Source: a virus
Length of the DNA stretch: 64,000 nt
Reading direction: 5' to 3' (one strand)
Virus record (IMG/VR): IMGVR_UViG_3300047325_000072
Coordinates: 1 to 64,000 of that record
Shown here: in pieces, positions 1-64,000 of the stretch
Position numbering within the stretch: position 1 is the stretch's first letter
Layout: each line of letters starts with the position of its first letter
Translations under genes and position numbers: made by a program
Notes under the pieces: generated by a model
Database searches by the model: none
What the model saw: the letters and a program-made list of their open reading frames with translations, nothing else
What the model was told of the DNA's origin: nothing

Positions 1-1
1 C

Positions 2-297
2 GCGGCATCCGCAACCGGCATCAGAGGCGCGGCATCCGCCACCGGCTACGGCGGCGCGGCATCCGCAACCGGCATCAGAGGCGCGGCATCCGCAACCGGC
101 GTCAGCGGCGCGGCATCCGCAACCGGCATCAGAGGCGCGGCATCCGCCACCGGCTACGGCGGCGCGGCATCCGCAACCGGCGTCAGCGGCGCGGCATCCG
201 CAACCGGCGTCAGCGGCGCGGCATCCGCAACCGGCGTCAGCGGCGCGGCATCCGCAACCGGCATCAGAGGCGCGGCATCCGCAACCGGCTACGGCGG
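2..297 (+). repeat. 27-bp tandem repeat, about 11 copies
   Basis: A 27-bp unit (core GCGGCATCCGCAACCGGC) is repeated without spacers and keeps the reading frame of the gene it lies in. The variable part is the last codon pair before the closing Gly. It is a coding minisatellite and likely to vary in copy number. Confidence 0.9.
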
Positions 298-487
298 GGT
301 GGCTCTGGCCTCTGGCCTCTATGGCCGAGCTTTAGGCGCTGAGGGTTGTGCCCTCTTCCTTGTGTCGCGCAACCGCGACGATATGTCAATTCGCCACGTG
401 TGGGCGGGCGTCGTGGGGCGTGACGGCATTAAGCCAAACACTTGGTATAAGCTAGATGAGACCGGAAAGCCGGTTGAAGCACCATGA
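2..487 (+). CDS. Nonapeptide-repeat protein, 5' end outside window (partial)
   Basis: The frame is open from base 2 to the stop at 485-487, so the gene begins left of the window. The first ~99 residues are eleven copies of a 9-residue unit, AASATGxxG, with xx alternating IR, YG and VS. A non-repetitive tail follows (ALFLVSR, HVWAGVVG, GIKPNTWYKLD). Ala/Ser/Thr/Gly repeats capped by a GIKPxTWYxLD tail resemble phage and bacterial proteins annotated with DUF7666, probably a beta-solenoid. The function is unknown. The stop overlaps the next small frame as ATGA. Confidence 0.65.
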   Translation, partial: AASATGIRGAASATGYGGAASATGIRGAASATGVSGAASATGIRGAASATGYGGAASATGVSGAASATGVSGAASATGVSGAASATGIRGAASATGYGGVALASGLYGRALGAEGCALFLVSRNRDDMSIRHVWAGVVGRDGIKPNTWYKLDETGKPVEAP

Positions 488-552
488 GCCAGCCACGCGG
501 GCTGCGTGATGACGAGGTCGATGCGCTTGGCTTTGGCTTCCACAGGAGATGA
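484..552 (+). CDS. Very small hypothetical protein (22 aa)
   Basis: A short frame starts at ATG 484 inside an ATGA overlap with the previous stop and ends at 552, four bases before the next start. The peptide is MSQPRGLRDDEVDALG followed by GFHRR. Support is only the exact fit between two genes, so it may be a translational-coupling leader rather than a functional peptide. Confidence 0.35.
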   Translation: MSQPRGLRDDEVDALGFGFHRR

Positions 553-556
553 ATGG

Positions 557-742
557 ATGCGCAGTAATCTGGTTGATCTCGCAGGTGAAATAATGGCGCA
601 GACCGAGAAAGCTATTCAATTCTTCGATGGCGACCGCAAGGTTTGGCTGCCGCGCTCGCAAATTGAAATCAACGATGACGGCACCATTACGATGCCGGAA
701 TGGCTCGCCAAAGATAAGGAACTAACCGATCCTGTGCGTTGA
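557..742 (+). CDS. Small phage protein (61 aa) with KVWLPRSQIE motif
   Basis: I chose ATG 557 because AGGAG lies at 545-548 with good spacing; an upstream in-frame ATG at 506 lacks a ribosome site. The protein carries KVWLPRSQIE followed by an acidic stretch and a C-terminal EWLAKDKEL helix. Small phage and plasmid proteins with a WLPxSQIE motif are common but have no known function. Its 3' end overlaps the remnant of a HAD-type gene. Confidence 0.6.
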   Translation: MRSNLVDLAGEIMAQTEKAIQFFDGDRKVWLPRSQIEINDDGTITMPEWLAKDKELTDPVR

Positions 743-854
743 CTTCGACGGTGTGATCCACAGCTATACGAGCGGGTGGAAAGGTGCGTGCAACATTCCG
801 GACCCGCCGGTGAAAGGCGCACTAACCTGGCTCTACACGGCCGAATGGTGGTAA
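726..854 (+). pseudogene. Truncated HAD-like hydrolase remnant
   Basis: In the frame after the stop at 723-725 the DNA encodes PILCVDFDGVIHSYTSGW, then IPDPPVKGALTWLYTAEWW and a stop at 852-854. CVDFDGVIHSYTSGW is the N-terminal catalytic motif (DxD type) of a HAD-superfamily protein common in phages, normally well over 100 residues. Here it ends after about 42 residues, just before the next gene, and has no ATG/GTG/TTG start. I read it as the left part of a gene cut by recombination. Confidence 0.6.
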
Positions 855-856
855 GG

Positions 857-2038
857 ATGCAAAAAATTGACAGTCTCACGCCCGAGCAATCCGCTCGAAT
901 GGCAGAGTTTAGCGATAAATGGATCAAGATCGGCCTGTCAACGGAGCCGGCGGATCGCCCAAAGGCGGAAGCTGCCATAGCTATAATTTACAAGATTGCT
1001 GGTCTTAAAGCCCCTCGAATCATTTGGTGTTCATCACCTATGGCGATGGCCTTAACGCGGTTTGTTGTTCAAAAGGTTGACAGCGTTGGGGCCAACGTTT
1101 GGCCCAGCGTTGAGGCCAGCGTTCGGGCCAGCGTTGCGGCCAACGTTTGGGACAGCGTTGCGGCCAGCGTCTGGGACAGAGTTGGGGCCAGCATCGGGGT
1201 TAGCGTTGCGGCCAACGTTTGGGAGAGCGTTGGGGCCAGCATCGGGACTAGCATCGGGGCCAGAGTTGGGGTCAGCGTTCGAGACAGCGTTCGAGACAGC
1301 GTTGGCCCCAACGTTTGGAGCAGCGTTCGGGACGGCGTTCGGGACAGAGTTTGGACCAGCGTTTGGACCAGCGTTCGGGACAGCGTTCGGGACAGAGTTT
1401 GGGACAGCGTTCGGGACAGCGTATACGGGCAGCACGAAGCAAATTGGCTTGCTTTTTATGATTTTTTTAGAACTGTTTTGGGTCTTAAAAAGCAAACCGA
1501 GAAATTGGAGGGTTTGGTTAGGCTAGCGACCTCCGCCGGATGGGCGCTTCCACACTCGTCCGTCTGCTGGGTTTCCGAGCGCCATTGTGTAGTTCGTCAG
1601 GATGATCAGAAACGCATACATTGCGAAGACGGTCCCGCGATCCTCTACCCGGATGGCTGGGCAATTTATGCTTGGCACGGCGTGACGGTGCCTTCTGAGT
1701 GGATTACCGATAAATCATCGCTTTCCGCCTCTACCGCTCTCGGCTGGAAAAATATAGAACAGCGGCGCGCCGCTTGCGAGATAGTCGGTTGGGATCGCAT
1801 CCTGGGTGATGAATTAAACGCTAAGACGATCGATAAAGACCCCGACCCGGAGATTGGGGAACTCATCGAAGTTGTTTTACCAGACGCGGGACCTGCGAGA
1901 TTTATCCGCGTCCTCTGTGCGACCGGCAGACGATTTGCAATTCCTGTCCCCGTTACCCTAAGCACGGCGTTAGAGGCCAACGCCTGGACTTACGACATTC
2001 CCGCCCCACTGCTCACAAACAAGGAAAATCGGACATGA
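857..2038 (+). CDS. DUF6745-type protein with four-residue SVxx repeat tract
   Basis: The 393-aa protein starts with a conserved-looking helix ([20 protein letters not shown], then STEPADR). A tract at roughly residues 72-190 repeats with a four-residue period (SVWDSVxxSVRDSV style). The C-terminal half ([42 protein letters not shown]) matches my recollection of DUF6745. Biochemical role is unknown. ATG 857 is preferred by homology; ATG 845 is also in frame. The gene overlaps the next by ATGA, and the two families often travel together. Confidence 0.7.
1071..1427 (+). repeat. Coding tract with four-codon periodicity
   Basis: Imperfect 12-bp units of the type (g/c)acagcgttcggg encode S-V-x-x tetrads. 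Strongly patterned antisense and alternative-frame ORFs across this stretch are by-products of the periodicity. It is likely a scaffold of stacked short turns or helices, and a hotspot for copy-number change. Confidence 0.75.
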
Positions 2039-2376
2039 AAACAGTCACCTACAGACCGTCATTTCAGGGCGATGTTATGCTTCGTCGTATCGATACGATC
2101 CCGCAAACGGCAAAGCCGGCCGCGCCCGAGAACGGAAACTACGTGGTAGCGCATAGCGAGACCGGGCATCATCACGTCGTAAAAGAAAGGGGTGCCAAAC
2201 TCCTTATCGACGAAACCAACAAATTCATTGCCTACCTTGAAGTGGCCGAACCAACCGTATTGGAGCATCTACGCTCGTTCGATACCCACGAGTCGTACAT
2301 GCTAGAGCCGGGCAAATATGAGATTCGGAGGCAGCGGGAGCATACTCCGGAAGGATGGCGCCGGGCGCAGGATTAG
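2035..2376 (+). CDS. Small partner protein of the DUF6745 gene
   Basis: This 113-aa protein is translationally coupled to the DUF6745 gene (ATGA at 2035). It has an N-terminal GDVMLRRID, a central HSETGHHHV, and a C-terminal LEPGKYEIRRQREHTPEGWR. Similar small proteins (GDVxxxRI, GHxHxV, PGxYxVxRQREYxPE) accompany DUF6745 genes in many bacteria and phages. The three adjacent His residues could bind metal, but I know of no proven role. Confidence 0.65.
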   Translation: MKTVTYRPSFQGDVMLRRIDTIPQTAKPAAPENGNYVVAHSETGHHHVVKERGAKLLIDETNKFIAYLEVAEPTVLEHLRSFDTHESYMLEPGKYEIRRQREHTPEGWRRAQD

Positions 2377-2380
2377 AGCG

Positions 2381-2653
2381 ATGTCACCGCCTCGATATAC
2401 GGTCCACGCTTTGCCGGGGAATATCGGCAGACCGGGCGCGGCCGAATACATAATTTTTGACACTTTCGTCAACGCGCCGGTCACAGAGATGATTGATCCG
2501 CGATGGACCGCGCAGACTGCCGCGGCGCAGGCCAAGCGAATGAACGAAGCTTATGAAGCCGCGATATGTGGAGTGACTGGAGATGATGTTTCGGGTCATA
2601 GTTGCCCTGTGTATAAGTTCGTGGTCCATAGCGGCCCATTCTCAGACTATTGA
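2381..2653 (+). CDS. Hypothetical protein (90 aa)
   Basis: The gene starts at ATG 2381, four bases after the previous stop; an in-frame ATG at 2318 would overlap that gene. The pattern ending WTAQTAAAQAKRMNEAYE occurs in small phage proteins of unknown function. It overlaps the following gene by 71 bases. Confidence 0.5.
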   Translation: MSPPRYTVHALPGNIGRPGAAEYIIFDTFVNAPVTEMIDPRWTAQTAAAQAKRMNEAYEAAICGVTGDDVSGHSCPVYKFVVHSGPFSDY

Positions 2654-2936
2654 CGGAACCAAAAATATAATCGTAGGCTGGGATGCTGGAACTACTATAG
2701 CACCCCATGAGTTCGGCAGCGCGGCTGGCGCGTCTAGTCTCTTGAATGCTGCGTATGCTGGCAACGTGGATCGTCCACCGCAGTACTTAAAGATCGTTCT
2801 TATTACCATCTCTCTTAGCGGTTTTCTGATGTCTTGCATATTAGGACTCAAAGGCAACGGCAATGCGTTTTATCTGGTCGGCGGTTGGATCATCGCAGTC
2901 GTGTCCGGGAGTGCTGTCGTTTGGTGGTGGGTCTGA
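2583..2936 (+). CDS. Small exported/membrane protein (117 aa)
   Basis: The N-terminus (MFRVIVALCISSWSIAAHSQ) looks like a Sec signal peptide. Two hydrophobic segments follow near residues 69-88 and 92-116, the last ending VVWWWV at the C-terminus. It lies between a cytosolic small protein and another exported one, forming a probable envelope-acting pair with the next gene. No family is recognised. Confidence 0.55.
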   Translation: MMFRVIVALCISSWSIAAHSQTIDGTKNIIVGWDAGTTIAPHEFGSAAGASSLLNAAYAGNVDRPPQYLKIVLITISLSGFLMSCILGLKGNGNAFYLVGGWIIAVVSGSAVVWWWV

Positions 2937-2945
2937 CGTGTTGTC

Positions 2946-3332
2946 ATGACAGGCTCAACGACAATCAAGGCACTGACAGTAGCAACTGCCCTCATCCTTT
3001 CCGCCGGTAGCAGCCTAAGCAATCCAGCCTATAAATGTTGGACAGATAAAGAAATAGAAAATAAGGCGCACGAAGAGGGCGGTATTCTTCATTTTCTTGG
3101 GGCACATTTATACTTGGAGGTAAATAGACAATGGTATGAAGATCGCGGGTGCTGGGTTCGGCTCGATGCGCCGCCAATAGGAGCGACAAGCTGGGCAGCA
3201 ATGGCGGACAGCCACGATTCTGCGCTCGCTAACGCTGAGGCGTCCATTGAGCGCTCCCGTTTTTTGAGCCTGATTACCTTCGGCTTGGTCGCCATATGGC
3301 TATGCCTGCGCGTTTTGAGGCGTCTGGGTTGA
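2946..3332 (+). CDS. Small exported protein with C-terminal anchor (128 aa)
   Basis: The N-terminal hydrophobic segment (ALTVATALILSAGSSLSN) looks like a signal peptide. The middle has two Cys (KCWTD, DRGCW), and a C-terminal transmembrane helix (LITFGLVAIWLCLRVL) ends in basic residues. The topology suggests a periplasmic domain anchored in the inner membrane. Candidate roles such as superinfection exclusion are guesses. Confidence 0.55.
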   Translation: MTGSTTIKALTVATALILSAGSSLSNPAYKCWTDKEIENKAHEEGGILHFLGAHLYLEVNRQWYEDRGCWVRLDAPPIGATSWAAMADSHDSALANAEASIERSRFLSLITFGLVAIWLCLRVLRRLG

Positions 3333-3370
3333 CGACCGGATGAAACGAGTCTTGCAAAAGGTGCGTAACC

Positions 3371-4603
3371 ATGACTAATTACGATGTAATCGACAGCGCT
3401 GCTGTACCGATTAAGTGCTGGACGCGTGGCGTTCCGGTAGAGGACGTTGCGCTTACACAACTCCGCAATGTTGCAGCGCTTCCTTTCATTTATCGGCATG
3501 TCGCTGTAATGCCCGACGTTCATTGGGGGGTCGGAGCGACCGTAGGCTCTGTTATCGCCACCCGAGGGGCGGTGGTTCCCGCAGCGGTCGGCGTTGATAT
3601 CGGATGCGGCATGGTAGCTGCACGCCTATCGCTAACGGCGAGCGATTTGCCCGACAACCTGTCTGGTATCCGAAGCTCGATCGAGGCTAACATTCCGCAT
3701 GGACGCACCGCTAACGGTGGTGTCAACGATCGGGGTGCGTGGGGCAACGAACTGCCAAAGGCGGTCCTCGGTGCTTGGAGCCCGACTTGTTATCACCGCT
3801 TGCGAAACATTGTCGCCAAACACCCTAAGTTGTTGAGTTCGGCCGAGCGCGCCCCTCATCACCTCGGTACGCTTGGAACTGGAAATCATTTCGTCGAACT
3901 CTGTTTGGACGAGGATCAACGCGTTTGGCTTATGCTTCACTCCGGTTCGCGCGGCATCGGGAATGCGATCGGCCGCTACTTTATTGACCGCGCCAAAGAG
4001 CATATGCGCCGCTGGTTTATAAGCCTACCTGATGCCGACTTGGCATATCTGCCTGAGAACACTTCGGATTTCGATCACTATATGGAAGCGGTTGGCTGGG
4101 CACAGGATTTTGCCGCAGCCAATCGACAAATTATGTTGATGGCCGCTTTTCAAGCGGTAGTTGGCATTTTACAGCGCCCGGACATAATTTTCACCGAGGA
4201 AGCAATAAATTGTCATCATAACTACGTTTCTCGCGAAAACCATTTCAAAGCCAATGTTCTTGTTACGCGCAAAGGCGCAGTGCGAGCGCGCGAAGGAGAC
4301 CTGGGGATAATTCCCGGCTCAATGGGAACACGCAGCTATATCGTAAGGGGCCGGGGCAATCCCGATAGCTTTACCTCCTGCGCCCACGGTGCCGGCCGGG
4401 CGATGGGGCGGCGTGAGGCGGAGCGGCGCTTTACCCTAGATGACCATGCAGCAGCTACCGCGGGCGTAGAATGCCGCAAGGATGCGGGCGTGCTTGACGA
4501 GACTCCGGGCGCCTACAAGGACATTGACGCGGTTATGGCTGCCCAAACCGATTTGGTCGAGATCGTCCACACTTTGAAGCAGGTTGTCTGTGTCAAAGGC
4601 TAG
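3371..4603 (+). CDS. rtcB: RtcB-type RNA ligase
   Basis: This 410-aa, full-length RtcB is of the short bacterial type (E. coli RtcB is about 408 aa). It is a GTP- and Mn-dependent ligase joining 3'-phosphate or 2',3'-cyclic phosphate RNA ends to 5'-OH ends. Visible hallmarks are DVHWGVGATVGSVIAT, GVDIGCGM (metal ligands near D76 and C79), GTGNHFVE, HSGSRGIG, NCHHNYV and HGAGRAMGR with the guanylylated His near residue 339. In phages RtcB plausibly repairs tRNAs cut by host anticodon nucleases. No archease gene is nearby. Confidence 0.93.
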   Translation: MTNYDVIDSAAVPIKCWTRGVPVEDVALTQLRNVAALPFIYRHVAVMPDVHWGVGATVGSVIATRGAVVPAAVGVDIGCGMVAARLSLTASDLPDNLSGIRSSIEANIPHGRTANGGVNDRGAWGNELPKAVLGAWSPTCYHRLRNIVAKHPKLLSSAERAPHHLGTLGTGNHFVELCLDEDQRVWLMLHSGSRGIGNAIGRYFIDRAKEHMRRWFISLPDADLAYLPENTSDFDHYMEAVGWAQDFAAANRQIMLMAAFQAVVGILQRPDIIFTEEAINCHHNYVSRENHFKANVLVTRKGAVRAREGDLGIIPGSMGTRSYIVRGRGNPDSFTSCAHGAGRAMGRREAERRFTLDDHAAATAGVECRKDAGVLDETPGAYKDIDAVMAAQTDLVEIVHTLKQVVCVKG

Positions 4604-4616
4604 CTGCAAAATAACG

Positions 4617-4646
4617 CTTTACTTTAGCCTGCGATAAGCCTAGAAA
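4617..4646 (+). promoter_or_regulatory. Putative phage promoter P1 (CTTTACTT-N16-TAGAAA)
   Basis: CTTTACTT at 4617-4624 and TAGAAA at 4641-4646 are separated by exactly 16 bases, as in five other sites in this window. This gives a sigma70-like layout (TTTACT, 17 bp, TA-rich -10). It lies just after rtcB and about 35 bases upstream of the ATG at 4681. It has the weakest -10 of the set. Confidence 0.55.
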
Positions 4647-4680
4647 TCTCTAACGGATCAGAGAACGCTGGAGACGCCCC

Positions 4681-4842
4681 ATGACCGACCTGAGCCACTT
4701 GGACGCCCTAGCCGGGAAACTGGCCGCCGCAATGAAGCCCGCACCCAAAACGAGCGGGCCTTTCGCGAGCTCGAGATTGCCGCTGACGATGGAAGAAATT
4801 CTTATGAGCGATGATGAATTGCTCGCGGAATTGAAGGAATAG
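4681..4842 (+). CDS. Small hypothetical protein (53 aa)
   Basis: ATG 4681 is preceded by GGAG and lies just downstream of promoter P1. The protein has a helical N-terminus (LSHLDALAGKLAAAM), a Pro-rich middle and an acidic C-terminal helix (MSDDELLAELKE). It is the first gene of the transcription unit continuing into 4846. Family unknown. Confidence 0.55.
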   Translation: MTDLSHLDALAGKLAAAMKPAPKTSGPFASSRLPLTMEEILMSDDELLAELKE

Positions 4843-4845
4843 GCG

Positions 4846-5478
4846 ATGATTAAGCTCGATCGCACCATAGCGCGGTCCGTCGCTTTTGCTGTCGGCGACA
4901 GGCATCGCCGGGATAATGGCCGCATCAATCGGCCTTGGGATGAGTCAGATTGGAATGCGGCATGTGATGAATACGATCGGTTGATGGACATCATCGAGGC
5001 AGTCGAAACGCAGCAGGCTGGGCCTGAGCTTCCGACGGTTTTAAGCGAAAGACAGAATGAAAAACCAATTCTTGATTATATTTCTAAGTGGCCCGAGGGG
5101 GTGGATGGCTTTACCGCCGGCTATCTCGGCGGAGCCGAATGGGGTGTCCCCGAAGAATATTACCGCAAGGATCGCATAAAGGGCTGGTTTCCTGATGCTA
5201 TCGAGCGGGCAAAACGCGAGTGTCGAGAGTTTCAGGTGGCCAATGTGGCGGACTTGGACCTTTACTACCAAATGGCCGGGCGTTATATCGGCCGAGCTGG
5301 CCGTAATTTCTGGCTCGCTCGCAACACTTGCATCACCGGCTTCTGGGAAGACTTTGATGCAACTAAATATCCCGATGGGCGAGCCATAATCGACAGGCTG
5401 ACCACGGCTGCGCGGGCTACCGGCTCGCGCCATGTTTGCGTCGCTGAGAACGGCTACATGTACCTGCATTCTTTCTGA
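4846..5478 (+). CDS. Hypothetical phage protein (210 aa)
   Basis: The gene starts three bases after the preceding stop. The C-terminal half has LDLYYQMAGRYIGRAG followed by NFWLARNTCITGFWED, a motif resembling the FWLTRNGHGxGFWD signature of small plasmid and phage proteins of unknown function. The N-terminal third is charged. No catalytic motif is visible. Confidence 0.55.
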   Translation: MIKLDRTIARSVAFAVGDRHRRDNGRINRPWDESDWNAACDEYDRLMDIIEAVETQQAGPELPTVLSERQNEKPILDYISKWPEGVDGFTAGYLGGAEWGVPEEYYRKDRIKGWFPDAIERAKRECREFQVANVADLDLYYQMAGRYIGRAGRNFWLARNTCITGFWEDFDATKYPDGRAIIDRLTTAARATGSRHVCVAENGYMYLHSF

Positions 5479-5670
5479 CAATTTCGAAAGCCGATTGCAT
5501 GCTGTGTGGCCCGCTACCTTGCGTTGGCTGGGGTCTGGGGCTTTCGGCTGGCAGTAAGGAAGGTTGCTGTCCACGGTGTTGGTTTGAGCCAAGCGTGTGG
5601 GTGAGTTGCTCGCCGGCGGCGGCGGTGGGGCTTCAAGCATGCGCGGCCTTTTGTCGAAGGGGGATAACCC
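5479..5670 (+). other. Intergenic stretch without a convincing gene
   Basis: About 190 bases separate two + genes. A Cys-rich frame from ATG 5499 to 5711 would overlap the next gene and has no recognisable features. A Gly-rich frame read from GTG ~5600 ends in an ATGA overlap at 5671. I accept neither. No promoter of the CTTTACTT family is present. Confidence 0.4.
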
Positions 5671-6036
5671 ATGACGAAGTACAGCAACCCGAGGCTGCGG
5701 GCGACGGTTGAGAACTGGCCGCTTGGCCGCCACAAGCGGGGTACGGCCGTGTTTTGGATCCAGACAGACATACGACGGGGCCAGCGGGCTTGCCGGATTA
5801 CGACGGGGGCGGTGAAGAAGCTCGCTTACGCACGGAAAGTTCGGATCGTCGATGGCGACGACGGGCGCATTTATATCATCATGTTGACTAAACCCGGCTT
5901 CATAGTGGTTGACCGCAGCGACATGAGGTTCAGCGAAGAGGCTATTTTCCCGACGATCGGCTACGGCGACGAGAGATCTAACGATCCGCGGTTTGCGGAG
6001 GTTATGGCGCTGTTCGACGCGGAGGTACCCGCATGA
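5671..6036 (+). CDS. Hypothetical protein (121 aa)
   Basis: ATG 5671 follows GGGGG in a plausible ribosome-binding position. The protein is basic at the N-terminus and beta-rich in the middle (VFWIQTDI, YIIMLTKPGFIVVD), and ends in ATGA overlap with the next gene. No family recognised. Confidence 0.5.
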   Translation: MTKYSNPRLRATVENWPLGRHKRGTAVFWIQTDIRRGQRACRITTGAVKKLAYARKVRIVDGDDGRIYIIMLTKPGFIVVDRSDMRFSEEAIFPTIGYGDERSNDPRFAEVMALFDAEVPA

Positions 6037-6437
6037 CGGAACCTCGCCCTCTTACGCTCGTGCAGTTCGCTCACGAGCGCGGATTGGTTACGACCGCTGA
6101 TGTGGATGGCCACATTCACGCTGGGCTGCGCTCTATGCCTACGACCAAGACTTACGCGCGATGGAACGCAGCCGCTCTTGCGAAATTGCAGGCGGATAGG
6201 GACGCGACAACGGCCGCTTACAGGGCGGCCATTGAGGCCGGCGAAATACGTGAGTTTACCCGTGCGGAACGATTGGAATTGCAAGCAAACGGGCACCCGG
6301 ACAACGAATCCACCCGCGCCGCTCAGCGGCTTCTGGCCAAAAGGAAGATGACGGAAGATGTTGATAGGTTTGGACTGTCTGCACAGAGCAATGATACCTC
6401 TCCGCCCCATGCGTTCCCACCAGAAAGCCGCATTTGA
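6033..6437 (+). CDS. Hypothetical helical protein (134 aa)
   Basis: The start is coupled by ATGA to the preceding gene. It is Ala/Arg-rich and mostly helical by composition. The last 47 bases overlap the start of the helicase gene in another frame. The position suggests a small accessory protein of the helicase operon, but nothing identifies a function. Confidence 0.5.
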   Translation: MTEPRPLTLVQFAHERGLVTTADVDGHIHAGLRSMPTTKTYARWNAAALAKLQADRDATTAAYRAAIEAGEIREFTRAERLELQANGHPDNESTRAAQRLLAKRKMTEDVDRFGLSAQSNDTSPPHAFPPESRI

Positions 6438-7917
6438 TGCGAGTTGGGATAAACCCTATTGGGGCTATCTGTTTGACCCCAGGGTTGGCAAAACCAAGGT
6501 TGTCCTAGACGTGCTCGCGGCCAATTACCCGGCGCGTGTCAACGCGGCGCTGATCGTTTCCTATCCCAGCGGCGTCAATCGCGTCTGGGGAGAGGACGAA
6601 GTTCCAAAGGATATCCCGTCTGCGCTTAATCCGGCCACCGTGGTTTGGCGCTCGGGAAAGATGGAGTCCAAACTATCAAAACAAAAGCTATCTGAGCTTT
6701 TGATTTGGGACGGTCTCACAATCCTATCGGTAAATTGCGAGGCGATCATAACCGAGGGCTGCTGGAAATACGTCCAACGCTTTCTTGACAAGCGCCGAGT
6801 ATTGGTCTGCGCCGATGAATCTAGTTTTATGGCGTCTCCTGGCGCAGCCCGCACCAAGCGCATGCTTGCGATCGGGCGTCATCCGAACGCTGTCATGCGG
6901 CGCATTACGGACGGCAGCCCGGTAGACGAGTCAGCCCTTGATTTGTGGGCACCCTGCGCCTTTCTGGGCGGCCGCGGCGAGCATCCTCTAGGCTTTCGTA
7001 CCTTTTATGCTTTTAAGGCTCGGTATGCCAAGCTCGATAAGGGCTATGCAAGGGGCCGGCAATTTGAAAAGGTCGTCGGTTATCGCAACCTGGAGGAGTT
7101 GAGCGAGAAACTAGCCAGGTTTACGCATCGCGTGCGTCGCGAGGACGTTTCCGATGCACCCTCTAAGACCTATCAAAAGCGGCTATTTCAGCTTAGCCCG
7201 GTACAACGCAAGGTCTACGATCGGCTCCGCGAAGAGTACGTGGCTGAATTATCCGATCGCCAGCTAACAATTGCTAACGTGCTGGATCGTCTTACCAAAT
7301 TGTCCATGGTCGCGCGGGGTTACTTTCCGCCGACGCGTTACAGTAATCCGTGCCCAGCTTGCAAGGGCGTGCAGCGGGATTGTCCAGATTGCGAAGGGTT
7401 AGGCGTGCAGATAGATCATGTGCCGCTAACCCGGATCGACCCCGAGCGTAACCCGGCACAGGAGGCTTTACGATTAGAGGTTGCATCGTGCCGCGGGCCT
7501 CTGATCGTTTGGTGTCGTTTTCGCCTTGATGTTGAGGATGCTCTTAAGACCGTGCGTGAGAGCGGCCGGCTTACCGGGCAGTACGACGGCACGATTGCAG
7601 CCGCCGAGCGAGAGGCGAGCTATCTGGCCTTTAAGGGAGGCGAGCTTGACGCGATCGTTGCCACTGTCGGGTCCGGGATAAGCCGCGGGCACGATCTTTC
7701 GCGTGCTTTGGACCTGATTTATTTTTCGGACGGATACAGCATGAGAGGCCGGCGTCAAACCGAGGACCGAGCCGAGACGATAAACCGGCAGGTTTCCACC
7801 GGAATAATCGACCTGATCGCTGAAGATACTGTAGACGAGGCTCGCTTAGAGGCTCAACGCAACAAGCGCTCCCTGGCGGAGATGATAATGCGGGATAAGC
7901 CGAGTAAGTGGATTTAA
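6391..7917 (+). CDS. SNF2/DEAD-like superfamily 2 helicase with Zn-finger insert
   Basis: The start is ATG 6391 (MIPLRPMRSHQK, the usual N-terminal Q-motif region); an in-frame ATG at 6358 is less likely. The 508-aa protein has a Walker A variant DPRVGKTK (GKT at 33-35), Walker B ADESS (142-145) and a C-terminal lobe with VATVGSGISRGHDL and the Arg-finger motif QTEDRAETI. An insert holds CPACKGVQRDCPDCEG (Cys 321, 324, 331, 334), a DnaJ-like four-Cys zinc site. Likely role: ATP-driven DNA unwinding or remodelling in phage replication. Confidence 0.85.
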   Translation: MIPLRPMRSHQKAAFDASWDKPYWGYLFDPRVGKTKVVLDVLAANYPARVNAALIVSYPSGVNRVWGEDEVPKDIPSALNPATVVWRSGKMESKLSKQKLSELLIWDGLTILSVNCEAIITEGCWKYVQRFLDKRRVLVCADESSFMASPGAARTKRMLAIGRHPNAVMRRITDGSPVDESALDLWAPCAFLGGRGEHPLGFRTFYAFKARYAKLDKGYARGRQFEKVVGYRNLEELSEKLARFTHRVRREDVSDAPSKTYQKRLFQLSPVQRKVYDRLREEYVAELSDRQLTIANVLDRLTKLSMVARGYFPPTRYSNPCPACKGVQRDCPDCEGLGVQIDHVPLTRIDPERNPAQEALRLEVASCRGPLIVWCRFRLDVEDALKTVRESGRLTGQYDGTIAAAEREASYLAFKGGELDAIVATVGSGISRGHDLSRALDLIYFSDGYSMRGRRQTEDRAETINRQVSTGIIDLIAEDTVDEARLEAQRNKRSLAEMIMRDKPSKWI

Positions 7918-8177
7918 AGTTACTGGCGCAGCGCATCCGGGCGACGACGACAATGTGCATCGAACAGATATTGCGTTCGCCGATTCGATTGGGCTTCAAG
8001 CTGGAATGGGCGAATCCTCACAGAGTTTTCTTCCAGGACTGCGGCATCCTAGAAATAGACGCAGATCAGTGCCTCGGGGTTGGGCATATCGCCATAACCC
8101 CAGGGATGTTTCGCGGGTATATCACTCACGATGTGGATGATAGTTTAAAGATACTTAGAAACCAATTGGATTATTGA
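7908..8177 (+). CDS. Hypothetical protein (89 aa)
   Basis: It begins at GTG 7908, overlapping the last codons of the helicase by 10 bases. The N-terminus is basic (LLAQRIRATTTM) and the rest mixed alpha/beta with no recognised motif. Coupling to the helicase is the main support. Confidence 0.5.
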   Translation: MDLKLLAQRIRATTTMCIEQILRSPIRLGFKLEWANPHRVFFQDCGILEIDADQCLGVGHIAITPGMFRGYITHDVDDSLKILRNQLDY

Positions 8178-8283
8178 TCCGATATCTCATCAGGAAAATC
8201 AAATCGTCCGTCAAATCCTACAAGCCGGAGAACGACACATGAATTATGGCCCCAAATGGCTGGTCCGGTGGGGGAGACAATCA

Positions 8284-8976
8284 ATGCCCGATATGATAAC
8301 CGTGTTTCAATTTACCGGCGCGGTTCTTTTTGAACTAGAATGTGCTTCGCTGAAGCTGTGTGTCGAAGCAGCTATTAACAGCGGCGTGGACCTTCGCGGC
8401 GCGAGCCTCGACGGCGCGAGCCTTGAACGCGCGAACCTTCGCGGCGCGATCCTTTGCATCGCGAACCTTCGCGGCGCAAATCTTCGCGGCGCGAACCTAG
8501 ACGGCGCGAACCTAGACGGCGTGTACCTTCAGGGCGCTAACCTCGACGGTGCGTTCCTCCGCAACGCGAATCTCCGCAACGCAAATCTCCGCGGCGCGAA
8601 TCTTGATGGCGCGATCCTCGACGACGCTAACCTCGACGGTGCGTTCCTTCGCGGCGCGAATCTCCGCGGCGCGAATCTCCGCGACGCGAACCTTGATGGC
8701 GCGAACCTTGATGGCGCGAACCTTGATGGCGCGAACCTTGATGGCCACAAAGTTAATGGCACGGTCGGTATCATCTGGGCCGGGCTCGCGTTCGGCTATG
8801 TTGATCGCGTAACACAACAACTCCGCGTGCGCGTCGGTTGCCGGAACAAAGAAATCGGCGAGGGACGCGCGTACTGGTCATCCCCAGATCACCCCGCTTT
8901 GGAAAAGCGGCGCGAGGTCTTGGCCGCGCTCGATTACATCGAAGCAGTCGCACGTCTGCGCGGATGGGGGTCGTAA
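8284..8976 (+). CDS. Pentapeptide-repeat protein, copy 1
   Basis: The protein contains about 26 A(N/S)LxG pentapeptides, which form a right-handed quadrilateral beta-helix, flanked by an N-terminal FTGAVLFELEC segment and a C-terminal cap ending EAVARLRGWGS. ATG 8284 has GGGGGAG upstream and matches the paralogues at 10844 and 11811; an in-frame ATG at 8239 would add 15 residues. Pentapeptide proteins can mimic DNA and bind gyrase, but no target is evident here. The stop overlaps the next start (TAATG). Confidence 0.8.
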   Translation: MPDMITVFQFTGAVLFELECASLKLCVEAAINSGVDLRGASLDGASLERANLRGAILCIANLRGANLRGANLDGANLDGVYLQGANLDGAFLRNANLRNANLRGANLDGAILDDANLDGAFLRGANLRGANLRDANLDGANLDGANLDGANLDGHKVNGTVGIIWAGLAFGYVDRVTQQLRVRVGCRNKEIGEGRAYWSSPDHPALEKRREVLAALDYIEAVARLRGWGS

Positions 8977-9172
8977 TGACGGACAGCTTGCCCGAACGAG
9001 ATAATGAAACCTATTTGGGAGATGGGGTCTACGCATCGTTTAACGGGTGGGAAGTGAGGTTCCCCGAGAGGACGGCGATCACTGGATCGTGCTCGGCCCG
9101 GACGAATATCAGGAACTGCGTCTATCCCGCGCTTCACAAACATATGGAGGGATAGAGTATGACCGCGAATAA
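8976..9172 (+). pseudogene. Small phage protein split by a frameshift at a C run
   Basis: Frame 1 encodes MTDSLPERDNETYLGDGVYA, then SFNGWEVRFP. From the CCCC at 9062-9065 the sensible sequence continues in the -1 frame as REDGDHWIVLGPDEYQEL and ends at 9172. Together they rebuild a common small phage protein (ETYLGDGxYASFDG ... GDHWIxLxP). In frame 1 the tail is nonsense until 9155. A lost C, a sequencing error or a programmed slip would all explain it. Confidence 0.65.
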
Positions 9173-9177
9173 TAACA

Positions 9178-9207
9178 CTTTACTTACGGCTAAAAACCCC
9201 CTATAAG
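9178..9207 (+). promoter_or_regulatory. Putative phage promoter P2 (CTTTACTT-N16-TATAAG)
   Basis: CTTTACTT at 9178-9185 and TATAAG at 9202-9207 have the shared 16-base spacing. It lies ahead of the gene at 9244, which has GGGGAG close upstream. The -10 falls in the loop of a hairpin. Confidence 0.7.
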
Positions 9208-9220
9208 GGTTTTGCGTTTT
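9193..9220 (+). terminator. Hairpin overlapping promoter P2
   Basis: AAAACCC at 9193-9199 pairs with GGGTTTT at 9207-9213 across a 7-base loop, followed by GCGTTTT. It resembles a weak intrinsic terminator or an mRNA 5' hairpin. It shares bases with the -10 of P2, so read-through and new initiation could be balanced here. Confidence 0.4.
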
Positions 9221-9243
9221 AACCGGGGAGCCTCGATAACCGT

Positions 9244-9837
9244 ATGACTGAATTAGATATCGAACCGGCCCCAGAGCCGAGCGATGCCGAGCGGGCGCAC
9301 TGCTCAGAGTTGGCGCGACGGCTACAGGCGGAGGAGCGGGAGGTAATGCGCGCGACGGCTGCTCTCCAGCAGGCGTTGGACGCGTTAAGGATCACCCGTG
9401 AGCGCGACCTTCCGGAGGCGATGCGCGCCGCAGGTCAAAGCGAGTTTAAGCTGCTCGACGGCACTCCGGTTAAGCTGGAGGATCGCTACGATGCTGCGAT
9501 GCTCAAGAGCGAGGAAAACCCCGCTGGACTAGCCTACGTGCTGGAAAACGAGGGCGAAAGCCTGATCAAATGCATCGTAACGGTTGACTTCGACCGGGAT
9601 GACCGCCTAGCGGCTCATGCGCTCGCGGATCGGATCCGCGCGGAGAGCAACTCGGCGAAAGCGGTAAAGGTCGCCGAGTTTATTCACCACTCTACCTTAG
9701 CCGCATGGGTGCGGGAAATGGTCGAGGAAGGGCGAGACCCGCCTTTGGATACGCTAGGGGCGCATCGCACAACCCGCGCACGGGTAGGTGCTCGCGCTCC
9801 GAAAACTGTCGATTTAAAAGGTTTAGTACAACGTTAA
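9244..9837 (+). CDS. Conserved phage early protein (197 aa), coiled-coil N-terminus
   Basis: The first ~70 residues form a charged heptad-like helix (ELARRLQAEEREVMRATAAL), then a small beta-domain (FKLLDGTPVKLEDRYDAAML). It resembles phage early proteins with a helix followed by an IxLxDGxxIxVxD segment, which sit next to the ssDNA-binding gene in podo- and siphoviruses. Function is not established. Driven by promoter P2 and followed 15 bases later by the next gene. Confidence 0.55.
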   Translation: MTELDIEPAPEPSDAERAHCSELARRLQAEEREVMRATAALQQALDALRITRERDLPEAMRAAGQSEFKLLDGTPVKLEDRYDAAMLKSEENPAGLAYVLENEGESLIKCIVTVDFDRDDRLAAHALADRIRAESNSAKAVKVAEFIHHSTLAAWVREMVEEGRDPPLDTLGAHRTTRARVGARAPKTVDLKGLVQR

Positions 9838-9852
9838 AGAGGGAGAAACTAC

Positions 9853-10683
9853 ATGCCAACACAAAAACATCTAACACCTAAGCCCGATGAAGTTCCGGCG
9901 ATCGACTACGGTGACTATGCGGCGGATGCCGGGGCCGGTCTGGAAGGGGGCCGGGCGGAGGAGTTGCTGCTTCCGTTTATCTACGTGCTGCAACCTCTAT
10001 CGCCGCAATTGGATAAGACCGGCGCCGGGTATGTGCCGGAGGCCGACGAGGGAATGTTTTTTAACACCTTGACGGGCCTAGTTTACGACGGCGCGACGGG
10101 GCTTGAGGGCGTGGCGGTCAACCGTGAGTACCTCTACACGGAGTGGAACCCGCGGGAAAAGGGCGGCGGTTTCAAGGGCACGCGCTCACCGGACGATGAT
10201 CTAGTGCGTCGCCTCAAGCGAGAGCAAGGGGCTTTCCAGGCTCTGCGCACGCCTGACGGTACCGACCTCGTGGAGCAGTTCAACCTCGCTATGATCCTCG
10301 GTCCCGCGCCGCTGTCGCTAGAAACCTGTTTTCAGGGGCTTATTCCGTTCAAATCGACATCGATCGGGGTTTACAAGGCGTTTTATTCGCGGGCCACGTC
10401 TTTCCGCTACAAAACTCCGAAAGGGATGATCACACCACCGATCTGGGCACACCGATGGCGCGTAACCACGGCCGCGATGAAGAACGATTCGGGCAGATGG
10501 TATAACCCCAAGTTTGAGCTTGTCAGCGGCCCCGAGCCGGCGCGATCGCTGCTGCCCGCAAGCGATCCGCTTTACGGCGAGGCCAAGCGGCTTAACGAGA
10601 TGTTTCGCGCCGGCCAGGTCCGCACCGACTATGAGGCGGGTCGCGAGCCAGGCGACGACGTAGACGATATACCACCGCTTTAA
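9853..10683 (+). CDS. Candidate ssDNA-binding protein
   Basis: The start has GAGGGAGAAACTAC upstream. The 276-aa protein is beta-rich (LLLPFIYVLQPLS, FQGLIPFKSTSIGVYKAF) and ends in an acidic tail EPGDDVDDIPPL. An acidic C-terminal tip ending in hydrophobic residues after DDIP is the hallmark by which SSBs recruit partner proteins (E. coli SSB ends DDDIPF). Position beside the helicase and early gene fits. No standard OB-fold signature could be confirmed, so the call is an inference. Confidence 0.45.
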   Translation: MPTQKHLTPKPDEVPAIDYGDYAADAGAGLEGGRAEELLLPFIYVLQPLSPQLDKTGAGYVPEADEGMFFNTLTGLVYDGATGLEGVAVNREYLYTEWNPREKGGGFKGTRSPDDDLVRRLKREQGAFQALRTPDGTDLVEQFNLAMILGPAPLSLETCFQGLIPFKSTSIGVYKAFYSRATSFRYKTPKGMITPPIWAHRWRVTTAAMKNDSGRWYNPKFELVSGPEPARSLLPASDPLYGEAKRLNEMFRAGQVRTDYEAGREPGDDVDDIPPL

Positions 10684-10782
10684 CCCAGATCCCAGGGATG
10701 GCGCCGCGGTTTCTCTCCCAGCCGCGGTCCTCTCCCCGGTAGCCGGTCGCGCCCGAGTGCCGGTGGGATATAGTCGGGCAGC

Positions 10783-10825
10783 GCGGACGGCGACCATTTA
10801 TGAAGGTCGCCGTCCGCAGTTTTCT
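10783..10825 (+). terminator. Strong intrinsic terminator
   Basis: A perfect 13-bp GC-rich stem, GCGGACGGCGACC (10783-10795) with GGTCGCCGTCCGC (10805-10817), has a 9-base loop and is followed by AGTTTTCT. It ends the transcription unit of the 9244-10683 genes, before the second pentapeptide gene. Confidence 0.8.
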
Positions 10826-10843
10826 ATCGAAACGAGGGATACG

Positions 10844-11692
10844 ATGAAAATCATCCACCGATTTACCGGCGCGGTTCTTTTTGAACTAGAATGCGATTCG
10901 TTGAGGGTATGCGTCGAGGCAGCCATTAACAATGGCGTGAAACTCGGCGGCGCGAACCTCGGCGGCGCGAACCTCCGTGGCGCGAACCTGGCCGGTGCGA
11001 ACTTGGACATCTCGGACTTACACGGCGCAGACATGCGTGATGCGAACCTAAATGGCGCGAACCTAAATGGCGCGAACCTGCGCGGTGTGGACCTGCGGGG
11101 CGCGAGCCTCGACGGCGCGAACATGCGCTGTGTGGACCTGCGGGGAGCAAATCTCGACGGCGCGGAGATGCGCGGTGCGGACCTCGACGGCGCGAACCTC
11201 GGTGACGCGAACCTCGACGGCGCGAACCTCCGTGTCGCGAACCTCCGTGGCGCGAACCTCCGTGTCGCGAGCCTCCGTGTCGCGAACCTCGGCGGCGCGA
11301 ACCTCGGCGGCGCGAACCTCGGCGGCGCGAACCTCGGCGGCGCGAACCTCGACGGCGCGAACCTCGACGGCGCGAACCTCGGCGGCGCGAACCTCGGCGG
11401 CGCGAACCTCGGCGACGCGAACCTCGGCGACGCGAACCTCGGCGGCCACAAAGTTGACGGGACTGTCGGCATCATCCAGGCCGGCATGCCAAACAACTGG
11501 CACGCGTTCGGCTATGTCGATCGCGTAACGCGACAACTGCACGTGCGCGTCGGTTGCCGGAACAAAGAACTCGGCGAGGGACGCGCGTACTGGGCATCCC
11601 CAGATCACCCCGCTTTGGAAAAGCGACGCGAGGTCTTGGCCGCGCTCGATTATATCGAAGCAGTCGCACGTCTGCGCGGATGGGGGTCGTAA
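10844..11692 (+). CDS. Pentapeptide-repeat protein, copy 2
   Basis: The 282-aa protein starts with MKIIHRFTGAVLFELECDSL, runs ~36 pentapeptides, and ends with the same cap as copy 1 (GHKVDGTVGIIQAG, EAVARLRGWGS). ATG 10844 follows ACGAGGG. A central part of less regular repeats (DISDLHGADMRDANLNGANL) is duplicated again at ~12.5 kb. Near-identical N and C ends with copies 1 and 3 point to recent duplication and gene conversion. Confidence 0.85.
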   Translation: MKIIHRFTGAVLFELECDSLRVCVEAAINNGVKLGGANLGGANLRGANLAGANLDISDLHGADMRDANLNGANLNGANLRGVDLRGASLDGANMRCVDLRGANLDGAEMRGADLDGANLGDANLDGANLRVANLRGANLRVASLRVANLGGANLGGANLGGANLGGANLDGANLDGANLGGANLGGANLGDANLGDANLGGHKVDGTVGIIQAGMPNNWHAFGYVDRVTRQLHVRVGCRNKELGEGRAYWASPDHPALEKRREVLAALDYIEAVARLRGWGS

Positions 11693-11814
11693 TGACGGGA
11701 TCGGTGGCCGGACAATTATTTGAAAGGGGCAACGGCGTGGAAAACCAGGGCGACGAGACCGGCGATCTGCCGCCGGGCGAGTATGCGACAGCGAGGCAAG
11801 GGGTCGCCCCATGA
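11692..11814 (+). CDS. Short frame between pentapeptide genes (40 aa)
   Basis: An ATG in a TAATG overlap with copy 2 opens a 40-residue frame that ends in ATGA overlap with copy 3. It occupies the place that the frameshifted ETYLGDG gene holds after copy 1, but the sequence differs after MT. It may be a linker remnant rather than a gene. Confidence 0.35.
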   Translation: MTGSVAGQLFERGNGVENQGDETGDLPPGEYATARQGVAP

Positions 11815-12464
11815 AAATCACTAACCGATTTACCGGCGCGGTTCTTTTTGAACTAGAATGCGATTCGTTGAGGGTATGCGTCGAGGCAGCCATTAACAAT
11901 GGCGCGAACCTCCGTGGCGCGAACCTTGACGGCGCGAACCTCCGTGGCGCGAACCTTGACGGCGCGAGCCTCTACGGCGCGAGCCTCGACGGCGCGAACC
12001 TCGACGACGCGAGCCTCTACGGCGCGAACCTCGACGGCGCGAACCTCGACGACGCGAGCCTCGGCGGCGCGAACCTCGGCGGCGCGAACCTCGGCGGCGC
12101 GAACCTCTACGGCGCGAACCTCGGCGGCGCGAACCTCGACGGCGCGAACCTCGGCGGCGCGAACCTCGGCGGCGCGATCCTCGGCGACGCGAACCTCGGC
12201 GACGCGAACCTCTACGGCCACAAAGTTGACGGGACTGTCGGCATCATCCAGGCCGGCATGCCAAACAACTGGCTCGCATTCGGCTATGTCGATCGCGTAA
12301 CACAACAACTGCACGTGCGCGTCGGTTGCCGGAACAAAGAAATCGGCGAGGGACGCGCGTACTGGTCATCCCCAGATCACCCCGCTTTGGAAAAGCGGCG
12401 CGAGGTCCTGGCCGCGCTCGATTACATCGAAGCAGTCGCACGTCTGCGCGGATGGGGGTCGTAA
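11811..12464 (+). CDS. Pentapeptide-repeat protein, copy 3
   Basis: A 217-aa paralogue with the same N-terminus (FTGAVLFELECDSLRVCVEA), about 23 pentapeptides and the same C-terminal cap as copies 1 and 2. It is coupled to the preceding short frame by ATGA. Fewer repeats than copy 2 show that repeat number changes quickly while the ends stay fixed. Confidence 0.85.
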   Translation: MKITNRFTGAVLFELECDSLRVCVEAAINNGANLRGANLDGANLRGANLDGASLYGASLDGANLDDASLYGANLDGANLDDASLGGANLGGANLGGANLYGANLGGANLDGANLGGANLGGAILGDANLGDANLYGHKVDGTVGIIQAGMPNNWLAFGYVDRVTQQLHVRVGCRNKEIGEGRAYWSSPDHPALEKRREVLAALDYIEAVARLRGWGS

Positions 12465-12475
12465 TGACGGGATCG

Positions 12476-12735
12476 GCGGCGCGAACCTGGCCGGTGCGAA
12501 CTTGGACATCTCGGACTTACACGGCGCAGACATGCGTGATGCGAACCTAAATGGCGCGAACCTGCGCGGTGTGGACCTGCGGGGCGCGAACATGCGGGTG
12601 CGGACCTGCGCGGCTCTAGGCGGTACGGCGCGGACATGCGCGGTGCGTACCTGGACGGTCGCGAACTTGAGCGGTACGAACCTGGGCGACTTGATCTCCA
12701 GGAGAGCACTTGAGTGCCGGTATTTCTCAAAATAG
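12476..12735 (+). pseudogene. Decayed fourth pentapeptide copy
   Basis: DNA immediately after copy 3 repeats the irregular middle part of copy 2 (AGANLDISDLHGADMRDANL) but without the N-terminal segment. From about 12594 the pentapeptide pattern (GADLRG, GADMRGAYLDG) moves to another frame, so no intact protein results. An open frame 12502-12735 is an artefact of this. I read it as a recombination remnant. Confidence 0.65.
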
Positions 12736-12737
12736 GA

Positions 12738-12767
12738 CTTTATTTTATCGGTTGGAGTGCTTATAAC
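12738..12767 (+). promoter_or_regulatory. Putative phage promoter P3 (CTTTATTT-N16-TATAAC)
   Basis: CTTTATTT at 12738-12745 and TATAAC at 12762-12767 have the family spacing. It lies 29 bases ahead of the ATG at 12797. Downstream bases TTCTACCGAAAACGAGGAGA resemble those after promoter P6 (TCCTACCGAAACGAGGAGA), so leader and ribosome site are duplicated too. Confidence 0.75.
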
Positions 12768-12796
12768 TGGTTCTACCGAAAACGAGGAGACGCCGT

Positions 12797-12994
12797 ATGA
12801 AGCTACTCGGATACACCTTCACTGAAATGACTGCCCAGGAATGGGAAATTTACAGGGGCGCCGAGCCGCACACGCTGATTTGTCATCTTGACGATCGCGA
12901 TCTTTTATACAATCCGGCGTCCGGTGTCTTGTCCGAGGTCATGTTCGATCAAAGCGGCAGCATGGTCCAGCGTGACTGGATCCGGCATATCTAA
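12797..12994 (+). CDS. Small hypothetical protein (65 aa)
   Basis: It has a strong ribosome site (ACGAGGAGA) and lies directly downstream of promoter P3, so it is probably well expressed early. The sequence is mixed (FTEMTAQEWEIYRGAEPHTL, then LLYNPASGVLSE) with no known motif. Confidence 0.6.
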   Translation: MKLLGYTFTEMTAQEWEIYRGAEPHTLICHLDDRDLLYNPASGVLSEVMFDQSGSMVQRDWIRHI

Positions 12995-13044
12995 AACCTA
13001 TCGAGGGGTTTACCGACCCTTTCTACTCCAGGAGAAAATCTGTC

Positions 13045-14007
13045 ATGACGACCTATCTTATCGTTTACGGCCTAAATCCCGCCGATCGCTTTGCCGCTTA
13101 TAAGTTCGCCAATCGCCAGGACGCGATAACCGCGCGTCTTACGCCCACTGTCCCTGTTGACGGTTACGGCCGGTACCAGCCGGATCGGCCGGCTGAGGAT
13201 GTAAGGCCGGGGATTGGCGGCTGCGCCTATGTGATCGAAAAGGACGAGGACGTTCCTTTCGCTTTGCCGCGCCTCGCGGAGGTCTTCAACGCGCTTACCG
13301 GGCAGTCGATCGCGCGTTTCCGGGACAAGCCCACGGGGCTGAAGCGCCTGTTTGCCGCGTTGGCGGAGAGGGCCGTAGAGCCGTCCTCTGAACTTCCGGT
13401 GGAAAACCCCTATGTCCCTTCGGAAAACGAGCTTATAAACGTTCCCTCTTCAGACCAAGAGGATGAGGGAATGACGAACTCCGAAGAAGTAGCGGCGCCG
13501 GTCCAGATGGTAGAAACCATCGATTATGTGGATGTGGATCTAGAAGCCGCAGAGGCAGAGGCACCGAAGAAGCGACGCGGCCGGGCAACCCCCGAGGGGC
13601 GCACAACGCTGAAAGAACAGCAGGAGCGCTATAATGCGCTCGCTCGCGAGGCGACCCTCCTGGGCTTGAAGGCCAAGGAGCATACCGCCTTGTTCCAGTA
13701 CGAACGGGGCGAGAAGCAAATCGAAAAGCTCCGTGCCCGCATTGAGGAGGCTAAGGCTAATCCGCCGCGGCATCGTGAAGGGATGTCGAAGAAGCCGCGG
13801 CATCGTGAAGGGATGCCGAAGAAGTTGTCCGAAAACATGCAGGTCCTAGTGATTTCAGAGAGCAACCCCAAGCGTGCCGGCTCAAAGGCTGCGGGCTATT
13901 GGGAACATTATCGGAATGGTACAACCGTAGCCGAACTCATCGCGGCCGGGGTACCGCGCGCGGATATCGATTGGAATGCCAAGAAGGGTTTTATTACTCT
14001 TGGCTAA
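13045..14007 (+). CDS. Three-part protein with C-terminal HTH-like domain (320 aa)
   Basis: Residues 1-95 form a compact domain. An acidic linker follows, then a basic helical region (AEAPKKRRGRATPEGRTTLK) and a repeated 11-residue unit (PRHREGMSKK / PRHREGMPKK). The C-terminus (NPKRAGSKAAGYWEHYRNGT, then VAELIAAGVPRADIDW) resembles the GSKSxxRFxxYRxGMTVxEYLxAGG domain of phage and plasmid proteins, probably DNA-binding. ATG 13045 follows CAGGAG. Confidence 0.55.
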   Translation: MTTYLIVYGLNPADRFAAYKFANRQDAITARLTPTVPVDGYGRYQPDRPAEDVRPGIGGCAYVIEKDEDVPFALPRLAEVFNALTGQSIARFRDKPTGLKRLFAALAERAVEPSSELPVENPYVPSENELINVPSSDQEDEGMTNSEEVAAPVQMVETIDYVDVDLEAAEAEAPKKRRGRATPEGRTTLKEQQERYNALAREATLLGLKAKEHTALFQYERGEKQIEKLRARIEEAKANPPRHREGMSKKPRHREGMPKKLSENMQVLVISESNPKRAGSKAAGYWEHYRNGTTVAELIAAGVPRADIDWNAKKGFITLG

Positions 14008-14233
14008 GCTCCGCGCCAAGGATCTATGCCGGGCTGCGGAGGCGATTAAACTCGCCTCCGCTTCCTATTTCACAGTAGTTCGTTTAATTGGACCTGCGAG
14101 ATACTCCCGGAAAGAGTTTCCAAACCTAGAAACGGCACGCGCGTATCAAGTTCAACTAGGATGTGATGAGTATGGAAGGCAAGGCATGATCTATGCGGTC
14201 ACGTCTAGTGGGGAGAGTATCTTTGTCCAATAG
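14000..14233 (+). CDS. Small conserved protein (about 77 aa)
   Basis: The conserved body runs AKLRAKDLCRAAEAIKLASA, then RYSRKEFPNLETARAYQVQL, and matches small proteins found in phages and alphaproteobacteria (RKEFPTLEEARA). TTG 14000 fits that N-terminus and overlaps the previous stop; ATG 13976 is the nearest ATG. It overlaps the next gene. Function unknown. Confidence 0.5.
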   Translation: MAKLRAKDLCRAAEAIKLASASYFTVVRLIGPARYSRKEFPNLETARAYQVQLGCDEYGRQGMIYAVTSSGESIFVQ

Positions 14234-15254
14234 CAACAAGCCTTTGTTGTCAAACCACTCCGCTGCCTGGCACCATGAAAAGTTTGCTGAATTTATCGAA
14301 CGCAAACTGGAGATTGGTGAGCCTAGTCCGCATTTAGCTATAATGGGCTATCTCACACGAAATATGTCTGAGATGGATCGGGTTTGGGCATTAGGGTGCT
14401 ATGCGGCGACTTACTGTTTACCAAGTGCTCAAGTTATCTGGACATATTGGACTTACGCCCAGGCGTGCGAAAATAATGTTGAACTTGCCTCTTGGGTGCA
14501 TGAAAACTGGCCTGGTATTGTAACGCGAACTGAGCGTCGCTGTGTGCGCTCTCCGCAAAAAATGTATGAGTGTCTATCTAGTCTGGCTCGTTGGGTAGAG
14601 TCAAACTTCAGCATGCTTAAGTCTTTATCTCCGGAATTAAATCCCGCCAATTACGATAGAGTTTGGGACTCTGTAAGTCAGATTAAATTTTTCGGACGCT
14701 ATATTAACATCCGTTTCGTAGAGGGATTACGTCGTTACTGTGGCATTCCGGCCATGTTGTACGATATCCGCTCGATAGGCGGGTGGTCGCCCAAACGGGC
14801 GTTAGCTCTTCTCTATCCAGAACAAATAGAGAGGTTGCTAGTCGATGACTCAGAGGGAAATCTTCTTACTGAGAAGTTAGCGCGGGAACTTTTAGAAGGA
14901 CTTCAACCCCGTATACCTAAGTTGAATGAATATATCCTCGCCGCAATGCTTTGCGAGTACAAAGCCGGTTATGAGAACTATAAACAGTATCCAGGCTGGA
15001 CGATAGACCAAGAACCCTTGATGTATGATAAGGTCTATGCCTATTGGGGAGATCGGATAAATAAGAATTTACTCTGGGAAGCCCGAAGGGCGTTGTTTCC
15101 TCCTGAAGTTCTTGGTGAGTTGAACAACTGGAACGGCACGCGCTGGGATCTTACTCATGTACTTCGAGACGAAGGTTATATTTGGTCGGATTTAACATAT
15201 GATTACGAACGGAGCCGTGGAAATTTGGCCGATCCCTATCGGAGAGTAAGTTGA
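14223..15254 (+). CDS. Amino acid:DNA transferase / thymine pyrophosphorylase-like modification enzyme
   Basis: The likely start is TTG 14223 (GGGGAGA 8 bases upstream), giving 343 aa. The sequence (VWALGCYAATYCLPSAQVIW, RTERRCVRSPQKM, QIKFFGRYINIR, GGWSPKRALALLYP) resembles the alpha-glutamyl/putrescinyl-thymine pyrophosphorylase superfamily with a DNA-glycosylase-like fold. Those enzymes displace the phosphate of 5-phosphomethyl-dU in DNA with a nucleophile such as an amino acid. It opens an overlapping operon with kinases, inositol-phosphate synthase and phosphatase. The nucleophile here is unknown. Confidence 0.65.
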   Translation: MSNSNKPLLSNHSAAWHHEKFAEFIERKLEIGEPSPHLAIMGYLTRNMSEMDRVWALGCYAATYCLPSAQVIWTYWTYAQACENNVELASWVHENWPGIVTRTERRCVRSPQKMYECLSSLARWVESNFSMLKSLSPELNPANYDRVWDSVSQIKFFGRYINIRFVEGLRRYCGIPAMLYDIRSIGGWSPKRALALLYPEQIERLLVDDSEGNLLTEKLARELLEGLQPRIPKLNEYILAAMLCEYKAGYENYKQYPGWTIDQEPLMYDKVYAYWGDRINKNLLWEARRALFPPEVLGELNNWNGTRWDLTHVLRDEGYIWSDLTYDYERSRGNLADPYRRVS

Positions 15255-15706
15255 TAGAGCGTCGTCGTGGCGTCTTTAACGTAATTGTGCCTGACAGGCT
15301 CTATCAGCGTGGTCAAATACTCACTTGGACTCTAGAAAGTAAGCGACGCGCGTTTTCTGATGTCGGGATAACAGCTTATGTAAATTTATGGCCTAAGTTG
15401 GACCCAGACCTTGCACTACTCGATTTGGATTGGTATTTCCAGATACCGTGCCCCCGGTCTGAACAGGTATTGGAAGCGCGAGTAATAAGCGCTGCACGTA
15501 GCGTCGCGAACTATCTTTCGGATGATCTTACACGCCGCGCTCTTGTTCTCTGCGAAGCCGGACGTACGCGTTCAGTTTTCTTTTGCATTTTAGTTAAACA
15601 GTGTTTGCATAAACAAACCATGCTGGAATCTCGCGCGAATGTGTTGCGCGCCGTACCTGGGCATGCGCTGAAACGTTTTCACGAAGAGTGGCTTCAAAAG
15701 CAATAG
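15251..15706 (+). CDS. Dual-specificity-type Cys phosphatase
   Basis: The 151-aa protein starts at TTG in a TTGA overlap. It carries VLCEAGRTRSVFF, the C-X5-R loop of the cysteine phosphatase superfamily (Cys101, Arg107), preceded by a hydrophobic strand and followed by a helix as in DSP folds. An upstream general-acid Asp may lie in the LDLDWYFQIP region. Families of this fold remove phosphate from proteins, RNA 5' ends, phosphoinositides or inositol phosphates. Next to an inositol-1-phosphate synthase, release of inositol from its phosphate is a specific, untested hypothesis. Confidence 0.7.
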   Translation: MIERRRGVFNVIVPDRLYQRGQILTWTLESKRRAFSDVGITAYVNLWPKLDPDLALLDLDWYFQIPCPRSEQVLEARVISAARSVANYLSDDLTRRALVLCEAGRTRSVFFCILVKQCLHKQTMLESRANVLRAVPGHALKRFHEEWLQKQ

Positions 15707-15717
15707 GGGGAGAACTA

Positions 15718-16776
15718 ATGGGAAAGATACGTGTCGCGCTCGTAGGCGTGGGTAACTGTGCCAACGCTTTGCTCCAGGGTCTTAGCTATTACGACGATCC
15801 GGGGCGTACAGCCGGTCTTATGCACCCTAAAATCGGGCCTTACACTGTCGGCGATATCGAGGTTGTCGCGGCCTTCGACGTTATTCGAGGCAAGGTAGGG
15901 CAAAGTCTGCGAGATGCGGCCTATGCCGAGCCTAACGATACGCTAGATTTCGCGTCCATCGCTGCGAATCGCGATGTTTTGGTTAAGCGCGGCCCCACGC
16001 TTGACGGTCTGGGCGTCTATCTGCGGGAACGCGTAGTAGAATCTACGTTGCCGAGCGTAGATATAGCTGACGCGCTTCGAGAGACTGGAGCGGAAGTAGT
16101 CGTAAATTATCTTCCGGTTGGTTCTGAGTTTGCAGCAAGGCATTATGCCGGCGCAGCGCTTGAAGCACACTGCGCCTTTGTCAACTGCATGCCGACTTTT
16201 ATTGCTTCCGATCGCGAATGGGAAGCCCGCTTCCGTCGCGCGGGTCTTCCGATCGTTGGCGATGATGTTAAATCCCAGGTTGGTGCGACCATCGTACATC
16301 GGGCGTTAGCGCAACTTTTTCGAGATAGAGGAGTCGGTTTAGATCGCACAATGCAATTGAATGTCGGGGGAAATTCCGATTTTCTCAATATGTTACAGCG
16401 GGATCGACTAACATCTAAGAAAATATCCAAAACCCAGGCGGTTACGTCCATCGCGGGAGTCACATTCGCGTCGGGAGATATTCACGTCGGACCAAGCGAC
16501 CATATACCTTGGCTTACAGACCGAAAATGGGCTTACGTTCGATTAGAAGGCCTGGGCTTCGGCGGTGCGCCGCTAAATGCGGAGCTAAAGTTAGAAGTTT
16601 GGGATTCGCCTAACTCGGCCGGTGTGGTGGTTGACGCTATTCGATGCGCCAAGTTGGCACTTGACCGCGGAGAGAGCGGCGCCCTGCGCGCAGTTTCAGC
16701 CTATTTGATGAAATCGCCACCCGAGCAAAGCGACGACGATAAGGCGCGCCATGACCTGGAATGTTGGTTACAATGA
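15718..16776 (+). CDS. ino1: myo-Inositol-1-phosphate synthase (inositol-3-phosphate synthase)
   Basis: ATG 15718 has GGGGGAG upstream and gives 352 aa, the usual length of bacterial/archaeal enzymes. It converts glucose 6-phosphate to 1L-myo-inositol 1-phosphate with NAD. Visible signatures: Rossmann motif VALVGVGNCANALLQG, VVNYLPVGSE, FVNCMPTFIAS, GDDVKSQVGATI (catalytic Lys ~185), LNVGGNSDFLNM, SKKISKTQAV and GPSDHIPWL. It sits inside the DNA-modification operon, overlapping the next kinase by ATGA. Such a gene is unexpected in a phage and suggests an inositol-derived modification group. Confidence 0.9.
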   Translation: MGKIRVALVGVGNCANALLQGLSYYDDPGRTAGLMHPKIGPYTVGDIEVVAAFDVIRGKVGQSLRDAAYAEPNDTLDFASIAANRDVLVKRGPTLDGLGVYLRERVVESTLPSVDIADALRETGAEVVVNYLPVGSEFAARHYAGAALEAHCAFVNCMPTFIASDREWEARFRRAGLPIVGDDVKSQVGATIVHRALAQLFRDRGVGLDRTMQLNVGGNSDFLNMLQRDRLTSKKISKTQAVTSIAGVTFASGDIHVGPSDHIPWLTDRKWAYVRLEGLGFGGAPLNAELKLEVWDSPNSAGVVVDAIRCAKLALDRGESGALRAVSAYLMKSPPEQSDDDKARHDLECWLQ

Positions 16777-17315
16777 TCATAAACATCCGCGGCACAAACG
16801 GATCCGGTAAATCAACAATTGCCCGAGACTTTCTGGGAGATGCGATCGTCGAATTAGCACCTTATCAGACTCCGAAGGGCGCTCGGAAAAACGTTATGGG
16901 TTATCATAATCGTGGCCTAGACCTTATCGTTGTCGGGCCTTATCGCACTGCTTGTGGAGGCTGTGACGCAATCAAGACCCAGGATTTAGTCAAGGAAAGC
17001 GTGCGCATCGCGGCGAAGAAGGCACAACACGTCCTATTCGAAGGATTTATCGTTTCAGGTATATATAGCGGTTATCGCGCGCTTTCCCAAGAATTAGGCG
17101 GAATTACTTGGGCTTACCTAGATACTCCGATCGAGGTCTGCTTTGCACGTATCCAGGAGCGCAATGGAGGTAAATCAATTAAAGAATACAAGGTTGTTGA
17201 AAAGAACAAGGAGATTGAATCAACCCGATTGAAGGCTAAAAGAGACGGGGAGAAGGTCGTAACGATCCCGTACGAAAGCGCGATTGAGGCTGTAAGAGGG
17301 ATGCTTTCGGCATGA
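16773..17315 (+). CDS. 5-hmdU DNA kinase-like P-loop protein, copy 1
   Basis: ATG 16773 overlaps the previous stop (ATGA). The 180-aa protein begins MIINIRGTNGSGKSTIARDF with Walker A GTNGSGKS (K13) and contains VLFEGFIVSGIYSGY and AYLDTP, followed by a Lys/Arg-rich lid. The pattern IRGTNGSGKST, a short insert and FEG matches phage P-loop kinases that phosphorylate 5-hydroxymethyl-dU within DNA. The acceptor could instead be inositol, given the neighbouring gene. Confidence 0.7.
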   Translation: MIINIRGTNGSGKSTIARDFLGDAIVELAPYQTPKGARKNVMGYHNRGLDLIVVGPYRTACGGCDAIKTQDLVKESVRIAAKKAQHVLFEGFIVSGIYSGYRALSQELGGITWAYLDTPIEVCFARIQERNGGKSIKEYKVVEKNKEIESTRLKAKRDGEKVVTIPYESAIEAVRGMLSA

Positions 17316-17860
17316 TCATCAACATCCGCGGAACCGGCGGCTCAGGGAAGAGCTACGTTGTACGCACTCTAATGGATCGCTTTAACGCGCAGCCAATCCT
17401 TGACGCAAGAGAAAAGATTCTCGGCTATGAGATGGACATCATAAAGACTTTTGTGTACGGTCCCTATAAGGCTGATTCCGGGGGCGTCGATAATCTTTCA
17501 AAAGAAGTTAGATCACAAGACTGTATAGAAGAAGAAGAAGTAAGATCTAGATCTAGGGACTATCACGTAATTTTTGAAGGACTGCTTGTTTCCGGAATCT
17601 ACGGCCGATGGCGAAATTTCGCGAAAACTGTCCCAGATTTCCGCTGGGTTTTCTTAAATACACCGCTTGAGCAGTGCATAGAGAACACCCGTGTGCGTCG
17701 TGTAAAAGCATCCCCCGATTTTAGTCTGAAAGCTACCGAGGATAAATACCGCAGTGTTCGCGCGCTCTACCATAAAACGCGCTACGATCGCCTAAACTCT
17801 TATGATGTTTCCTCGGACGAAGCGGTTGCGCTTATCGCGGGCTGGCTTACCACGCAATGA
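17312..17860 (+). CDS. 5-hmdU DNA kinase-like P-loop protein, copy 2
   Basis: A tandem paralogue of 182 aa with the same opening (MIINIRGTGGSGKSYVVRTL) and IFEGLLVSGIYGRW, but otherwise diverged. Start and stop overlap both neighbours by ATGA. Two kinases could supply successive phosphates, since the phiW-14 and SP10 pathways pass through 5-(pyrophosphoryl)methyl-U. Alternatively one modifies DNA and one a small molecule. A run of GAAGAAGAAGAAG and AGATCT repeats near 17527-17555 gives an acidic/basic loop. Confidence 0.7.
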   Translation: MIINIRGTGGSGKSYVVRTLMDRFNAQPILDAREKILGYEMDIIKTFVYGPYKADSGGVDNLSKEVRSQDCIEEEEVRSRSRDYHVIFEGLLVSGIYGRWRNFAKTVPDFRWVFLNTPLEQCIENTRVRRVKASPDFSLKATEDKYRSVRALYHKTRYDRLNSYDVSSDEAVALIAGWLTTQ

Positions 17861-18708
17861 TCATCGATCCTTTCCTCTATTGGATGCGTGAGCGCGAGGC
17901 GGTCCGACTGCGCCGTAAGAGCGGTCACCCGCCGCCTTGGACGGCGGAGCCGATCCTACAAACCTACCGATTTTGCAACGTTCGTCGCGAGGATGATAGG
18001 GTAACAGTTTGGATTCGTCAGCATATCCGCGAACCCTACGCCGATCATCCGGCGCTATGGTGGATGCTGTGTGCGGCGCGGATGATCAACTGGCCCGACT
18101 CTCTGGCGGAAATTATCGCTGCGGGCGCTTGGCCCGACCGGGCAAACTTCAATCCTGCCCAGATCGGAGAAGTTTTAGAGGCCCGGAAGCTGCGCGGCGA
18201 TAAAGTTGAAACCGGGGCTTATATGATCTCGGCGTCATATAAAACCGTTCCTTCCTGGTCCAGTTGGTCAAAACAACGCTACATCGCAGAGATTGTCTTG
18301 GGGCGGCTTTGGGACAAGCGAGAAGAGGTTTCCGCAACCCTGGAGGCAAAACACGCTTTCCTTACCGAGCATCGCGGCTGGGGGCCGTTTATGGCATGGC
18401 AAGCGGTCGCTGACATGTGTTTTACCTCGATCCTGGCCGCTGCCCCGGATCGACACTCCTGGGCAGCGGCCGGCCCCGGCACGATCCGGGGCCTGAACCG
18501 ACTGCATGAGCGCCCGGTAAAGCAAACACTCTCGCAGAAGAAAGCACTTGCGGAGCTTAGGGATGTCTACCCAATCCTGTTAAAAGAATCAGGTATTGAG
18601 TTTGACTGGATCGACGTGATGAATATCATGTGCGAAACGGATAAATTCCTGCGTGTAAAGAACGGCGAAGGTAGACCTCGCTCGCTTTTTACCCCTTTAC
18701 TTACCTAA
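17857..18708 (+). CDS. 5-hmdU DNA kinase helical-domain protein (HMUDK_hel-like)
   Basis: The 283-aa protein has YRFCNVRREDDRVTVWI, PALWWMLCAARMINWPDSL, VETGAYMIS, WGPFMAWQAVADMCFT, SWAAAGPGTIRGLNRL and the C-terminal DKFLRVKNGEGRPRS. These match my memory of the DNA-glycosylase-like helical domain linked to hmdU DNA kinases in hypermodified phages, probably the DNA-binding/base-flipping partner. Here it is a separate gene directly after the two P-loop proteins (ATGA overlap). This strongly supports the assignment of the operon. Confidence 0.8.
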   Translation: MIIDPFLYWMREREAVRLRRKSGHPPPWTAEPILQTYRFCNVRREDDRVTVWIRQHIREPYADHPALWWMLCAARMINWPDSLAEIIAAGAWPDRANFNPAQIGEVLEARKLRGDKVETGAYMISASYKTVPSWSSWSKQRYIAEIVLGRLWDKREEVSATLEAKHAFLTEHRGWGPFMAWQAVADMCFTSILAAAPDRHSWAAAGPGTIRGLNRLHERPVKQTLSQKKALAELRDVYPILLKESGIEFDWIDVMNIMCETDKFLRVKNGEGRPRSLFTPLLT

Positions 18709-18724
18709 CCTTTTCGCCTATAAA
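18695..18724 (+). promoter_or_regulatory. Putative phage promoter P4 (CTTTACTT-N16-TATAAA)
   Basis: CTTTACTT at 18695-18702 covers the last codons of the preceding gene; TATAAA follows at 18719 with 16-base spacing. It would drive the nucleotide-pathway genes from 18814 onward. About 100 bases of leader lie between it and the first start; I see no other element there. Confidence 0.75.
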
Positions 18725-18813
18725 ACTGCTTATGGGCATACATAAACGATCGATCGGTCGGAGCACACGCCACCCTATGTTTTCAAAGCCTTGAACTGCG
18801 AGGTTTGATCGCG

Positions 18814-19143
18814 ATGGAATCTATGGAACATGTCTATCTTTGCCACAAATGCGGTGGATTACTTACGCGACACAACGCCGACCCGGCATTATACGGTTGC
18901 GGCTGCATGTCGGGATATATTCGTGACTGGCAGTATCCAACGCCAGTCACCGAACTTCGTTCTATTCAACTCGACGCTTGCCGTGAAACGTTAGCCTTAT
19001 ATCAGCGTCAAGGCCGCGATCCTGACGGCGACCTTATTCGCAAAACACTTGCGCGTATCAAAGCGTTGGAATCGGCTCGGTCCGGCTCAAGGAATTGCAC
19101 TCGGGGCGAAAGGGCGTCTTGCGTTACGGGCGGCTCAAAATAA
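18814..19143 (+). CDS. Small zinc-ribbon-like protein (109 aa)
   Basis: ATG 18814 follows GCGAGG; TTG 18805 is also in frame. CHKCGG and GCGC are spaced like a four-Cys zinc ribbon at the N-terminus; the rest is helical (LDACRETLALYQRQGRDPDG). It is the first gene after promoter P4, leading the hydroxymethylase operon. No family recognised. Confidence 0.55.
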   Translation: MESMEHVYLCHKCGGLLTRHNADPALYGCGCMSGYIRDWQYPTPVTELRSIQLDACRETLALYQRQGRDPDGDLIRKTLARIKALESARSGSRNCTRGERASCVTGGSK

Positions 19144-19179
19144 CGACCTAGGGTCTTTGTTTGTACCGGAGAAAAGAAG

Positions 19180-20244
19180 ATGTACGTAATCCGCAAGCGC
19201 AATGCCCACCGCGCATTACCTTATGGCCTGCGCCATCTTAACGAGGTCGGTCAACCGGAGGGAAGCCGCGACGGCGACGTGATCGTTGCGCCGGGGCCGG
19301 TCGCTACGGTCTATGACTGCCCGGTGGAGCGCGTTGTTTTTTGGCCTGAACGTGACGCTAATCCGTTTTTTCATCTTTTTGAGTCGTTGTGGATGCTAGC
19401 GGGGCGTAATGACCTGGCTCTGCCACAGTGCTTCGTTAAGAGCTTCGACCGCTTTTCGGATGACGGTGTGACGCTGCATGGCGCTTACGGACATCGTTGG
19501 AGGAATTGGCCGGGCGATCAGCTTGACCGCATTGTCGATTTGATGAGCGGCCATAGTCGTACTCGGCGCGCGGTCCTAACGATGTGGGATCCTGACCGCG
19601 ACCTGTTCCCGGAGCAGGGCAAGGATGTTCCTTGCAACACGACCATCTATTTTTCCGAGAGTTATGGCCGTGCCAACGAACGCAATCGTCTCGATATGAT
19701 GGTCTGCTGTCGCTCAAACGATATTGTCATGGGCCTTTACGGGGCAAATGCTGTCCATTTTTCTATGCTGATGGAATATATGGCCGCGCGTTTAGACCTT
19801 GAGGTCGGAACGATGACCACGATATCGAATAATTTTCACAGCTATGCACGCGACTACAACCGGATACGCACCGGCGCCCTCGCGCTTTGGGGACCGATTT
19901 GGGATGATTGCCCTTACGCTAGGGAGGAGGTAAAGCCCTTCCCCTTGGTGGACGACCCTAGTAGTTGGGATCAGGAGCTTCTTTTCATGCTATCAGCCGC
20001 TGAGGCCAAATCCGAAGACCGGATACGCACCGGCGCCATATGGAAAAACTCCTTTTTCCCTCGGGTAGTGTTGCCAATGTATTTAGCACACGAGGCTTGG
20101 CGGGCGGGCGACTGGCTGCGTGCCGGTTACTACACGCGGGAGATTGCCGCGAGCGATTGGCAGCTTGCTGTCGCCCAATGGCTACTCCGCCGTGCGGCTA
20201 AAGCTGGCATGACATCGATACCCGAATTAGTTGGGATTTGGTAA
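19180..20244 (+). CDS. dUMP hydroxymethylase (thymidylate synthase family)
   Basis: The 354-aa protein has the thymidylate-synthase core: catalytic Cys152 in DVPCNTTIYF, the RSNDIVMGLYGANAVHFSML nucleotide pocket and a C-terminal WQLAVAQWL. YGANAVHFS is typical of the phage branch that transfers a hydroxymethyl group, giving 5-hydroxymethyl-dUMP, rather than a methyl group. An Asn (N190) in the pyrimidine-binding loop favours dUMP over dCMP, since dCMP enzymes use Asp. Ordinary thymidylate synthase activity cannot be ruled out by eye, but the hmdU kinase genes next door make hydroxymethylation likelier. Confidence 0.75.
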   Translation: MYVIRKRNAHRALPYGLRHLNEVGQPEGSRDGDVIVAPGPVATVYDCPVERVVFWPERDANPFFHLFESLWMLAGRNDLALPQCFVKSFDRFSDDGVTLHGAYGHRWRNWPGDQLDRIVDLMSGHSRTRRAVLTMWDPDRDLFPEQGKDVPCNTTIYFSESYGRANERNRLDMMVCCRSNDIVMGLYGANAVHFSMLMEYMAARLDLEVGTMTTISNNFHSYARDYNRIRTGALALWGPIWDDCPYAREEVKPFPLVDDPSSWDQELLFMLSAAEAKSEDRIRTGAIWKNSFFPRVVLPMYLAHEAWRAGDWLRAGYYTREIAASDWQLAVAQWLLRRAAKAGMTSIPELVGIW

Positions 20245-20753
20245 TGATAACCGACGACCTTCTCCGCGCGAGTCTAGGTACTACAGACCGGCTCGCGCTG
20301 CGCCTGCGCGGCGGCGGGGTGCGCCGTTATCATACTCATCCGGGCGTTTCTCCGCAGTCCGTAGCCGAGCACTCCTGGCGAGCCGCGGTGATCGCGCACT
20401 ATCTGTGGCCCGATCGATCGCACTTGTTGCGCGCCGTTATCCTACACGATGTTGCTGAGGCTTTGATAGGCGACCTTCCGGCGCCGACCAAGCGCATGGA
20501 CGCCGGTGCGGCATTAACCGATTTGGAAACCGAATACGAAAAATATATCGGTATTTCCAGGTTTATGAGCCTTGATTCGGAAGATCAAACAAGATTGAAA
20601 ATCGTTGATTACGCCGAGCTTTGTCTTCATGTGAAAAGCTGTCGAACCGAAGACGAAATCCTCTGTTACAACAATGCTAAGAAGTATGTAGTAGACCTGC
20701 TACAGAAACTCCCATGGGAGGAAGAAAGGATTAGAAAAATACTCGACATATAA
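20244..20753 (+). CDS. HD-domain 5'-deoxynucleotidase (YfbR-like)
   Basis: ATG 20244 overlaps the preceding stop (TAATG). It has the metal-binding set of YfbR-like HD hydrolases: RYHTHPGVSPQSVAEHSW, ILHDVAEALIGDLP with the HD pair, and a distal Asp in KIVDYAELCLH. Such enzymes hydrolyse dNMPs. In a phage replacing T by hmdU this could remove dTMP, as dTMP phosphohydrolase does in hmU phages, or trim other dNMPs. ~170 aa, normal length. Confidence 0.8.
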   Translation: MITDDLLRASLGTTDRLALRLRGGGVRRYHTHPGVSPQSVAEHSWRAAVIAHYLWPDRSHLLRAVILHDVAEALIGDLPAPTKRMDAGAALTDLETEYEKYIGISRFMSLDSEDQTRLKIVDYAELCLHVKSCRTEDEILCYNNAKKYVVDLLQKLPWEEERIRKILDI

Positions 20754-20763
20754 GACCCGTATT

Positions 20764-21342
20764 ATGAAGGGTATAATTCTCTTCGAGGGCGCCGATAGCA
20801 GCGGCAAGACCACCCTTGCACGCTACTTCGTAAAGAAACACGGCGCGCATTATATTCACGGCCGCGTACACAAAGACGCTTGGAAATGGCATAACGCCGC
20901 TATCCGCCGGGCGTTGCGTTTCCGGGAGCGGGGCGAGCTTACCGTTATCGATCGCAACTACATTTCTCATTTAGTTTATGGGCGCGTTTTTAACAATCAG
21001 CAATACGACGCGAAGGCTCGTCTTTTAGACGATATCCTGCGGCGCAACGGCGCACTAACGGTGCTTTGTTCTCCCGACGATCAACTCCGCCAAATAGCCC
21101 GCTGGGAGGAGGAAAAGGCGGCTGGGCGATCCGAGGCATTTGACAGGATCAAAGAGGTTGTCGCGCTTTACGCCGATCTGGCCCGCGGTAATGTCGCCCA
21201 TCCGGGCAACGGTTATCTTGATGAAATGATACGCTTCGGAGATTTCTCCGAGCGGCAGGATGTTTTAATTTACGACGTTCATAAATATTGGGGAAATCCA
21301 GCCCCGGCAGCAAGAGCTATATTGAGAAGGCTGCATGGCTAG
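20764..21342 (+). CDS. Thymidylate/deoxynucleotide monophosphate kinase-like
   Basis: The 192-aa protein opens MKGIILFEGADSSGKTTLAR (Walker A GADSSGKT), the classic thymidylate-kinase start. ELTVIDRNYISHLVYG holds the DR(Y/N) motif, and an Arg/Lys-rich lid follows (RWEEEKAAGRSEAFDRIKEV). It should phosphorylate hmdUMP or dTMP-like nucleotides for polymerase use. It overlaps the polymerase gene by 8 bases. Confidence 0.75.
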   Translation: MKGIILFEGADSSGKTTLARYFVKKHGAHYIHGRVHKDAWKWHNAAIRRALRFRERGELTVIDRNYISHLVYGRVFNNQQYDAKARLLDDILRRNGALTVLCSPDDQLRQIARWEEEKAAGRSEAFDRIKEVVALYADLARGNVAHPGNGYLDEMIRFGDFSERQDVLIYDVHKYWGNPAPAARAILRRLHG

Positions 21343-23359
21343 TCGCATCCAGCTTTCTTTGTTTGCGCCGCCTCTGCCTTCGGTAACGCCCGGAGAGGCT
21401 AAGGCTAAGGACTATTCGGACCCCTTCCTAGCCTACCACAAAGAGGCATTGGATGCGGCAGACAGCGACCGCTTGACCTTCGACAATGCAACTTGGAACC
21501 GCGCCGAGACGAGTGCAGTCGGGGTTGATGTTGAGAGCTACCGTAATTTCTTCCTGGTTTGTTTTACACGCTTTTCGGACAGCAAACGTCTGGCTTTTGA
21601 AGCATCTAATCGTTCGGAATTAAACCTCAAGGCAATTAAATGGTTGCTCAAGAAAAACCAAATCATAACTTTCAACGGTAACTGTTACGATCTACCGATG
21701 CTGTTGGCCGCGCTACAAGGCAGCAACCCACAGGAGTTAAAGCGCCTGTCGGATCGCTTGATTTCCGGGGAAGGCCAGCGTTGGTGGCAGGCCGAGCAGG
21801 ACTTCGATCGGTTTGGTATAAAATTAGACCATATTGACCTGATCGATACAAATCCCTCCGTCCGCCAAGGTCTCAAGATGCTCGGCGGTCGATTGCACAC
21901 CCGTTTTATGGTTGACCTTCCCTATGACCCCGACGCGGTATTAACCCCGCGACAAATGAACGTCGTTACTCTCTATTGCTTTAACGATATTGCTATGCTT
22001 GGTGATTTGTTCGCTGCATTGCGCGAGCCTCTTGAACTGCGTATTGCGCTCGGCGAGCTATACGGATTGCAACTGCGCTCGCGCAGCGACGCCCAGGTGG
22101 GCGAGGCGATCGTTAAGAAACGCGTCGAGATCGCTACAGGGCGCCGTCTAGGCCGCGCTGAGCCGCCGAAAGGATCTTTCTTTTTGTACGAGCCGCCTGC
22201 ATTTCTTTCTTTCCAAGACGAAAGATTATCGGGCCTGGTTGATAAGTTGAAGACAACTTCATTTACCCTAAGTGGTCTCGGAAAGCCTGAGATGCCCGAG
22301 TTGCTGAAAAAATTCAGCTATACCCGCGGCATGACAACCTACAAGTTTGGCATCGGCGGTATTCATTCCCAGGAAGCCCACCGGGCGCTGCGCGCCGACG
22401 ATGAATGGGCTATCGAGGACGTGGACGTTGCTTCACAATATCCTAATATTATCGTTAAGCTCGGGCTTTACCCTCCGGCCATCGGACCGATCTTCCTGGA
22501 CGTTTATGGCGAGTCGATTACCCAGCGGCTTGCTGCAAAGGATCGTTTGCTGCGCGATGCAACAGTAAGCGAGGCCGAATGCCAAACGTTGAAAGTCCTC
22601 GTTGACGGATACCGAATCCAGCTAAACGGGGTTTATGGAAAGCTCGGCTCGCCGGGATTGCTTCATGCGCCCAACCTTCTTATCGCGGTTACGGTTACGG
22701 GTCAGCTTTCCATTTTGATGCTTGCCGATATGGCGGAGCGGCGCGGATTGCCGGTTGTCTCCGCCAACACGGATGGCTTGGTGTTTCGCTATCGGCGCGC
22801 GCATCGTTCTATTCTAAACGAGGTACTAGCCGAATGGGAATCGGCCACGGGTTTTCAGACTGAGCGGACGCCTTACGAGGAGATCTATAATTCTTCGGTC
22901 AACACTTATATCGCGCTCAAACCTGGCGGAAAAGCAAAGGTCAAAGGGCCGATCGCGGACCCTTGGACCGAGGGCGATCTGCGCGGGCAGATGATGAAAA
23001 ATCCGCAAATGACAGTTCTGACGCAAGCCGTTTTGGCGCTTCTAACCAAGGGCGTGCCCCTCGGGGAAACGATACAGACGACAAACGATCCGCGCGCTTT
23101 CGTAACAGTGGTAAAGGTTGCGGCCGGCGCCCGTTGGCGCAACCATTATCTAGGCCGCGCAGTGCGCTATTATTGGGCGCTTGACGGCGACCCGATTATG
23201 ACGGCCGACGGCGCCCGGAGAATAGGGAAGACAGAAGGCGCGCGACCCATCCAGGAACTGGAGGATCGTGTACCTTCAGATCTTGATCGGCTCCGCTACT
23301 ACGAGGAAAGCGTTCGATTAGCCCACGATCTCGGGGTTAGCGAGGGGCAGATACGATGA
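21335..23359 (+). CDS. Family B DNA polymerase with 3'-5' exonuclease
   Basis: The 674-aa protein has an N-terminal DnaQ-like exonuclease (VGVDVESYRN, ITFNGNCYDLPML, YCFNDIAMLGDLF). The polymerase part has motif A DVDVASQYPN (D364), motif B with LNGVYGKLG after Lys, and motif C SANTDGLVF with catalytic Asp480 in NTDG instead of DTDS. It is compact, without an obvious large thumb or terminal-protein insert. It is the likely replicase of the phage and should accept hmdUTP. It overlaps genes on both sides. Confidence 0.85.
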   Translation: MASRIQLSLFAPPLPSVTPGEAKAKDYSDPFLAYHKEALDAADSDRLTFDNATWNRAETSAVGVDVESYRNFFLVCFTRFSDSKRLAFEASNRSELNLKAIKWLLKKNQIITFNGNCYDLPMLLAALQGSNPQELKRLSDRLISGEGQRWWQAEQDFDRFGIKLDHIDLIDTNPSVRQGLKMLGGRLHTRFMVDLPYDPDAVLTPRQMNVVTLYCFNDIAMLGDLFAALREPLELRIALGELYGLQLRSRSDAQVGEAIVKKRVEIATGRRLGRAEPPKGSFFLYEPPAFLSFQDERLSGLVDKLKTTSFTLSGLGKPEMPELLKKFSYTRGMTTYKFGIGGIHSQEAHRALRADDEWAIEDVDVASQYPNIIVKLGLYPPAIGPIFLDVYGESITQRLAAKDRLLRDATVSEAECQTLKVLVDGYRIQLNGVYGKLGSPGLLHAPNLLIAVTVTGQLSILMLADMAERRGLPVVSANTDGLVFRYRRAHRSILNEVLAEWESATGFQTERTPYEEIYNSSVNTYIALKPGGKAKVKGPIADPWTEGDLRGQMMKNPQMTVLTQAVLALLTKGVPLGETIQTTNDPRAFVTVVKVAAGARWRNHYLGRAVRYYWALDGDPIMTADGARRIGKTEGARPIQELEDRVPSDLDRLRYYEESVRLAHDLGVSEGQIR

Positions 23360-23613
23360 TAATCAATCAGGCTGTATTAGACGCCAATTGGGGGCCAGAG
23401 TATCTTGCCTCTATGGTTTTACTTCGTCGAGGTTCGGAACTTACTCTCTACTATTACAGAGATTTAGTTAAAATGTCCCGCGGTGAGATTTTGCCGTCTA
23501 GCGCGGCCGACAGCAAATCAATCCGCTCAATCCATATCGGCCGCGCTGCGGCAGCTTTGGTTCGGTTGCGCGAATTGCTAACCGTTGAGCAATGGGAGGC
23601 CTTAACAAAATGA
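23356..23613 (+). CDS. Small hypothetical protein (85 aa)
   Basis: ATGA-coupled to the polymerase and to the deaminase. The pattern LTLYYYRDLVKMSRGEIL then RAAAALVRLRELLTVEQWEA suggests a small beta-helix fold; phage proteins of this size often sit beside the polymerase. Function unknown. Confidence 0.5.
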   Translation: MIINQAVLDANWGPEYLASMVLLRRGSELTLYYYRDLVKMSRGEILPSSAADSKSIRSIHIGRAAAALVRLRELLTVEQWEALTK

Positions 23614-24083
23614 TCTTATCAGCGCAAAGCATACGCAAACTGTGCGTACCTGACCCTCTACCTCTAATTACACCCTTCTCTGAGCGCGGCGTCATCCGTG
23701 GCCGATCCTACGGACTATCGGCTTGCACCTACGACTGCCGCATTGCCCATCCCCTTGTTGTTCCGGTGGGGAAATTCCGGCTGGCTGTGACGATGGAAAA
23801 ATTCAACTTCCCGGCTTGGCTATGCGGATCGGTGCTGGATAAATCCTCTTGGGCGCGGGTCGGGATATCAGCTTTTAATACACATTTTGACCCCGGTTTC
23901 TGCGGCTATGCGACGCTTGAACTAGTAAATCTTGGCCCTGATCCGGTAGAGTATTTAGAAGGTGATCCGGTTTGTCAGTTCATGTTTCACTTATTGGATG
24001 AACCGACCGAGATGCCTTACGCTGGGAAATATAACCAACAACCTAAAGAGCCAGTCCCGGCTCGTTACGAAGAGGAAATATGA
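23610..24083 (+). CDS. dcd: dCTP deaminase / dUTPase-superfamily enzyme
   Basis: ATG 23610 (MILSAQSIRKLCVPDPLPLI) is in ATGA overlap. The 157-aa trimeric-jellyroll protein has ACTYDCRIA, SVLDKSSWARVGI (Ser/Arg of the phosphate site), the FDPGFCGYATLELVN active-site strand with Glu, and EGDPVCQFMFH. It most resembles dCTP deaminase, giving dUTP that feeds dUMP hydroxymethylation; a bifunctional deaminase-dUTPase is possible. Confidence 0.8.
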   Translation: MILSAQSIRKLCVPDPLPLITPFSERGVIRGRSYGLSACTYDCRIAHPLVVPVGKFRLAVTMEKFNFPAWLCGSVLDKSSWARVGISAFNTHFDPGFCGYATLELVNLGPDPVEYLEGDPVCQFMFHLLDEPTEMPYAGKYNQQPKEPVPARYEEEI

Positions 24084-24667
24084 TCCTGATTTTCGACACG
24101 GAAACAACAGGACTTCCGCGTCGCGGAGAATCTGTAACTTCGCCCAACTATCCGCGTCTGGTAGAGATTGCAGGCATTTTGATCGAGGAAAGCGATAGCC
24201 GAGAAATAGCTAGCTTTGCGCTCCTCATTCGGCCGGACGGGTACGAAATCCCGGACGGGATGGTCCACGGTATAACCCAGGCGCAGGCACTTGCTGCCGG
24301 TGTGCCGGTGCGTGTCGCGCTCGCGGTCTACTCGAATCTGCGTCGAGTTTCCTCCGCTGTGGCAGGGCATAACGTTGAATTTGATAACGGCATCATCGCG
24401 AGCGAGTTTTATAAGGCTGGAGTCCATATTCCCGCTGACATTGTAGACCGTGAAACCCTCTGCACAGCCGAACTCGGGCGCCCGATCTGTGCATTACCGC
24501 CCACCGAGCGGATGACCGCGGCCGGCTATGGAGGCCAGTTTAAGATGCCTAATTTGACTGAGTTGCATACGCATTTATTCGGTGAGCCTTTCGACGGCGC
24601 GCATGGCGCACTCGCAGACGTTAGAGCCGCGGCACGCTGTTTGTTGGAGCTTAGGCGGCAAAGCTGA
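24080..24667 (+). CDS. DnaQ-like 3'-5' exonuclease
   Basis: The 195-aa DEDDh exonuclease has Exo I FDTETTGLP, Exo II HNVEFDNGII and Exo III GAHGALADVRAAARC with His-Ala-Asp order. The polymerase already has its own exonuclease domain, so this one may process nucleic acid separately. ATGA overlap with the deaminase. Confidence 0.85.
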   Translation: MILIFDTETTGLPRRGESVTSPNYPRLVEIAGILIEESDSREIASFALLIRPDGYEIPDGMVHGITQAQALAAGVPVRVALAVYSNLRRVSSAVAGHNVEFDNGIIASEFYKAGVHIPADIVDRETLCTAELGRPICALPPTERMTAAGYGGQFKMPNLTELHTHLFGEPFDGAHGALADVRAAARCLLELRRQS

Positions 24668-24676
24668 ACCACGGCA

Positions 24677-24832
24677 TTGAGGGCGAAGGAGCACGCGCAT
24701 GGCGAACATGGCATCTCAGGCATCGTCGAGTGTCCGAAGTGCCGCGGCGTGCTTCACTACACCGTAGCCGCGTCAAACGGGCACCTGTGGGGCAAGTGCG
24801 AGACGAGCGGCTGCCTGGCCTGGATGATGTGA
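24677..24832 (+). CDS. Small zinc-finger protein (51 aa)
   Basis: The frame encodes HGEHGISGIVECPKCRGVLH, a VAASNGHLWGKC segment and ETSGCLAWMM before the stop at 24830-24832. The CPKC / CETSGC pairs form a four-Cys zinc site, a pattern common in tiny phage proteins (IxGIVECPxC ... CETxGCLxWMM). The only in-frame start is TTG 24677; the ribosome site is poor, so the start is uncertain. Confidence 0.6.
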   Translation: MRAKEHAHGEHGISGIVECPKCRGVLHYTVAASNGHLWGKCETSGCLAWMM

Positions 24833-24890
24833 GGGAGCGGCCGGGGAGATCATGATGAGCCTATCGGCCAGCAAACAAAGGGGGGCACGT

Positions 24891-25646
24891 ATGATCAAAC
24901 TCCGGATAATGTCCGACCTGCATTTGGAGTTTGGTAAACTGGTCCTGAAACCTATCGGAGAGGACGTTTTGATCCTGGCCGGCGACATCGGAGTCTATAC
25001 GGACGGCGCGCGCTGGGCTGCGCGGTATGCCCGGACTTATGGGGTGCCTGTCGTCATGATCGCTGGAAACCATGAGTTTTACCGCGACGATTGGCATTAT
25101 CATCATACAATCGCAACAACTTTGCATGACATTCGGCGCATATCTCCTCTAACTTTTCTTGAGGACGAGATTGCTAATATTTGCGGAATTACCTTTGCCG
25201 GAAGCACTCTTTGGACAGATTTCGCCTTAAACGGCGATCCCGTTCTAGGAATGCGCGATGCTCGCGAAGCAATGAATGATTATCGTGAAATATTCTGGAA
25301 TGAGACTTTACGTCTTACGCCGGAGCTTACAGTACAAAAGCATCAAGGGTCCTTGAAGTTTTTGAAGGAAATCCAAGACTCGGGAAAGCTAGTTATTATA
25401 ACGCATCATTTGCCGTCGTCCCGGTCTATCGCGGGGCGCTACGCGGATAATGCCTACAACGCCGCGTATGCGTCCAACTTGGACACGCTTGTCGAAACGA
25501 GCGGTGCAGCGCTTTGGATACACGGCCATACACACGTCAGCCAGGATTATTGCATCGGTAACACGCGTGTTATCTGTAACCCGCGGGGCTATGCGGGCTA
25601 TGAAGTTAATCCAAATTTCAATCCAGATTTGATCATCGAAGTCTGA
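24891..25646 (+). CDS. Metallophosphoesterase (calcineurin-like)
   Basis: ATG 24891 (MIKLRIMSDLHLEFGKLVLK) follows GGGGGGCA; ATG 24852 upstream is less likely. All two-metal motifs are present: DLHLEF, LAGDIG, IAGNHEFY, ITHHLP and HGHTH. Phage members of this family act on nucleic acids, cyclic nucleotides or phosphoproteins; the substrate cannot be read from sequence. Confidence 0.85.
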   Translation: MIKLRIMSDLHLEFGKLVLKPIGEDVLILAGDIGVYTDGARWAARYARTYGVPVVMIAGNHEFYRDDWHYHHTIATTLHDIRRISPLTFLEDEIANICGITFAGSTLWTDFALNGDPVLGMRDAREAMNDYREIFWNETLRLTPELTVQKHQGSLKFLKEIQDSGKLVIITHHLPSSRSIAGRYADNAYNAAYASNLDTLVETSGAALWIHGHTHVSQDYCIGNTRVICNPRGYAGYEVNPNFNPDLIIEV

Positions 25647-25659
25647 GGAGAAAACCCCA

Positions 25660-25905
25660 ATGAGTAGCAAGACGCCCATCGCTGACGAGTTCGATTACAT
25701 TGGCGTTCGTATGCGCGAAATTCAGCAGGAGCGCAGGAGCATCGCCGACATCGAGATTCGCAGTAGCCGTCAAATTCTGATTAAGGCTCTCTCAGAGGCT
25801 CGCTGGGAACCTTTGAAAGACTTACGGCCCCGAGACCGTCATTGGATATCTGATGGCGCAACCGCGGCGCTTTATTTCTTTTCGTCCGTAGCCGACGATC
25901 GATGA
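25660..25905 (+). CDS. Small hypothetical protein (81 aa)
   Basis: It has a good ribosome site (GAGGAGAAAACCCC) and ends in an ATGA overlap with the next gene. The helix REIQQERRSIADIEIRSSRQ is followed by WEPLKDL and a hydrophobic end. No known motif. Confidence 0.5.
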   Translation: MSSKTPIADEFDYIGVRMREIQQERRSIADIEIRSSRQILIKALSEARWEPLKDLRPRDRHWISDGATAALYFFSSVADDR

Positions 25906-26090
25906 AGCTCGTCATTTGTAACGGCGAAAAATACGAGGTCTGGCAGACGGGCGCCTTGCTCGTTCGGCTGCAAATGCGTCCGGGCGGCGCGCCGATCCGT
26001 GCCCACGGTACGCGGCTCGTCCAGGACGACGAAGCGCGCGCGGAGTTACGTGCGCTGCTAGATTCCGGGGCTTACGACCGAGAGTTTTAA
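25902..26090 (+). CDS. Small hypothetical protein (62 aa)
   Basis: ATGA-coupled to the preceding gene and followed immediately by promoter P5. It is a compact beta-strand/helix protein (KLVICNGEKYEVWQTGALLV). Function unknown. Confidence 0.5.
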   Translation: MKLVICNGEKYEVWQTGALLVRLQMRPGGAPIRAHGTRLVQDDEARAELRALLDSGAYDREF

Positions 26091-26092
26091 GG

Positions 26093-26122
26093 ATTTACTT
26101 ATCGGGCGTAATCGCTTATAGT
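26093..26122 (+). promoter_or_regulatory. Putative phage promoter P5 (ATTTACTT-N16-TATAGT)
   Basis: ATTTACTT at 26093-26100 and TATAGT from 26117 keep the 16-base spacing. It lies directly upstream of the ribonucleotide reductase gene (ATG 26154, with AAAGGA). Confidence 0.7.
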
Positions 26123-26153
26123 TAATCTTTGATTATCCAGGATTTGTAAAGGA

Positions 26154-28166
26154 ATGTCTGACGTTCTTATAAATCTTAGCGATTATGCCCACATAACGCT
26201 GCCAACCCTCTACCGGCAACAGACTCATCTAACGAAATACTCTCGATGGCGGGATGATCTAGGACGCCGTGAAACTTGGCCGGAGACTGTTTATCGGTAT
26301 TTCGATTTTATGGTACCGCACGCATCCCGAAATTTCGGCTACCAAATAACCCAAGCAGAACAGCAAACTTTATACGAGGCCATCTTAAATTGCGAAGTGA
26401 TGCCCTCGATGCGAGCGCTGATGACCGCCGGCAAAGCGCTGGAACAAGATCATGCTGCTGCCTACAACTGTGCGTATATTCCCGTTGATACGCCGCTTGC
26501 TCATGACGAGGCGTTCTATCTGTCTATGTGTTCGGTAGGCGTGGGTTTTTCAGTTGAGCGCCAATTCATCAACCAAATGCCGGAGCTTCCCAGAGAGCTA
26601 CATGCAGTAGAGACAACAATTGTAGTACCAGATTCTAGGATTGGTTGGACCTCAAGCTATCGCCAACTCCTGGGCATGCTTTTCAACGGCTTCGTACCGC
26701 GTTGGGACGTAAGTCGAGTGCGACCGGCCGGAGCACGCTTGATAACTTTCGGCGGCCGCGCCAGCGGACCAGCCCCCTTGGTTGATTTATTCAAACACGC
26801 AATTACTCTGTTCAAGGAAGCTATCGATGCGGGTCAGAGGCGCCTGACCTCGATTCAAAATCACGATCTTATGACAAAAATGGCCGACGTGGCAGTTTCA
26901 GGCGGCGTACGTCGTGCCGCAATGATTTCACTTTCTAATCCCTCAGACCAAAGGATGCGCGATGCCAAGGCGGGAGAATGGTGGAAAAAATCTCCCCACT
27001 ATCGGCTCGCTAACAATTCCGCAGTATGGACCGATGTTCCTACGGCCGAATTATTTATGGAAGAATGGTTATCCCTTGTGCGCTCAAAGTCTGGCGAGCG
27101 CGGCGTTATAAACCGGCGAGCGCTTGTTTCCCAATGTGAGCGCTTTCGGCGTGTGGATGTTGAAAAGTACGCAGACCTATATGGACTTAATCCTTGTGCG
27201 GAGGTCATTTTACGCCCGCGTCAATTTTGTAATCTGACAACGAATATTATTCGCCATGACGATGGAATGAGAGATATCCTACGCAAGGTAGAGCTTTCTA
27301 CAATTCTAGGCACCCTTCAATCTACCCTTACAGATTTTCGTTATCTTGGTCCGGAATGGAGAGCCAACTGCGAAGAAGAGCGCCTGCTAGGCGTTAGTCT
27401 GAACGGCATATTCGATAATCGCTACATGGCCGGTCTCGATTACATTCGAGACGGTACCTTTCTGTCCGAAAGCTTCAAGATAGATGGTGTAAAAGTTGAG
27501 CTTCCCGAGGCCCTTGCCCAGATGCGAGATGTCGCCGTGGAAACAAATCGCATTTGGGCGGATAAGCTGGGCATAAGACCTTCAGCCGCTATTACATCGA
27601 TCAAGCCCGAGGGGAATAACTCAAATCTTGTAGATTGTCGCCCCGGACTTCACGGCGCGCATGCCAAAAGTTATTACATTCGGACAAATCGGGCAAATAA
27701 GGTGGACCGAATGGCGTCTTTTCTTATTTCCCAAGGGGTCTATGCGGAAGACGACGTTACATCACCCGACACTGCCTGGGTACTTTACTTCCCTATCCGC
27801 GTGCCCGAGGGGGCTATCAGCCGGTACGATTACACGGCTGTTGAACATATTAAAATTTGGTCGCTATACGCTGAGAACTATTGCGAGCACAAACCCTCTA
27901 TAACGATATCGGTAAAGGACCATGAATGGTTTTCAGTTGGCGCCCTTGTCTACGAAAACTTCGATAGCATGAGCGGTGTAGCTTTCCTGCCGTTTGACGG
28001 GGGTAGTTACCGACAGGCCCCCTACATGGACTGCACGCTTGAGGAATTGGAAGCATTGGAAGCAAAGACACCATCCAAGATCGATTGGTCTCTATTCCAC
28101 GAGGACACTGATCTAACTGAACATGCTAAAGAACTAGCCTGCGTTGGGGACGCGTGTTCGATATGA
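26154..28166 (+). CDS. nrdJ: Adenosylcobalamin-dependent ribonucleotide reductase (class II, monomeric type)
   Basis: The 670-aa protein matches the monomeric RTPR type: YNCAYIPVDT and SVGVGFSVE in the N-terminal barrel, NPCAEVILRP with the radical-site Cys, LGVSLNGIFDN, SIKPEGNNSNLVDC and the C-terminal redox pair in CVGDACSI. It reduces ribonucleotides to deoxyribonucleotides using vitamin B12, independent of oxygen, feeding the modified-nucleotide pathway. The stop overlaps a frameshifted ORF. Confidence 0.9.
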   Translation: MSDVLINLSDYAHITLPTLYRQQTHLTKYSRWRDDLGRRETWPETVYRYFDFMVPHASRNFGYQITQAEQQTLYEAILNCEVMPSMRALMTAGKALEQDHAAAYNCAYIPVDTPLAHDEAFYLSMCSVGVGFSVERQFINQMPELPRELHAVETTIVVPDSRIGWTSSYRQLLGMLFNGFVPRWDVSRVRPAGARLITFGGRASGPAPLVDLFKHAITLFKEAIDAGQRRLTSIQNHDLMTKMADVAVSGGVRRAAMISLSNPSDQRMRDAKAGEWWKKSPHYRLANNSAVWTDVPTAELFMEEWLSLVRSKSGERGVINRRALVSQCERFRRVDVEKYADLYGLNPCAEVILRPRQFCNLTTNIIRHDDGMRDILRKVELSTILGTLQSTLTDFRYLGPEWRANCEEERLLGVSLNGIFDNRYMAGLDYIRDGTFLSESFKIDGVKVELPEALAQMRDVAVETNRIWADKLGIRPSAAITSIKPEGNNSNLVDCRPGLHGAHAKSYYIRTNRANKVDRMASFLISQGVYAEDDVTSPDTAWVLYFPIRVPEGAISRYDYTAVEHIKIWSLYAENYCEHKPSITISVKDHEWFSVGALVYENFDSMSGVAFLPFDGGSYRQAPYMDCTLEELEALEAKTPSKIDWSLFHEDTDLTEHAKELACVGDACSI

Positions 28167-28319
28167 CCCTCGCAAGAGCTTACCGCCCTCGTCATCCTTT
28201 ATCGGGCATGCCCGAGCGCGCAAAAGCGGGATACGGTTCTGCGGCTTATCCCGGAGTTGGCCGAATTTGTACCGATCAGGAAGGTGCCACGGTTTGACGG
28301 AAGCCACCCAGATAAATAA
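28163..28319 (+). pseudogene. Small gene disrupted by +1 shift at a C run
   Basis: ATG 28163 overlaps the reductase stop as ATGA. After the second codon the sensible sequence lies in the +1 frame: SQELTALVILYRACPSAQKR, then DTVLRLIPELAEFVPIRKVP and a stop at 28317-28319. Removing one C from CCC at 28167-28169 restores one frame of about 51 codons. In the +1 frame there is no ATG, GTG or TTG start. Confidence 0.55.
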
Positions 28320-28692
28320 CGCAGTGCGACGCTATCTCGGGCCACTAGGCCGCTGGGTAAGGTTTGAATCTCCCGTAACGCCCGGAGCGCCCGACTGGTA
28401 TTACCGCTTGCGCGGCGTTGCGGGCTGGTTAGAGGCTAAGCTGATCCCGGAAAGCCGGCGCTGCCCTCCGACGTTCACCCGCGAGCAACTCCTTTGGGGG
28501 GAGGATGAGGTAAAATGGGGTGGCCGCTGGTACCTGCTCGGTCTGACCCCGAGCCGAACTTGGCTCCTGCTCAACGCTATTGCGGCGCGGGCTTGGTTCG
28601 AGGGTTCGGCGGGTTGGACGCCGACGATTACGGCGCGGGGAGCTTTCCCGGTTGAAGCATTATATGAGGTGTTGTCGGATGTCCGGCGCTAA
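28294..28692 (+). CDS. VRR-NUC / PD-(D/E)XK nuclease-like protein
   Basis: TTG 28294 has AGGAAGG upstream and gives a 132-aa protein; the frame also extends upstream to 28144, but that part is antipattern sequence inside other frames. The nuclease signature is SPVTPGAPDWYY, then GWLEAKLIP (PD ... E-x-K), as in small VRR-NUC-type phage nucleases or Holliday-junction-resolvase relatives. Likely role: DNA branch processing. Confidence 0.7.
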   Translation: MTEATQINNAVRRYLGPLGRWVRFESPVTPGAPDWYYRLRGVAGWLEAKLIPESRRCPPTFTREQLLWGEDEVKWGGRWYLLGLTPSRTWLLLNAIAARAWFEGSAGWTPTITARGAFPVEALYEVLSDVRR

Positions 28693-29128
28693 GATACGAC
28701 CTTTTAAGATAACCTCGCCGGAGTATGACTTAACCCGCGTGACTGAAGGTGAACGTCTGCTGCTTTGGCGTTATCGCCAGCGGCGCAAAGCCGAGGGCAC
28801 TATGGGGCGCAACGGGAATGCACCGGGGCAAGCCGAGGCGGCCGCGGCGCTAGGGGTATCTCCGGGCGCTTACGTTAATTTGGAAAGCGATCGGGATGCG
28901 GTGCTCTCTGCCGGAGAGGCCGCGCGCATAAGCGCGGCGATTGCAACAGTGCGCCCAACCGTAGCGGAGTTGTGTCTGCTAGCTCGACGGCGCTCCGGCC
29001 GCCCCCTGGCCGAGTTAGAGGACGAGGTAGGCATAAGCCGCCCGACCTGGCACGCCCGAGAGCGTTGCGGCGATCTGGTCTCCTATTGGGAAGAGAGCGG
29101 TTTTAAATTTCCTGCTTTAGACCAATGA
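28679..29128 (+). CDS. Tandem helix-turn-helix protein (149 aa)
   Basis: ATG 28679 overlaps the nuclease gene by 14 bases. Two HTH-like segments are visible: GQAEAAAALGVSPGAYVNLE and RPLAELEDEVGISRPTWHAR, each with the Q/E-A-A-x3-G-[IV]-S core of Cro/CI-type domains. It may be a transcription regulator or a DNA-binding accessory protein. Confidence 0.65.
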   Translation: MSGAKIRPFKITSPEYDLTRVTEGERLLLWRYRQRRKAEGTMGRNGNAPGQAEAAAALGVSPGAYVNLESDRDAVLSAGEAARISAAIATVRPTVAELCLLARRRSGRPLAELEDEVGISRPTWHARERCGDLVSYWEESGFKFPALDQ

Positions 29129-29276
29129 CAATCCTATACGAAGATGGCGACTAATTACGTAGTCGTGTTGGCTGAAATTGATCGTCGTAAGAGAAATGAG
29201 ATTTAATAACACCGACATCCCCGGAATAAGCGGTATCAGTTGAAGATCACAGGTTGTTGCTGCGGGCACACGCGGG

Positions 29277-29525
29277 GTGAACCGTTACATGGTCGCTTAT
29301 AAAAAGCATCAAGATGCGGCGCATGAAGCGATGCAGCAATTTAAGGTGCTTTGTGATTATCCGGTTGCGCGGGTACCCGGCATGGATACCGTAATCCGGC
29401 TCGCGTGGCGCATTGAGTGCGGACGATCCATCCAAGATGCTGCCTTGCTGGAATACCTCTATCGCATGAACCTCGCCATCGATCGGTGGCGCACCTTCGG
29501 TTCGCCATCGCTGCTAGGACAATGA
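29277..29525 (+). CDS. Small hypothetical protein (82 aa)
   Basis: The frame opens at GTG 29277 (ATG 29289 is an alternative). It is helical (YKKHQDAAHEAMQQFKVLCD, RSIQDAALLEYLYRMNLAID). The 148 bases before it show no gene I would accept. Confidence 0.4.
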   Translation: MNRYMVAYKKHQDAAHEAMQQFKVLCDYPVARVPGMDTVIRLAWRIECGRSIQDAALLEYLYRMNLAIDRWRTFGSPSLLGQ

Positions 29526-29537
29526 GCTAAAATAGGG

Positions 29538-29567
29538 CTTTACTTTGGCCGCTAAAGCATCTATAAC
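29538..29567 (+). promoter_or_regulatory. Putative phage promoter P6 (CTTTACTT-N16-TATAAC)
   Basis: CTTTACTT at 29538-29545 and TATAAC at 29562-29567. Leader and ribosome site (CCTACCGAAACGAGGAGAGC) are nearly the same as after P3. It drives the UvrD-like helicase gene at 29596. Confidence 0.8.
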
Positions 29568-29595
29568 GCTTCCTACCGAAACGAGGAGAGCGCAG

Positions 29596-31221
29596 ATGCT
29601 AACAAACAAGTTTGCGGGGACTTGCCTGTCGGCAGGACCGGCAATCGCCGAATATACGCTATTAAGCGGCCATCCAGCCTCGCCATATCAAGCCGCGATT
29701 TTCGACCACTTTCGCAATGGCCGCGGGTCGGTCATCGTCGAGGCGGTCGCCGGCTCCGGTAAGACGACAACCATAAAGAACGCGCTACGTTATCTGCCAG
29801 AGCGGCTATCGGTCCAAATGTTCGCGTTCAACACCGAGGCCGCGAAGCAGCTTAGGGATGCGGTCGCGGAGCTTATCGCGTTCAACGAGAAAAGCTACCG
29901 CGGCGTGCGGGCCGGCACCTTTCACTCCGTAGGCTTCGGCGCGATTGCGCGTCATCTGAATCTTACCTCCCAGCAACTTATGGAGCGCTCGGACCGCGAC
30001 GGCAAGTGTCGGAAGCTTTTACGGCTCGTCCTCGGAGAGGACGAGTACAAAATGTACGGCTCCTTCGTGCTCAAGCTCGTCGGGCATGCCAAGCAAAACG
30101 GCTTGGGCGCGCTTGTGCCGGACCTGGAGGAGCGTTGGTGGGAGATCGTTGAGCATCACGGCATGTACTTGGACGCGGAGGATGCGGACCCAGGCGAGGC
30201 GATCGCGATCGCGCGCGATTTGCTGCGCCGCAGCAACGAGGCCGCGAAAACAGGTGTGATCGACGGCGACGATATGGTCTATCTGCCTCTGCTTTGGAAG
30301 CTGCGGCTTTGGCAAAACGACGTTGTAATCATGGATGAGGCTCAGGACGCAGCACCGGGCTTTATTGCTTTCGCGCGGTTGGCGCTGCGCCCCGGTGGGC
30401 GGCTTTACGCGGTAGGGGATCGCAAGCAATCGATCAACGCTTTTGCCGGGGCATTGCCGGACGCGATGGACGTTATTAAGCGAGAGTTCCGTGCTCGCGA
30501 ACTCGCGTTATCGGTGTGTTACCGCTGCGCCAGTTCTATCGTCGAACGTGCCCAGACCTGGGTTCCGCACATCCGCCCGACGCCCGGCGCGGCTGAGGGT
30601 GTTGTTGAGGACGATATCCCGCTACACGCCGCGATTTCATCTCTTACGGGCGACGACGCTATCCTGTGCCGCAATACCGCGCCGCTGGTCGAGATCGCTT
30701 ATGGGCTGATCGCCCGCGGGCGCCCCTGCCGCATTCTAGGTCGGGAAATCGGCGAGGGACTCGTCAGCCTTATAGAGCAGATGAAGGCCCGCGGTGTAGA
30801 CCGCCTTGTCGAAAAACTTGAGGCGTTCCGGGAGCGCGAAAGTGCTCGTTTCACGGCGAAGGGTGAAGAGCAGCGAGCCGAGGCTGTTGCGGACCGAGTC
30901 AACTGCGTTTTGACAATCGCGGCCCGGCTGCCGGAAACTGCCCGCACGGTACCCGTGCTTATCGAGCGTATCCGGGCGATGTTTTCGGACCGGCAGGAGG
31001 CCGGCCTTTTGACGCTTGCAACCGCGCACAAATCCAAGGGCCGGGAGTGGCCGCAAGTCGCGATCCTGCGGCCCGAGCTCATGCCCAGCCGGGCGGCGCG
31101 TCAGGAGTGGGCTGAGGCTCAAGAGTATAATTTGATGTACGTCGCCGCCACCCGCGCCAAACAGCGGCTAGTTTACTGCGCCGCTGAGGATATGCAGATT
31201 GATAAGGAGGTAAGCCGATGA
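29596..31221 (+). CDS. UvrD/Rep-family superfamily 1 helicase
   Basis: ATG 29596 has a strong ACGAGGAGA site. The 541-aa protein has all SF1A motifs: VAGSGKTTTIKNAL (Walker A), AFNTEAAKQL, MDEAQDA (Walker B), VGDRKQSINAFAGA, LATAHKSKGREWPQVAIL and LMYVAATRAKQRLVYC. It is shorter than host UvrD (720 aa), in keeping with phage 3'-5' helicases used in replication or recombination. Confidence 0.9.
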   Translation: MLTNKFAGTCLSAGPAIAEYTLLSGHPASPYQAAIFDHFRNGRGSVIVEAVAGSGKTTTIKNALRYLPERLSVQMFAFNTEAAKQLRDAVAELIAFNEKSYRGVRAGTFHSVGFGAIARHLNLTSQQLMERSDRDGKCRKLLRLVLGEDEYKMYGSFVLKLVGHAKQNGLGALVPDLEERWWEIVEHHGMYLDAEDADPGEAIAIARDLLRRSNEAAKTGVIDGDDMVYLPLLWKLRLWQNDVVIMDEAQDAAPGFIAFARLALRPGGRLYAVGDRKQSINAFAGALPDAMDVIKREFRARELALSVCYRCASSIVERAQTWVPHIRPTPGAAEGVVEDDIPLHAAISSLTGDDAILCRNTAPLVEIAYGLIARGRPCRILGREIGEGLVSLIEQMKARGVDRLVEKLEAFRERESARFTAKGEEQRAEAVADRVNCVLTIAARLPETARTVPVLIERIRAMFSDRQEAGLLTLATAHKSKGREWPQVAILRPELMPSRAARQEWAEAQEYNLMYVAATRAKQRLVYCAAEDMQIDKEVSR

Positions 31222-31421
31222 AAATGCACAAATCGATCACGCTTGAGCGTGTTGTAGAGGCGATCGGACGCCGTGACACAAGTCTGGATGATCCCGGCTT
31301 TTGTATCGCTTGCGGCGAGGAAGCGTCCGGATGCGAACCGGACGCTTGCGGTTATATCTGCAAAATCTGCGATGAACCCAAGGTTTACGGAGCCGAGGAA
31401 CTTTTCATAAGGATGATTTAG
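31218..31421 (+). CDS. Small Cys-rich protein (67 aa)
   Basis: ATGA overlap with the helicase. LDDPGFCIACGEEASGCEPD followed by CKICDEPKVYGAEEL is a conserved small protein of phages and alphaproteobacterial mobile elements (NPGFCxxCG ... YGAEELL), probably with a zinc site. Function unknown. Confidence 0.7.
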   Translation: MKMHKSITLERVVEAIGRRDTSLDDPGFCIACGEEASGCEPDACGYICKICDEPKVYGAEELFIRMI

Positions 31422-31610
31422 GTGATCTTCGACGCCAAAAGAAATGACGATGTTTACTCCCAGATAGACAGCCTCGCGGAGCAACCGCCGCCGGTGCGAG
31501 AGGAGTTAATTGGTCCTGAGTTTTCGTTTGGGATCGCCTTTTTAACTACGATCGGTCTTTGGGCCGCGGCGCTGGCGACTGTGCTCTGGCTGCAATGGCT
31601 TTTGGATTGA
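31422..31610 (+). CDS. Small membrane protein (62 aa)
   Basis: GTG 31422 abuts the previous stop. The N-terminal 35 residues are polar; one transmembrane helix follows (FGIAFLTTIGLWAAALATVL) with a C-terminal WLQWLLD. No family recognised. Confidence 0.5.
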   Translation: MIFDAKRNDDVYSQIDSLAEQPPPVREELIGPEFSFGIAFLTTIGLWAAALATVLWLQWLLD

Positions 31611-31621
31611 GGAGAAACCCC

Positions 31622-31871
31622 ATGAGGAAACGTAAGCTTCTATTTGCTGCTGCATTTTTAGCAGGGATAACCCTATGTGCAATCGCCAACCATTCAAACG
31701 GGGCCGGCGACCGATCCTCTGACAAAATTGCCTGCCGATCAATGGGTTACGCTTGCTAAGCATCTTGTTAATGGAAATTCGGTAATCGGAAAATCCTGGG
31801 TTTTTATGGTTAATGCAACCGGGGAGGAGCTTATTGCGGTAAACTGTGAGGGGGAGGTTGCCGTCCTATGA
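31622..31871 (+). pseudogene. Exported small protein split by a frameshift
   Basis: ATG 31622 (after GAGGAGAAACCCC) opens with a clear signal peptide, RKRKLLFAAAFLAGITLC, then runs into unlikely sequence to 31759. Another frame, open from GTG 31677, encodes QSPTIQTGPATDPLTKLPAD and GKSWVFMVNATGEELIAVNC to 31871, which looks like the missing mature part. A one-base shift near 31676 joins signal peptide and mature domain. Confidence 0.5.
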
Positions 31872-31878
31872 GGAAACC

Positions 31879-32091
31879 ATGGGGTTAGCCGCGAAATTTC
31901 TCCGGTCAGGAGACGAAGCCGATTTCTATTTCAGCACGGACGCGGGTGCGCCGGAATTCTGGGAGCACGTATCTGTCGTGACCGGAGCAAGTAAGCGATG
32001 TGGCAAACCCACGCTACCCACCCCGCACCCCGTGACAGGCTTATCGAAGTCACTAACGGTTATGCGTGGCACGCTATGGATGGTGTTCTAA
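31879..32091 (+). CDS. Hypothetical small protein (70 aa)
   Basis: ATG 31879 opens AAKFLRSGDEADFYFSTDAG, then WEHVSVVTGASK; the last 30 residues overlap the next gene in another frame and look low quality. The start is close to the previous stop. Uncertain whether it ends as predicted. Confidence 0.35.
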   Translation: MGLAAKFLRSGDEADFYFSTDAGAPEFWEHVSVVTGASKRCGKPTLPTPHPVTGLSKSLTVMRGTLWMVF

Positions 32092-32471
32092 AATATGATT
32101 GCGAACACGTTCGTAGCTGGCATCTACGCGGGATGATCATACTCGCTATCTTCAATCCAGACCCTGGGCCAGGCTGGAAACCTTGCTTTGTCGCTGCTGA
32201 AGATCGCAGACCAATTCCACCTTTTCAATTCTGGCGCGAAGCCGTCAACCCATTACTGTCACTGCCGCCCGACCCAACACTCTCCGTTGAGATGCTTCAA
32301 AACCAACCTCCCGGCGGGGCGCTCCACACATCGACCCCGTTTACCCCGGACGAAATACTCGCTCGACTTTCAGTAGTAAAGTCTCTCGGCGGCTTGGCTG
32401 CGCGCACCGAAGCGCGCCGTTTGGAAGCCAGGCTCGCCGAACTAATCGCGTCTGCGAAAGGCGGCGCGTGA
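31998..32471 (+). CDS. Hypothetical protein (157 aa)
   Basis: ATG 31998 follows AGTAAG. The body contains AWHAMDGVLKYDCEHVRSWH, GPGWKPCFVAAEDRRPIPPF and a C-terminal helix pair (RLSVVKSLGGLAARTEARRL). It is coupled to the next gene through GTGATG. No recognised family. Confidence 0.5.
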   Translation: MWQTHATHPAPRDRLIEVTNGYAWHAMDGVLKYDCEHVRSWHLRGMIILAIFNPDPGPGWKPCFVAAEDRRPIPPFQFWREAVNPLLSLPPDPTLSVEMLQNQPPGGALHTSTPFTPDEILARLSVVKSLGGLAARTEARRLEARLAELIASAKGGA

Positions 32472-32686
32472 TGGCTGACGGTACAAACCTCGAATGGGCG
32501 GATGCGCTCTTTGACGATGTCTCGGATATCGACGCGACGATCGCGACCTGGAAGGGCGGCGGTCTCGACCCCGGCGAGGCATGGCTGGCGGTGGCCCGCC
32601 AATACCGCCGCGATGTCGGTTGGCCCGAAGTTCGCGGCTTCATACTCGGCTGGCTCGGCAACCAGCCGCCGCGTAAAAGGAGATAA
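32471..32686 (+). CDS. Small hypothetical protein (71 aa)
   Basis: ATG 32471 overlaps the previous stop (GTG 32468 is also possible). Acidic N-terminus (WADALFDDVSDIDATIATWK), then a conserved-looking GWPEVRGFILGWLGNQPPRK end. Unknown function. Confidence 0.5.
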   Translation: MADGTNLEWADALFDDVSDIDATIATWKGGGLDPGEAWLAVARQYRRDVGWPEVRGFILGWLGNQPPRKRR

Positions 32687-32692
32687 AACACG

Positions 32693-32782
32693 ATGAACTA
32701 TCATGAAGCTTTCGCCCTCCAAAGCGCCATGAATAACGTGGCGACATTGGCCTATAATCTCGACTCGCGGAAATTGGCATGA
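32693..32782 (+). CDS. Tiny protein (29 aa)
   Basis: A 29-residue frame (NYHEAFALQSAMNNVATLAY, then NLDSRKLA) has a strong ribosome site AAGGAGATAAAACACG and ends in ATGA overlap with the next gene. Those two features make it more likely real than chance, although it is too short to classify. Confidence 0.55.
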   Translation: MNYHEAFALQSAMNNVATLAYNLDSRKLA

Positions 32783-33126
32783 AAACCGTTGTTGATTGGG
32801 GCAGCAAGCCGGAGCCGTGGCGCTCGATCGGCCCCGAGTTCAAGGCCGAGGTCGAGGCGATCGCATCGACGGAAGAGTGGGTTCCTGCACTGCGTCGGAG
32901 GATTGCAGCCGCTGGTCTAACCCTGAGCCAAGCTGCGGAAATTGCCGGCATAAGCCAGCCCAGCCTATCTCAGCTGCCCGAGCGAAAGGTGCCCCCGCGC
33001 TGGGACATGCGCCGCGCCGGCACTGCCAATGACGGCCGCCACACGGTCTATGTTATTACCGAAGCCGGCAAACTCGCTCTTTCAAAGGTGCACGAGTATT
33101 TCGAGGAACAAGGGAAAATCCGATGA
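32779..33126 (+). CDS. HTH-like small DNA-binding protein (115 aa)
   Basis: The middle segment LTLSQAAEIAGISQPSLSQL has the spacing of a helix-turn-helix. A beta-hairpin end (GRHTVYVITEAGKLALSKVH) is reminiscent of a wing. Coupled to both neighbours by ATGA. Possible regulator of the adjacent genes. Confidence 0.5.
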   Translation: MKTVVDWGSKPEPWRSIGPEFKAEVEAIASTEEWVPALRRRIAAAGLTLSQAAEIAGISQPSLSQLPERKVPPRWDMRRAGTANDGRHTVYVITEAGKLALSKVHEYFEEQGKIR

Positions 33127-34025
33127 AAAACTACCTGCTTACCACTGTTGGCGTGCTTGCGCTTCTGATGCCTCTTGAAATGAAAGCTGAATCAAGAGGC
33201 GGCGGTCCGGAGGTCTCTAAACCGATCATCCGGCTTTGCACCGGCCCTGACGGAGGCAACTACCAGCTTGCCGCCCAGGAAGTGACGAAATGGCTGCGGG
33301 ACCGACTCGACGTACGCCTTGTCGAGACGAAAGGCTCCGTCGAAAACCTGGATCGGCTAGGCGCCAAAGAGTGCGATGTGGCCCCGGTGCAGGATGACGC
33401 TTTCCGGGTTTACAAGGTCAAGTATGCGCGCAGCGCGGGCGATCTGGAGCGGGCCGGGCCGTTATATCGCGAGTATGCCCACCTTGTTTGCAACCGCGCA
33501 TCGGGGGTTAGCCGCGTTACCGACCTAATGAGCAAGAGCCACGGCGTCGCTATCGGCCCCAACGGCTCCGGCTCCTCGGTCACTTGGGATAGCTGGGTTT
33601 TGGCGGACAAAAGATATGCGGAGGCGCCCACCTTTCCGCTTGCAGGGCAGCGGGCTTTGGAAAAGGTCCGGCTGGGCACCGAGGTACAGTGCATGATCTT
33701 TACCGCTGCCCTGAACTCTTCCTTTGTGCGGGGCTTCGTCAACGCGGCTGGCGCAGAGGTCCACCTAGTGCGGGCTAACGACGGCGATTTCGATAATGCC
33801 AAGGACGAAAAGGGCAAGCCGATCTATCAATATGTCGATATTCCCGGCGGCACCTATCCCAAGATACAAGACGGCGCATTCAGTTCGTCGGTCCGCACCG
33901 TTGCCGTGCAAGCCGTTTGGGTTGCGCGCACCGAGTGGATCGAGGCCAATGAGCGCCCCTACAACTGGTTTCTGGAGGCGAAAACGCGGGCCGAGCCAGC
34001 CATTCGCAAGATTGTTGATCAATGA
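33123..34025 (+). CDS. TAXI-type periplasmic solute-binding protein
   Basis: The 300-aa protein has a signal peptide (NYLLTTVGVLALLMPLEMKA), then RLCTGPDGGNYQLAAQEVTK, the hallmark of TAXI-family TRAP solute receptors, followed by a two-lobed layout (KSHGVAIGPNGSGSSVTWDS, VQAVWVARTEWIEA). Bacterial members capture small organic acids or amino acids for TRAP permeases; no permease gene is present here except the small membrane protein downstream. Its role in a phage is unknown. Confidence 0.75.
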   Translation: MKNYLLTTVGVLALLMPLEMKAESRGGGPEVSKPIIRLCTGPDGGNYQLAAQEVTKWLRDRLDVRLVETKGSVENLDRLGAKECDVAPVQDDAFRVYKVKYARSAGDLERAGPLYREYAHLVCNRASGVSRVTDLMSKSHGVAIGPNGSGSSVTWDSWVLADKRYAEAPTFPLAGQRALEKVRLGTEVQCMIFTAALNSSFVRGFVNAAGAEVHLVRANDGDFDNAKDEKGKPIYQYVDIPGGTYPKIQDGAFSSSVRTVAVQAVWVARTEWIEANERPYNWFLEAKTRAEPAIRKIVDQ

Positions 34026-34300
34026 GCCGTCTTTACGCTTACCTGGGAAGGTGGCGGCGAGGCTCAACCTTCCTGCTGCTGGTATCGTTAGTGGGCTTCG
34101 CGGTGCTTATGCACCCGAGCCTTACCGGATTTTTGCTTATCGTGGCAAATGGAGGGTTTTTATTCGTCATCCGAGAGGTTGCGCGGGCGGAGGGCGCGGC
34201 CGGCTTTACGGGTCCGTGGACGTTGCTCATCGCGCTCGGGGTTATCGTCGCATGCGGCTTTGCAGTTATGTCTATCCCTTGGGTCGGGGTTTACCGATGA
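34022..34300 (+). CDS. Small integral membrane protein (92 aa)
   Basis: ATGA-coupled to the TAXI protein. Three hydrophobic helices are visible (TFLLLVSLVGFAVLMHPSL, GFLLIVANGGFLFVIRE, WTLLIALGVIVACGFAVM). It may anchor or partner the binding protein at the inner membrane. It is too small to be a TRAP permease. Confidence 0.6.
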   Translation: MSRLYAYLGRWRRGSTFLLLVSLVGFAVLMHPSLTGFLLIVANGGFLFVIREVARAEGAAGFTGPWTLLIALGVIVACGFAVMSIPWVGVYR

Positions 34301-34315
34301 TTCGACGATATTTGT

Positions 34316-34522
34316 TTGCGCTGTACCGGCTGCAAATTGGTTAAGACGCCGCGGATCGGGCAGCTGGCCCCCGGTCGCGAAACGCACCGCGAGGGGATCG
34401 CCCGCAACGGGCAATCTTTGCGCGTTGCCCAACATGAACGAAGCTGGCAGTTGACGCTCAAAGGCGTATCGGGCGTGATCCATGCTTCCCGGAGTGATTG
34501 TACCCGGAGAACGGGACGATGA
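34316..34522 (+). CDS. Doubtful small frame (68 aa)
   Basis: A TTG-started frame with CTGCK and a basic body (RIGQLAPGRETHREGIARNG). It overlaps the next small frame and has no clear ribosome site. It is listed because it is the only long frame at the end of the + block. Confidence 0.25.
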   Translation: MRCTGCKLVKTPRIGQLAPGRETHREGIARNGQSLRVAQHERSWQLTLKGVSGVIHASRSDCTRRTGR

Positions 34523-34592
34523 TGGTTGGCTTCACGCCGACGTGATGTTTCGTGACGGCATGGCCGGATCGTCGCACAAGAGGCGAGGCTGA
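34482..34592 (+). CDS. Small protein (36 aa), end of + block
   Basis: ATG 34482 encodes LPGVIVPGERDDDGWLHADV, then MFRDGMAGSSHKRRG. The acidic-Gly-Trp centre looks like a conserved small phage protein, but ribosome-site support is weak. It ends about 120 bases before the convergent - block. Confidence 0.35.
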   Translation: MLPGVIVPGERDDDGWLHADVMFRDGMAGSSHKRRG

Positions 34593-34682
34593 TCCAAAAT
34601 GAGGTTGCGCCACGCCCAGACCCGGTAGCACTCGCGAAATCGAATCAATGACTTAACACCGCATAGCCCTTTGATCTCAACA

Positions 34683-34696
34683 CCCGGCTCGCCGGG
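34683..34696 (+). terminator. Short GC hairpin between convergent gene blocks
   Basis: CCCGG-CTCG-CCGGG forms a 5-bp stem in the gap where the two strands' transcription meets. No U tract follows on the + strand. Function as a bidirectional terminator is possible but weakly supported. Confidence 0.25.
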
Positions 34697-34714
34697 ACAA
34701 AAGCGAGAGGCTGC

Positions 34715-35479
34715 TCAAAAACCAATAACCCAAAAGTCAGAGGCTAGATCGGCGCGCAACACGTACTCAAAGGGCATTAGAAAATATCCCTTCAAACCCC
34801 AACCGGCTCCCCAGGAGTTCCGTATCAGAAAATTGCGCTCAGCAAGGTCATATCCGACGATAAGGACCGCGTGGCCGCCCAGAGGGGCATCGCCGGGCGC
34901 CGGTAGCGGAACGCGGCCTGTGCGCGCGACTTCCGGAGAGTCGAAAGCAGGGTAGACTGTAAAGCCAAAAATCACCGGGTCGCCAGCAGCAAGCGCGCCG
35001 CATATTTGTTGGGTTGCTTGCTGAACCGCGGAGTAGGTTATAACTCGGTCGCGCACCGCTGCCGTGTAGCAAGCCGGCGCGGGCTTCACGCTCCAGCTTT
35101 TGGGGTCGTAGGGCCAGCCGTCGGGGCCGTCCTCGTAGCAAGCGCCCACTGAGGCCGCAAACTTTATGCCGTCCCGGAGATAGCCGCCTGCGTCGCTTGA
35201 AACGGTGCCCTCCATCTCGCGCTCGCCATAATAGATCATGAGCCGAGAGGGCACGCGATCAGAGTCCGACAAATTGTGCCGCATCCTCTCATATTGCAGC
35301 GCCCCGGCAATCGCATTGCCGGTGCAAGAGCCGATGTAGCCTTGATCGTAGATCGGCGGCATTACTTTTCGCAGATCTACTAACGAGGGCAGCGCGGCCT
35401 GCATAGCGCGAGGCGCGGCATAAGCCTGGTCGCGATGATCCGGGAGTTGCGGGCGCCAGCCCAGGCCGCGTGTTGTCAC
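34715..35479 (-). CDS. Papain-like (C1) cysteine peptidase
   Basis: The 254-aa protein starts at GTG 35479, abutting the preceding gene's stop. It has the C1 catalytic set: DQGYIGSCTGNAIAGAL (Cys), GGHAVLIVGYD (His) and IRNSWGAGWGLKGYF (Asn). No signal peptide is visible and the pro-region is short. It is the last gene of the late operon, next to lysis genes. Papain-like proteases are unusual in phages; it may cleave host or virion proteins late in infection. Confidence 0.85.
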   Translation of the reverse strand: MTTRGLGWRPQLPDHRDQAYAAPRAMQAALPSLVDLRKVMPPIYDQGYIGSCTGNAIAGALQYERMRHNLSDSDRVPSRLMIYYGEREMEGTVSSDAGGYLRDGIKFAASVGACYEDGPDGWPYDPKSWSVKPAPACYTAAVRDRVITYSAVQQATQQICGALAAGDPVIFGFTVYPAFDSPEVARTGRVPLPAPGDAPLGGHAVLIVGYDLAERNFLIRNSWGAGWGLKGYFLMPFEYVLRADLASDFWVIGF

Positions 35480-35971
35480 CTAAATCTTTCCCGCGATAAC
35501 ATCGAGCAGGATGACCCGAGCTACGTCCGGGGGCATCCCCGACGCGGCGGCAGGGATAAGGATGCCGACCGCCGCCTCGATAACCGGCAACAGAGCCGAC
35601 GCGGCCTCTAGTGCTAGAGAGACGCCCGAGGGGAGAATCCCGGTAGAGGAGGCTAATGCCCCGACCGCGGCATTCACAACCCCCTCTAGGAGCTTGACGG
35701 TCGGCTGCGCCGCATTAGCCGACGCGGCCGACACGATTTGCGCTGCCAGCGTAGCCGCCTGCGCCGCATAGTTGCTGTACCTTTCGATAGTTGCTGCCGA
35801 TAGGCCGGCGAATGAGCCGAGCGTTCCGACGAGGGAAGTCAACGCTTGGGCTAAGAGTTGCGAATCCTGTGCATACTGCGGCAATACTTGCGGAAGCGGT
35901 GTTGAGCAAGCCGCAAGAGCGCCTGCAATAGCTGATGACATCAACAATTGACGCCGCGAAAGGACATTCAT
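35480..35971 (-). CDS. Phage lipoprotein with twin-Arg signal
   Basis: The N-terminus MNVLSRRQLLMSSAIAGALA followed by ACST has both an RR motif and a lipobox (LAAC), so it is probably exported and lipid-anchored. The rest is a low-complexity Ala/Ser/Leu/Val chain, helical and hydrophobic. In the lysis region it could help outer-membrane disruption, but it is not a recognisable Rz1. Confidence 0.65.
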   Translation of the reverse strand: MNVLSRRQLLMSSAIAGALAACSTPLPQVLPQYAQDSQLLAQALTSLVGTLGSFAGLSAATIERYSNYAAQAATLAAQIVSAASANAAQPTVKLLEGVVNAAVGALASSTGILPSGVSLALEAASALLPVIEAAVGILIPAAASGMPPDVARVILLDVIAGKI

Positions 35972-35975
35972 GGCT

Positions 35976-36245
35976 TCAAGCTACCTTCAAGGGGCGCCCG
36001 GCATTGGCCGAAGCGACGGAGTTGGCGTGATCAGCATGGGCGGCCTGAAACTTTTGGTAAAAGGATAGGATCACGGAGCCTAAGACCGAAAGTCCTCCGG
36101 CCACACCCCAAAGGACGCTAGCATCGGAAAGCGCCGAAACCGAAACGCCAAAAGTCCCGAGGATGGTTAGAAGGGCGCGTAGAGCCGTGTAAACAAGGGT
36201 TTGGATTGAAACGTCCGGCGTGGACGGCACGGGTAGATCGGGCAT
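35976..36245 (-). CDS. Putative holin (Pam3 gp28-like)
   Basis: The 89-aa protein has two transmembrane helices (ALLTILGTFGVSVSAL region and LWGVAGGLSVLGSVILSFYQ) and a polar C-terminus with His/Lys/Asp. Size, topology and place beside endolysin and spanin-like genes fit a class II holin. It resembles the holin family named after cyanophage Pam3 gp28. Confidence 0.7.
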   Translation of the reverse strand: MPDLPVPSTPDVSIQTLVYTALRALLTILGTFGVSVSALSDASVLWGVAGGLSVLGSVILSFYQKFQAAHADHANSVASANAGRPLKVA

Positions 36246-36548
36246 TTATGGTTTCTCCTCCGGCGCCGGCAGGAAACATCCCGGCTTGTCCCCGCATTTC
36301 ACGGCGTAGTCCTCCAGGTCCTTCACGCGCTTTTCACGCTCGGCGAGGCGGGCGTTCTTCATCTGCACGTCCTGCAACAGCGCTGACAGCTTTGCCATCA
36401 ACGTATCGCGCGTGCTCGAATGCGCCTCCCAGGCGGCCCCCACGTCGTCGGCCGGGCTGCGCTGCGGGGGCTGCTGTGCGTGCGCAGCACTTGCCGCGCC
36501 GAACAACGCCAGCCCTGCAAAGATGTATCTCCAACGCGTCTCGTTCAT
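36246..36548 (-). CDS. Spanin-like exported coiled-coil protein (100 aa)
   Basis: A signal peptide or anchor (YIFAGLALFGAASAAHAQ) is followed by a periplasmic coiled coil (LMAKLSALLQDVQMKNARLA, EREKRVKDLEDYA) and a short C-terminus with two Cys. That is the layout of an inner-membrane or secreted spanin subunit. No Rz1-like lipoprotein is embedded in another frame; the lipoprotein at 35480 could be its partner. Confidence 0.5.
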   Translation of the reverse strand: MNETRWRYIFAGLALFGAASAAHAQQPPQRSPADDVGAAWEAHSSTRDTLMAKLSALLQDVQMKNARLAEREKRVKDLEDYAVKCGDKPGCFLPAPEEKP

Positions 36549-36559
36549 CTTCCCCTCTC

Positions 36560-39500
36560 TCAGCAGCTAGTGACTATTCCAAGAAAAGTAGTAAAGCCTG
36601 ATGTGGGAGACCCCGAGCATGATACCCCAGCTATGCCGTTTATAGTAAGGGGCTGCGCCCCTCCGGAGTCAATTTGAAACGCAAGCGGCCCGGTGGAAAC
36701 ATCTATTTCCAATCCAGCGGTAATGCCCGATGAGCTGGTAATGTGATTTTTTAGGCTGAGATCATCAACATACAGTTTAAGATACCTAGTCGATCCTCCC
36801 GACGTTCCAAGTGTAAGCTGAGAGAAGACCCCGGATCCACCACCACTATTTATGATTGATACCTGTTCATTCCCGCCGCTTTGCGTGAAATTGAACTGCG
36901 ACGCACTGCCCCCCGAAGATACAAAGTTCAGTGGACCAGCGACCGCGCCTATGTTAAGCGACGTATTTGCCGATCCCGAATTTAGGTATACTCCGGCCGC
37001 ATCAAGCACCGCTAGATCGAAATAAGAATTAGCGGTTCCTGTAACGCCGAGAATGTCAACTTTTGAAGACGTGGTTGCATTAGAAACCTCCAATCGAGTT
37101 TGGGTGTTGGTGCTGGAGGGCTGAGCGAAGACGAATTGCGGGTACATTTGCTGCACCCCGAACGTTGCCGCTGGCGAACCCCCGGAGGTAAGCGTAGGCG
37201 AGTTGCCGAAACTTATCAGCGATGAGGCCGTCACTCCCGATGCAAGCGTTGAGCCGGTAAGAGTACCAGCCGCAGCGGGCGGGGTGCAACTCCCGCCTAG
37301 AGAGCAAGAAGTTCCGTTTATCGTGATCGAGCCGCTTGCCGCAGACGCACTACCTGCGTAGCACGTCCAGGGACCAGTCGAGGACACGCCATTCGACCAC
37401 TGAGCCTGTATCCCGTTACCGGGCGTCAGCGTAGACGGGCACGACACGAAGGGCCATGGAGGATCGCCCGAGGCCGGCGTCAGTGTTAGCGAGCTAATGG
37501 TAACATCGGACTGGATTATCGCGTTTTGCCCCTCGCTAGCCTGCGGCATGGCAATCGAACAAGATGCGATCGTACCGGAGCCGTGAATAAATAAATAGGA
37601 GGTCGGGCCAAACTTTTGCATCGTCAGGCCGCCGCTGCACCCTGTCGTGCCGTTTACCGAAATTAGATACCCGCCGGGATAGTTTAGGGTAGAAGCTTTA
37701 AAGTTACCTGCGTCCCAATTTGTGATCGCTCCGGTGTTGTTTGATCCGAACGTCTCGATCGGAGACGCAAGGGTCAACACGTTTCCAGTACCAACGTAAA
37801 CCGCGGGGGATGCGGATACAATGCTGTCCTGACTATAATTCACAATCTGTGTTGTACCAACAAACAAACTCGCCCCTGCATTGTCGGCTAGATAAAGGGC
37901 CGATCCACCCGTCGCCAGCGTACGCAGGTTGCTGATCATAATCGACGCGACACCGTCCGTGCGGACGGCCTGCGAACCAAGTATTTGTTCGCCGGCAAGA
38001 TAGGCGTTACCGATTTGGATAAAACTCCCTCCTGCATTCGATCGAGAGTGAATACCGTAAAGGCACTCGTCGCAACCATAATTCGCGAACGATAATCCTG
38101 TTGCGCTTCCGTTCACGGAAGATGTGAGATCAATACCGGCATAATACCCGAAATTGTAGAACGTAGTTGCCCCGAGTCCATCCATGCGCTCCGCGGTAAA
38201 CGGCGTCCCGTTGCTAACCTGCCAACTTTGCACCGCTGAATTACTTGACCAAACCGGCCAAAAGATCATGCTTCCGTCGAGGCGTGTAGAATCCTCTTGA
38301 TTATCAATAGTAACGAAATTCTTGAAAGGCTGACCGAATATCTGCCCGGTAAAGGATAACCTGCCGCCGAAACCTACAGCTTCCATGAACTGATAAGAAT
38401 TATAAACATAAACGTCGCCGAAGATAATGCGACCGGTAGTGTTATTGACGCTGAAGGTCGGCTGATAAACAGTCGGCGCCCAAAATGAAAGATAGAGCGT
38501 CCCGGAGCCTAGAGAATTGCAACTTGACGGAGAGCCGAGCGTCGGGCCGGGGCACTGAATATGAATCTGTGTCCCGCTATCGATCGACGCGATTGTCGCT
38601 CCCGTCTGCACTTGGGTGTAGCTCGGCACCTGCGCAGACATCGCAGTTGAACCTATCGTGCCAAGATTAGCAGAAAGGGTGAATACCGTAGGACCGCCGC
38701 CCGTAATGGACACGCCGGCCGACACACCGGGGATAACGAGAAATTGGCGCTCTAGGATTGTTCCGGTAACGCCGCTGACCGTGAGAGTGGTTGTTGAAAT
38801 AGACCCCGTAAACGTTGCCGTCGTCGCGCCGCTTGTTGACATCGACTCGGACGAGATCGTACCGAGATTCGCGTTAAGGGTCCAAGTCGATCCGCTCCCG
38901 GAAAGAATATAGGTGTTGCCGACACCCGCGCCGACGAGTTGTTGCCCGACCAGGATCGTGCCCGCAACGCCGCTGACCGTAAGCGTCGTTCCAGATACGG
39001 AACCCGTGAAACTGGCCGCAGTAGTGCCCCCGACGCCCATCCCGACGGCAAGGTTGGCGGTTGAGGAAAGTCCCGAAATGATTGCCGAGCCGGCTGTCGT
39101 AGTCCCGAACTGATCGTTTGCGGTCGGCGAAGAATGATCTTCACACATGCTAAAATTAAAGAAACCGCCCGTACCCTCCAAAGAGCTACCAGTTATGGTT
39201 ATAGGTTTGAAACCTGTGCTCGCCGACTTGCGATGATACCAAGTACCGTGCACCTGGGAAGCAGGACTAGGGCAAGCAGCACCTTGATTATATTCATTGC
39301 CGCCAGTACCTACAAACTTCGGGAGATAAGTGTTCAGCGTATTAGCCGATGCCAGCAGATAAACACCATCGGGTTGAGAAACGAGCGGCACACCGGAGGT
39401 CGCGGCAGCAAGAATATACGGCACATAATCGGTAGTGTCGTCCGGCGTATAGCCGAATTCCCGAATATCGAAGCCTCCCGGAGCATAAACTGCATTAAAG

Positions 39501-40213
39501 CAGCCGCCCCCGGACCCCGGTATTTGCGTCGCGCCGTCACCCGGTGCGTTTATCGCGCCCGATGAAACGTTTTGAGAAATATTAACGGTCCAAGTGTTCC
39601 CGCTACCCGAAAGAATAACAGTGCCCGGTGTTACGCCTGCACTGGAGATTACAAGACCGGGACGCACAACCCCAGATGCAAGCGTGCCGATAGTTAGAGT
39701 TGTGCCGGCAATAGAACTCCCGGTCGAGGTAAAAGTGGTTAAAGAGCATGTTGTGCCCGAAGCATTGTATTGCTGACAAGGGGCATCGCCACCGTTGGCC
39801 GCGAGGTAGCCGCAACGCTCTACTACGGTGCGTGCTGCCACAGTAGCAAGAGCCATCGCCTGATTATTTACAAACGGACCCGCCGCGGCCGTACCGCCAA
39901 GATTGGCAAGAGCGATCGCAGGGTTGTCAACGTCACTTAGGTTTCGGGCCGGGTTAAGCGGAATATAGCCTAGCGCTGCGACAATCTGATTAAAAGTCAG
40001 ATTAAGTAAACCGACAATAGTCGGATTGCACAACGTGCCGTTGTTAGCGTCAACCTTAACGGCAAAATATTGTTTCCAAACGCTGGCGATCGATCCGAAA
40101 ACGCTCCCAGAGGGGTTTGGGAAAGCGGGAGACGATTGAGTGGCGCATTGTGCAAATGCCGGGCTTGCACCCGCAAGCAGCCATATTGCCAGAGCGAAGA
40201 ATGTCTTTCTCAT
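36560..40213 (-). CDS. Tailspike/tail fibre with N-terminal signal peptide
   Basis: The 1217-aa protein starts at ATG 40213 (ATGA overlap with the endolysin). Its first residues, RKTFFALAIWLLAGASPAFA, form a textbook Sec signal peptide, odd for a virion protein. IREFGYTPDDTTDYVPYILA resembles the start of pectate-lyase-type beta-helix tailspikes. Three copies of a beta-rich domain (GSxxxTTLTVSGVxGTI) lie at about 39545-39735, 38820-39010 and 38635-38815. Likely role: receptor recognition or capsule depolymerisation. Confidence 0.7.
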   Translation of the reverse strand: MRKTFFALAIWLLAGASPAFAQCATQSSPAFPNPSGSVFGSIASVWKQYFAVKVDANNGTLCNPTIVGLLNLTFNQIVAALGYIPLNPARNLSDVDNPAIALANLGGTAAAGPFVNNQAMALATVAARTVVERCGYLAANGGDAPCQQYNASGTTCSLTTFTSTGSSIAGTTLTIGTLASGVVRPGLVISSAGVTPGTVILSGSGNTWTVNISQNVSSGAINAPGDGATQIPGSGGGCFNAVYAPGGFDIREFGYTPDDTTDYVPYILAAATSGVPLVSQPDGVYLLASANTLNTYLPKFVGTGGNEYNQGAACPSPASQVHGTWYHRKSASTGFKPITITGSSLEGTGGFFNFSMCEDHSSPTANDQFGTTTAGSAIISGLSSTANLAVGMGVGGTTAASFTGSVSGTTLTVSGVAGTILVGQQLVGAGVGNTYILSGSGSTWTLNANLGTISSESMSTSGATTATFTGSISTTTLTVSGVTGTILERQFLVIPGVSAGVSITGGGPTVFTLSANLGTIGSTAMSAQVPSYTQVQTGATIASIDSGTQIHIQCPGPTLGSPSSCNSLGSGTLYLSFWAPTVYQPTFSVNNTTGRIIFGDVYVYNSYQFMEAVGFGGRLSFTGQIFGQPFKNFVTIDNQEDSTRLDGSMIFWPVWSSNSAVQSWQVSNGTPFTAERMDGLGATTFYNFGYYAGIDLTSSVNGSATGLSFANYGCDECLYGIHSRSNAGGSFIQIGNAYLAGEQILGSQAVRTDGVASIMISNLRTLATGGSALYLADNAGASLFVGTTQIVNYSQDSIVSASPAVYVGTGNVLTLASPIETFGSNNTGAITNWDAGNFKASTLNYPGGYLISVNGTTGCSGGLTMQKFGPTSYLFIHGSGTIASCSIAMPQASEGQNAIIQSDVTISSLTLTPASGDPPWPFVSCPSTLTPGNGIQAQWSNGVSSTGPWTCYAGSASAASGSITINGTSCSLGGSCTPPAAAGTLTGSTLASGVTASSLISFGNSPTLTSGGSPAATFGVQQMYPQFVFAQPSSTNTQTRLEVSNATTSSKVDILGVTGTANSYFDLAVLDAAGVYLNSGSANTSLNIGAVAGPLNFVSSGGSASQFNFTQSGGNEQVSIINSGGGSGVFSQLTLGTSGGSTRYLKLYVDDLSLKNHITSSSGITAGLEIDVSTGPLAFQIDSGGAQPLTINGIAGVSCSGSPTSGFTTFLGIVTSC

Positions 40214-40806
40214 GCCGTAGTAGCTCTCTTTTGATAGGCCGCTTCTAGCTTGCCGTCGTAATCGTTGTCCCGGTAGCCTGCGCCATTGTAGCGGAGCGCG
40301 AAACGCGCCCACTGATGCGTGCGGAGATAAGTGTCGAGAGCGTTGGCCCGGCAAAACGCGACGAAAGCGGCAAGGTGCGCTTCTTCACTCTTGACGAAAG
40401 CTGAAACCATATCTTGCGGAGTAGCAAAGCCACAGACAGCGTGGTTCAGCCCCAATACTTGGAACATCCCCCAGCTTGCCGCTTCTAGCGCGGCCGTCTC
40501 GTCGAGCTTCATTGCCTCCGAGAGACGATCGTACTGATGCGCGCCCGGCGCGCCGTAGAGAGATCGGTTCCAAATCGGAGATGAAATATTGGGATTAGAT
40601 TTGTCCCATTTATGGGCCGTAAGCCGTCCGAAAACCTGTGCCTCGTAAAGGATCTTGGGGCGCTTGTCCGGTAGAAATCCGCCCCCCGCAGCCTCAACGT
40701 CGCATACAGCCCAAACAGCGGCCGGCTCGCATCGCAGCGCATGGGCCGCGGCGCTCACAGCGGCAGGAGTTAATCGAATTGCATCGCCAACGAAATTGAT
40801 TGTCAA
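40210..40806 (-). CDS. Endolysin, N-acetylmuramidase (DUF3380-type)
   Basis: TTG 40806 overlaps the preceding stop. The 198-aa protein has AVCDVEAAGGGFLPDKRPKI (catalytic Glu), LYEAQVFGRLT, EAASWGMFQVLGLNHAVCGF and RYNGAGYRDNDYDGKLEAAY, all typical of N-acetylmuramidase-family phage endolysins that cut peptidoglycan. No signal peptide, so release needs the holin. Confidence 0.9.
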   Translation of the reverse strand: MTINFVGDAIRLTPAAVSAAAHALRCEPAAVWAVCDVEAAGGGFLPDKRPKILYEAQVFGRLTAHKWDKSNPNISSPIWNRSLYGAPGAHQYDRLSEAMKLDETAALEAASWGMFQVLGLNHAVCGFATPQDMVSAFVKSEEAHLAAFVAFCRANALDTYLRTHQWARFALRYNGAGYRDNDYDGKLEAAYQKRATTA

Positions 40807-41825
40807 GGTCCGATCCTGAAAGCTATGAATATGCCGCCGGAAGCGCCCGCTGTTCCGGGCGCTATCGCGCAGTTAGCGCCGCCGCCGCCGCCCGGCCAGA
40901 TAGCTACCGGAGTCCCGGCGGCATTAGGCGGACTACCACCTTGCCCCCCGCGGGGTGCGCTTCCGCCCGCGGCAGCCTCGATACTCCCGTTAGAGTAAGC
41001 GCCGGTGCCGTTGCTGACATCCGTGCCGTTACCGCCCGCGATGCAAAGGCCGCCCATAGGTCCGCTGCCGGCGGCGCCCCCTTGCCCCGGCCCGGCGGCG
41101 CCCCCGAAGGCCCCTCCGGCCTGTAGAATGTTGCCCGTAACGCTCCCCGTAACGTTTACCTCGCCGCCGTTACCGCCCGCGGCGGGGTAATATGCGCCCA
41201 CACCGCCGCCGCCGTTTGTAAGAGTGAGAGTTTCGCCCGGAGCGACCGTTGCCCACCCACCCTGATAGCCGCCGGCGCCGCCAGCGCCGCCAGCGCCGCC
41301 CCCGGAGATACCGCCGCTGCCGCCGCCGCCGCCGCCCCAACCCTCCATCCATGCCTGATTACAAAAATCCGGAACGATTGCGGTCGATGTGCCAGGAGCC
41401 GAAACAACAACATATTGGAAACTACCCCATTGCAGCCAGTTCGCGCCGCCTGCGTCCGGGTTAGACAAATTGTTGTCTATGGTTGAAATCCAAAATAGAC
41501 CAGAGCGCGTCGCGGACGGTACCATAGCGCCGCGCGGATAGCCCCCTATTGCGGTCGAAAAAGTCCCGTCGTAAGGGTAAATGCCGCCTGCCTGGAGCCA
41601 GCGTACCGCCAAAGTCACCATAAAAAGAATGCCGTTAGCGTCACTTCCCCAAGGGGGTATACCCCCCGAGGCCACCGGCACAGAGTTTATAGGGCCGAAG
41701 CCCTCGGTAAAAGAGGCGTGCCCCTGGGGCTGCGGCGTGTCCGGGATCGGATTAGTTATATTCCCGAACGGAGCACTATTCCCCCACGGGATCGAAAATT
41801 TCTGAGGAATACTAGAGTCTTGCAT
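40803..41825 (-). CDS. Gly-rich tail fibre adhesin
   Basis: The N-terminal half (QDSSIPQKFSIPWGNSAPFG, GGIPPWGSDANGILF, WLQAGGIYPYDG) is a common phage fibre attachment domain. The C-terminal half is extremely Gly-rich (GWGGGGGGSGGISGGG, GGNGGEV, GGAFGGAAG), reminiscent of polyglycine-II adhesins such as T2/S16 gp38. It probably binds receptor at the fibre tip. High GC repeats give long antisense frames that are not genes. Confidence 0.75.
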   Translation of the reverse strand: MQDSSIPQKFSIPWGNSAPFGNITNPIPDTPQPQGHASFTEGFGPINSVPVASGGIPPWGSDANGILFMVTLAVRWLQAGGIYPYDGTFSTAIGGYPRGAMVPSATRSGLFWISTIDNNLSNPDAGGANWLQWGSFQYVVVSAPGTSTAIVPDFCNQAWMEGWGGGGGGSGGISGGGAGGAGGAGGYQGGWATVAPGETLTLTNGGGGVGAYYPAAGGNGGEVNVTGSVTGNILQAGGAFGGAAGPGQGGAAGSGPMGGLCIAGGNGTDVSNGTGAYSNGSIEAAAGGSAPRGGQGGSPPNAAGTPVAIWPGGGGGANCAIAPGTAGASGGIFIAFRIGP

Positions 41826-41826
41826 A

Positions 41827-42402
41827 TCACGTCACATATTGGACGGAGACTGAAACGCCAACCGGGCGCGGCAGCACGCCACTAGTCGCTACGATGGCAA
41901 CCTCAAAAGGCGCTAATTGGTAATCGAATTTATAGATCATCGTCATGTCTAAATTGTCGATAACGTAAGCGTGACCGCGATCCGGGAAAAGAATATTAGT
42001 AAGGATGTAATTTATCGCCTGTATGGAGCCGTTGGTTATATTGGCGGCTGCCTTCGCATAGATTAGCTGACGAAAGGCATCGTCCGTAAGCGAATAGTTC
42101 GAGGTTGTCGGCTCGCCCTCGTACCAAGGCGCGACCGTGAAAGAATCACCCGAGGCCGAGCCGGGAGATCCCTCAAAGCCGAGATATTCGTCGGCAGCCA
42201 CCGTTAAGACACGGACGACACCAACAATCCGGCCCCAGACATCGAGGCCGTAACCTACCGCGGTAGCAATGTTCCATATTGAATCGTAAAATACTTCAAA
42301 ATTGGCATCTTGCTCTAACCAATCGTTAATAAAGCCAAGCAGCGCGGTCAAGTGCGCACTGTCGGAATATTGTGAGATGACGGTTTGAGGAAAATTTTTC
42401 AA
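41827..42402 (-). CDS. DUF2612 baseplate/tail protein
   Basis: The 191-aa protein has NFEVFYDSIWNIATAVGYGL then DVWGRIVGVVR, and DAFRQLIYAKAAANITNGSI, matching the DUF2612 family found after baseplate J in contractile tails. Overlaps the baseplate J gene by ATGA. Confidence 0.8.
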   Translation of the reverse strand: MKNFPQTVISQYSDSAHLTALLGFINDWLEQDANFEVFYDSIWNIATAVGYGLDVWGRIVGVVRVLTVAADEYLGFEGSPGSASGDSFTVAPWYEGEPTTSNYSLTDDAFRQLIYAKAAANITNGSIQAINYILTNILFPDRGHAYVIDNLDMTMIYKFDYQLAPFEVAIVATSGVLPRPVGVSVSVQYVT

Positions 42403-43823
42403 TCTAGCGCCAAAAAGATTGTACCGTCCGAGACGGTTGGTAGTTGATCCAGGTTCATTTGCACGTCGTCGAACATATTGACAGCGCTAAGCGTGCCCGG
42501 TGCTAATGTCTGAGAGCCGGAAACCAAGTATGTGCCTGTTAGACCCGTCCCGGAGATCAGCCCGGTTATCGTGGTGGGCGAGGCTAACCCCGACCCTCCG
42601 AGTAAAAGATCCCCGCGTCGAAGATTACCCGACGCAACGGATGTTACCGTCATCGTTGACCCCGAGATATAGCCTACGATAGACGCCGTTATCGTCGTAC
42701 CAACTTTAATTGAAATTATGTTGTGCGCCCATGCGCCGAGCGCCATGACCGGCCCGTAATAGCGCGAGGCGTAGACAAGTGAACCGATCCGCGCGCGCGG
42801 GCCGCCGTCCGTCCCGGCAAAGGCGTTGATGACAACCGCCTGGACTTGAGTTAGCGCAGTTGACGGCACAGTGGGCGCATTGGTTATCGACACTAGCACA
42901 TAGAAAGGAACCGAGGTTGGGCGATCAAAAGTTACCGGGTAGCTCGGGCCTAGCGTACCGTAGCTCGGAGAGGGATCGTAAACTACGACGGTAGTATTGC
43001 CGGTGTAACCGCAGCCCGGTGCCTTACGAGTCCAAATTGCAAACGCCACCGAGGTGTCCGAGCCGCCCGCAACGCAGACGTAAAGTGAGCGCGGCTGAAT
43101 TAAGACGCCCCCTACTATCAAAGGGCCTCCAGTGTAATTATCGTAAACAAAGGCGTCCAGCACGCCCGAAACGGTCAATACTGCGCCGAGCACAGACGGC
43201 AATGAGCCGATAGAGTTGACCGCGGTAGCGGCCGCGCGGCGTTGCTCAAAATCGGCCCGCGACTCTACATCGTTTCCCAAAGCGCCGTCGTCGGGGTTAG
43301 TTATCGTGTCCCAACCGAAGATCGCCTGAGTGATCTTGATAAGAGTGCCCGCGGAGCAAGGGATCGGGCCGGTTGCAATGTTTTCAAATTGACCCGTGCC
43401 GGTGCCGCTAGGCCCGATCGTTATGTCACCGTTAGCGAGGTAACTATTGCCCTCTGTGTCCGCTGCCAGCGTGCCGTTAGGAATCACTACATTAGGCAAG
43501 CCGGTTACAGTGACAGTGACAGCGGTTGGAAGCGCCGGGTTGCGTTCGATGAAGTAGATGCGCCCGATAGCATCCTGCATGCGGCCGGACGAGGTAGCCG
43601 GATCAACGCCCGAAATAAACCAAAGGAAAGTGGCGTTGCTATCGCCGATTATGGCAGCCTCGGTAGAGGCTAGCTGCCCTTGAGGTGTGCTTAAACCAGG
43701 GTTGAGGTTCCCGCCAAAAGCATTATTTATGTCGGCAAAGACACCCGCTAAAATCGCGCTTTCCGGCGGCGCAACAAAGCCGTTATCCCCGAACTGCGGC
43801 GGCGGTACGCTAGTATCGGCCAT
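42399..43823 (-). CDS. Baseplate J-like protein
   Basis: The 474-aa protein has the gpJ-type core (FGDNGFVAPPESAILAGVFA near the start, SRADFEQRRAAATAVNSIGS, VSGVLDAFVYDNYTG, RPTSVPFYVLVSI). A beta-rich insertion of about 70 residues near the C-terminus (IVGYISGSTMTVTSVASGNL ... GTYLVSGSQTLAPGTL, about 42485-42700) belongs to the domain shared by five virion proteins. Forms the outer baseplate wedge. Confidence 0.85.
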   Translation of the reverse strand: MADTSVPPPQFGDNGFVAPPESAILAGVFADINNAFGGNLNPGLSTPQGQLASTEAAIIGDSNATFLWFISGVDPATSSGRMQDAIGRIYFIERNPALPTAVTVTVTGLPNVVIPNGTLAADTEGNSYLANGDITIGPSGTGTGQFENIATGPIPCSAGTLIKITQAIFGWDTITNPDDGALGNDVESRADFEQRRAAATAVNSIGSLPSVLGAVLTVSGVLDAFVYDNYTGGPLIVGGVLIQPRSLYVCVAGGSDTSVAFAIWTRKAPGCGYTGNTTVVVYDPSPSYGTLGPSYPVTFDRPTSVPFYVLVSITNAPTVPSTALTQVQAVVINAFAGTDGGPRARIGSLVYASRYYGPVMALGAWAHNIISIKVGTTITASIVGYISGSTMTVTSVASGNLRRGDLLLGGSGLASPTTITGLISGTGLTGTYLVSGSQTLAPGTLSAVNMFDDVQMNLDQLPTVSDGTIFLALD

Positions 43824-44267
43824 TTAGGGGCTAAAGGCTCCGTCCGTAGCGCCCATAACGTACCAAGGCGCGCCCCCGAAGAAGACATCAGATTGTACAG
43901 CCCCGACAAAATTGCCTAGATCATCAAATATTTGAAGTTGACCCCCAAGCTGGCGCGTGGCTTTATCCGGCCCCGTCAAATAGCAAGTTATTGACGTGAC
44001 ATCGGGCACTGTCTCGCCGGTCGTCACAAGCTGATATTTTATGTATTGAACCGGCGGGTTTTGGCCTAATATCTCGGCTCCCGATACGTTTGTACCGCGC
44101 AGCAAATAAGGAATCCCTTGAGACAGGTCATACCAAACTTCATCGCGGAAGGTACGACAGGCTGAGGCTACGTCCTGTGCGATGGCATACTTCCCGGTTG
44201 CTAAGGCGATATTTCCGTTGACGACAGTCAAATCCCAGCTATCCAAGTCTAAAAGAAGGGTATTCAT
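43824..44267 (-). CDS. gp25/gpW-like baseplate wedge protein
   Basis: I chose ATG 44267 (MNTLLLDLDSWDLTVVNGNI); the longer frame to 44297 lies inside the next gene. IAQDVASACRTFRDEVWYDL, then SQGIPYL, is the classic signature of small baseplate wedge proteins. It abuts baseplate J. Confidence 0.8.
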   Translation of the reverse strand: MNTLLLDLDSWDLTVVNGNIALATGKYAIAQDVASACRTFRDEVWYDLSQGIPYLLRGTNVSGAEILGQNPPVQYIKYQLVTTGETVPDVTSITCYLTGPDKATRQLGGQLQIFDDLGNFVGAVQSDVFFGGAPWYVMGATDGAFSP

Positions 44268-44668
44268 CGAATAACCGTAGCCGTGTAAACGATGCAATAG
44301 GCCATAGCTGCCGAAAAGATAGCCCTAAGACCTAATTCCCAACCGATACGCACGATAAGGTAGCTTTGCGAAAGGAACAAGCAAGGAACCAAGTGAAGGT
44401 AGGCCCCGGCCATCAACAAGAATAAACCAAAATAAGAGGTATCGATCTGGCTTGCGGAAAAGAGCACGTTTACCACAGCGTTGATAAAAATTATCGAGAT
44501 ACCTAATCCAGCGATGGTTATTCCTAATACTAGATATCCCATATTGTAGTCGTTTTGACGCAAGATACGGGGAGACCAAATGGCATAACGAACCGTAACC
44601 TCTAGTATGACTAGAATTATCATGATCCTGATTATCGTGGGATAGAATTCACCCGCGAACATCTTCAC
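44264..44668 (-). CDS. Multi-pass membrane protein within baseplate operon
   Basis: GTG 44668 overlaps the upstream stop as GTGA; ATG 44662 is an alternative. The 134-aa protein has about four hydrophobic segments (IIRIMIILVILEVTV, GYLVLGITIAGLGISIIFI, FGLFLLMAGAYLHLVPCLFL, and a C-terminal one). No family recognised. Membrane proteins are not expected among baseplate genes. Confidence 0.6.
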   Translation of the reverse strand: MKMFAGEFYPTIIRIMIILVILEVTVRYAIWSPRILRQNDYNMGYLVLGITIAGLGISIIFINAVVNVLFSASQIDTSYFGLFLLMAGAYLHLVPCLFLSQSYLIVRIGWELGLRAIFSAAMAYCIVYTATVIR

Positions 44669-44829
44669 CGGAGGTTAGCCCCCAAACGGTTAAAGGCTTC
44701 AACCAACTTTTTTGCTTCTTTCTCTAATCGTCGCGCTGAAACGACAGTCCTAACTACATCCTCGATAGGGGGTTGAGCGGATAAATTTCCGATACCGAAA
44801 GCCCCGCATAGTATCTTCATCATTTTCAT
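44665..44829 (-). CDS. Small helical protein (54 aa)
   Basis: A 54-aa frame (MKMMKILCGAFGIG start, VVSARRLEKEAKKLVEAFNR helix) overlaps both neighbours by exact ATGA/GTGA junctions, which supports it as real. The short hydrophobic start could be a membrane or signal anchor. Function unknown. Confidence 0.6.
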   Translation of the reverse strand: MKMMKILCGAFGIGNLSAQPPIEDVVRTVVSARRLEKEAKKLVEAFNRLGANLR

Positions 44830-45074
44830 AATTCCCGTCTCGCCGCGAGAGCACTCAAGAAGCCCCGCATCTCGGATAGCGAGAGCGCCAACGATTCAAA
44901 CGCTTGTATCCGCGCATGGGCATCCGCAGAAAACTCGGCACGTTCCTTTTCACGCGCTTCGTTTATACGATAATTAACCCAAACCAAATAAAAAGCGATC
45001 ATCCAGCCTATGATCGTAAGGCCGCCGCATTGGGAAAAAACCGCATCTGCGATCCTGTTTACAACTTCTAGCAT
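44826..45074 (-). CDS. Single-pass membrane/coiled-coil protein (82 aa)
   Basis: One transmembrane helix (GLTIIGWMIAFYLVWVNYR) is followed by a charged coiled coil (INEAREKERAEFSADAHARI). Layout resembles holin/i-spanin accessory proteins, but it sits between the spike and wedge genes. Coupled to both neighbours. Confidence 0.6.
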   Translation of the reverse strand: MLEVVNRIADAVFSQCGGLTIIGWMIAFYLVWVNYRINEAREKERAEFSADAHARIQAFESLALSLSEMRGFLSALAARREL

Positions 45075-45736
45075 TACGGGTTTTGGGGTTGCCCTACAAC
45101 GCCGCCCTGTGGGTCCTCGTGAATATGCCGCGCGATATCGACATTATTGTAATTCAAAATCTTGTCGGTAAAAGACGCCTGCGCGGTGGTAAACTTTATC
45201 CCATTGGAATTCATATCGATCTTGTTACCGTTCTTATCAGCAATTGAAATACCACCTTCGGTAAAAGTAATATACTGTGAAGGGTTAGCCCCTCCATTGA
45301 CGACGCCCAGGAAGATACCGTCCTCGTATGCACCCCGACGGCGTGAACCGGGATTAGCCTGCCCCCCGGTCGATTTTACCGAGGAAATATCCTCATGGGC
45401 AATAAAGATCATCCCAATGTCACCGATAACGGGATCATTGATCACTGCATTCGCGCCGCCCTGATAGCGGGTATAGGGAAGCTGAAAAACATTGCCGTGC
45501 GGCACAGCGTTTCCCGAGCCGTCGAGTTGATTTACTAGCGGCAACACGTCCACATAGCCCACAGCGCCGGTAGCGCCGGTCGCTATATTTTGATCCTGTG
45601 CGTCATACGGCGCACGCACTATCTTGGCAAGCGTCATCACGCCGCGTCGATTCATCACGCGTTCAGTAACGAATTCTAAAGCGGAGGGATCGCTGGTTTC
45701 CGAAAAAGAGTCGGCGGCGCCGGTTTGATCAGCCAT
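45074..45736 (-). CDS. Baseplate central spike (Gp138/gpV-like)
   Basis: ATG 45736 (MADQTGAADSFSETSDPSAL) is preferred; an in-frame TTG at 45760 overlaps the previous gene. It has the N-terminal OB-like domain of Gp138-type spikes (GYVDVLPLVNQLDGSGN, PVIGDIGMIFIAHEDIS) and a C-terminal beta stretch ending in HIHEDPQGG. The HxH end could bind the metal ion at the spike tip. Confidence 0.75.
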   Translation of the reverse strand: MADQTGAADSFSETSDPSALEFVTERVMNRRGVMTLAKIVRAPYDAQDQNIATGATGAVGYVDVLPLVNQLDGSGNAVPHGNVFQLPYTRYQGGANAVINDPVIGDIGMIFIAHEDISSVKSTGGQANPGSRRRGAYEDGIFLGVVNGGANPSQYITFTEGGISIADKNGNKIDMNSNGIKFTTAQASFTDKILNYNNVDIARHIHEDPQGGVVGQPQNP

Positions 45737-45741
45737 GTTCT

Positions 45742-46341
45742 TTAAGGGAGAAACGCCCAATATTGCAGCAAGAAACGCGTGCCCAGCCCTGGGATTATAC
45801 CGGCGATAGCTGTGGGAGAACGTCCCTCCAGGTAAAGCGGATAAGCCCGCTGCTCGTCGTTACGCAGGTCTAGCGGCGGTAAGACGGTCGGCACGCCCTG
45901 CGCGTCCTCGCTAAGCTGAGTGTCGGTGAGTATAAGGTCGCCGATGAAAGCGCTGTACGGGGCGCGGATAATCGGAACGTTGTTCAGGCAAATACAACCG
46001 CCCGCCACCAAAGCGGTGCCCAGGTAGAGATCCAGAAACACCGGGTTTATGTTGCGATATGTCGGGGGCGCTGTAGGGATCGATCCCGGAGGGGTTATCG
46101 GTACGTTTATCGATTTGGTATAAATTCGGATCGTACAAACCTGCCCTCCGAGCGTAACATTGATTGTTTGACGCGGTGCGGTTGTCAGCGGAATGATGAA
46201 GGGAGCCGGGACAAAGAAGCTGCCGTCCGGGTTGAAAACGAATATTACCGGCAGCCCCGGCATAGGCGCACTGGTCGCAAGTTGAATGCTGCCGTCCCGC
46301 GCGACTTCTATAGTCCGGAAAGTTGGCGAGGTAGAGGTCAT
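45742..46341 (-). CDS. Phage baseplate plug protein
   Basis: The 199-aa beta-rich protein (APRQTINVTLGGQVCTIRIY, NPVFLDLYLGTALVAGGCIC, GDLILTDTQL) matches the baseplate plug family known from Pam3-like myophages. It closes the tail channel beneath the hub. It overlaps the Dit-like gene by ATGA. Confidence 0.7.
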   Translation of the reverse strand: MTSTSPTFRTIEVARDGSIQLATSAPMPGLPVIFVFNPDGSFFVPAPFIIPLTTAPRQTINVTLGGQVCTIRIYTKSINVPITPPGSIPTAPPTYRNINPVFLDLYLGTALVAGGCICLNNVPIIRAPYSAFIGDLILTDTQLSEDAQGVPTVLPPLDLRNDEQRAYPLYLEGRSPTAIAGIIPGLGTRFLLQYWAFLP

Positions 46342-47171
46342 ATGGGCGGCGGAGTCAACGGAGACTCGGGATAAGTCACTGTGACATTACCGCTGGTCGG
46401 ATCGGGTGGGCTTACATTGGCAGCGGGAGGATCGTCCGGGAAGGCGGCTTGATGATCGATGATGATCTGTTGCTGTTCGGGGGTTAGAGCGTTCAGCGGA
46501 TTTCCGTTATCGATCGGATTTCCTTTATCGTCAAAGATGGTTAAATTTTCAAAACCAACATCATTATTAACTGTGGTCGGGCTTGGTGATCCGGTTGCGT
46601 AGTTATTACCCCCGTTATTAGTGCCCCCGTTGCTGTCTCCCTGACCGCTAGCCGGCGCGGCCTGTACGTTACCGGATTGTGTCGAGTCTGCCCCGTTGGG
46701 GCTAGCGGTATCCTGCCCGGTTGGATTAGACGCGGTTGCCTGCGCGGTATTCGCAACAACGCGAACTTCCTGGCACCACACATTAACGATTATGAGGGTC
46801 TTACCCTGGCTTGCCGTCCGACGATAATCGTAGTGGACAAGATTAGCTGAGGGATAGCGTATCTCCGGCGTTACTACCGTAACAAGATTGAGCGACGCAA
46901 TCGCCTGCTCAATACTATTGAGAAACGCCTCGCGCGAAGCCGCAATAATGAAGCTGAGTTTCGCGATGAAAGGAACCTGAACCTTGTTATAGGACTGAAA
47001 GGCACCTTGCTCCTGGGGATAATCCGAAATCTGATAGTCGCGCGCGTAATCGACCGTGCTTACCGAGTCTGATTGTAAAATCGTATTTCCATTTTCGTCG
47101 TAGATTCCCCACTGCGGCGCCCCGAAGGCCCGCGTGACCGAGAGCGCATCGGCAAGTAGCAGGGCCGCCAC
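46338..47171 (-). CDS. Dit-like tail/baseplate protein with long linker
   Basis: The first ~130 residues carry YPQEQGAFQSYNKVQVPFIA, FLNSIEQAIASLNLVTVVTP and HYDYRRTASQGKTLIIVNVW, the Dit-like core that attaches baseplate to tube. The remaining half is a low-complexity Gly/Ser/Asn/Pro linker and a Pro-rich tail, probably disordered. Confidence 0.7.
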   Translation of the reverse strand: MAALLLADALSVTRAFGAPQWGIYDENGNTILQSDSVSTVDYARDYQISDYPQEQGAFQSYNKVQVPFIAKLSFIIAASREAFLNSIEQAIASLNLVTVVTPEIRYPSANLVHYDYRRTASQGKTLIIVNVWCQEVRVVANTAQATASNPTGQDTASPNGADSTQSGNVQAAPASGQGDSNGGTNNGGNNYATGSPSPTTVNNDVGFENLTIFDDKGNPIDNGNPLNALTPEQQQIIIDHQAAFPDDPPAANVSPPDPTSGNVTVTYPESPLTPPPI

Positions 47172-49220
47172 CTACTCGACGCCTGTGTTCGTGCTATAGA
47201 CATTGGCACGGATGGCGTTAGCTACTGCACCCCCGATCGCCAGGCCATCCGATCCAGGGGGAACTGTGACATTAATTCCGCCATGAAAATCAAGATCATT
47301 GTGAGTATTGCCAATTGTTGAGCCAGGAACAATAGGGTTACTATAAGATTCGTTAATACTCATTTTAGAATCATTATAGGTTTGAAGTGCTGGCCCATTT
47401 GGACCGATTGATCCTTCAGGGCCTTCAGCGCCGCGCGTTTTTCCGCTGTCGCCTCTCTCCCTTGCTAGCGCAGCGCTATAACCCGCGGAACGAGCGGTAT
47501 CCCATTGTCGAGTGGCTCGCATTGCGGCCATCGCGGCATCAATATTTCCACCTTTTAGATCTGTTAGAAGGTCTCGGCCCGTCTGCCTTTTATAGGCAAC
47601 TACAGCATTATTCCAACCAACCCGGTCCTGATTTTCAGGGGTAAAAGGCGTATCTAGTGGCAATCCCATTGCTCGGAGATTGGATCTCCAAGTAGAGGAA
47701 AGCATTTGATAGCGTCCAGCCGCATCACTAGGCCCTTCTGGCCCCGATTCGTGTATATTTGGATGCCGGCTAAAATCCGAAAAGGTTTTTCCAGGCCAAC
47801 GGGCGTTATAGGAACCATGCGACTCCGGTCCCGCGATCGTATCTAAAAACGCGCGTGCCTCCAGCGGTAAAGATCTATTAGCTGTTGTATTAGAGCTTAC
47901 AGGCCCCGAGCCTGTAGCATTTTCGGGAATTGGGGCCACCACTCTACCATTCCACCTATCCTTAATGCGCCGCCAAAAGCTACGGTTATCGGGGATAGCG
48001 AATGCTGGCCCCTCTGGACCGATTGATCCTTCAGGGTCTTCAGCGCCGCGCGTTCCTGGATCCATTCCAGTCATCCATTGGATAAGTCTAATAAGCCAAC
48101 CAAAGGATTTTCCCATCGGCGGCGGCCCGGTCCTGGGTGGTGGTTTTCCGGGAGTAATTCCAGAGAGCAATTGAGCAATCGCCATCCAGCGGTCATAGTA
48201 GTTTGTGATTGATGATATGATTTCAGTAAGCGCGTCTACAAATTGAATTATCCAAGGGTTTCCCGCAATCAATGTTTCAGTAAGACCCTTTATAGCTTCT
48301 TCAAATCGATTGATGGACTGTTGAAGAAGCTCTAACTGCTTTAGATCCGTGTCTTTCGCCGCATATGATCCCGCCCGCTGCATTTCGCTTGCGATCGCAG
48401 TACCACCTTTAGAAAGACCCGGCGCTAGCTCTCCAAAACCAATCAATCCAGCTAATTTGTAGGCTGCCGCGCCGTCCGCTCCCTCCTTTTGCATGGCGTT
48501 AGGAAGAGTTTCGGTTAAAAATTTCTCGATAGAGAAATTTTTATCCAGGAAATTAACATGAAGCTGCTGCGCTGCCAGACTGATCTCATCGGGAACTTGG
48601 CCGGTAAGCCGGTATTCCGCGATATTACCCGCCGCCTGCATAAGGGCGCCTTGCGTGGCAGCGGGATCGACATTTCCAAGAACTTTCATCGCAGCTTGGA
48701 AACGGTTTAACCATCCCGCGTTGACGTTCGCGGCATAGGCTGCGCGATTAGTCTGAGCGCCCGCAGCGGATTCGGCGCCGAGTGCCTTTAGACCGCCTTG
48801 CAAAGCCTTGATCGCGCCGAACGCCAAAAGAGCTTTGGCCCCGAGTTCGGTTATAGCCGAAACAGCCGGATCGAAATTCCGCGCCATTGAGAAGCCTGTG
48901 CGGCGCGTTTCGTCGGCGAGGTTACGATGGACCTGGCTTAATTTCGGCTGTAGCCGGGCGTAGGAGGCCGCTAGATCGTCGTTAGCTTGGGTAAGGCTTA
49001 CCCGGCGCGTAGTTGCGTATTGCTGCGCCTCGCGGCGCGCCTGCGCGATAAAGGCCGCCTCTGCCGCTGCGGCCTGTTGTAAGCGCCCGTAGTTGTCGGC
49101 TCCCTGCTCCGCAAGCTTTTGGAGAGATGCGCGCGACTGATCAAGCGCGTCCTTGACTTGGCTCGCGCCCTGAATCTGTAATTCAATGATCAGGGAGTCG
49201 ATAAGAGTGGGCAGACTAAC
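47172..49220 (-). CDS. Tape measure protein with embedded lysozyme domain
   Basis: The first ATG in frame is 48887, but coding sequence continues without a stop to about 49220 (VSLPTLIDSLIIELQIQGAS and a 110-residue coiled coil). The tape measure is therefore ~682 aa and its start is non-canonical (GTT or CTG). A C-terminal lysozyme-like domain, LDTIAGPESHGSYNARWPG then SDAAGRYQMLSSTWR, resembles GH104/lambda R. It is flanked by near-identical collagen-like tracts (AExPEGSIGPxGPA). It sets tail length and locally opens peptidoglycan at infection. Confidence 0.75.
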   Translation of the reverse strand, partial: VSLPTLIDSLIIELQIQGASQVKDALDQSRASLQKLAEQGADNYGRLQQAAAAEAAFIAQARREAQQYATTRRVSLTQANDDLAASYARLQPKLSQVHRNLADETRRTGFSMARNFDPAVSAITELGAKALLAFGAIKALQGGLKALGAESAAGAQTNRAAYAANVNAGWLNRFQAAMKVLGNVDPAATQGALMQAAGNIAEYRLTGQVPDEISLAAQQLHVNFLDKNFSIEKFLTETLPNAMQKEGADGAAAYKLAGLIGFGELAPGLSKGGTAIASEMQRAGSYAAKDTDLKQLELLQQSINRFEEAIKGLTETLIAGNPWIIQFVDALTEIISSITNYYDRWMAIAQLLSGITPGKPPPRTGPPPMGKSFGWLIRLIQWMTGMDPGTRGAEDPEGSIGPEGPAFAIPDNRSFWRRIKDRWNGRVVAPIPENATGSGPVSSNTTANRSLPLEARAFLDTIAGPESHGSYNARWPGKTFSDFSRHPNIHESGPEGPSDAAGRYQMLSSTWRSNLRAMGLPLDTPFTPENQDRVGWNNAVVAYKRQTGRDLLTDLKGGNIDAAMAAMRATRQWDTARSAGYSAALARERGDSGKTRGAEGPEGSIGPNGPALQTYNDSKMSINESYSNPIVPGSTIGNTHNDLDFHGGINVTVPPGSDGLAIGGAVANAIRANVYSTNTGVE

Positions 49221-50160
49221 CCCCCTGACCCGACCCGATGGCAGCGGCAGTTAGTGCCAGTTCCCAAGGTCCGCCAGGGGTTTCGCTCGAAAGCGAAAGA
49301 TCGATGCGGCTCGGGGTCCACTTGCCGTTAGCCGCGGCAAGTGGGATCGTCGGCGTCAAGTTAGCCTTGACCGTGACATTCGTGCCCACAGAGACAGCCG
49401 CGAGTCCCGGATCAAAGCGCGTCCTTACTCGCATCTGGTTCTTGGAAAAGGTTGGATAAGCGATCATACCAGTCGCGGCAGAAATCTCCAAATTAGCAGT
49501 AGAAGTGCGCGCTCCCGGCTTAGGCCAGACAGCCAGGACGCCCTTGGTCGTGTCAAGATAGCCATAAATGTTGGCTGCTTTCAAAAGACGAATAACCTGT
49601 GACCAGGGCGAGCCTTGGAGGTAAGGATTAGAAAGCTGAACCTTTACGCCATTATTCTCCAAAGTTAATCCGAAGGGTTTTATAACTTGTTGCAACGCGG
49701 TCGCCGCATCCGTACCACCCTTAAAAGATAAGGGAGCAACTGAGGCCATTTGAATGTTATAACCGTCCACTGAATACACGTGAAACGAAACATTTGGCTG
49801 CTGGGAAAAATTCGGCTCGGCCGCTAAGATGATACCCTTATGAACGATTACCATCCCGGTCTGATCATCTCCGGCATGGATTTCAATCGTGTTTTGCGGT
49901 CTCGTATCCCACAATAGCCCGGCATAAGAGAGTTGATTGATGTGGCTCGGCGTAAGCCCATAGATGACTGTATTCGCCGTGCCACCGGCAACCGGAGACG
50001 GAATCTTGGATATCTGCGTTGCGACGCGCAGACCGGCCAGACCGAGTTGGGAATTACCGCCCGAGTTCACGCTGGCCGTATCGAAAGAGCCATTAGCCAG
50101 CGTGAATATAACGTCTATCTTGCGCCGAGCATAAGGTGCTGTGGCAGAATTAGTTTGCAT
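49216..50160 (-). CDS. Baseplate hub protein
   Basis: The 314-aa protein sits between tape measure and tail chaperones where hub genes lie in Pam3-like and related myophages. It contains GLRVATQISKIPSPVAGGTA, IEIHAGDDQTGMVIVHKGII and a C-terminal beta domain. It ends in Gly residues encoded by a run of six G next to the tape-measure start. Confidence 0.65.
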   Translation of the reverse strand: MQTNSATAPYARRKIDVIFTLANGSFDTASVNSGGNSQLGLAGLRVATQISKIPSPVAGGTANTVIYGLTPSHINQLSYAGLLWDTRPQNTIEIHAGDDQTGMVIVHKGIILAAEPNFSQQPNVSFHVYSVDGYNIQMASVAPLSFKGGTDAATALQQVIKPFGLTLENNGVKVQLSNPYLQGSPWSQVIRLLKAANIYGYLDTTKGVLAVWPKPGARTSTANLEISAATGMIAYPTFSKNQMRVRTRFDPGLAAVSVGTNVTVKANLTPTIPLAAANGKWTPSRIDLSLSSETPGGPWELALTAAAIGSGQGG

Positions 50161-50330
50161 TTTCCAAGGCTAATCGCTCGTTGGTGCCATCCACCGCTGC
50201 AATTTCCAACAGAGTGTAAAGATCCTCTAAACCATAGACCGTTTGAAGATCATTCAGGCTGGCGAGCCGTCTGCCGATAACGGCGCCAATGGCTCCGGTG
50301 GTGTTGGGGTAATCAATGAACTGTATTGTT
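50150..50330 (-). CDS. Second tail assembly chaperone part, read by apparent -1 frameshift
   Basis: In the -1 frame of the 50254-50760 gene the DNA encodes NTTGAIGAVIGRRLASLNDL, then QTVYGLEDLYTLLEIAAVDG and TNERLALENAN, stopping at 50150. LATLxELQTVYGxxDLYxLLEVxAVD is the usual second chaperone (gpT-like) of such phages. No ATG, GTG or TTG precedes it in frame, so it is probably made as a fusion by ribosomal slippage, as with lambda G/GT. The slip site is not located; the upper boundary is approximate. Confidence 0.6.
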
Positions 50331-50760
50331 GCATAACGCCGGACACCAAGGTTGAGAGGGCGCCGGCTAGAGAAAAACCCGTGTGTAAACGAAATACCTC
50401 GCTGCGTAGAAAGGATATCGTAGATGCTTCCTCGATATCGTCATGTGCCTTGTCTAAAGCGCGCTCAGTGTCCGGCTTTGCCGGGTCCGGGAGGTAATGC
50501 ACGCACCCTAACATTTCCTCTAAGAGCGGGCGCGCCTGATCGTAAGGAAGATTGAAGATAGAGCGCAGACCAAGCTCTAAAAGGCCCGCTATGCCCGAGT
50601 TGGGCGGCGGCGAGGGCACTTGTACGTTGCCCGCGCCCACCGCGAGCAATGCTCGCATAGCCCAGGACTCAGCTTGAAAAGCCGACATTTCATGGAGCAC
50701 GAAGGTCTTGCCGTGATCCCGGCCGGGCTGATCTATGACGACGGTTTCAGTTTTACGCAT
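50254..50760 (-). CDS. Tail assembly chaperone (gpG-like)
   Basis: The 168-aa protein opens KTETVVIDQPGRDHGKTFVL, then HEMSAFQAESWAMRALLAVG, a pattern (RDxGKxFxLxEMxAxxAExWAxRA) typical of tail assembly chaperones after the tube gene. Its end overlaps a second conserved segment in the -1 frame. Confidence 0.75.
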   Translation of the reverse strand: MRKTETVVIDQPGRDHGKTFVLHEMSAFQAESWAMRALLAVGAGNVQVPSPPPNSGIAGLLELGLRSIFNLPYDQARPLLEEMLGCVHYLPDPAKPDTERALDKAHDDIEEASTISFLRSEVFRLHTGFSLAGALSTLVSGVMQQYSSLITPTPPEPLAPLSADGSPA

Positions 50761-51219
50761 TTAGGCTAGCGGGGTATAGGTGATTGCGGGAATCGTGCCG
50801 CTCGGGAGCCATTGGATATGGAACTCTCGATTTTGGAGTACTTTCCGTGCGTCCGCGAGAGAGGAAACGCCCATCAGGGAGCCTTTGTAGCAGGTGTAGG
50901 AGCGGCTAACCGACGGCAGCCGAATATTGGCATTCGCGTAAAGAACCTCTTGCAACTGGTCCATCTGCGCAACCCAATTTTCAAAAACGATCAGGCTGGC
51001 CGAACTAGCCAGCAACCGGATCGTCATCTCCGGCGCACGAGGAATATAGCCGGCGACGCCATAGCCATCGACGCCGACCTGCGTCTCAGTCGCCGGAACC
51101 TGGCTTGTGGTAAACGCATCGTCAACCCCGAACTCTTGTATCTGCACAGGGGTCGGGTAGATAGAGTCAATACCGAGAAGCAGTACCGCGTTAGCTGAGG
51201 TTATCGTGAGTGCCATCAT
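50761..51219 (-). CDS. Tail tube protein
   Basis: ATG 51219 or 51216 follows GGGAGGC. The 152-aa protein has LTITSANAVLLLGIDSIYPT, VQIQEFGVDDAFTT, ETQVGVDGYGVAGYIPRAPE and LQNREFHIQW, the signature of small contractile-phage tube proteins. Placed directly after the sheath. Confidence 0.85.
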   Translation of the reverse strand: MMALTITSANAVLLLGIDSIYPTPVQIQEFGVDDAFTTSQVPATETQVGVDGYGVAGYIPRAPEMTIRLLASSASLIVFENWVAQMDQLQEVLYANANIRLPSVSRSYTCYKGSLMGVSSLADARKVLQNREFHIQWLPSGTIPAITYTPLA

Positions 51220-51228
51220 AGCCTCCCT

Positions 51229-52971
51229 TTATTGAATTTCAATCGAGGCTATATTGATTTCTTGTATGGAACCTCCGTCGCAATATAGTAAAGTACAGGG
51301 AGGTGAACCACGCGCTGCTCGGACCTGTGCAGTGGCAGGCACAACTTGAAAAAGCCAACCGCGTTGAAACAAGATATCCGAGGCGTTAGGTATGTTAGTT
51401 AGGTTGCCTATTTCAGCAATCTGCGCCTGGCTTAGTTCCACTCCGGCCCGGATCGCGCCGAAGTTCACAGCAGCGTTGATCGGATCAAGAGCCGCCGCCT
51501 CGATCAGAGCATAACCGGCCTGGTTATACGGGATTGAGCCGACGTTATCGAGGAGAACCATCATTGCAAGCTGAAGTTGATTATTCAGCCATATTTGATT
51601 GACATAGCTATCTTTCCAAAGGAAAGGACCAGAGATCGCGCCGGGATACCACCAATTGAATGCCTCGTTGGCAGTGGTATAATCACCGTAAAAATTCATC
51701 CCATAGGAGATCAGGTAATTGGCGATCGTCCCGGAGAAAACCTGTGGTTGGAGTCCGGTCTGACGCTTGAATGCCTGGGTTTGGCGCCCGTTCAAGCGTG
51801 TAAAGTCTAGCGAGGCGGTCCACCCCATGCCGAAGGCTGCTAGCTGTCCGGTGGTGTCCACGCTCGGATTGACATGAATCATGTCAATGCCCGAAAGCTG
51901 GCCGCTGTTGATAAATGCGACCGGCGCTGACGGACCTCCCGAGGAAATATTGGCCGCGGAAGTGTCCCACATTTCATAAACGTAGCGATTGTTTTGGGAA
52001 TTGTTCCAGGTAGCGAACGCCTCCTTTTCGGCGTCAGTGCCCTCCCAAAGGGTCATGAACGACGCCCAATCCTGGGTAATCGCCGTTATAGAGGTCATAA
52101 ATGACCCCGGAGAGTAGGCCGCGGCGCCCGGAGAGATAACAGCGCCTAGTGCCTGCGTCATCAGCAATTGATTGGCCAGGGTACCGGAGGCATAAGTCAC
52201 CATGGAGTTATTGCCAGTTGTCGCCGAGACAATGACAAAGCCGCCCGAAATAGAGTCATAGCTGACGGCCGGCGCGTAAAGCGTCATCGCTTCGCTAGCC
52301 GCCATTTGCGACGTGCTAAGCTGATAGACACCCGTCGAGCCGGTTGTGCCGGAAATCTGCTGCACAACATAGGGCATCCCTGAGACGCCCGTTCCAGTGA
52401 CCACTGCCGCGGACGTAACCGTTCCCGATGTGACACCCGTAACCGTCATCAAGGTGCCGGAAATCGAGGCCGTAATCGTCGCAGTCGGCGTACCGGACCG
52501 AATGCCCAGCCCGGCCCCGATGATCTCCGCTGCGTTCGAAAACGACGTAGCCGCAGCCAGAGAGATCGTCGCCGTGGTAGGCGTAGGCGAGCCGTCAAAA
52601 GAAATTGAAAAAGAACCCGAATAGGTTTGAAGAGTCGCAAGGGGTACACCCGCCAGCGATGCGCCGCGCAGATAGGCCGAAACAGCCGTTTCAGCGTACT
52701 GCGCAAAAAGCAAAGACGCGGGTTTTACCGTGCTGTTGTCCGGGCCTAAGAAGTAAATGGATGCGAGTGCCGCCTCTTGGCTCATTGTGCCGAAATAACT
52801 GCCCACGTCGGTGGCGTCGGCAAAACTTAGAACCTGCCCAATCGGAGGACGCGTGTTTTGTGTCACCATCAGGCCGATCAGATCTAGGGCGTTCCCCCCG
52901 GCTGAGAGGACGGAAGGGTTGACCTGAACGATTTGTGAAGCCGGAATCGCCGGGCGAACTGAGATGCTCAA
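51229..52971 (-). CDS. Tail sheath protein (DUF3383)
   Basis: The 580-aa protein has the DUF3383 sheath layout: LSAGGNALDLIGLMVTQNTR, DVGSYFGTMSQEAALASIYF near the N-terminus and FLWKDSYVNQIWLNNQLQLA and YNQAGYALIEAAALDPINAA toward the C-terminus. A ~75-residue beta insertion (ITASISGTLMTVTGVTSGTV ... GVYQLSTSQMAASEAMTLY, 52275-52495) belongs to the shared decoration-like domain. Confirms a contractile tail. Confidence 0.88.
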   Translation of the reverse strand: MSISVRPAIPASQIVQVNPSVLSAGGNALDLIGLMVTQNTRPPIGQVLSFADATDVGSYFGTMSQEAALASIYFLGPDNSTVKPASLLFAQYAETAVSAYLRGASLAGVPLATLQTYSGSFSISFDGSPTPTTATISLAAATSFSNAAEIIGAGLGIRSGTPTATITASISGTLMTVTGVTSGTVTSAAVVTGTGVSGMPYVVQQISGTTGSTGVYQLSTSQMAASEAMTLYAPAVSYDSISGGFVIVSATTGNNSMVTYASGTLANQLLMTQALGAVISPGAAAYSPGSFMTSITAITQDWASFMTLWEGTDAEKEAFATWNNSQNNRYVYEMWDTSAANISSGGPSAPVAFINSGQLSGIDMIHVNPSVDTTGQLAAFGMGWTASLDFTRLNGRQTQAFKRQTGLQPQVFSGTIANYLISYGMNFYGDYTTANEAFNWWYPGAISGPFLWKDSYVNQIWLNNQLQLAMMVLLDNVGSIPYNQAGYALIEAAALDPINAAVNFGAIRAGVELSQAQIAEIGNLTNIPNASDILFQRGWLFQVVPATAQVRAARGSPPCTLLYCDGGSIQEINIASIEIQ

Positions 52972-52977
52972 AGCTCT

Positions 52978-53715
52978 TTACTCCAATAACGCGTCCGCCT
53001 CGACCAGATCGATTATTACTTGATCAGCGAACTGTTGCCCGGTGCGGACAATCGGGTTGACCTGCAACACGAGGTCCATTCCCCATCGGTATTCAAATTG
53101 TTGCTCAGCGTTTATGAAGGGACGCTGCTGAGCGTCGTCGCACCATAAAGGTGCAATCGCATAGCCACTTTCCCCTAAATCATCCACTGCAATCTCAGTT
53201 CGGAAAAGTCCGACGATCGTCTGCGCTGTCCCGGCCGAGTTGGGTCCGTGAATGTCTAATTGCACTGTCCACTTCGTTTGTGTTTCATCGTTGCGCGTTC
53301 CTGCATAAAGCGTCCCGCTCGCAAGTACCTGGCTCCCGGTAACGGCATAAGCGCCAGTGCCGCCAACAACCGACCCCGATAGCTGCGTGATAACTCCGGT
53401 ATTGGCCGCTATAACCCCGACAGTGCCATCCGTAAGCGGCGCGCCGGGCTGAACCGTGCCGCGCGCCAATACAGTCACATTCATTATCGATCCGGCAATC
53501 GACGCTGTGACGATCGCATCATTGGTCGTGTAAAAATTTGTCCCGAGTCGCTCGATACGCAACGGCGTCATAACAATGAAGTCCGCGCCTTGCGGCTCCG
53601 GCACGCGATTTATCTCAGCGCGGATTACGTCCGTAGTAGACGGCACAAGGCCGATCAGCCAAGCGCGCAGCGCCGTAAATTGCTGGACCTCGGTCTCAGT
53701 TAGGTATGGAACCAA
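52978..53715 (-). CDS. Neck/tail terminator protein with inserted beta domain
   Basis: The 245-aa protein (LTETEVQQFTALRAWLIGLV at the start; EQQFEYRWGMDLVLQVNPIV and TGQQFADQVIIDLVEADALL at the end) matches gp12-like neck terminators. An insertion at 53295-53520 (ASIAGSIMNVTVLARGTVQP ... GAYAVTGSQVLASGTLYAG) is another copy of the shared beta domain. Confidence 0.7.
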   Translation of the reverse strand: MVPYLTETEVQQFTALRAWLIGLVPSTTDVIRAEINRVPEPQGADFIVMTPLRIERLGTNFYTTNDAIVTASIAGSIMNVTVLARGTVQPGAPLTDGTVGVIAANTGVITQLSGSVVGGTGAYAVTGSQVLASGTLYAGTRNDETQTKWTVQLDIHGPNSAGTAQTIVGLFRTEIAVDDLGESGYAIAPLWCDDAQQRPFINAEQQFEYRWGMDLVLQVNPIVRTGQQFADQVIIDLVEADALLE

Positions 53716-53716
53716 A

Positions 53717-54106
53717 TTACCCGTTATTCTGTAGCGTGCAAACTAGACGGCACCAATCGGGCCATTGTTCAGTGACCATAGCCACAAGCCATATAGTACC
53801 GAACGGGTAAACCGTGCCGTCCGCAAACACAACTAGATCCCCACCTTCGGAAGTGGGCCGATTTACACTGTTAAACTCGCCGTTGACATAAATCGCGCGG
53901 CGCTCGCCGTTTATTACCAACCCCTCGATTAGCTGCATATCCTGGTAGCTGAGCGCCTGCACCTGCGCCGTCACCGGCGTCGAGATATAAGTTGGAACCC
54001 GAGTACCATCCGAAGCCGTCACAGAACCCGATGAAACCATAATCGTCGCGGGCAGGAAAGGGTTTACTGTATTTATTGCACCCGAAACAATCTGATGAAG
54101 ATTCAT
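53717..54106 (-). CDS. Head-tail connector-like protein (129 aa)
   Basis: It sits between terminator and glycosyltransferase genes. Segments QALSYQDMQLIEGLVINGER and VYVNG-like strands plus DLVVFADGTVYPFGTIWLVA suggest a small beta-barrel neck protein. Assigned by position and size. Confidence 0.5.
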   Translation of the reverse strand: MNLHQIVSGAINTVNPFLPATIMVSSGSVTASDGTRVPTYISTPVTAQVQALSYQDMQLIEGLVINGERRAIYVNGEFNSVNRPTSEGGDLVVFADGTVYPFGTIWLVAMVTEQWPDWCRLVCTLQNNG

Positions 54107-55093
54107 CTAGGCCGCCCGACGCAGAGCCGGCGCCACCCGGCCGACAGTCGCGTCAAGCACGGTGCCCAAACAAGCCTCTGGCGAAAATTTCTTTCGAAAA
54201 GCTGCGAATTGTCGCTCCCAAGCTTCCCGCCAGCGGGCGCGTGTCAGCAACGCCACGCCAATAAAATCGCTCTCCGAAGAGGTAAACTTTACCACGTCTT
54301 CCCAACCTTGGGAAAGATCGTGCGGCTCGGCGACAACGGGTCGCCCTAAGCAAAGCGCGGTGTTGCACCGTGAGGAGGAGACTAAACCCATTTCGTCAAA
54401 CTTACGAACCTGTAAAATAACCTTGGCCCGGCGCATCTGAATGTCGCGATCTATTTGCGACTTGAAGTCCATGACAACCTTTACAGCATTGCGCGTGCCG
54501 GTCGCCTTGGCGAGCTTTCGTAGCAACGCCTCGCGCCGGGGCGACATCGAGCCGTAAAAACCAAACTCGAAATCCGGAACGACTCGCGGATCGGGCCGAT
54601 AAAGGGAGGGCGCGTACCCAAGCTCCAGGTAGGCGGTCGGCGCGTATTGCGAATACCAGTCACTAACGCGCTGCCCAGGAACAAGGTGCCAAATAGCGTC
54701 CAAATATGGCGCAACCTCGCAGAACTTTTCCTGCCGTCTAACCATCTCGGGGTCTAGCCCGTGATTGAAACCCGCCTGAGTAGGTTCCTCGGTAGCCAGG
54801 CAAATAAACCGCGCTCCCCGCTCATGGGCACGACGTAGAACTTCCACGGACCAATCCGTAAAACCCTCGACAACAACATTGTAGCCCTTGTCCGCCGCCC
54901 AATAGGTAATATCCGTCTCCGGCGCAACGCCGTCTTTCCAAAGGATATCGTTTTTCGGGTCCCAAACAGCGTCATGCCCTAGCGCACGAAGTTGATGACC
55001 AATAATCCCGATTACATCCTCCAGGGAGCGTTTGCCGATAGCGTTGTGGTTAAAGAGATGGAATAAAAAATCCAAGGTCAGTTTTCTCCCCAC
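54107..55093 (-). CDS. Glycosyltransferase-like protein (GT-B type)
   Basis: The 328-aa protein opens at GTG 55093, overlapping the previous gene by 16 bases. YNVVVEGFTDWSVEVLRRAH, ICLATEEPTQ, FEFGFYGSMSPRREALLRKL and CLGRPVVAEPHDL then EDVVKFTSS are typical of phage GT-B glycosyltransferases. It lies inside the head-tail operon, so the acceptor could be a virion protein; the hypermodified base is another candidate. Confidence 0.65.
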   Translation of the reverse strand: MGRKLTLDFLFHLFNHNAIGKRSLEDVIGIIGHQLRALGHDAVWDPKNDILWKDGVAPETDITYWAADKGYNVVVEGFTDWSVEVLRRAHERGARFICLATEEPTQAGFNHGLDPEMVRRQEKFCEVAPYLDAIWHLVPGQRVSDWYSQYAPTAYLELGYAPSLYRPDPRVVPDFEFGFYGSMSPRREALLRKLAKATGTRNAVKVVMDFKSQIDRDIQMRRAKVILQVRKFDEMGLVSSSRCNTALCLGRPVVAEPHDLSQGWEDVVKFTSSESDFIGVALLTRARWREAWERQFAAFRKKFSPEACLGTVLDATVGRVAPALRRAA

Positions 55094-56097
55094 TTAGCAA
55101 CGTAGGCGGCGCGCAACCGAACGACAACAGCGGCTTGAAGAGCCTCTGCCGCGGTCTTCTCTATTGAGTTGCCCGCAACACTCTCTGTCCAAAACGTAGT
55201 TTCCAACCAGTGACGATTCCACTCGTCGCCGTAATCGTGCATTGCACGGACCATTCTTTCCTCGTCCGTCTCCTCACGATCCGGGTCGCGCCAAGGGTTT
55301 TCCGATGTATTGCTGGTTTCGATACCCGACATCATAAGCTCGGCTGATGATGTGACGAGCTTTACTTGCTCTAAGGAGCTAAGCGCGCGACGCGCGAGAT
55401 CCTGGTCTGCGCCTCCCTCGCACCGCACGGGACCGTCGGGCACGTCGGGATAAACGAACAAAGTCCGTAGGTGAAAGCCTTGCGACCCGTAAGCGTCCAG
55501 GCTCGCCGTTGAGCGTGATAATGTCCATCCCTCGCCGTCCGGCGGCGGCATCGCGCCGCGCATAAGCCCCAGGTGCCAGCGCGAAAGCTCAACGGGCGAA
55601 ACGTCGATGATACCGCCCGCAAGGTAGTAATTAGCGACGCGCGCACGCAACTCCGGCTGTAGCCGATAGCCTAAGTGCAGCACTGCGCGGTAGCCCGCGG
55701 CGCAGGCCGCAACAATAGTTGTGCCGACCGTGTTTCCGGCAACCTCGTCGGCGCAAAGCGGCACAAAACCCGCGTCCATTTCGTAGGCAAGTGCAAGCCC
55801 GAAATTGTGGCACTCCTTCATCGCCGTGCCGCCGCCGCGCTCGCCGAAGTTTGCCTCCATCCGCGACCCCATGTCGATGATATGTATTTCCGCATAGCGG
55901 GCAGCGGCTTGTAAGGCGGGCGCACGGCGTAGCGTCTTAGCGTCGCCGGAAACCGTGTAGAGCACTAAACGCACCGGGCCTAGGGTAGCCAGGGTCGGCA
56001 AATTATTATGCGCCAGCAGCGACGGCAGAAGGCAGGATAGAGCGTGCGCAACATAAGTCTGCCCCCAGACGGGGAGGGCTAGGACCAAGCCGTTCAC
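55078..56097 (-). CDS. Glycosyltransferase-like protein (GT-A type)
   Basis: The 339-aa protein starts MNGLVLALPVWGQTYVAHAL, then SCLLPSLLAHNNLP, an opening shared by phage GT-A-like sugar transferases. Later it has YTVSGDAKTLRRAPALQAAA, MDAGFVPLCADEVAG with an acidic pair that could bind metal, and a helical C-terminus. Paired with the GT-B-like gene downstream. Confidence 0.55.
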   Translation of the reverse strand: MNGLVLALPVWGQTYVAHALSCLLPSLLAHNNLPTLATLGPVRLVLYTVSGDAKTLRRAPALQAAARYAEIHIIDMGSRMEANFGERGGGTAMKECHNFGLALAYEMDAGFVPLCADEVAGNTVGTTIVAACAAGYRAVLHLGYRLQPELRARVANYYLAGGIIDVSPVELSRWHLGLMRGAMPPPDGEGWTLSRSTASLDAYGSQGFHLRTLFVYPDVPDGPVRCEGGADQDLARRALSSLEQVKLVTSSAELMMSGIETSNTSENPWRDPDREETDEERMVRAMHDYGDEWNRHWLETTFWTESVAGNSIEKTAAEALQAAVVVRLRAAYVAKWGEN

Positions 56098-56543
56098 GAA
56101 ACCTCGTGCGAAACGGATTGCAACATTATTCCGTGGTCGATCAAAGGTTTAGAAAAGCCCTTCCGTTTAATTGTACTCGGCTTCAGCGGCGGCGATTGAA
56201 GGTCTACGATGCTCTGTCGCAGTTGTCCCGCAATTGCTGCGCCGATCTGGTCGAGCGACTTCGGTACGTCGTAATTGTTCGCTTTCAGATTCGCGGCGAT
56301 CGATGCAGGCCAGCGGGGGCTTTCCTTAGCAACCATATTGCGAAAAAAGGGGCGCGGCGGCTGGCCGCGGCTCGGGGCGCCGAATTCATTAACAGCGGCA
56401 ACAAGGGCCACCGAAGTTCCGTCCGGATAGGTCGCGCCGGAAAGAAAGCCAACTTTGACCGTGCCGCCGCGCCCTAGCTGATCGCCTATTTGGGCGAGCG
56501 CTGCGGTTAGCTTTTGGCCGCCAGAAATTTTCACAGAAGGCAT
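56094..56543 (-). CDS. Tail completion / HK97 gp10-like protein
   Basis: ATG 56543 (MPSVKISGGQKLTAALAQIG) is chosen; a GTG at 56555 is in frame. VKVGFLSGATYPDGTSVALV, then NEFGAPSRGQPPRPFFRNMV, and KPLIDHGIMLQSVSHEV match tail completion proteins that seal the tail to the head. Confidence 0.8.
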   Translation of the reverse strand: MPSVKISGGQKLTAALAQIGDQLGRGGTVKVGFLSGATYPDGTSVALVAAVNEFGAPSRGQPPRPFFRNMVAKESPRWPASIAANLKANNYDVPKSLDQIGAAIAGQLRQSIVDLQSPPLKPSTIKRKGFSKPLIDHGIMLQSVSHEVS

Positions 56544-56998
56544 TATCGAACCCAAACCCGATTAAGTCCCAGGTAAGGCGGGAAAGATCGGGCCGAGCCG
56601 GGGCCGGGCACGTAGGTTGCTCGGCGCCAAGCCGAAGTTGCCTGCCAAAAAGCCGCGCCATAGCTGGTTTGCAAAAACCAAGCATTTTCCGGGTTCATCG
56701 GGAACTCGGCCGCGACCGAAACGGTTCCTTCGCTGGCGCTGCTGATCCTCCCAACCAAGCCGCTCGGGATGCCGCCCGTAGCCGGCGGCGCAAACAGCTT
56801 AGCTAAATGCGCCGTCAACATATTCAACAACGTAAGCTGCACTGTCGGGTCAAGCACAGGCCCCGTGCCGTCATTCCGCAAATACAACGTCGCCATGTCG
56901 AAATAGGATTGAGCGAGCGGCGCGGCAATGTAGGCAAACTCCGGATAGGTCGCTATCCAAAGATCGTAGTTGAATGTTACTTCAGCGCAAGGCGTCAT
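56543..56998 (-). CDS. DUF4054 head-tail adaptor
   Basis: The 151-aa protein (DLWIATYPEFAYIAAPLAQS near the start, LTLLNMLTAHLAKLFAPPAT, YGAAFWQATSAWRRATYVPG) matches DUF4054, the connector that follows the major capsid in related phages. Overlaps both neighbours. Confidence 0.8.
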   Translation of the reverse strand: MTPCAEVTFNYDLWIATYPEFAYIAAPLAQSYFDMATLYLRNDGTGPVLDPTVQLTLLNMLTAHLAKLFAPPATGGIPSGLVGRISSASEGTVSVAAEFPMNPENAWFLQTSYGAAFWQATSAWRRATYVPGPGSARSFPPYLGLNRVWVR

Positions 56999-57537
56999 GC
57001 TGCCTCGCGCTCACCCTTTTCGATTTTCTTCATAGACGGATCGTGTAGCTCCGGGCGACCTGGGTCGATCGGTTCTAAACCAGATCGGGTTGCCCCTTGC
57101 GCCGCGACCCAGGCGCGAGCACGCGCACTATCTCCTGCATCAACCGGCGGCGGCCCGATTAGTCGGTTACGGATCAGCATAGAGGACGGCTGGTTTGCTT
57201 CCCACCACGAGCGATAGAGGTCCAACGGCACGCCCTCCGTAATGGCATAGCCGTAAGCGCCGCCAACGATGAGATGCTCCGGCATGCGGCCGGCCACGAT
57301 ATCTTGTACAGAGACCGAATTACCGCGCAACCGGAAAGGCTCTCCAACCGCTTGGGCAACCTTGACCACCTTGTAGCCGTGCGCTGTTGCCTCGCCGGAA
57401 TCCACCATGGAGTAACCCTGCATAATGATTCCGTGAGGATGCTTCAACGCGACGGCAACTGTTGCTGTGCCCGTTGAGGGGGGCGTAGGTGTCGAGATCG
57501 TGGTTGGATTAGGATTAGGTTTTGATTCGTTGGGCAT
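56995..57537 (-). CDS. Virion-associated hypothetical protein (180 aa)
   Basis: A Pro/Thr/Asn-rich N-terminus (KPNPNPTTISTPTPPSTGT) is followed by a beta domain (VAVALKHPHGIIMQGYSMVD) and a basic-acidic end. Its position after the capsid gene suggests a head fibre, decoration or connector component. Confidence 0.5.
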   Translation of the reverse strand: MPNESKPNPNPTTISTPTPPSTGTATVAVALKHPHGIIMQGYSMVDSGEATAHGYKVVKVAQAVGEPFRLRGNSVSVQDIVAGRMPEHLIVGGAYGYAITEGVPLDLYRSWWEANQPSSMLIRNRLIGPPPVDAGDSARARAWVAAQGATRSGLEPIDPGRPELHDPSMKKIEKGEREAA

Positions 57538-57541
57538 GTTT

Positions 57542-58684
57542 TCAAATACCCACCATCGCTGTAAGGCCGGCAGGATAGCGAATCACACATCCCCAACTGC
57601 CGCTCATACACTTTTGTTGAAAAGCGCTCAGCAACCGAATGATCGGAAACGCTCGCATCTTTTCGGAATACGCGCAAAAGCCGGTCTTCTGGCCTTCGAC
57701 CTCGTCAACGATCAACTGCATCGAGTTGCCCGCGGGATTACCCTGGGGGTTGGTCGAGCTTTGTCCGTTATATTGGACTGCTGTCTTGATCTTCAAATTT
57801 TTGAAGTTCTTGGTCAGCAAGTCCCGGACATTCACGTTGAACGTGTTTGTGGCGCCAAGCGCGACTTCGGAGGAAGGCCCGAGCGCGAGCGTCAGCGGCG
57901 ACTCCATGTTGACGAGACCAGAATTTTGAGTAACAAGCTGCTGGTAAGTCGCCAGAATGTCGTTGTAGATCTCGTTTGCCGTCGCGATGATCTGGCCCGT
58001 CGAGTAGTTCAGCCAAGCGGTGCCGCCCGCGGCCTTGGTCGCGGGAGTCAACGCCGCAGACAGGAACGGGTTATTGATCAATCCATAGTTCTGCAACGCC
58101 GACACACCATAGAAGTATGTCAGGTTGAGGAACTTGTTAAGGTTGATGGCCGCGGCCTTGTCGATCGACGAAACCCAATTGATCCGAGCCAGCCCTGCGC
58201 GTTCAAGCTCCCGCTCACCATACTGCTTGATAAGCTGGAACAAATACGCCTGGACTTGGGGCCAGTTCGTGTTAACACCGGCCCGGCCATTGTTGGAAAA
58301 GTCTCCGTAGCTGGAGACCTCGCCCGTGGCTTCGGCGACCGGGAACATGGTCGTATCGTTTAGCCACGTGCCCTTTTTGACCTCGCCCATGATCTCCGCG
58401 GCCATGTTCGGAGCGAACAAGACCTCATAGACCTGCGGATCAATAAGAGTTGTGAGCATCGCCGGCACGGCCGAGTTCGGATCGGTCGTAAGGGTCGGGA
58501 TGTTGGAAACCGCATCGAGGGCAAGCCGGTAATCGCGGCGCGAGCCGTCATCCGGAATGTAGCCCACAGGGGCCGCGCCGGGGGCATACGAAATGCCGTA
58601 CTCCTCCAGCATTGCCTGGTCCATCGCGAAGGCTGCAACAGCCTCCGCCATCGTCCCGAAGCGGAGCGGATTGGTAGTTATCAT
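57542..58684 (-). CDS. Major capsid protein (DUF2184)
   Basis: The 380-aa protein has the HK97-fold DUF2184 pattern: QVYEVLFAPNMAAEIMGEVK, TTMFPVAEATGEVSSYGDFS, YGERELERAGLARINWVSSI, GLINNPFLSAALTP and LRIRYPAG-like end (CVIRYPAGLTAMVGI). It is the most abundant expected virion protein and follows the decoration gene. Confidence 0.88.
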   Translation of the reverse strand: MITTNPLRFGTMAEAVAAFAMDQAMLEEYGISYAPGAAPVGYIPDDGSRRDYRLALDAVSNIPTLTTDPNSAVPAMLTTLIDPQVYEVLFAPNMAAEIMGEVKKGTWLNDTTMFPVAEATGEVSSYGDFSNNGRAGVNTNWPQVQAYLFQLIKQYGERELERAGLARINWVSSIDKAAAINLNKFLNLTYFYGVSALQNYGLINNPFLSAALTPATKAAGGTAWLNYSTGQIIATANEIYNDILATYQQLVTQNSGLVNMESPLTLALGPSSEVALGATNTFNVNVRDLLTKNFKNLKIKTAVQYNGQSSTNPQGNPAGNSMQLIVDEVEGQKTGFCAYSEKMRAFPIIRLLSAFQQKCMSGSWGCVIRYPAGLTAMVGI

Positions 58685-58712
58685 ATCGAGCTATTCCTTT
58701 TTCCGCTCGGGG

Positions 58713-59693
58713 TTATGGACCGACGTTGACGCGATCAGACATCTTGACTACTTCCCCCGCCTGCCCAGAGGACAAGGCATAAAAACGAGTCTCGATGGTA
58801 TTACCGAGCGTCAATGCCGAGGATGACATCGCCTGAGTAACGTCCAGGTAATACGTGCCGGTGCCGCCGGTTCCAAGCTGAGTGATGTGCGAAAACGGCG
58901 GGCTTGCAGCTACGCCGGTACCGGAAACCAGAGCACCATTTTCGATCGTGCCCGAAGATACAGCCGAAACCGTCAGAATACCGTAGCTGAGCGATAGTGT
59001 ACCGGACAAAACCAATTGCTCGGGGATAGACAAAGCGTATGTGCCAGTGCTGCCCGCAGTGCCGGAAAGCTGCGAGACGATCCGAGTATTGGCAATAACG
59101 CCAGACCCCGCGACAGTGCCGTAAAGCAATGCGCCATTGACAACCGTGCCCGATGCCACATTCGTGACCGTAAGCACATTGCCCGCCACCGAGCCAGTCA
59201 GTGATCCGGTGCCCGCGGCGATCGAGCCAGTCACTGAGGCCGATCCCGGAGAACCGGTCGGGGCAAACGAAACCTTGCCGGTGGCAAGATCGGCGTAAGC
59301 CTTCATGCCCACCAACGCGGCAGTTGTGCCGTCATTTTTGACCCAAAAGCCGCCCGAAGTGAACAGCGTCACCCCGAAACCTTTAGGCACAACCATACTG
59401 GCATCTGCCAGATAAGTCGTGATCAGCCCCTGCTGTTCGCGGGCGATAAAGCCGGACGGGGCCGCGCCCTGATTGCTGAAACAATTGACAACTGTCGGCG
59501 CGTTGTCCGGGTCGATCCCTTGATACGAGGTCCAACCGAAATAACCAACCGTAACGCCCGCGCTGCCCGCTACGAGGCCGCCCGGACCTGCGTCGAGGGT
59601 AGAGCGCGGATTGAAGTCAGAAAAGTCACCGGGAATGCCCGGCGTGGGCAAGGTGCCGACCGAGGTCTGCCACCCGCTGTTACCCGTAGCCAT
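58713..59693 (-). CDS. Capsid decoration/structural cement protein with repeated beta domain
   Basis: The N-terminal 130 residues ([53 protein letters not shown]) and last 30 ([18 protein letters not shown]) form a cement-protein core. Between them lie two copies of the shared beta domain ([20 protein letters not shown] and [20 protein letters not shown]; 58800-59240). It probably sits on the capsid surface. Confidence 0.75.
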
Positions 59694-59718
59694 GAATAGC
59701 CTCCTATCTCACGGGTGG

Positions 59719-60771
59719 TTAGGCAAGGTCGAACTGAGTGCGCGAGGCGCCCGGAAAGCGCGTAGCGAAGGTCGAGCGCGCGCCTTGCGCAGCGTCGGCT
59801 GCTAGCCGCTCCGGCGACGCCGCGTGCCGTGCACCGGGGCGCGGGGTACGCTCGATCAGCAAACGCAACGCGCTCGGATCCTTGATCGTTGCCGCCCCGG
59901 TAATGCCGAGCGCGCGGCAACCGGCGCGAAGCACGTCCTCCGCCGAGTCGGCTGCAAGGCCCGGTAAGCCGCCTACCCAGGGGCGCACAAACTCGCGGGC
60001 ATCGTCGATCGCGCGCTGCTCGCGGCGAAAATCAGCTTTCGCCTCTGCAATCGCCGCGTCCATCGCCTTTTTGTCCATTGTGCCTCCGGGCTTGGGCTGG
60101 CCCTTGAACGGAGGCGGCTCGTCAATCCCGCCGCCCTTAAATTCCTTGTTCGGGTCTTCCTCCTCGTCGTGAGCTTCCTCAGCCGGCGCCTCGCGGTGCA
60201 TAGAAGCACCGATGGCCTCGTCAAGCCGGGCAAGCTCCTCCGGGGGCAATTTTCCCTTAAGCATCTCTTTGATGCGCGCCACGATCGCGGCCGGATCCTC
60301 AGCATCCTCGTCCTCACCCTCGCCGCCCATCGTAGCGGCATTCATGTCGGGATCGTCTTCCATGGTGTCCATTTCCGGCTCGTCGTCGCCGACGCGGGCG
60401 ATAGCCTCCAGCATCTCAGTCACGTCGCTGATGTCGGCATCCTGGGCCAACCGGCCGCGCGTCTCGCGCTGTAGCGCGGCAACAAGATCGGGGATCTTGG
60501 AGGCGAAATTTTTCTGCGTAATCCCTTTCAAAAGGGGTGTAACGCGAATCTGCGCATCGGCAGCGAGCCGGGGCGCAAGGTAGGTACGCAGCGCGCCCGT
60601 AGCCAAAATGGCGGTGGGCGAGACGGTAGACTTAAACATCGTCTTCCTCTCACTATTTCCGCCGTTGGCGGGGGTTGCAAGCAACTTTGAATCCAGACCG
60701 AGCTTTTGAAGCGCCTCAGCAGGAGTCTTAAATCTTTTCTTTAATGCGGCCACGAGACGGTCGCTCACCAT
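59719..60771 (-). CDS. Scaffold-like / DUF2213-associated head protein
   Basis: The 350-aa protein is very acidic in the centre (DDEPEMDTMEDDPDMNAAT, EGEDEDAEDPAA) and helical at both ends, with a C-terminal DAREFVRPWVGGLPG segment seen in DUF2213-linked proteins. Composition and place between protease and capsid suggest a scaffolding protein. Confidence 0.6.
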   Translation of the reverse strand: MVSDRLVAALKKRFKTPAEALQKLGLDSKLLATPANGGNSERKTMFKSTVSPTAILATGALRTYLAPRLAADAQIRVTPLLKGITQKNFASKIPDLVAALQRETRGRLAQDADISDVTEMLEAIARVGDDEPEMDTMEDDPDMNAATMGGEGEDEDAEDPAAIVARIKEMLKGKLPPEELARLDEAIGASMHREAPAEEAHDEEEDPNKEFKGGGIDEPPPFKGQPKPGGTMDKKAMDAAIAEAKADFRREQRAIDDAREFVRPWVGGLPGLAADSAEDVLRAGCRALGITGAATIKDPSALRLLIERTPRPGARHAASPERLAADAAQGARSTFATRFPGASRTQFDLA

Positions 60772-60821
60772 AGCCTCCTCCGAGAGAAACCGCCTGCTTT
60801 AGCTGGCGGAGGGATCTCCTT

Positions 60822-61007
60822 TTATTTAATCTTTCCGTGTTCACGGCCGATAAAAGCGGCTAAAGCCGCGGGATCGTGGACGCCTTTCTTGTGGGCCAGC
60901 GAGTTTTCTAGCTTACCGAAAGATTCGTCCTTAGCTCGCTTCATCTCTTTTGCCCAAGCATCAAAAGCGCGAGCTAGCTTGTCCCAACCTTGGGTGTTTT
61001 CCTTCAT
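60822..61007 (-). CDS. Small helical protein (61 aa)
   Basis: ATG 61007 overlaps the protease stop (61004). KLARAFDAWAKEMKRAKDES, then HKKGVHDPAALAAFIGREHG. The HDPAALAAFIGRxKYG-type end is common to small phage head-region proteins (PAALAAYIGRKKYG). Function unknown. Confidence 0.6.
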   Translation of the reverse strand: MKENTQGWDKLARAFDAWAKEMKRAKDESFGKLENSLAHKKGVHDPAALAAFIGREHGKIK

Positions 61008-62578
61008 TCTAACCAACTACTCCTGAGCGCCGCGGCAACGTCGTCCCAGCCGTAAGCGCGCGACATGGTGTCAGCGACTGTAACGTCTTTTCCTTGGCGC
61101 CCTTCTTCGACCTGGGCGAGATGCTGGAAACGAATACTGCACATTAAACCATCATAATGCTCGCCGTCCGGCGACGTGCCCGGTTCCATTTTGGCAATAT
61201 ATCTGTAGCCTGGACTCAACTCTCTTTTAGAATTGGCCTCTACTTCATCGATAGCCTCTTGGGGCCAAAACACAAGTGAATTAGAAATAAAGGGTGCATC
61301 CCACCGGGCGTCAGTGCCGGTTGATCCAACAACAAGTTGTGCGTTCTTTGCATGTGTCTTTGCATCAACCCCTGCATGCTGCCCTAAAATCGGGATATTG
61401 TTCGCTGAGCGAACCGTCTCCGGCTTAGACAACTCTTCTGCCGATCGATAAAGCATGTATTTCTTGTCAGGGTCTAGGCCCAGTTCTTCACTATTGGGGA
61501 TTTCGTGACCGAAATACGGATCGACCCTCTCCATTGCGAGGTTGCTTCGTTCAACATGCAACCTTCCCTCAGCATCCTTAGAACGAACAGTGTCCTTATC
61601 CTGCCCGATATCCGCTCCGAACTCCCTCTCTCGGATACTATCCGCACGACGGGCAAGATCTCCACGACCCTGGAGGCGCGCACGGCGCGCCGCGGCTAAG
61701 AGCAGGTTGCGGGTATATTTCCATTCGCCGTCACGTTTTTCCTTAACCGGATATTTTCGCTGACTTGGAATGAGAAACGCGCTTTCCGGCATATCCTCGC
61801 GGTGCGCCGTACTGTCAACCTCCTCGCGGGTTGTTTTCGAGAGTTTGCCTGTAGGATCGGAAGCGTCCTCTGCCTCCACATTTACCGTCGGCTGCCGGCT
61901 CTGCTCGCGCATTTGAGCAGCCGTGACATTGGTCAATCCACCTTCTTTATCGACCAGGTTCGAACGACTTAGATCGACGAAAGGCTGCAAGACCTTACCG
62001 GGACCAGTGCGAAACTCTACGTCAGCCGCATACCGCTTCGCCGTTCCGGCTAACGTTTCGCGTACCCCCGGATGGAGAGGGTCCGGCAAATCATCCAACC
62101 CGCGCCAGCAATAAGCGCTATGCTCGGCATTCAATTTCGGCTCAAACTCGTCGTCTACCGGACACAAAAAGCTCGTATGATCCCAACCGTGCGGAGTGCG
62201 CGTTGTGCCTAGATTGATCCACTGCCCGTCGTCCTCCGGTACGTGTCCGATTTCCTCTTGGCTCTCACGGCGCACTGCGTCGTAAGCACCTTCTTCGCCG
62301 TCGCATTGGCCGCCCGGCCATGACCAGGTATCGGGCCAGTTCTTTTCATCCGAAGCGCGTTTTACGAAAAGAACACGTTTCGTTTTAGGCGAAAAATAAC
62401 CCACCGAGGCAGCTCGGCCTAACGGCGGGACGCCACTATTAGGCGAAAGGTCATCTTGAGCATGTTCACCTTCGCCTTCTTCCTCGGAAATAAAGGTGAT
62501 AAAACCTTGAAAGAAACGCTTTAGGTCGCCCAGCCAAGACATGCTGGCGGGGCTATCCTTAGCCCTGGCGGGTATCAT
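61004..62578 (-). CDS. Nudix hydrolase-DUF2213 prohead protease fusion
   Basis: ATG 62578 is in ATGA overlap with the upstream gene. Residues ~45-190 are a Nudix domain: VGYFSPKTKRVLFVKRA and a full Nudix box from GGQCDGEEGAYDAVRRESQE to EIG. The C-terminal part is DUF2213 (ERSNLAMERVDPYFGHEIP, NIPILGQHAGVD, FISNSLVFWPQEAIDEVEAN, KRELSPGYRYIA), a prohead protease family. A middle segment, RNLLLAAARRARLQGRGDLA, resembles a small domain of phage head proteins. Confidence 0.8.
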   Translation of the reverse strand: MIPARAKDSPASMSWLGDLKRFFQGFITFISEEEGEGEHAQDDLSPNSGVPPLGRAASVGYFSPKTKRVLFVKRASDEKNWPDTWSWPGGQCDGEEGAYDAVRRESQEEIGHVPEDDGQWINLGTTRTPHGWDHTSFLCPVDDEFEPKLNAEHSAYCWRGLDDLPDPLHPGVRETLAGTAKRYAADVEFRTGPGKVLQPFVDLSRSNLVDKEGGLTNVTAAQMREQSRQPTVNVEAEDASDPTGKLSKTTREEVDSTAHREDMPESAFLIPSQRKYPVKEKRDGEWKYTRNLLLAAARRARLQGRGDLARRADSIREREFGADIGQDKDTVRSKDAEGRLHVERSNLAMERVDPYFGHEIPNSEELGLDPDKKYMLYRSAEELSKPETVRSANNIPILGQHAGVDAKTHAKNAQLVVGSTGTDARWDAPFISNSLVFWPQEAIDEVEANSKRELSPGYRYIAKMEPGTSPDGEHYDGLMCSIRFQHLAQVEEGRQGKDVTVADTMSRAYGWDDVAAALRSSWLE

Positions 62579-62769
62579 CAACCAATAAATCCCTTGCAAG
62601 GCAAGTAATCGTATACTCCGGAATCAGGTTTACGACAGGCTTCCTTACGCTTGCCGCAACGTTTGCACGCCTCAAAACTCTCGCCTTCTTTTGTCACTGC
62701 GCCAAAGTCATGGTTTACGCGTGTTGCTAATTCCCGCACAAAATTGTCAATTTCCGACGATTTAGGCAT
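62578..62769 (-). CDS. Small Cys-rich protein (63 aa)
   Basis: It contains CKRCGKRKEAC and a final PCKGFIG, so at least four Cys that may bind zinc. It abuts the lipoprotein gene and overlaps the protease by ATGA. Function unknown. Confidence 0.55.
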   Translation of the reverse strand: MPKSSEIDNFVRELATRVNHDFGAVTKEGESFEACKRCGKRKEACRKPDSGVYDYLPCKGFIG

Positions 62770-63831
62770 TTACGCTGGTACCAACAAACCGGCCGGCGGC
62801 CACGCGAATGCCGTACCCAGCGGATTGGGTGCTGAGACGGTGCGGATGTCGGTCGAATGCCGGCAATCGACCATTACTAAACCAATGGGATCGACCAAAC
62901 CGGCAATGGCAGGAGCGCGGCCAGCAGCAAGCATAGCGGCGTTGCGCTGCTCAGCGGTATAGCCGGCGACTACGCTGCCCGGCAATTCCCAAGCTGACCA
63001 CTGGACCTCACCGAGGTCACGGGCAAATATCATCCGCTCGCAATCACCGCGGATGTCTGTCGGCGCAATGTTGTAGTGCATCGACACAATGCAATCGAGA
63101 TTAGGCGTCTGTGCCACGCCGTTGACCGAGCACGGCACCGGCAGGGTCAAGCGCTGATAGGTGGTATATGCCGTTCCAGTCTGCGGTGTAGTTGGACATA
63201 CAATCGCCATGCCGCCCTGCTGTGATCCTCCGATCGGCGTCGCGTTCCGCAAGGTACCATCGACATCGTTGAGCCAGTTGAGCCAGGAAGGTTTCTGACA
63301 ATCCGGGCTGAAAAACCAGACGCCATTGACATCGGCAGCCGAACCGTCGTGGGTGTAGAAATCACCGACACCGTGCGCGACCGATCCACTCGCGAGTTGA
63401 ATGTCGCTGACCCGGAAACAATCACCGCCATCGTCCGGCGCGTCGTAGGTGAACCATGAACCCTGCGGATAGCTAGGGCCACCGTAATCGAAGGTGCGGA
63501 TTGCGAATTGCACACCGTTGCGAGTGACAAGGTAACAGTCGCAGCGCTGCACATCCAAACCGGCATCGAGCTTGTACCAGTAGATTGGGTCGGCTTCGGT
63601 TTGCGGACGGGTGTAAAGGTATCCCGGATCAAGTGGTGTCAGTGTCGGATCAGCCCCGACCCCATGCACGAGGTAGCGCAGCATGTCGGCATCGGCCATA
63701 CCGATCGGAACCGGAGCCGGAGCCGGCGGCGATGGTGTAGGAATGGGAGCCGGCGTCGGGGTCGGAGCCGATGACCCGCCGCACCCGGCGACCGCCAATG
63801 TGGACAACAGAAGCCCACGTCGCGATATCAC
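62770..63831 (-). CDS. Secreted lipoprotein in head operon
   Basis: GTG 63831 has GGGAGAAAATAAGG upstream and gives VISRRGLLLSTLAVAGCGG: an RR signal with lipobox Cys; ATG 63912 would place 27 residues before it. A Pro/Thr linker (PTPTPAPIPTPSPPAPAP) precedes a ~290-residue beta domain with several Cys and Trp (YWYKLDAGLDVQRCDCYLV, SWFTYDAPDDGGDCFRVSD). No family recognised. An outer-membrane lipoprotein here may act in superinfection exclusion; the linker and domain could equally belong to a receptor binder. Confidence 0.6.
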   Translation of the reverse strand: MISRRGLLLSTLAVAGCGGSSAPTPTPAPIPTPSPPAPAPVPIGMADADMLRYLVHGVGADPTLTPLDPGYLYTRPQTEADPIYWYKLDAGLDVQRCDCYLVTRNGVQFAIRTFDYGGPSYPQGSWFTYDAPDDGGDCFRVSDIQLASGSVAHGVGDFYTHDGSAADVNGVWFFSPDCQKPSWLNWLNDVDGTLRNATPIGGSQQGGMAIVCPTTPQTGTAYTTYQRLTLPVPCSVNGVAQTPNLDCIVSMHYNIAPTDIRGDCERMIFARDLGEVQWSAWELPGSVVAGYTAEQRNAAMLAAGRAPAIAGLVDPIGLVMVDCRHSTDIRTVSAPNPLGTAFAWPPAGLLVPA

Positions 63832-63902
63832 CTTATTTTCTCCCGCGTTGCGGCGGCCGCCGTGGCAAGAGATTGGATGGCGAGATCGCTCATAGGCATC
63901 GA

Positions 63903-63998
63903 CTATTGGCAATTGTGATTAAACGCCTGGACCGCTTTATCAAGCATAGACGGGATGATCTTCCGCTGCGCCCAGATATCTGGGTCGTTTTTCTCCAT
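63903..63998 (-). CDS. C-terminal part of an upstream gene or small ORF (partial)
   Basis: The frame ends at 63903-63905 and reads EKNDPDIWAQRKIIPSMLDK, then AVQAFNHNCQ. ATG 63998 would give 31 residues, but the frame may continue past the window edge. By order in related phages the portal protein should lie just beyond; this may be its end or another small gene. Confidence 0.4.
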   Translation of the reverse strand: MEKNDPDIWAQRKIIPSMLDKAVQAFNHNCQ

Positions 63999-64000
63999 CC

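Follow-up and report, generated by a model that had tools for sequence, protein, structure and literature searches.

Gene content of the locus

The window, by which we mean the whole 64,000-nucleotide stretch analyzed, covers the opening 64 kb of a record, 95,558 bp long, from an uncultured phage. The record closes with a 127-bp stretch that directly repeats its start, as in an assembled circular genome; because this repeat is itself tandem-repeat DNA, completeness of the record is likely but short of proof. The five genes that a sequence-only reading had placed at 19180-24083, encoding a dUMP hydroxymethylase, an HD-domain phosphohydrolase, a dNMP kinase, a family B DNA polymerase (PolB), and a dCTP deaminase (DCD), were all present on the plus strand and in that order (Table 1). 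The hydroxymethylase and HD genes are joined by a TAATG overlap, and for this reason the HD gene probably starts at position 20244 rather than at the TTG at 20238. An 85-amino-acid open reading frame (ORF) lies between the polymerase and DCD genes. The same reading had the five genes expressed in one run from a promoter, P4, which we rejected, since sigma-70-like sites in the 12.5- to 26.2-kb region were no more common than in shuffled sequence (9 observed versus 11.2 +/- 3.4 in the shuffles). None was found in the gap at 18709-19179.

Table 1. Features of the upstream operon and the adjoining five-gene block (window coordinates)
Feature	Position	Strand	Evidence
ADDT/PUGT-like DNA-base transferase	14193..15254	+	PF18724, 49.6 bits (cut-off 26.2); model matches 8z2n
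Dual-specificity-type phosphatase (DSP; CEAGRTR, CX5R)	15251..15706	+	CX5R; DUSP-like model
myo-Inositol-phosphate synthase (MIPS)	15688..16776, likely start 15718	+	Ino1 1gr0; TIGR03450; PF01658
5-hmdU DNA kinase, P-loop, copy 1	16761..17315	+	PF18748, 54.4 bits
5-hmdU DNA kinase, P-loop, copy 2	17312..17860	+	PF18748, 39.4 bits
5-hmdU DNA kinase helical-domain protein (HMUDK_hel)	17857..18708	+	PF18723, 150.7 bits
112-aa ORF in gap before hydroxymethylase	18805..19143	+	ORF only; no Pfam match
Predicted dUMP hydroxymethylase (TS superfamily)	19180..20244	+	PF00303; phrog_5131; hydroxymethylase residues
HD-domain nucleotide phosphohydrolase (DatZ/YfbR-like)	20244..20753	+	PF13023, 42 bits; PF12917, 37 bits
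P-loop kinase, thymidylate-kinase-like; candidate hmdUMP kinase	20764..21342	+	phrog_761, E 5e-10
Family B DNA polymerase, motif C NTDG	21335..23359	+	phrog_1252, E 5e-146
dCTP deaminase-family enzyme	23592..24083	+	PF22769, 65 bits; TIGR02274, 81 bits

Elsewhere in the window, a phage-encoded RtcB RNA ligase (PF01139, 432 bits) lies at 3371-4603, and several tandem pentapeptide-repeat-like ORFs, possibly DNA mimics, occupy very repetitive GC-rich DNA at 8239-12735. Beyond the window, at about 84.6 to 93.7 kb of the record (L006:4647-13674), a cluster encodes E1 dehydrogenase and transketolase-type domains, a DegT aminotransferase, an NAD epimerase, a B12-radical SAM protein, an NTP transferase, a GHMP kinase, and a transposase-like gene, and it resembles a sugar-nucleotide pathway.

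The thymidylate synthase-like enzyme

The thymidylate synthase (TS)-like enzyme shared 45 to 46% identity over its full length with the enzymes of phages M6 (45%) and AIIMS-Plu-RaNi, and it matched those of SPO1 and SP8 better than cellular-type TS. Alignment with Escherichia coli ThyA showed that the nucleophile is retained, as is the dUMP site with its Asn177, and that the enzyme has Asp (Asp149) in place of Leu143, Asn in place of His147, and Phe in place of Trp83. By these last three residues it falls outside ThyA, as it does by score, its best NCBI TS equivalog reaching 74 bits against a cut-off of 175. The pattern was nearly invariant among 90 relatives: the equivalents of Cys146, Arg166, Ser167, Asp169, Asn177, His207, and Tyr209 (E. 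coli ThyA numbering) were kept in all of them, as were Asn at the His147 position and Phe or Tyr at the Trp83 position, and Asp at the Leu143 position was found in 89. SPO1 gp29, phiW-14 gp230, and Det7 gp108 carry the same Asp and Asn.

The T4 dCMP hydroxymethylase, whose Val85 and Asp145 have been contrasted with Trp83 and Leu143 of E. coli TS, uses Asp145 to activate the water that becomes the hydroxyl group, and its D145N mutant is inactive (PMC6400193). Because the window Asp is equivalent to T4 Asp145, we counted it as water activating, while the presence of Asn177 where T4 has Asp179 indicates dUMP, not dCMP, as the probable substrate. The gene neighborhood was equally consistent, with HMUDK_hel present at 45 of 47 hydroxymethylase loci with full flanks, these being viral contigs picked by the hydroxymethylase gene only. 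In the TS tree the deep forks were weak, and the row for the Cr30 TS was disregarded. Thus, the proposal that the TS-like protein is a dUMP hydroxymethylase is well supported, both by its residues and by the 5-hmdU kinase/transferase operon beside it.

The other precursor genes and the polymerase

The HD protein retains the metal ligands H45, H70, D71, and D124 as well as the phosphate-binding Lys in a GDLPAPTK motif (GDxPxPxK), and its best match in the PDB was DatZ (E 4e-4). Since dTTPase activity is on record for phiW-14 infection (PMC5977210) and DatZ of cyanophage S-2L clears dATP (PMC8065100), a fair guess is that the HD protein probably lowers the pool of competing thymidine nucleotides. 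An HD gene was common at hydroxymethylase loci, though short of universal (56 of 80), and none was recognized between the hydroxymethylase and polymerase genes of the nearest relative, contig L013. The dNMP kinase was thymidylate-kinase-like, but with weak scores (PF02223, 25 bits against a cut-off of 27; TIGR00041 likewise weak), and it had no relative among the same 80 loci. Neither gene, therefore, appears essential to the module.

In the deaminase, the catalytic Ser, Arg, and Glu positions were kept in the alignment, with a TIGR02274 score of 80.9 bits against a cut-off of 92.8. No dUTPase (PF00692) was found in the whole 95.6-kb record. The supply line to hmdUTP had been described as complete, which is too strong, because the conversions of dUTP to dUMP and of hmdUDP to hmdUTP would be left to the host or, for dUMP, to a bifunctional deaminase.

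The polymerase matched phrog_1252 along its full length (residues 51-669), with VVSANTDG as motif C. The sequence-only reading had linked NTDG to templates with bulky bases; NTDG was, however, present in every aligned relative, among them those of five complete phages (RcGingersnap, phiAxp-2, Kharn, Halfdan, and AH2) in which TS and HMUDK_hel are absent over the whole records. We therefore ruled out an adaptation to bulky bases and regard NTDG as a trait of the polymerase family that is uninformative on this point. We also rejected the M6 polymerase as a homologue of the window PolB, as it showed 15 to 17% identity to the PolB set and lacked the conserved motifs; family A is the published polymerase type for the M6-like module (PMC9599517). 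An M6-type polymerase fills this slot in M6-like modules and in most related contigs, and PolB was shared by L013 only among the 80 hydroxymethylase loci.

The upstream operon

Upstream of the five genes, the operon reads ADDT, DSP, MIPS, two 5-hmdU P-loop kinases, and HMUDK_hel. The AlphaFold2 model of ADDT (pLDDT 87) found as its best PDB match the 5-phosphomethyl-dU (5-PmdU) glycinyltransferase of PaMx11, 8z2n (probability 1.00, E 0.016, TM 0.52, 17% identity), and a profile comparison tied it to the M6-type ADDT (probability 82%, E 1e-5), from which it forms a separate clade. The CX5R motif of DSP was present in 10 of 10 relatives, and the PDB matches of its model (pLDDT 91.5) were DUSPs. 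MIPS aligned with Mycobacterium tuberculosis Ino1 (1gr0) at 450 bits over 350 residues and scored 489 bits with TIGR03450, which is under the cut-off of 638, and 114 bits with PF01658, the Ino1 domain; the lysines in its KKxSK, DxK, and KxPP stretches, the active-site lysines of the family, were invariant in the alignment.

The core of the M6-type cluster (PF18748 twice, PF18723, PF18724, and PF00303) was present with every domain over its cut-off. Neither PLP nor radical SAM tailoring enzymes occurred in the operon at 14.2 to 18.7 kb, where all genes belong to other families. The two P-loop kinases form a tandem pair at 16761-17860; in other contigs the copy number is two or three, and the copies perhaps differ in sequence preference.

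A proposed hypermodification pathway

We assign a probability of roughly 85% to the proposal that the genes at 19180-24083 form the precursor arm of a system for thymine hypermodification. The dCTP deaminase would convert dCTP to dUTP, or to dUMP if it is bifunctional; otherwise, a host dUTPase would make dUMP from dUTP. The TS-like enzyme would then form 5-hydroxymethyl-dUMP from dUMP and methylene-THF, and the dNMP kinase together with the host NDP kinase would carry hmdUMP on to hmdUTP, which the phage PolB would put in place of much or all T while the HD protein probably cuts the competing thymidine-nucleotide pool. Within DNA, the 5-hmdU kinases would add a phosphate to hmdU, and the ADDT/PUGT-like transferase would let a nucleophile displace that phosphate, most likely inositol provided by the inositol-phosphate synthase that the phage encodes; the DSP phosphatase would work alongside the transferase. 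We infer every enzymatic step in the window phage, above all the one involving inositol, from genes, their order, conserved residues, associations, and predicted folds.

Association of ADDT, DSP, and MIPS in other phages

Contigs fetched only by the window type of ADDT gave 41 nonredundant loci, and at 40 of these DSP adjoined ADDT or was fused to it. Single-frame ADDT-DSP fusions of 625 and 503 amino acids occurred in two contig groups (L139:9824, L140:9824, L158:9974, and L159:9974), suggesting that both proteins may act on the same substrate. DSP was also found at ADDT loci without MIPS (L142-L146, L151, L141, L171, L167, L172, L174, and L182), which weakens the idea of DSP as a MIPS-tied phosphatase for inositol only. 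At such loci, radical-SAM-like, FkbM-type, or glycosyltransferase-like neighbors, read by eye, are candidate suppliers.

This distribution, together with the fusions, would also fit a DSP that turns 5-phosphomethyl-dU back into hmdU or removes phosphates left unreacted, and that dephosphorylates no inositol phosphate, a role whose chances we regard as about even. Against it, the M6-type ADDT loci had neither DSP nor MIPS (0 of 19), so that nothing there calls for a general reset, and the phosphate ester made by MIPS must be removed if free inositol is the nucleophile.

MIPS was found at 22 of the 31 ADDT loci with 2.5 kb of upstream DNA; against the 19 M6-type loci, this gives a Fisher value of 2e-7, which is approximate since the sequences are related. 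The MIPS end was no more than 130 bases from ADDT, or overlapped it, at 17 of 26 loci. When contigs were instead selected by MIPS, ADDT-like genes adjoined MIPS or lay in its cluster except where the contig ended, and kinases were present as well. Finally, the MIPS-associated ADDTs of hmdU phages formed one clade (support 100/98), and the Cr30-type ADDTs formed another. From this recurrent association, the close spacing, and the separate ADDT clade, we conclude that MIPS would supply the group to be transferred, the simplest candidates being inositol and inositol phosphate. Taken further, inositol or inositol phosphate may be joined to 5-phosphomethyl-dU by the ADDT/PUGT-like transferase and DSP, starting from phage-made myo-inositol phosphate, giving a cyclitol-bearing base common to dozens of uncultured phages; we hold the odds of this specific proposal to be balanced. 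No mention of inositol in phage DNA was found in the open-access literature.

Two phages with MIPS depart from the common arrangement. Stenotrophomonas phage Moby (L002) is the exception among isolates, having MIPS beside 7-deazaguanine genes at 8022-9275 and no TS, HMUDK_hel, or ADDT in its genome. Phage Cr30 (L003) has ADDT-MIPS-kinase at 5735-9179, and the idea of Cr30 as a simple hmdU phage was unsupported, as it lacks HMUDK_hel and its only TS scores as canonical.

The occurrence of MIPS without ADDT in Moby, and the fact that the solved relative of ADDT is a glycinyltransferase, would suit an alternative in which hmdU is made and phosphorylated but receives an amino acid, as in M6 and PaMx11, with MIPS serving, e.g., surface or lipid inositol. 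We consider this less likely, given the proximity of MIPS to ADDT, the fact that M6-type ADDTs never occur with MIPS whereas the MIPS-associated ADDTs of hmdU phages have a clade of their own, and a window operon with no gene in place of the M6 PLP and radical SAM enzymes. Far less probable still is an ordinary thymidylate synthase within a plain nucleotide-metabolism cassette that raises dTTP: the window enzyme does belong to PF00303, and ThyA accompanied by a dCMP deaminase is known from phages such as PaMx74, but the relatives match hydroxymethylases at the equivalents of E. coli residues 83, 143, and 147, the score is far under the NCBI TS equivalog cut-off, and the gene is immediately preceded by a 5-hmdU kinase operon.

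Extent of thymine replacement

Returning to the hypermodification pathway, the earlier prediction of wholesale T replacement is plausible for the replication stage, since M6, ViI, and phiW-14 have been proposed to replicate from a pool of hmdUTP that takes the place of all T (PMC6449724), but it does not extend to mature DNA, in which the relatives keep about half or more of their T. Thus, mature ViI DNA has 43% hypermodified 5-NeOmdU, 7% hmdU, and 50% T, and phiW-14 DNA has about 47% putrescinyl-T (PMC6449724); modification of M6 DNA is put at about 30% (PMC11946847) or, for M6 and ViI, at 30 to 40% (PMC9599517). We would expect high but partial modification in the window phage, its level probably being set by the sequence preference of the kinases.

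Comparison with known systems

The closest parallel is the 5-NedU cluster of Pseudomonas phage M6 (Yuavirus), which, like the window, has the kinase, HMUDK_hel, hydroxymethylase, HD, and polymerase genes in order, followed by a deaminase, with ADDT upstream; M6 and AIIMS-Plu-RaNi share the order kinase-HMUDK_hel-TS-HD-Pol-dCMP deaminase. M6 differs in its nonhomologous polymerase, which is the module's other type (family A), in having a dCMP deaminase, in lacking a homologue of the dNMP kinase at the locus, and in carrying PLP and radical SAM enzymes where the window phage has MIPS and DSP. The same module logic has been published for HTVC023P-type pelagiphages as a TS, aG/PT-PPlase1, 5'-deoxynucleotidase, and PolA module; in contrast to the window it has PolA, and the passages of that source describing it mention no MIPS, DSP, or dCTP deaminase (PMC9599517).

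Individual proteins have parallels elsewhere. SPO1 gp29 and phiW-14 gp230 share the Asp and Asn signature at no more than 36% identity to the window enzyme, and phiW-14, like the window, has a dNMP kinase next to the hydroxymethylase, together with a dUTPase, which was not found in the window record. PaMx11 gp46 (PUGT, the 5-phosphomethyl-dU glycinyltransferase of 8z2n), which the window ADDT matches best in structure, uses glycine as its own nucleophile. S-2L DatZ, a dATP triphosphohydrolase (PMC8065100), resembles the HD protein in metal ligands, in GDxPxPxK, and in pool-cleaning logic, with its Trp20 being Tyr in the window protein. M. tuberculosis Ino1 shares the active-site stretches of the window MIPS, which is, in this case, phage encoded and inside a DNA-modification operon.

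The supply module therefore adds a new member to a published module, varying in its PolB and dCTP deaminase, and the modification arm is, within the open-access literature, a hitherto undescribed variant of 5-hmdU-derived hypermodification. Known in itself, the supply module has its main value as good evidence for hmdU in the DNA of the window phage, which makes the upstream operon interpretable. Overall, the hmdU/5-PmdU chemistry has apparently been replumbed with interchangeable group suppliers, MIPS here and radical SAM, FkbM-type, or glycosyltransferase-like proteins elsewhere; if inositol is indeed the attached group, it would represent a new modification class for DNA.
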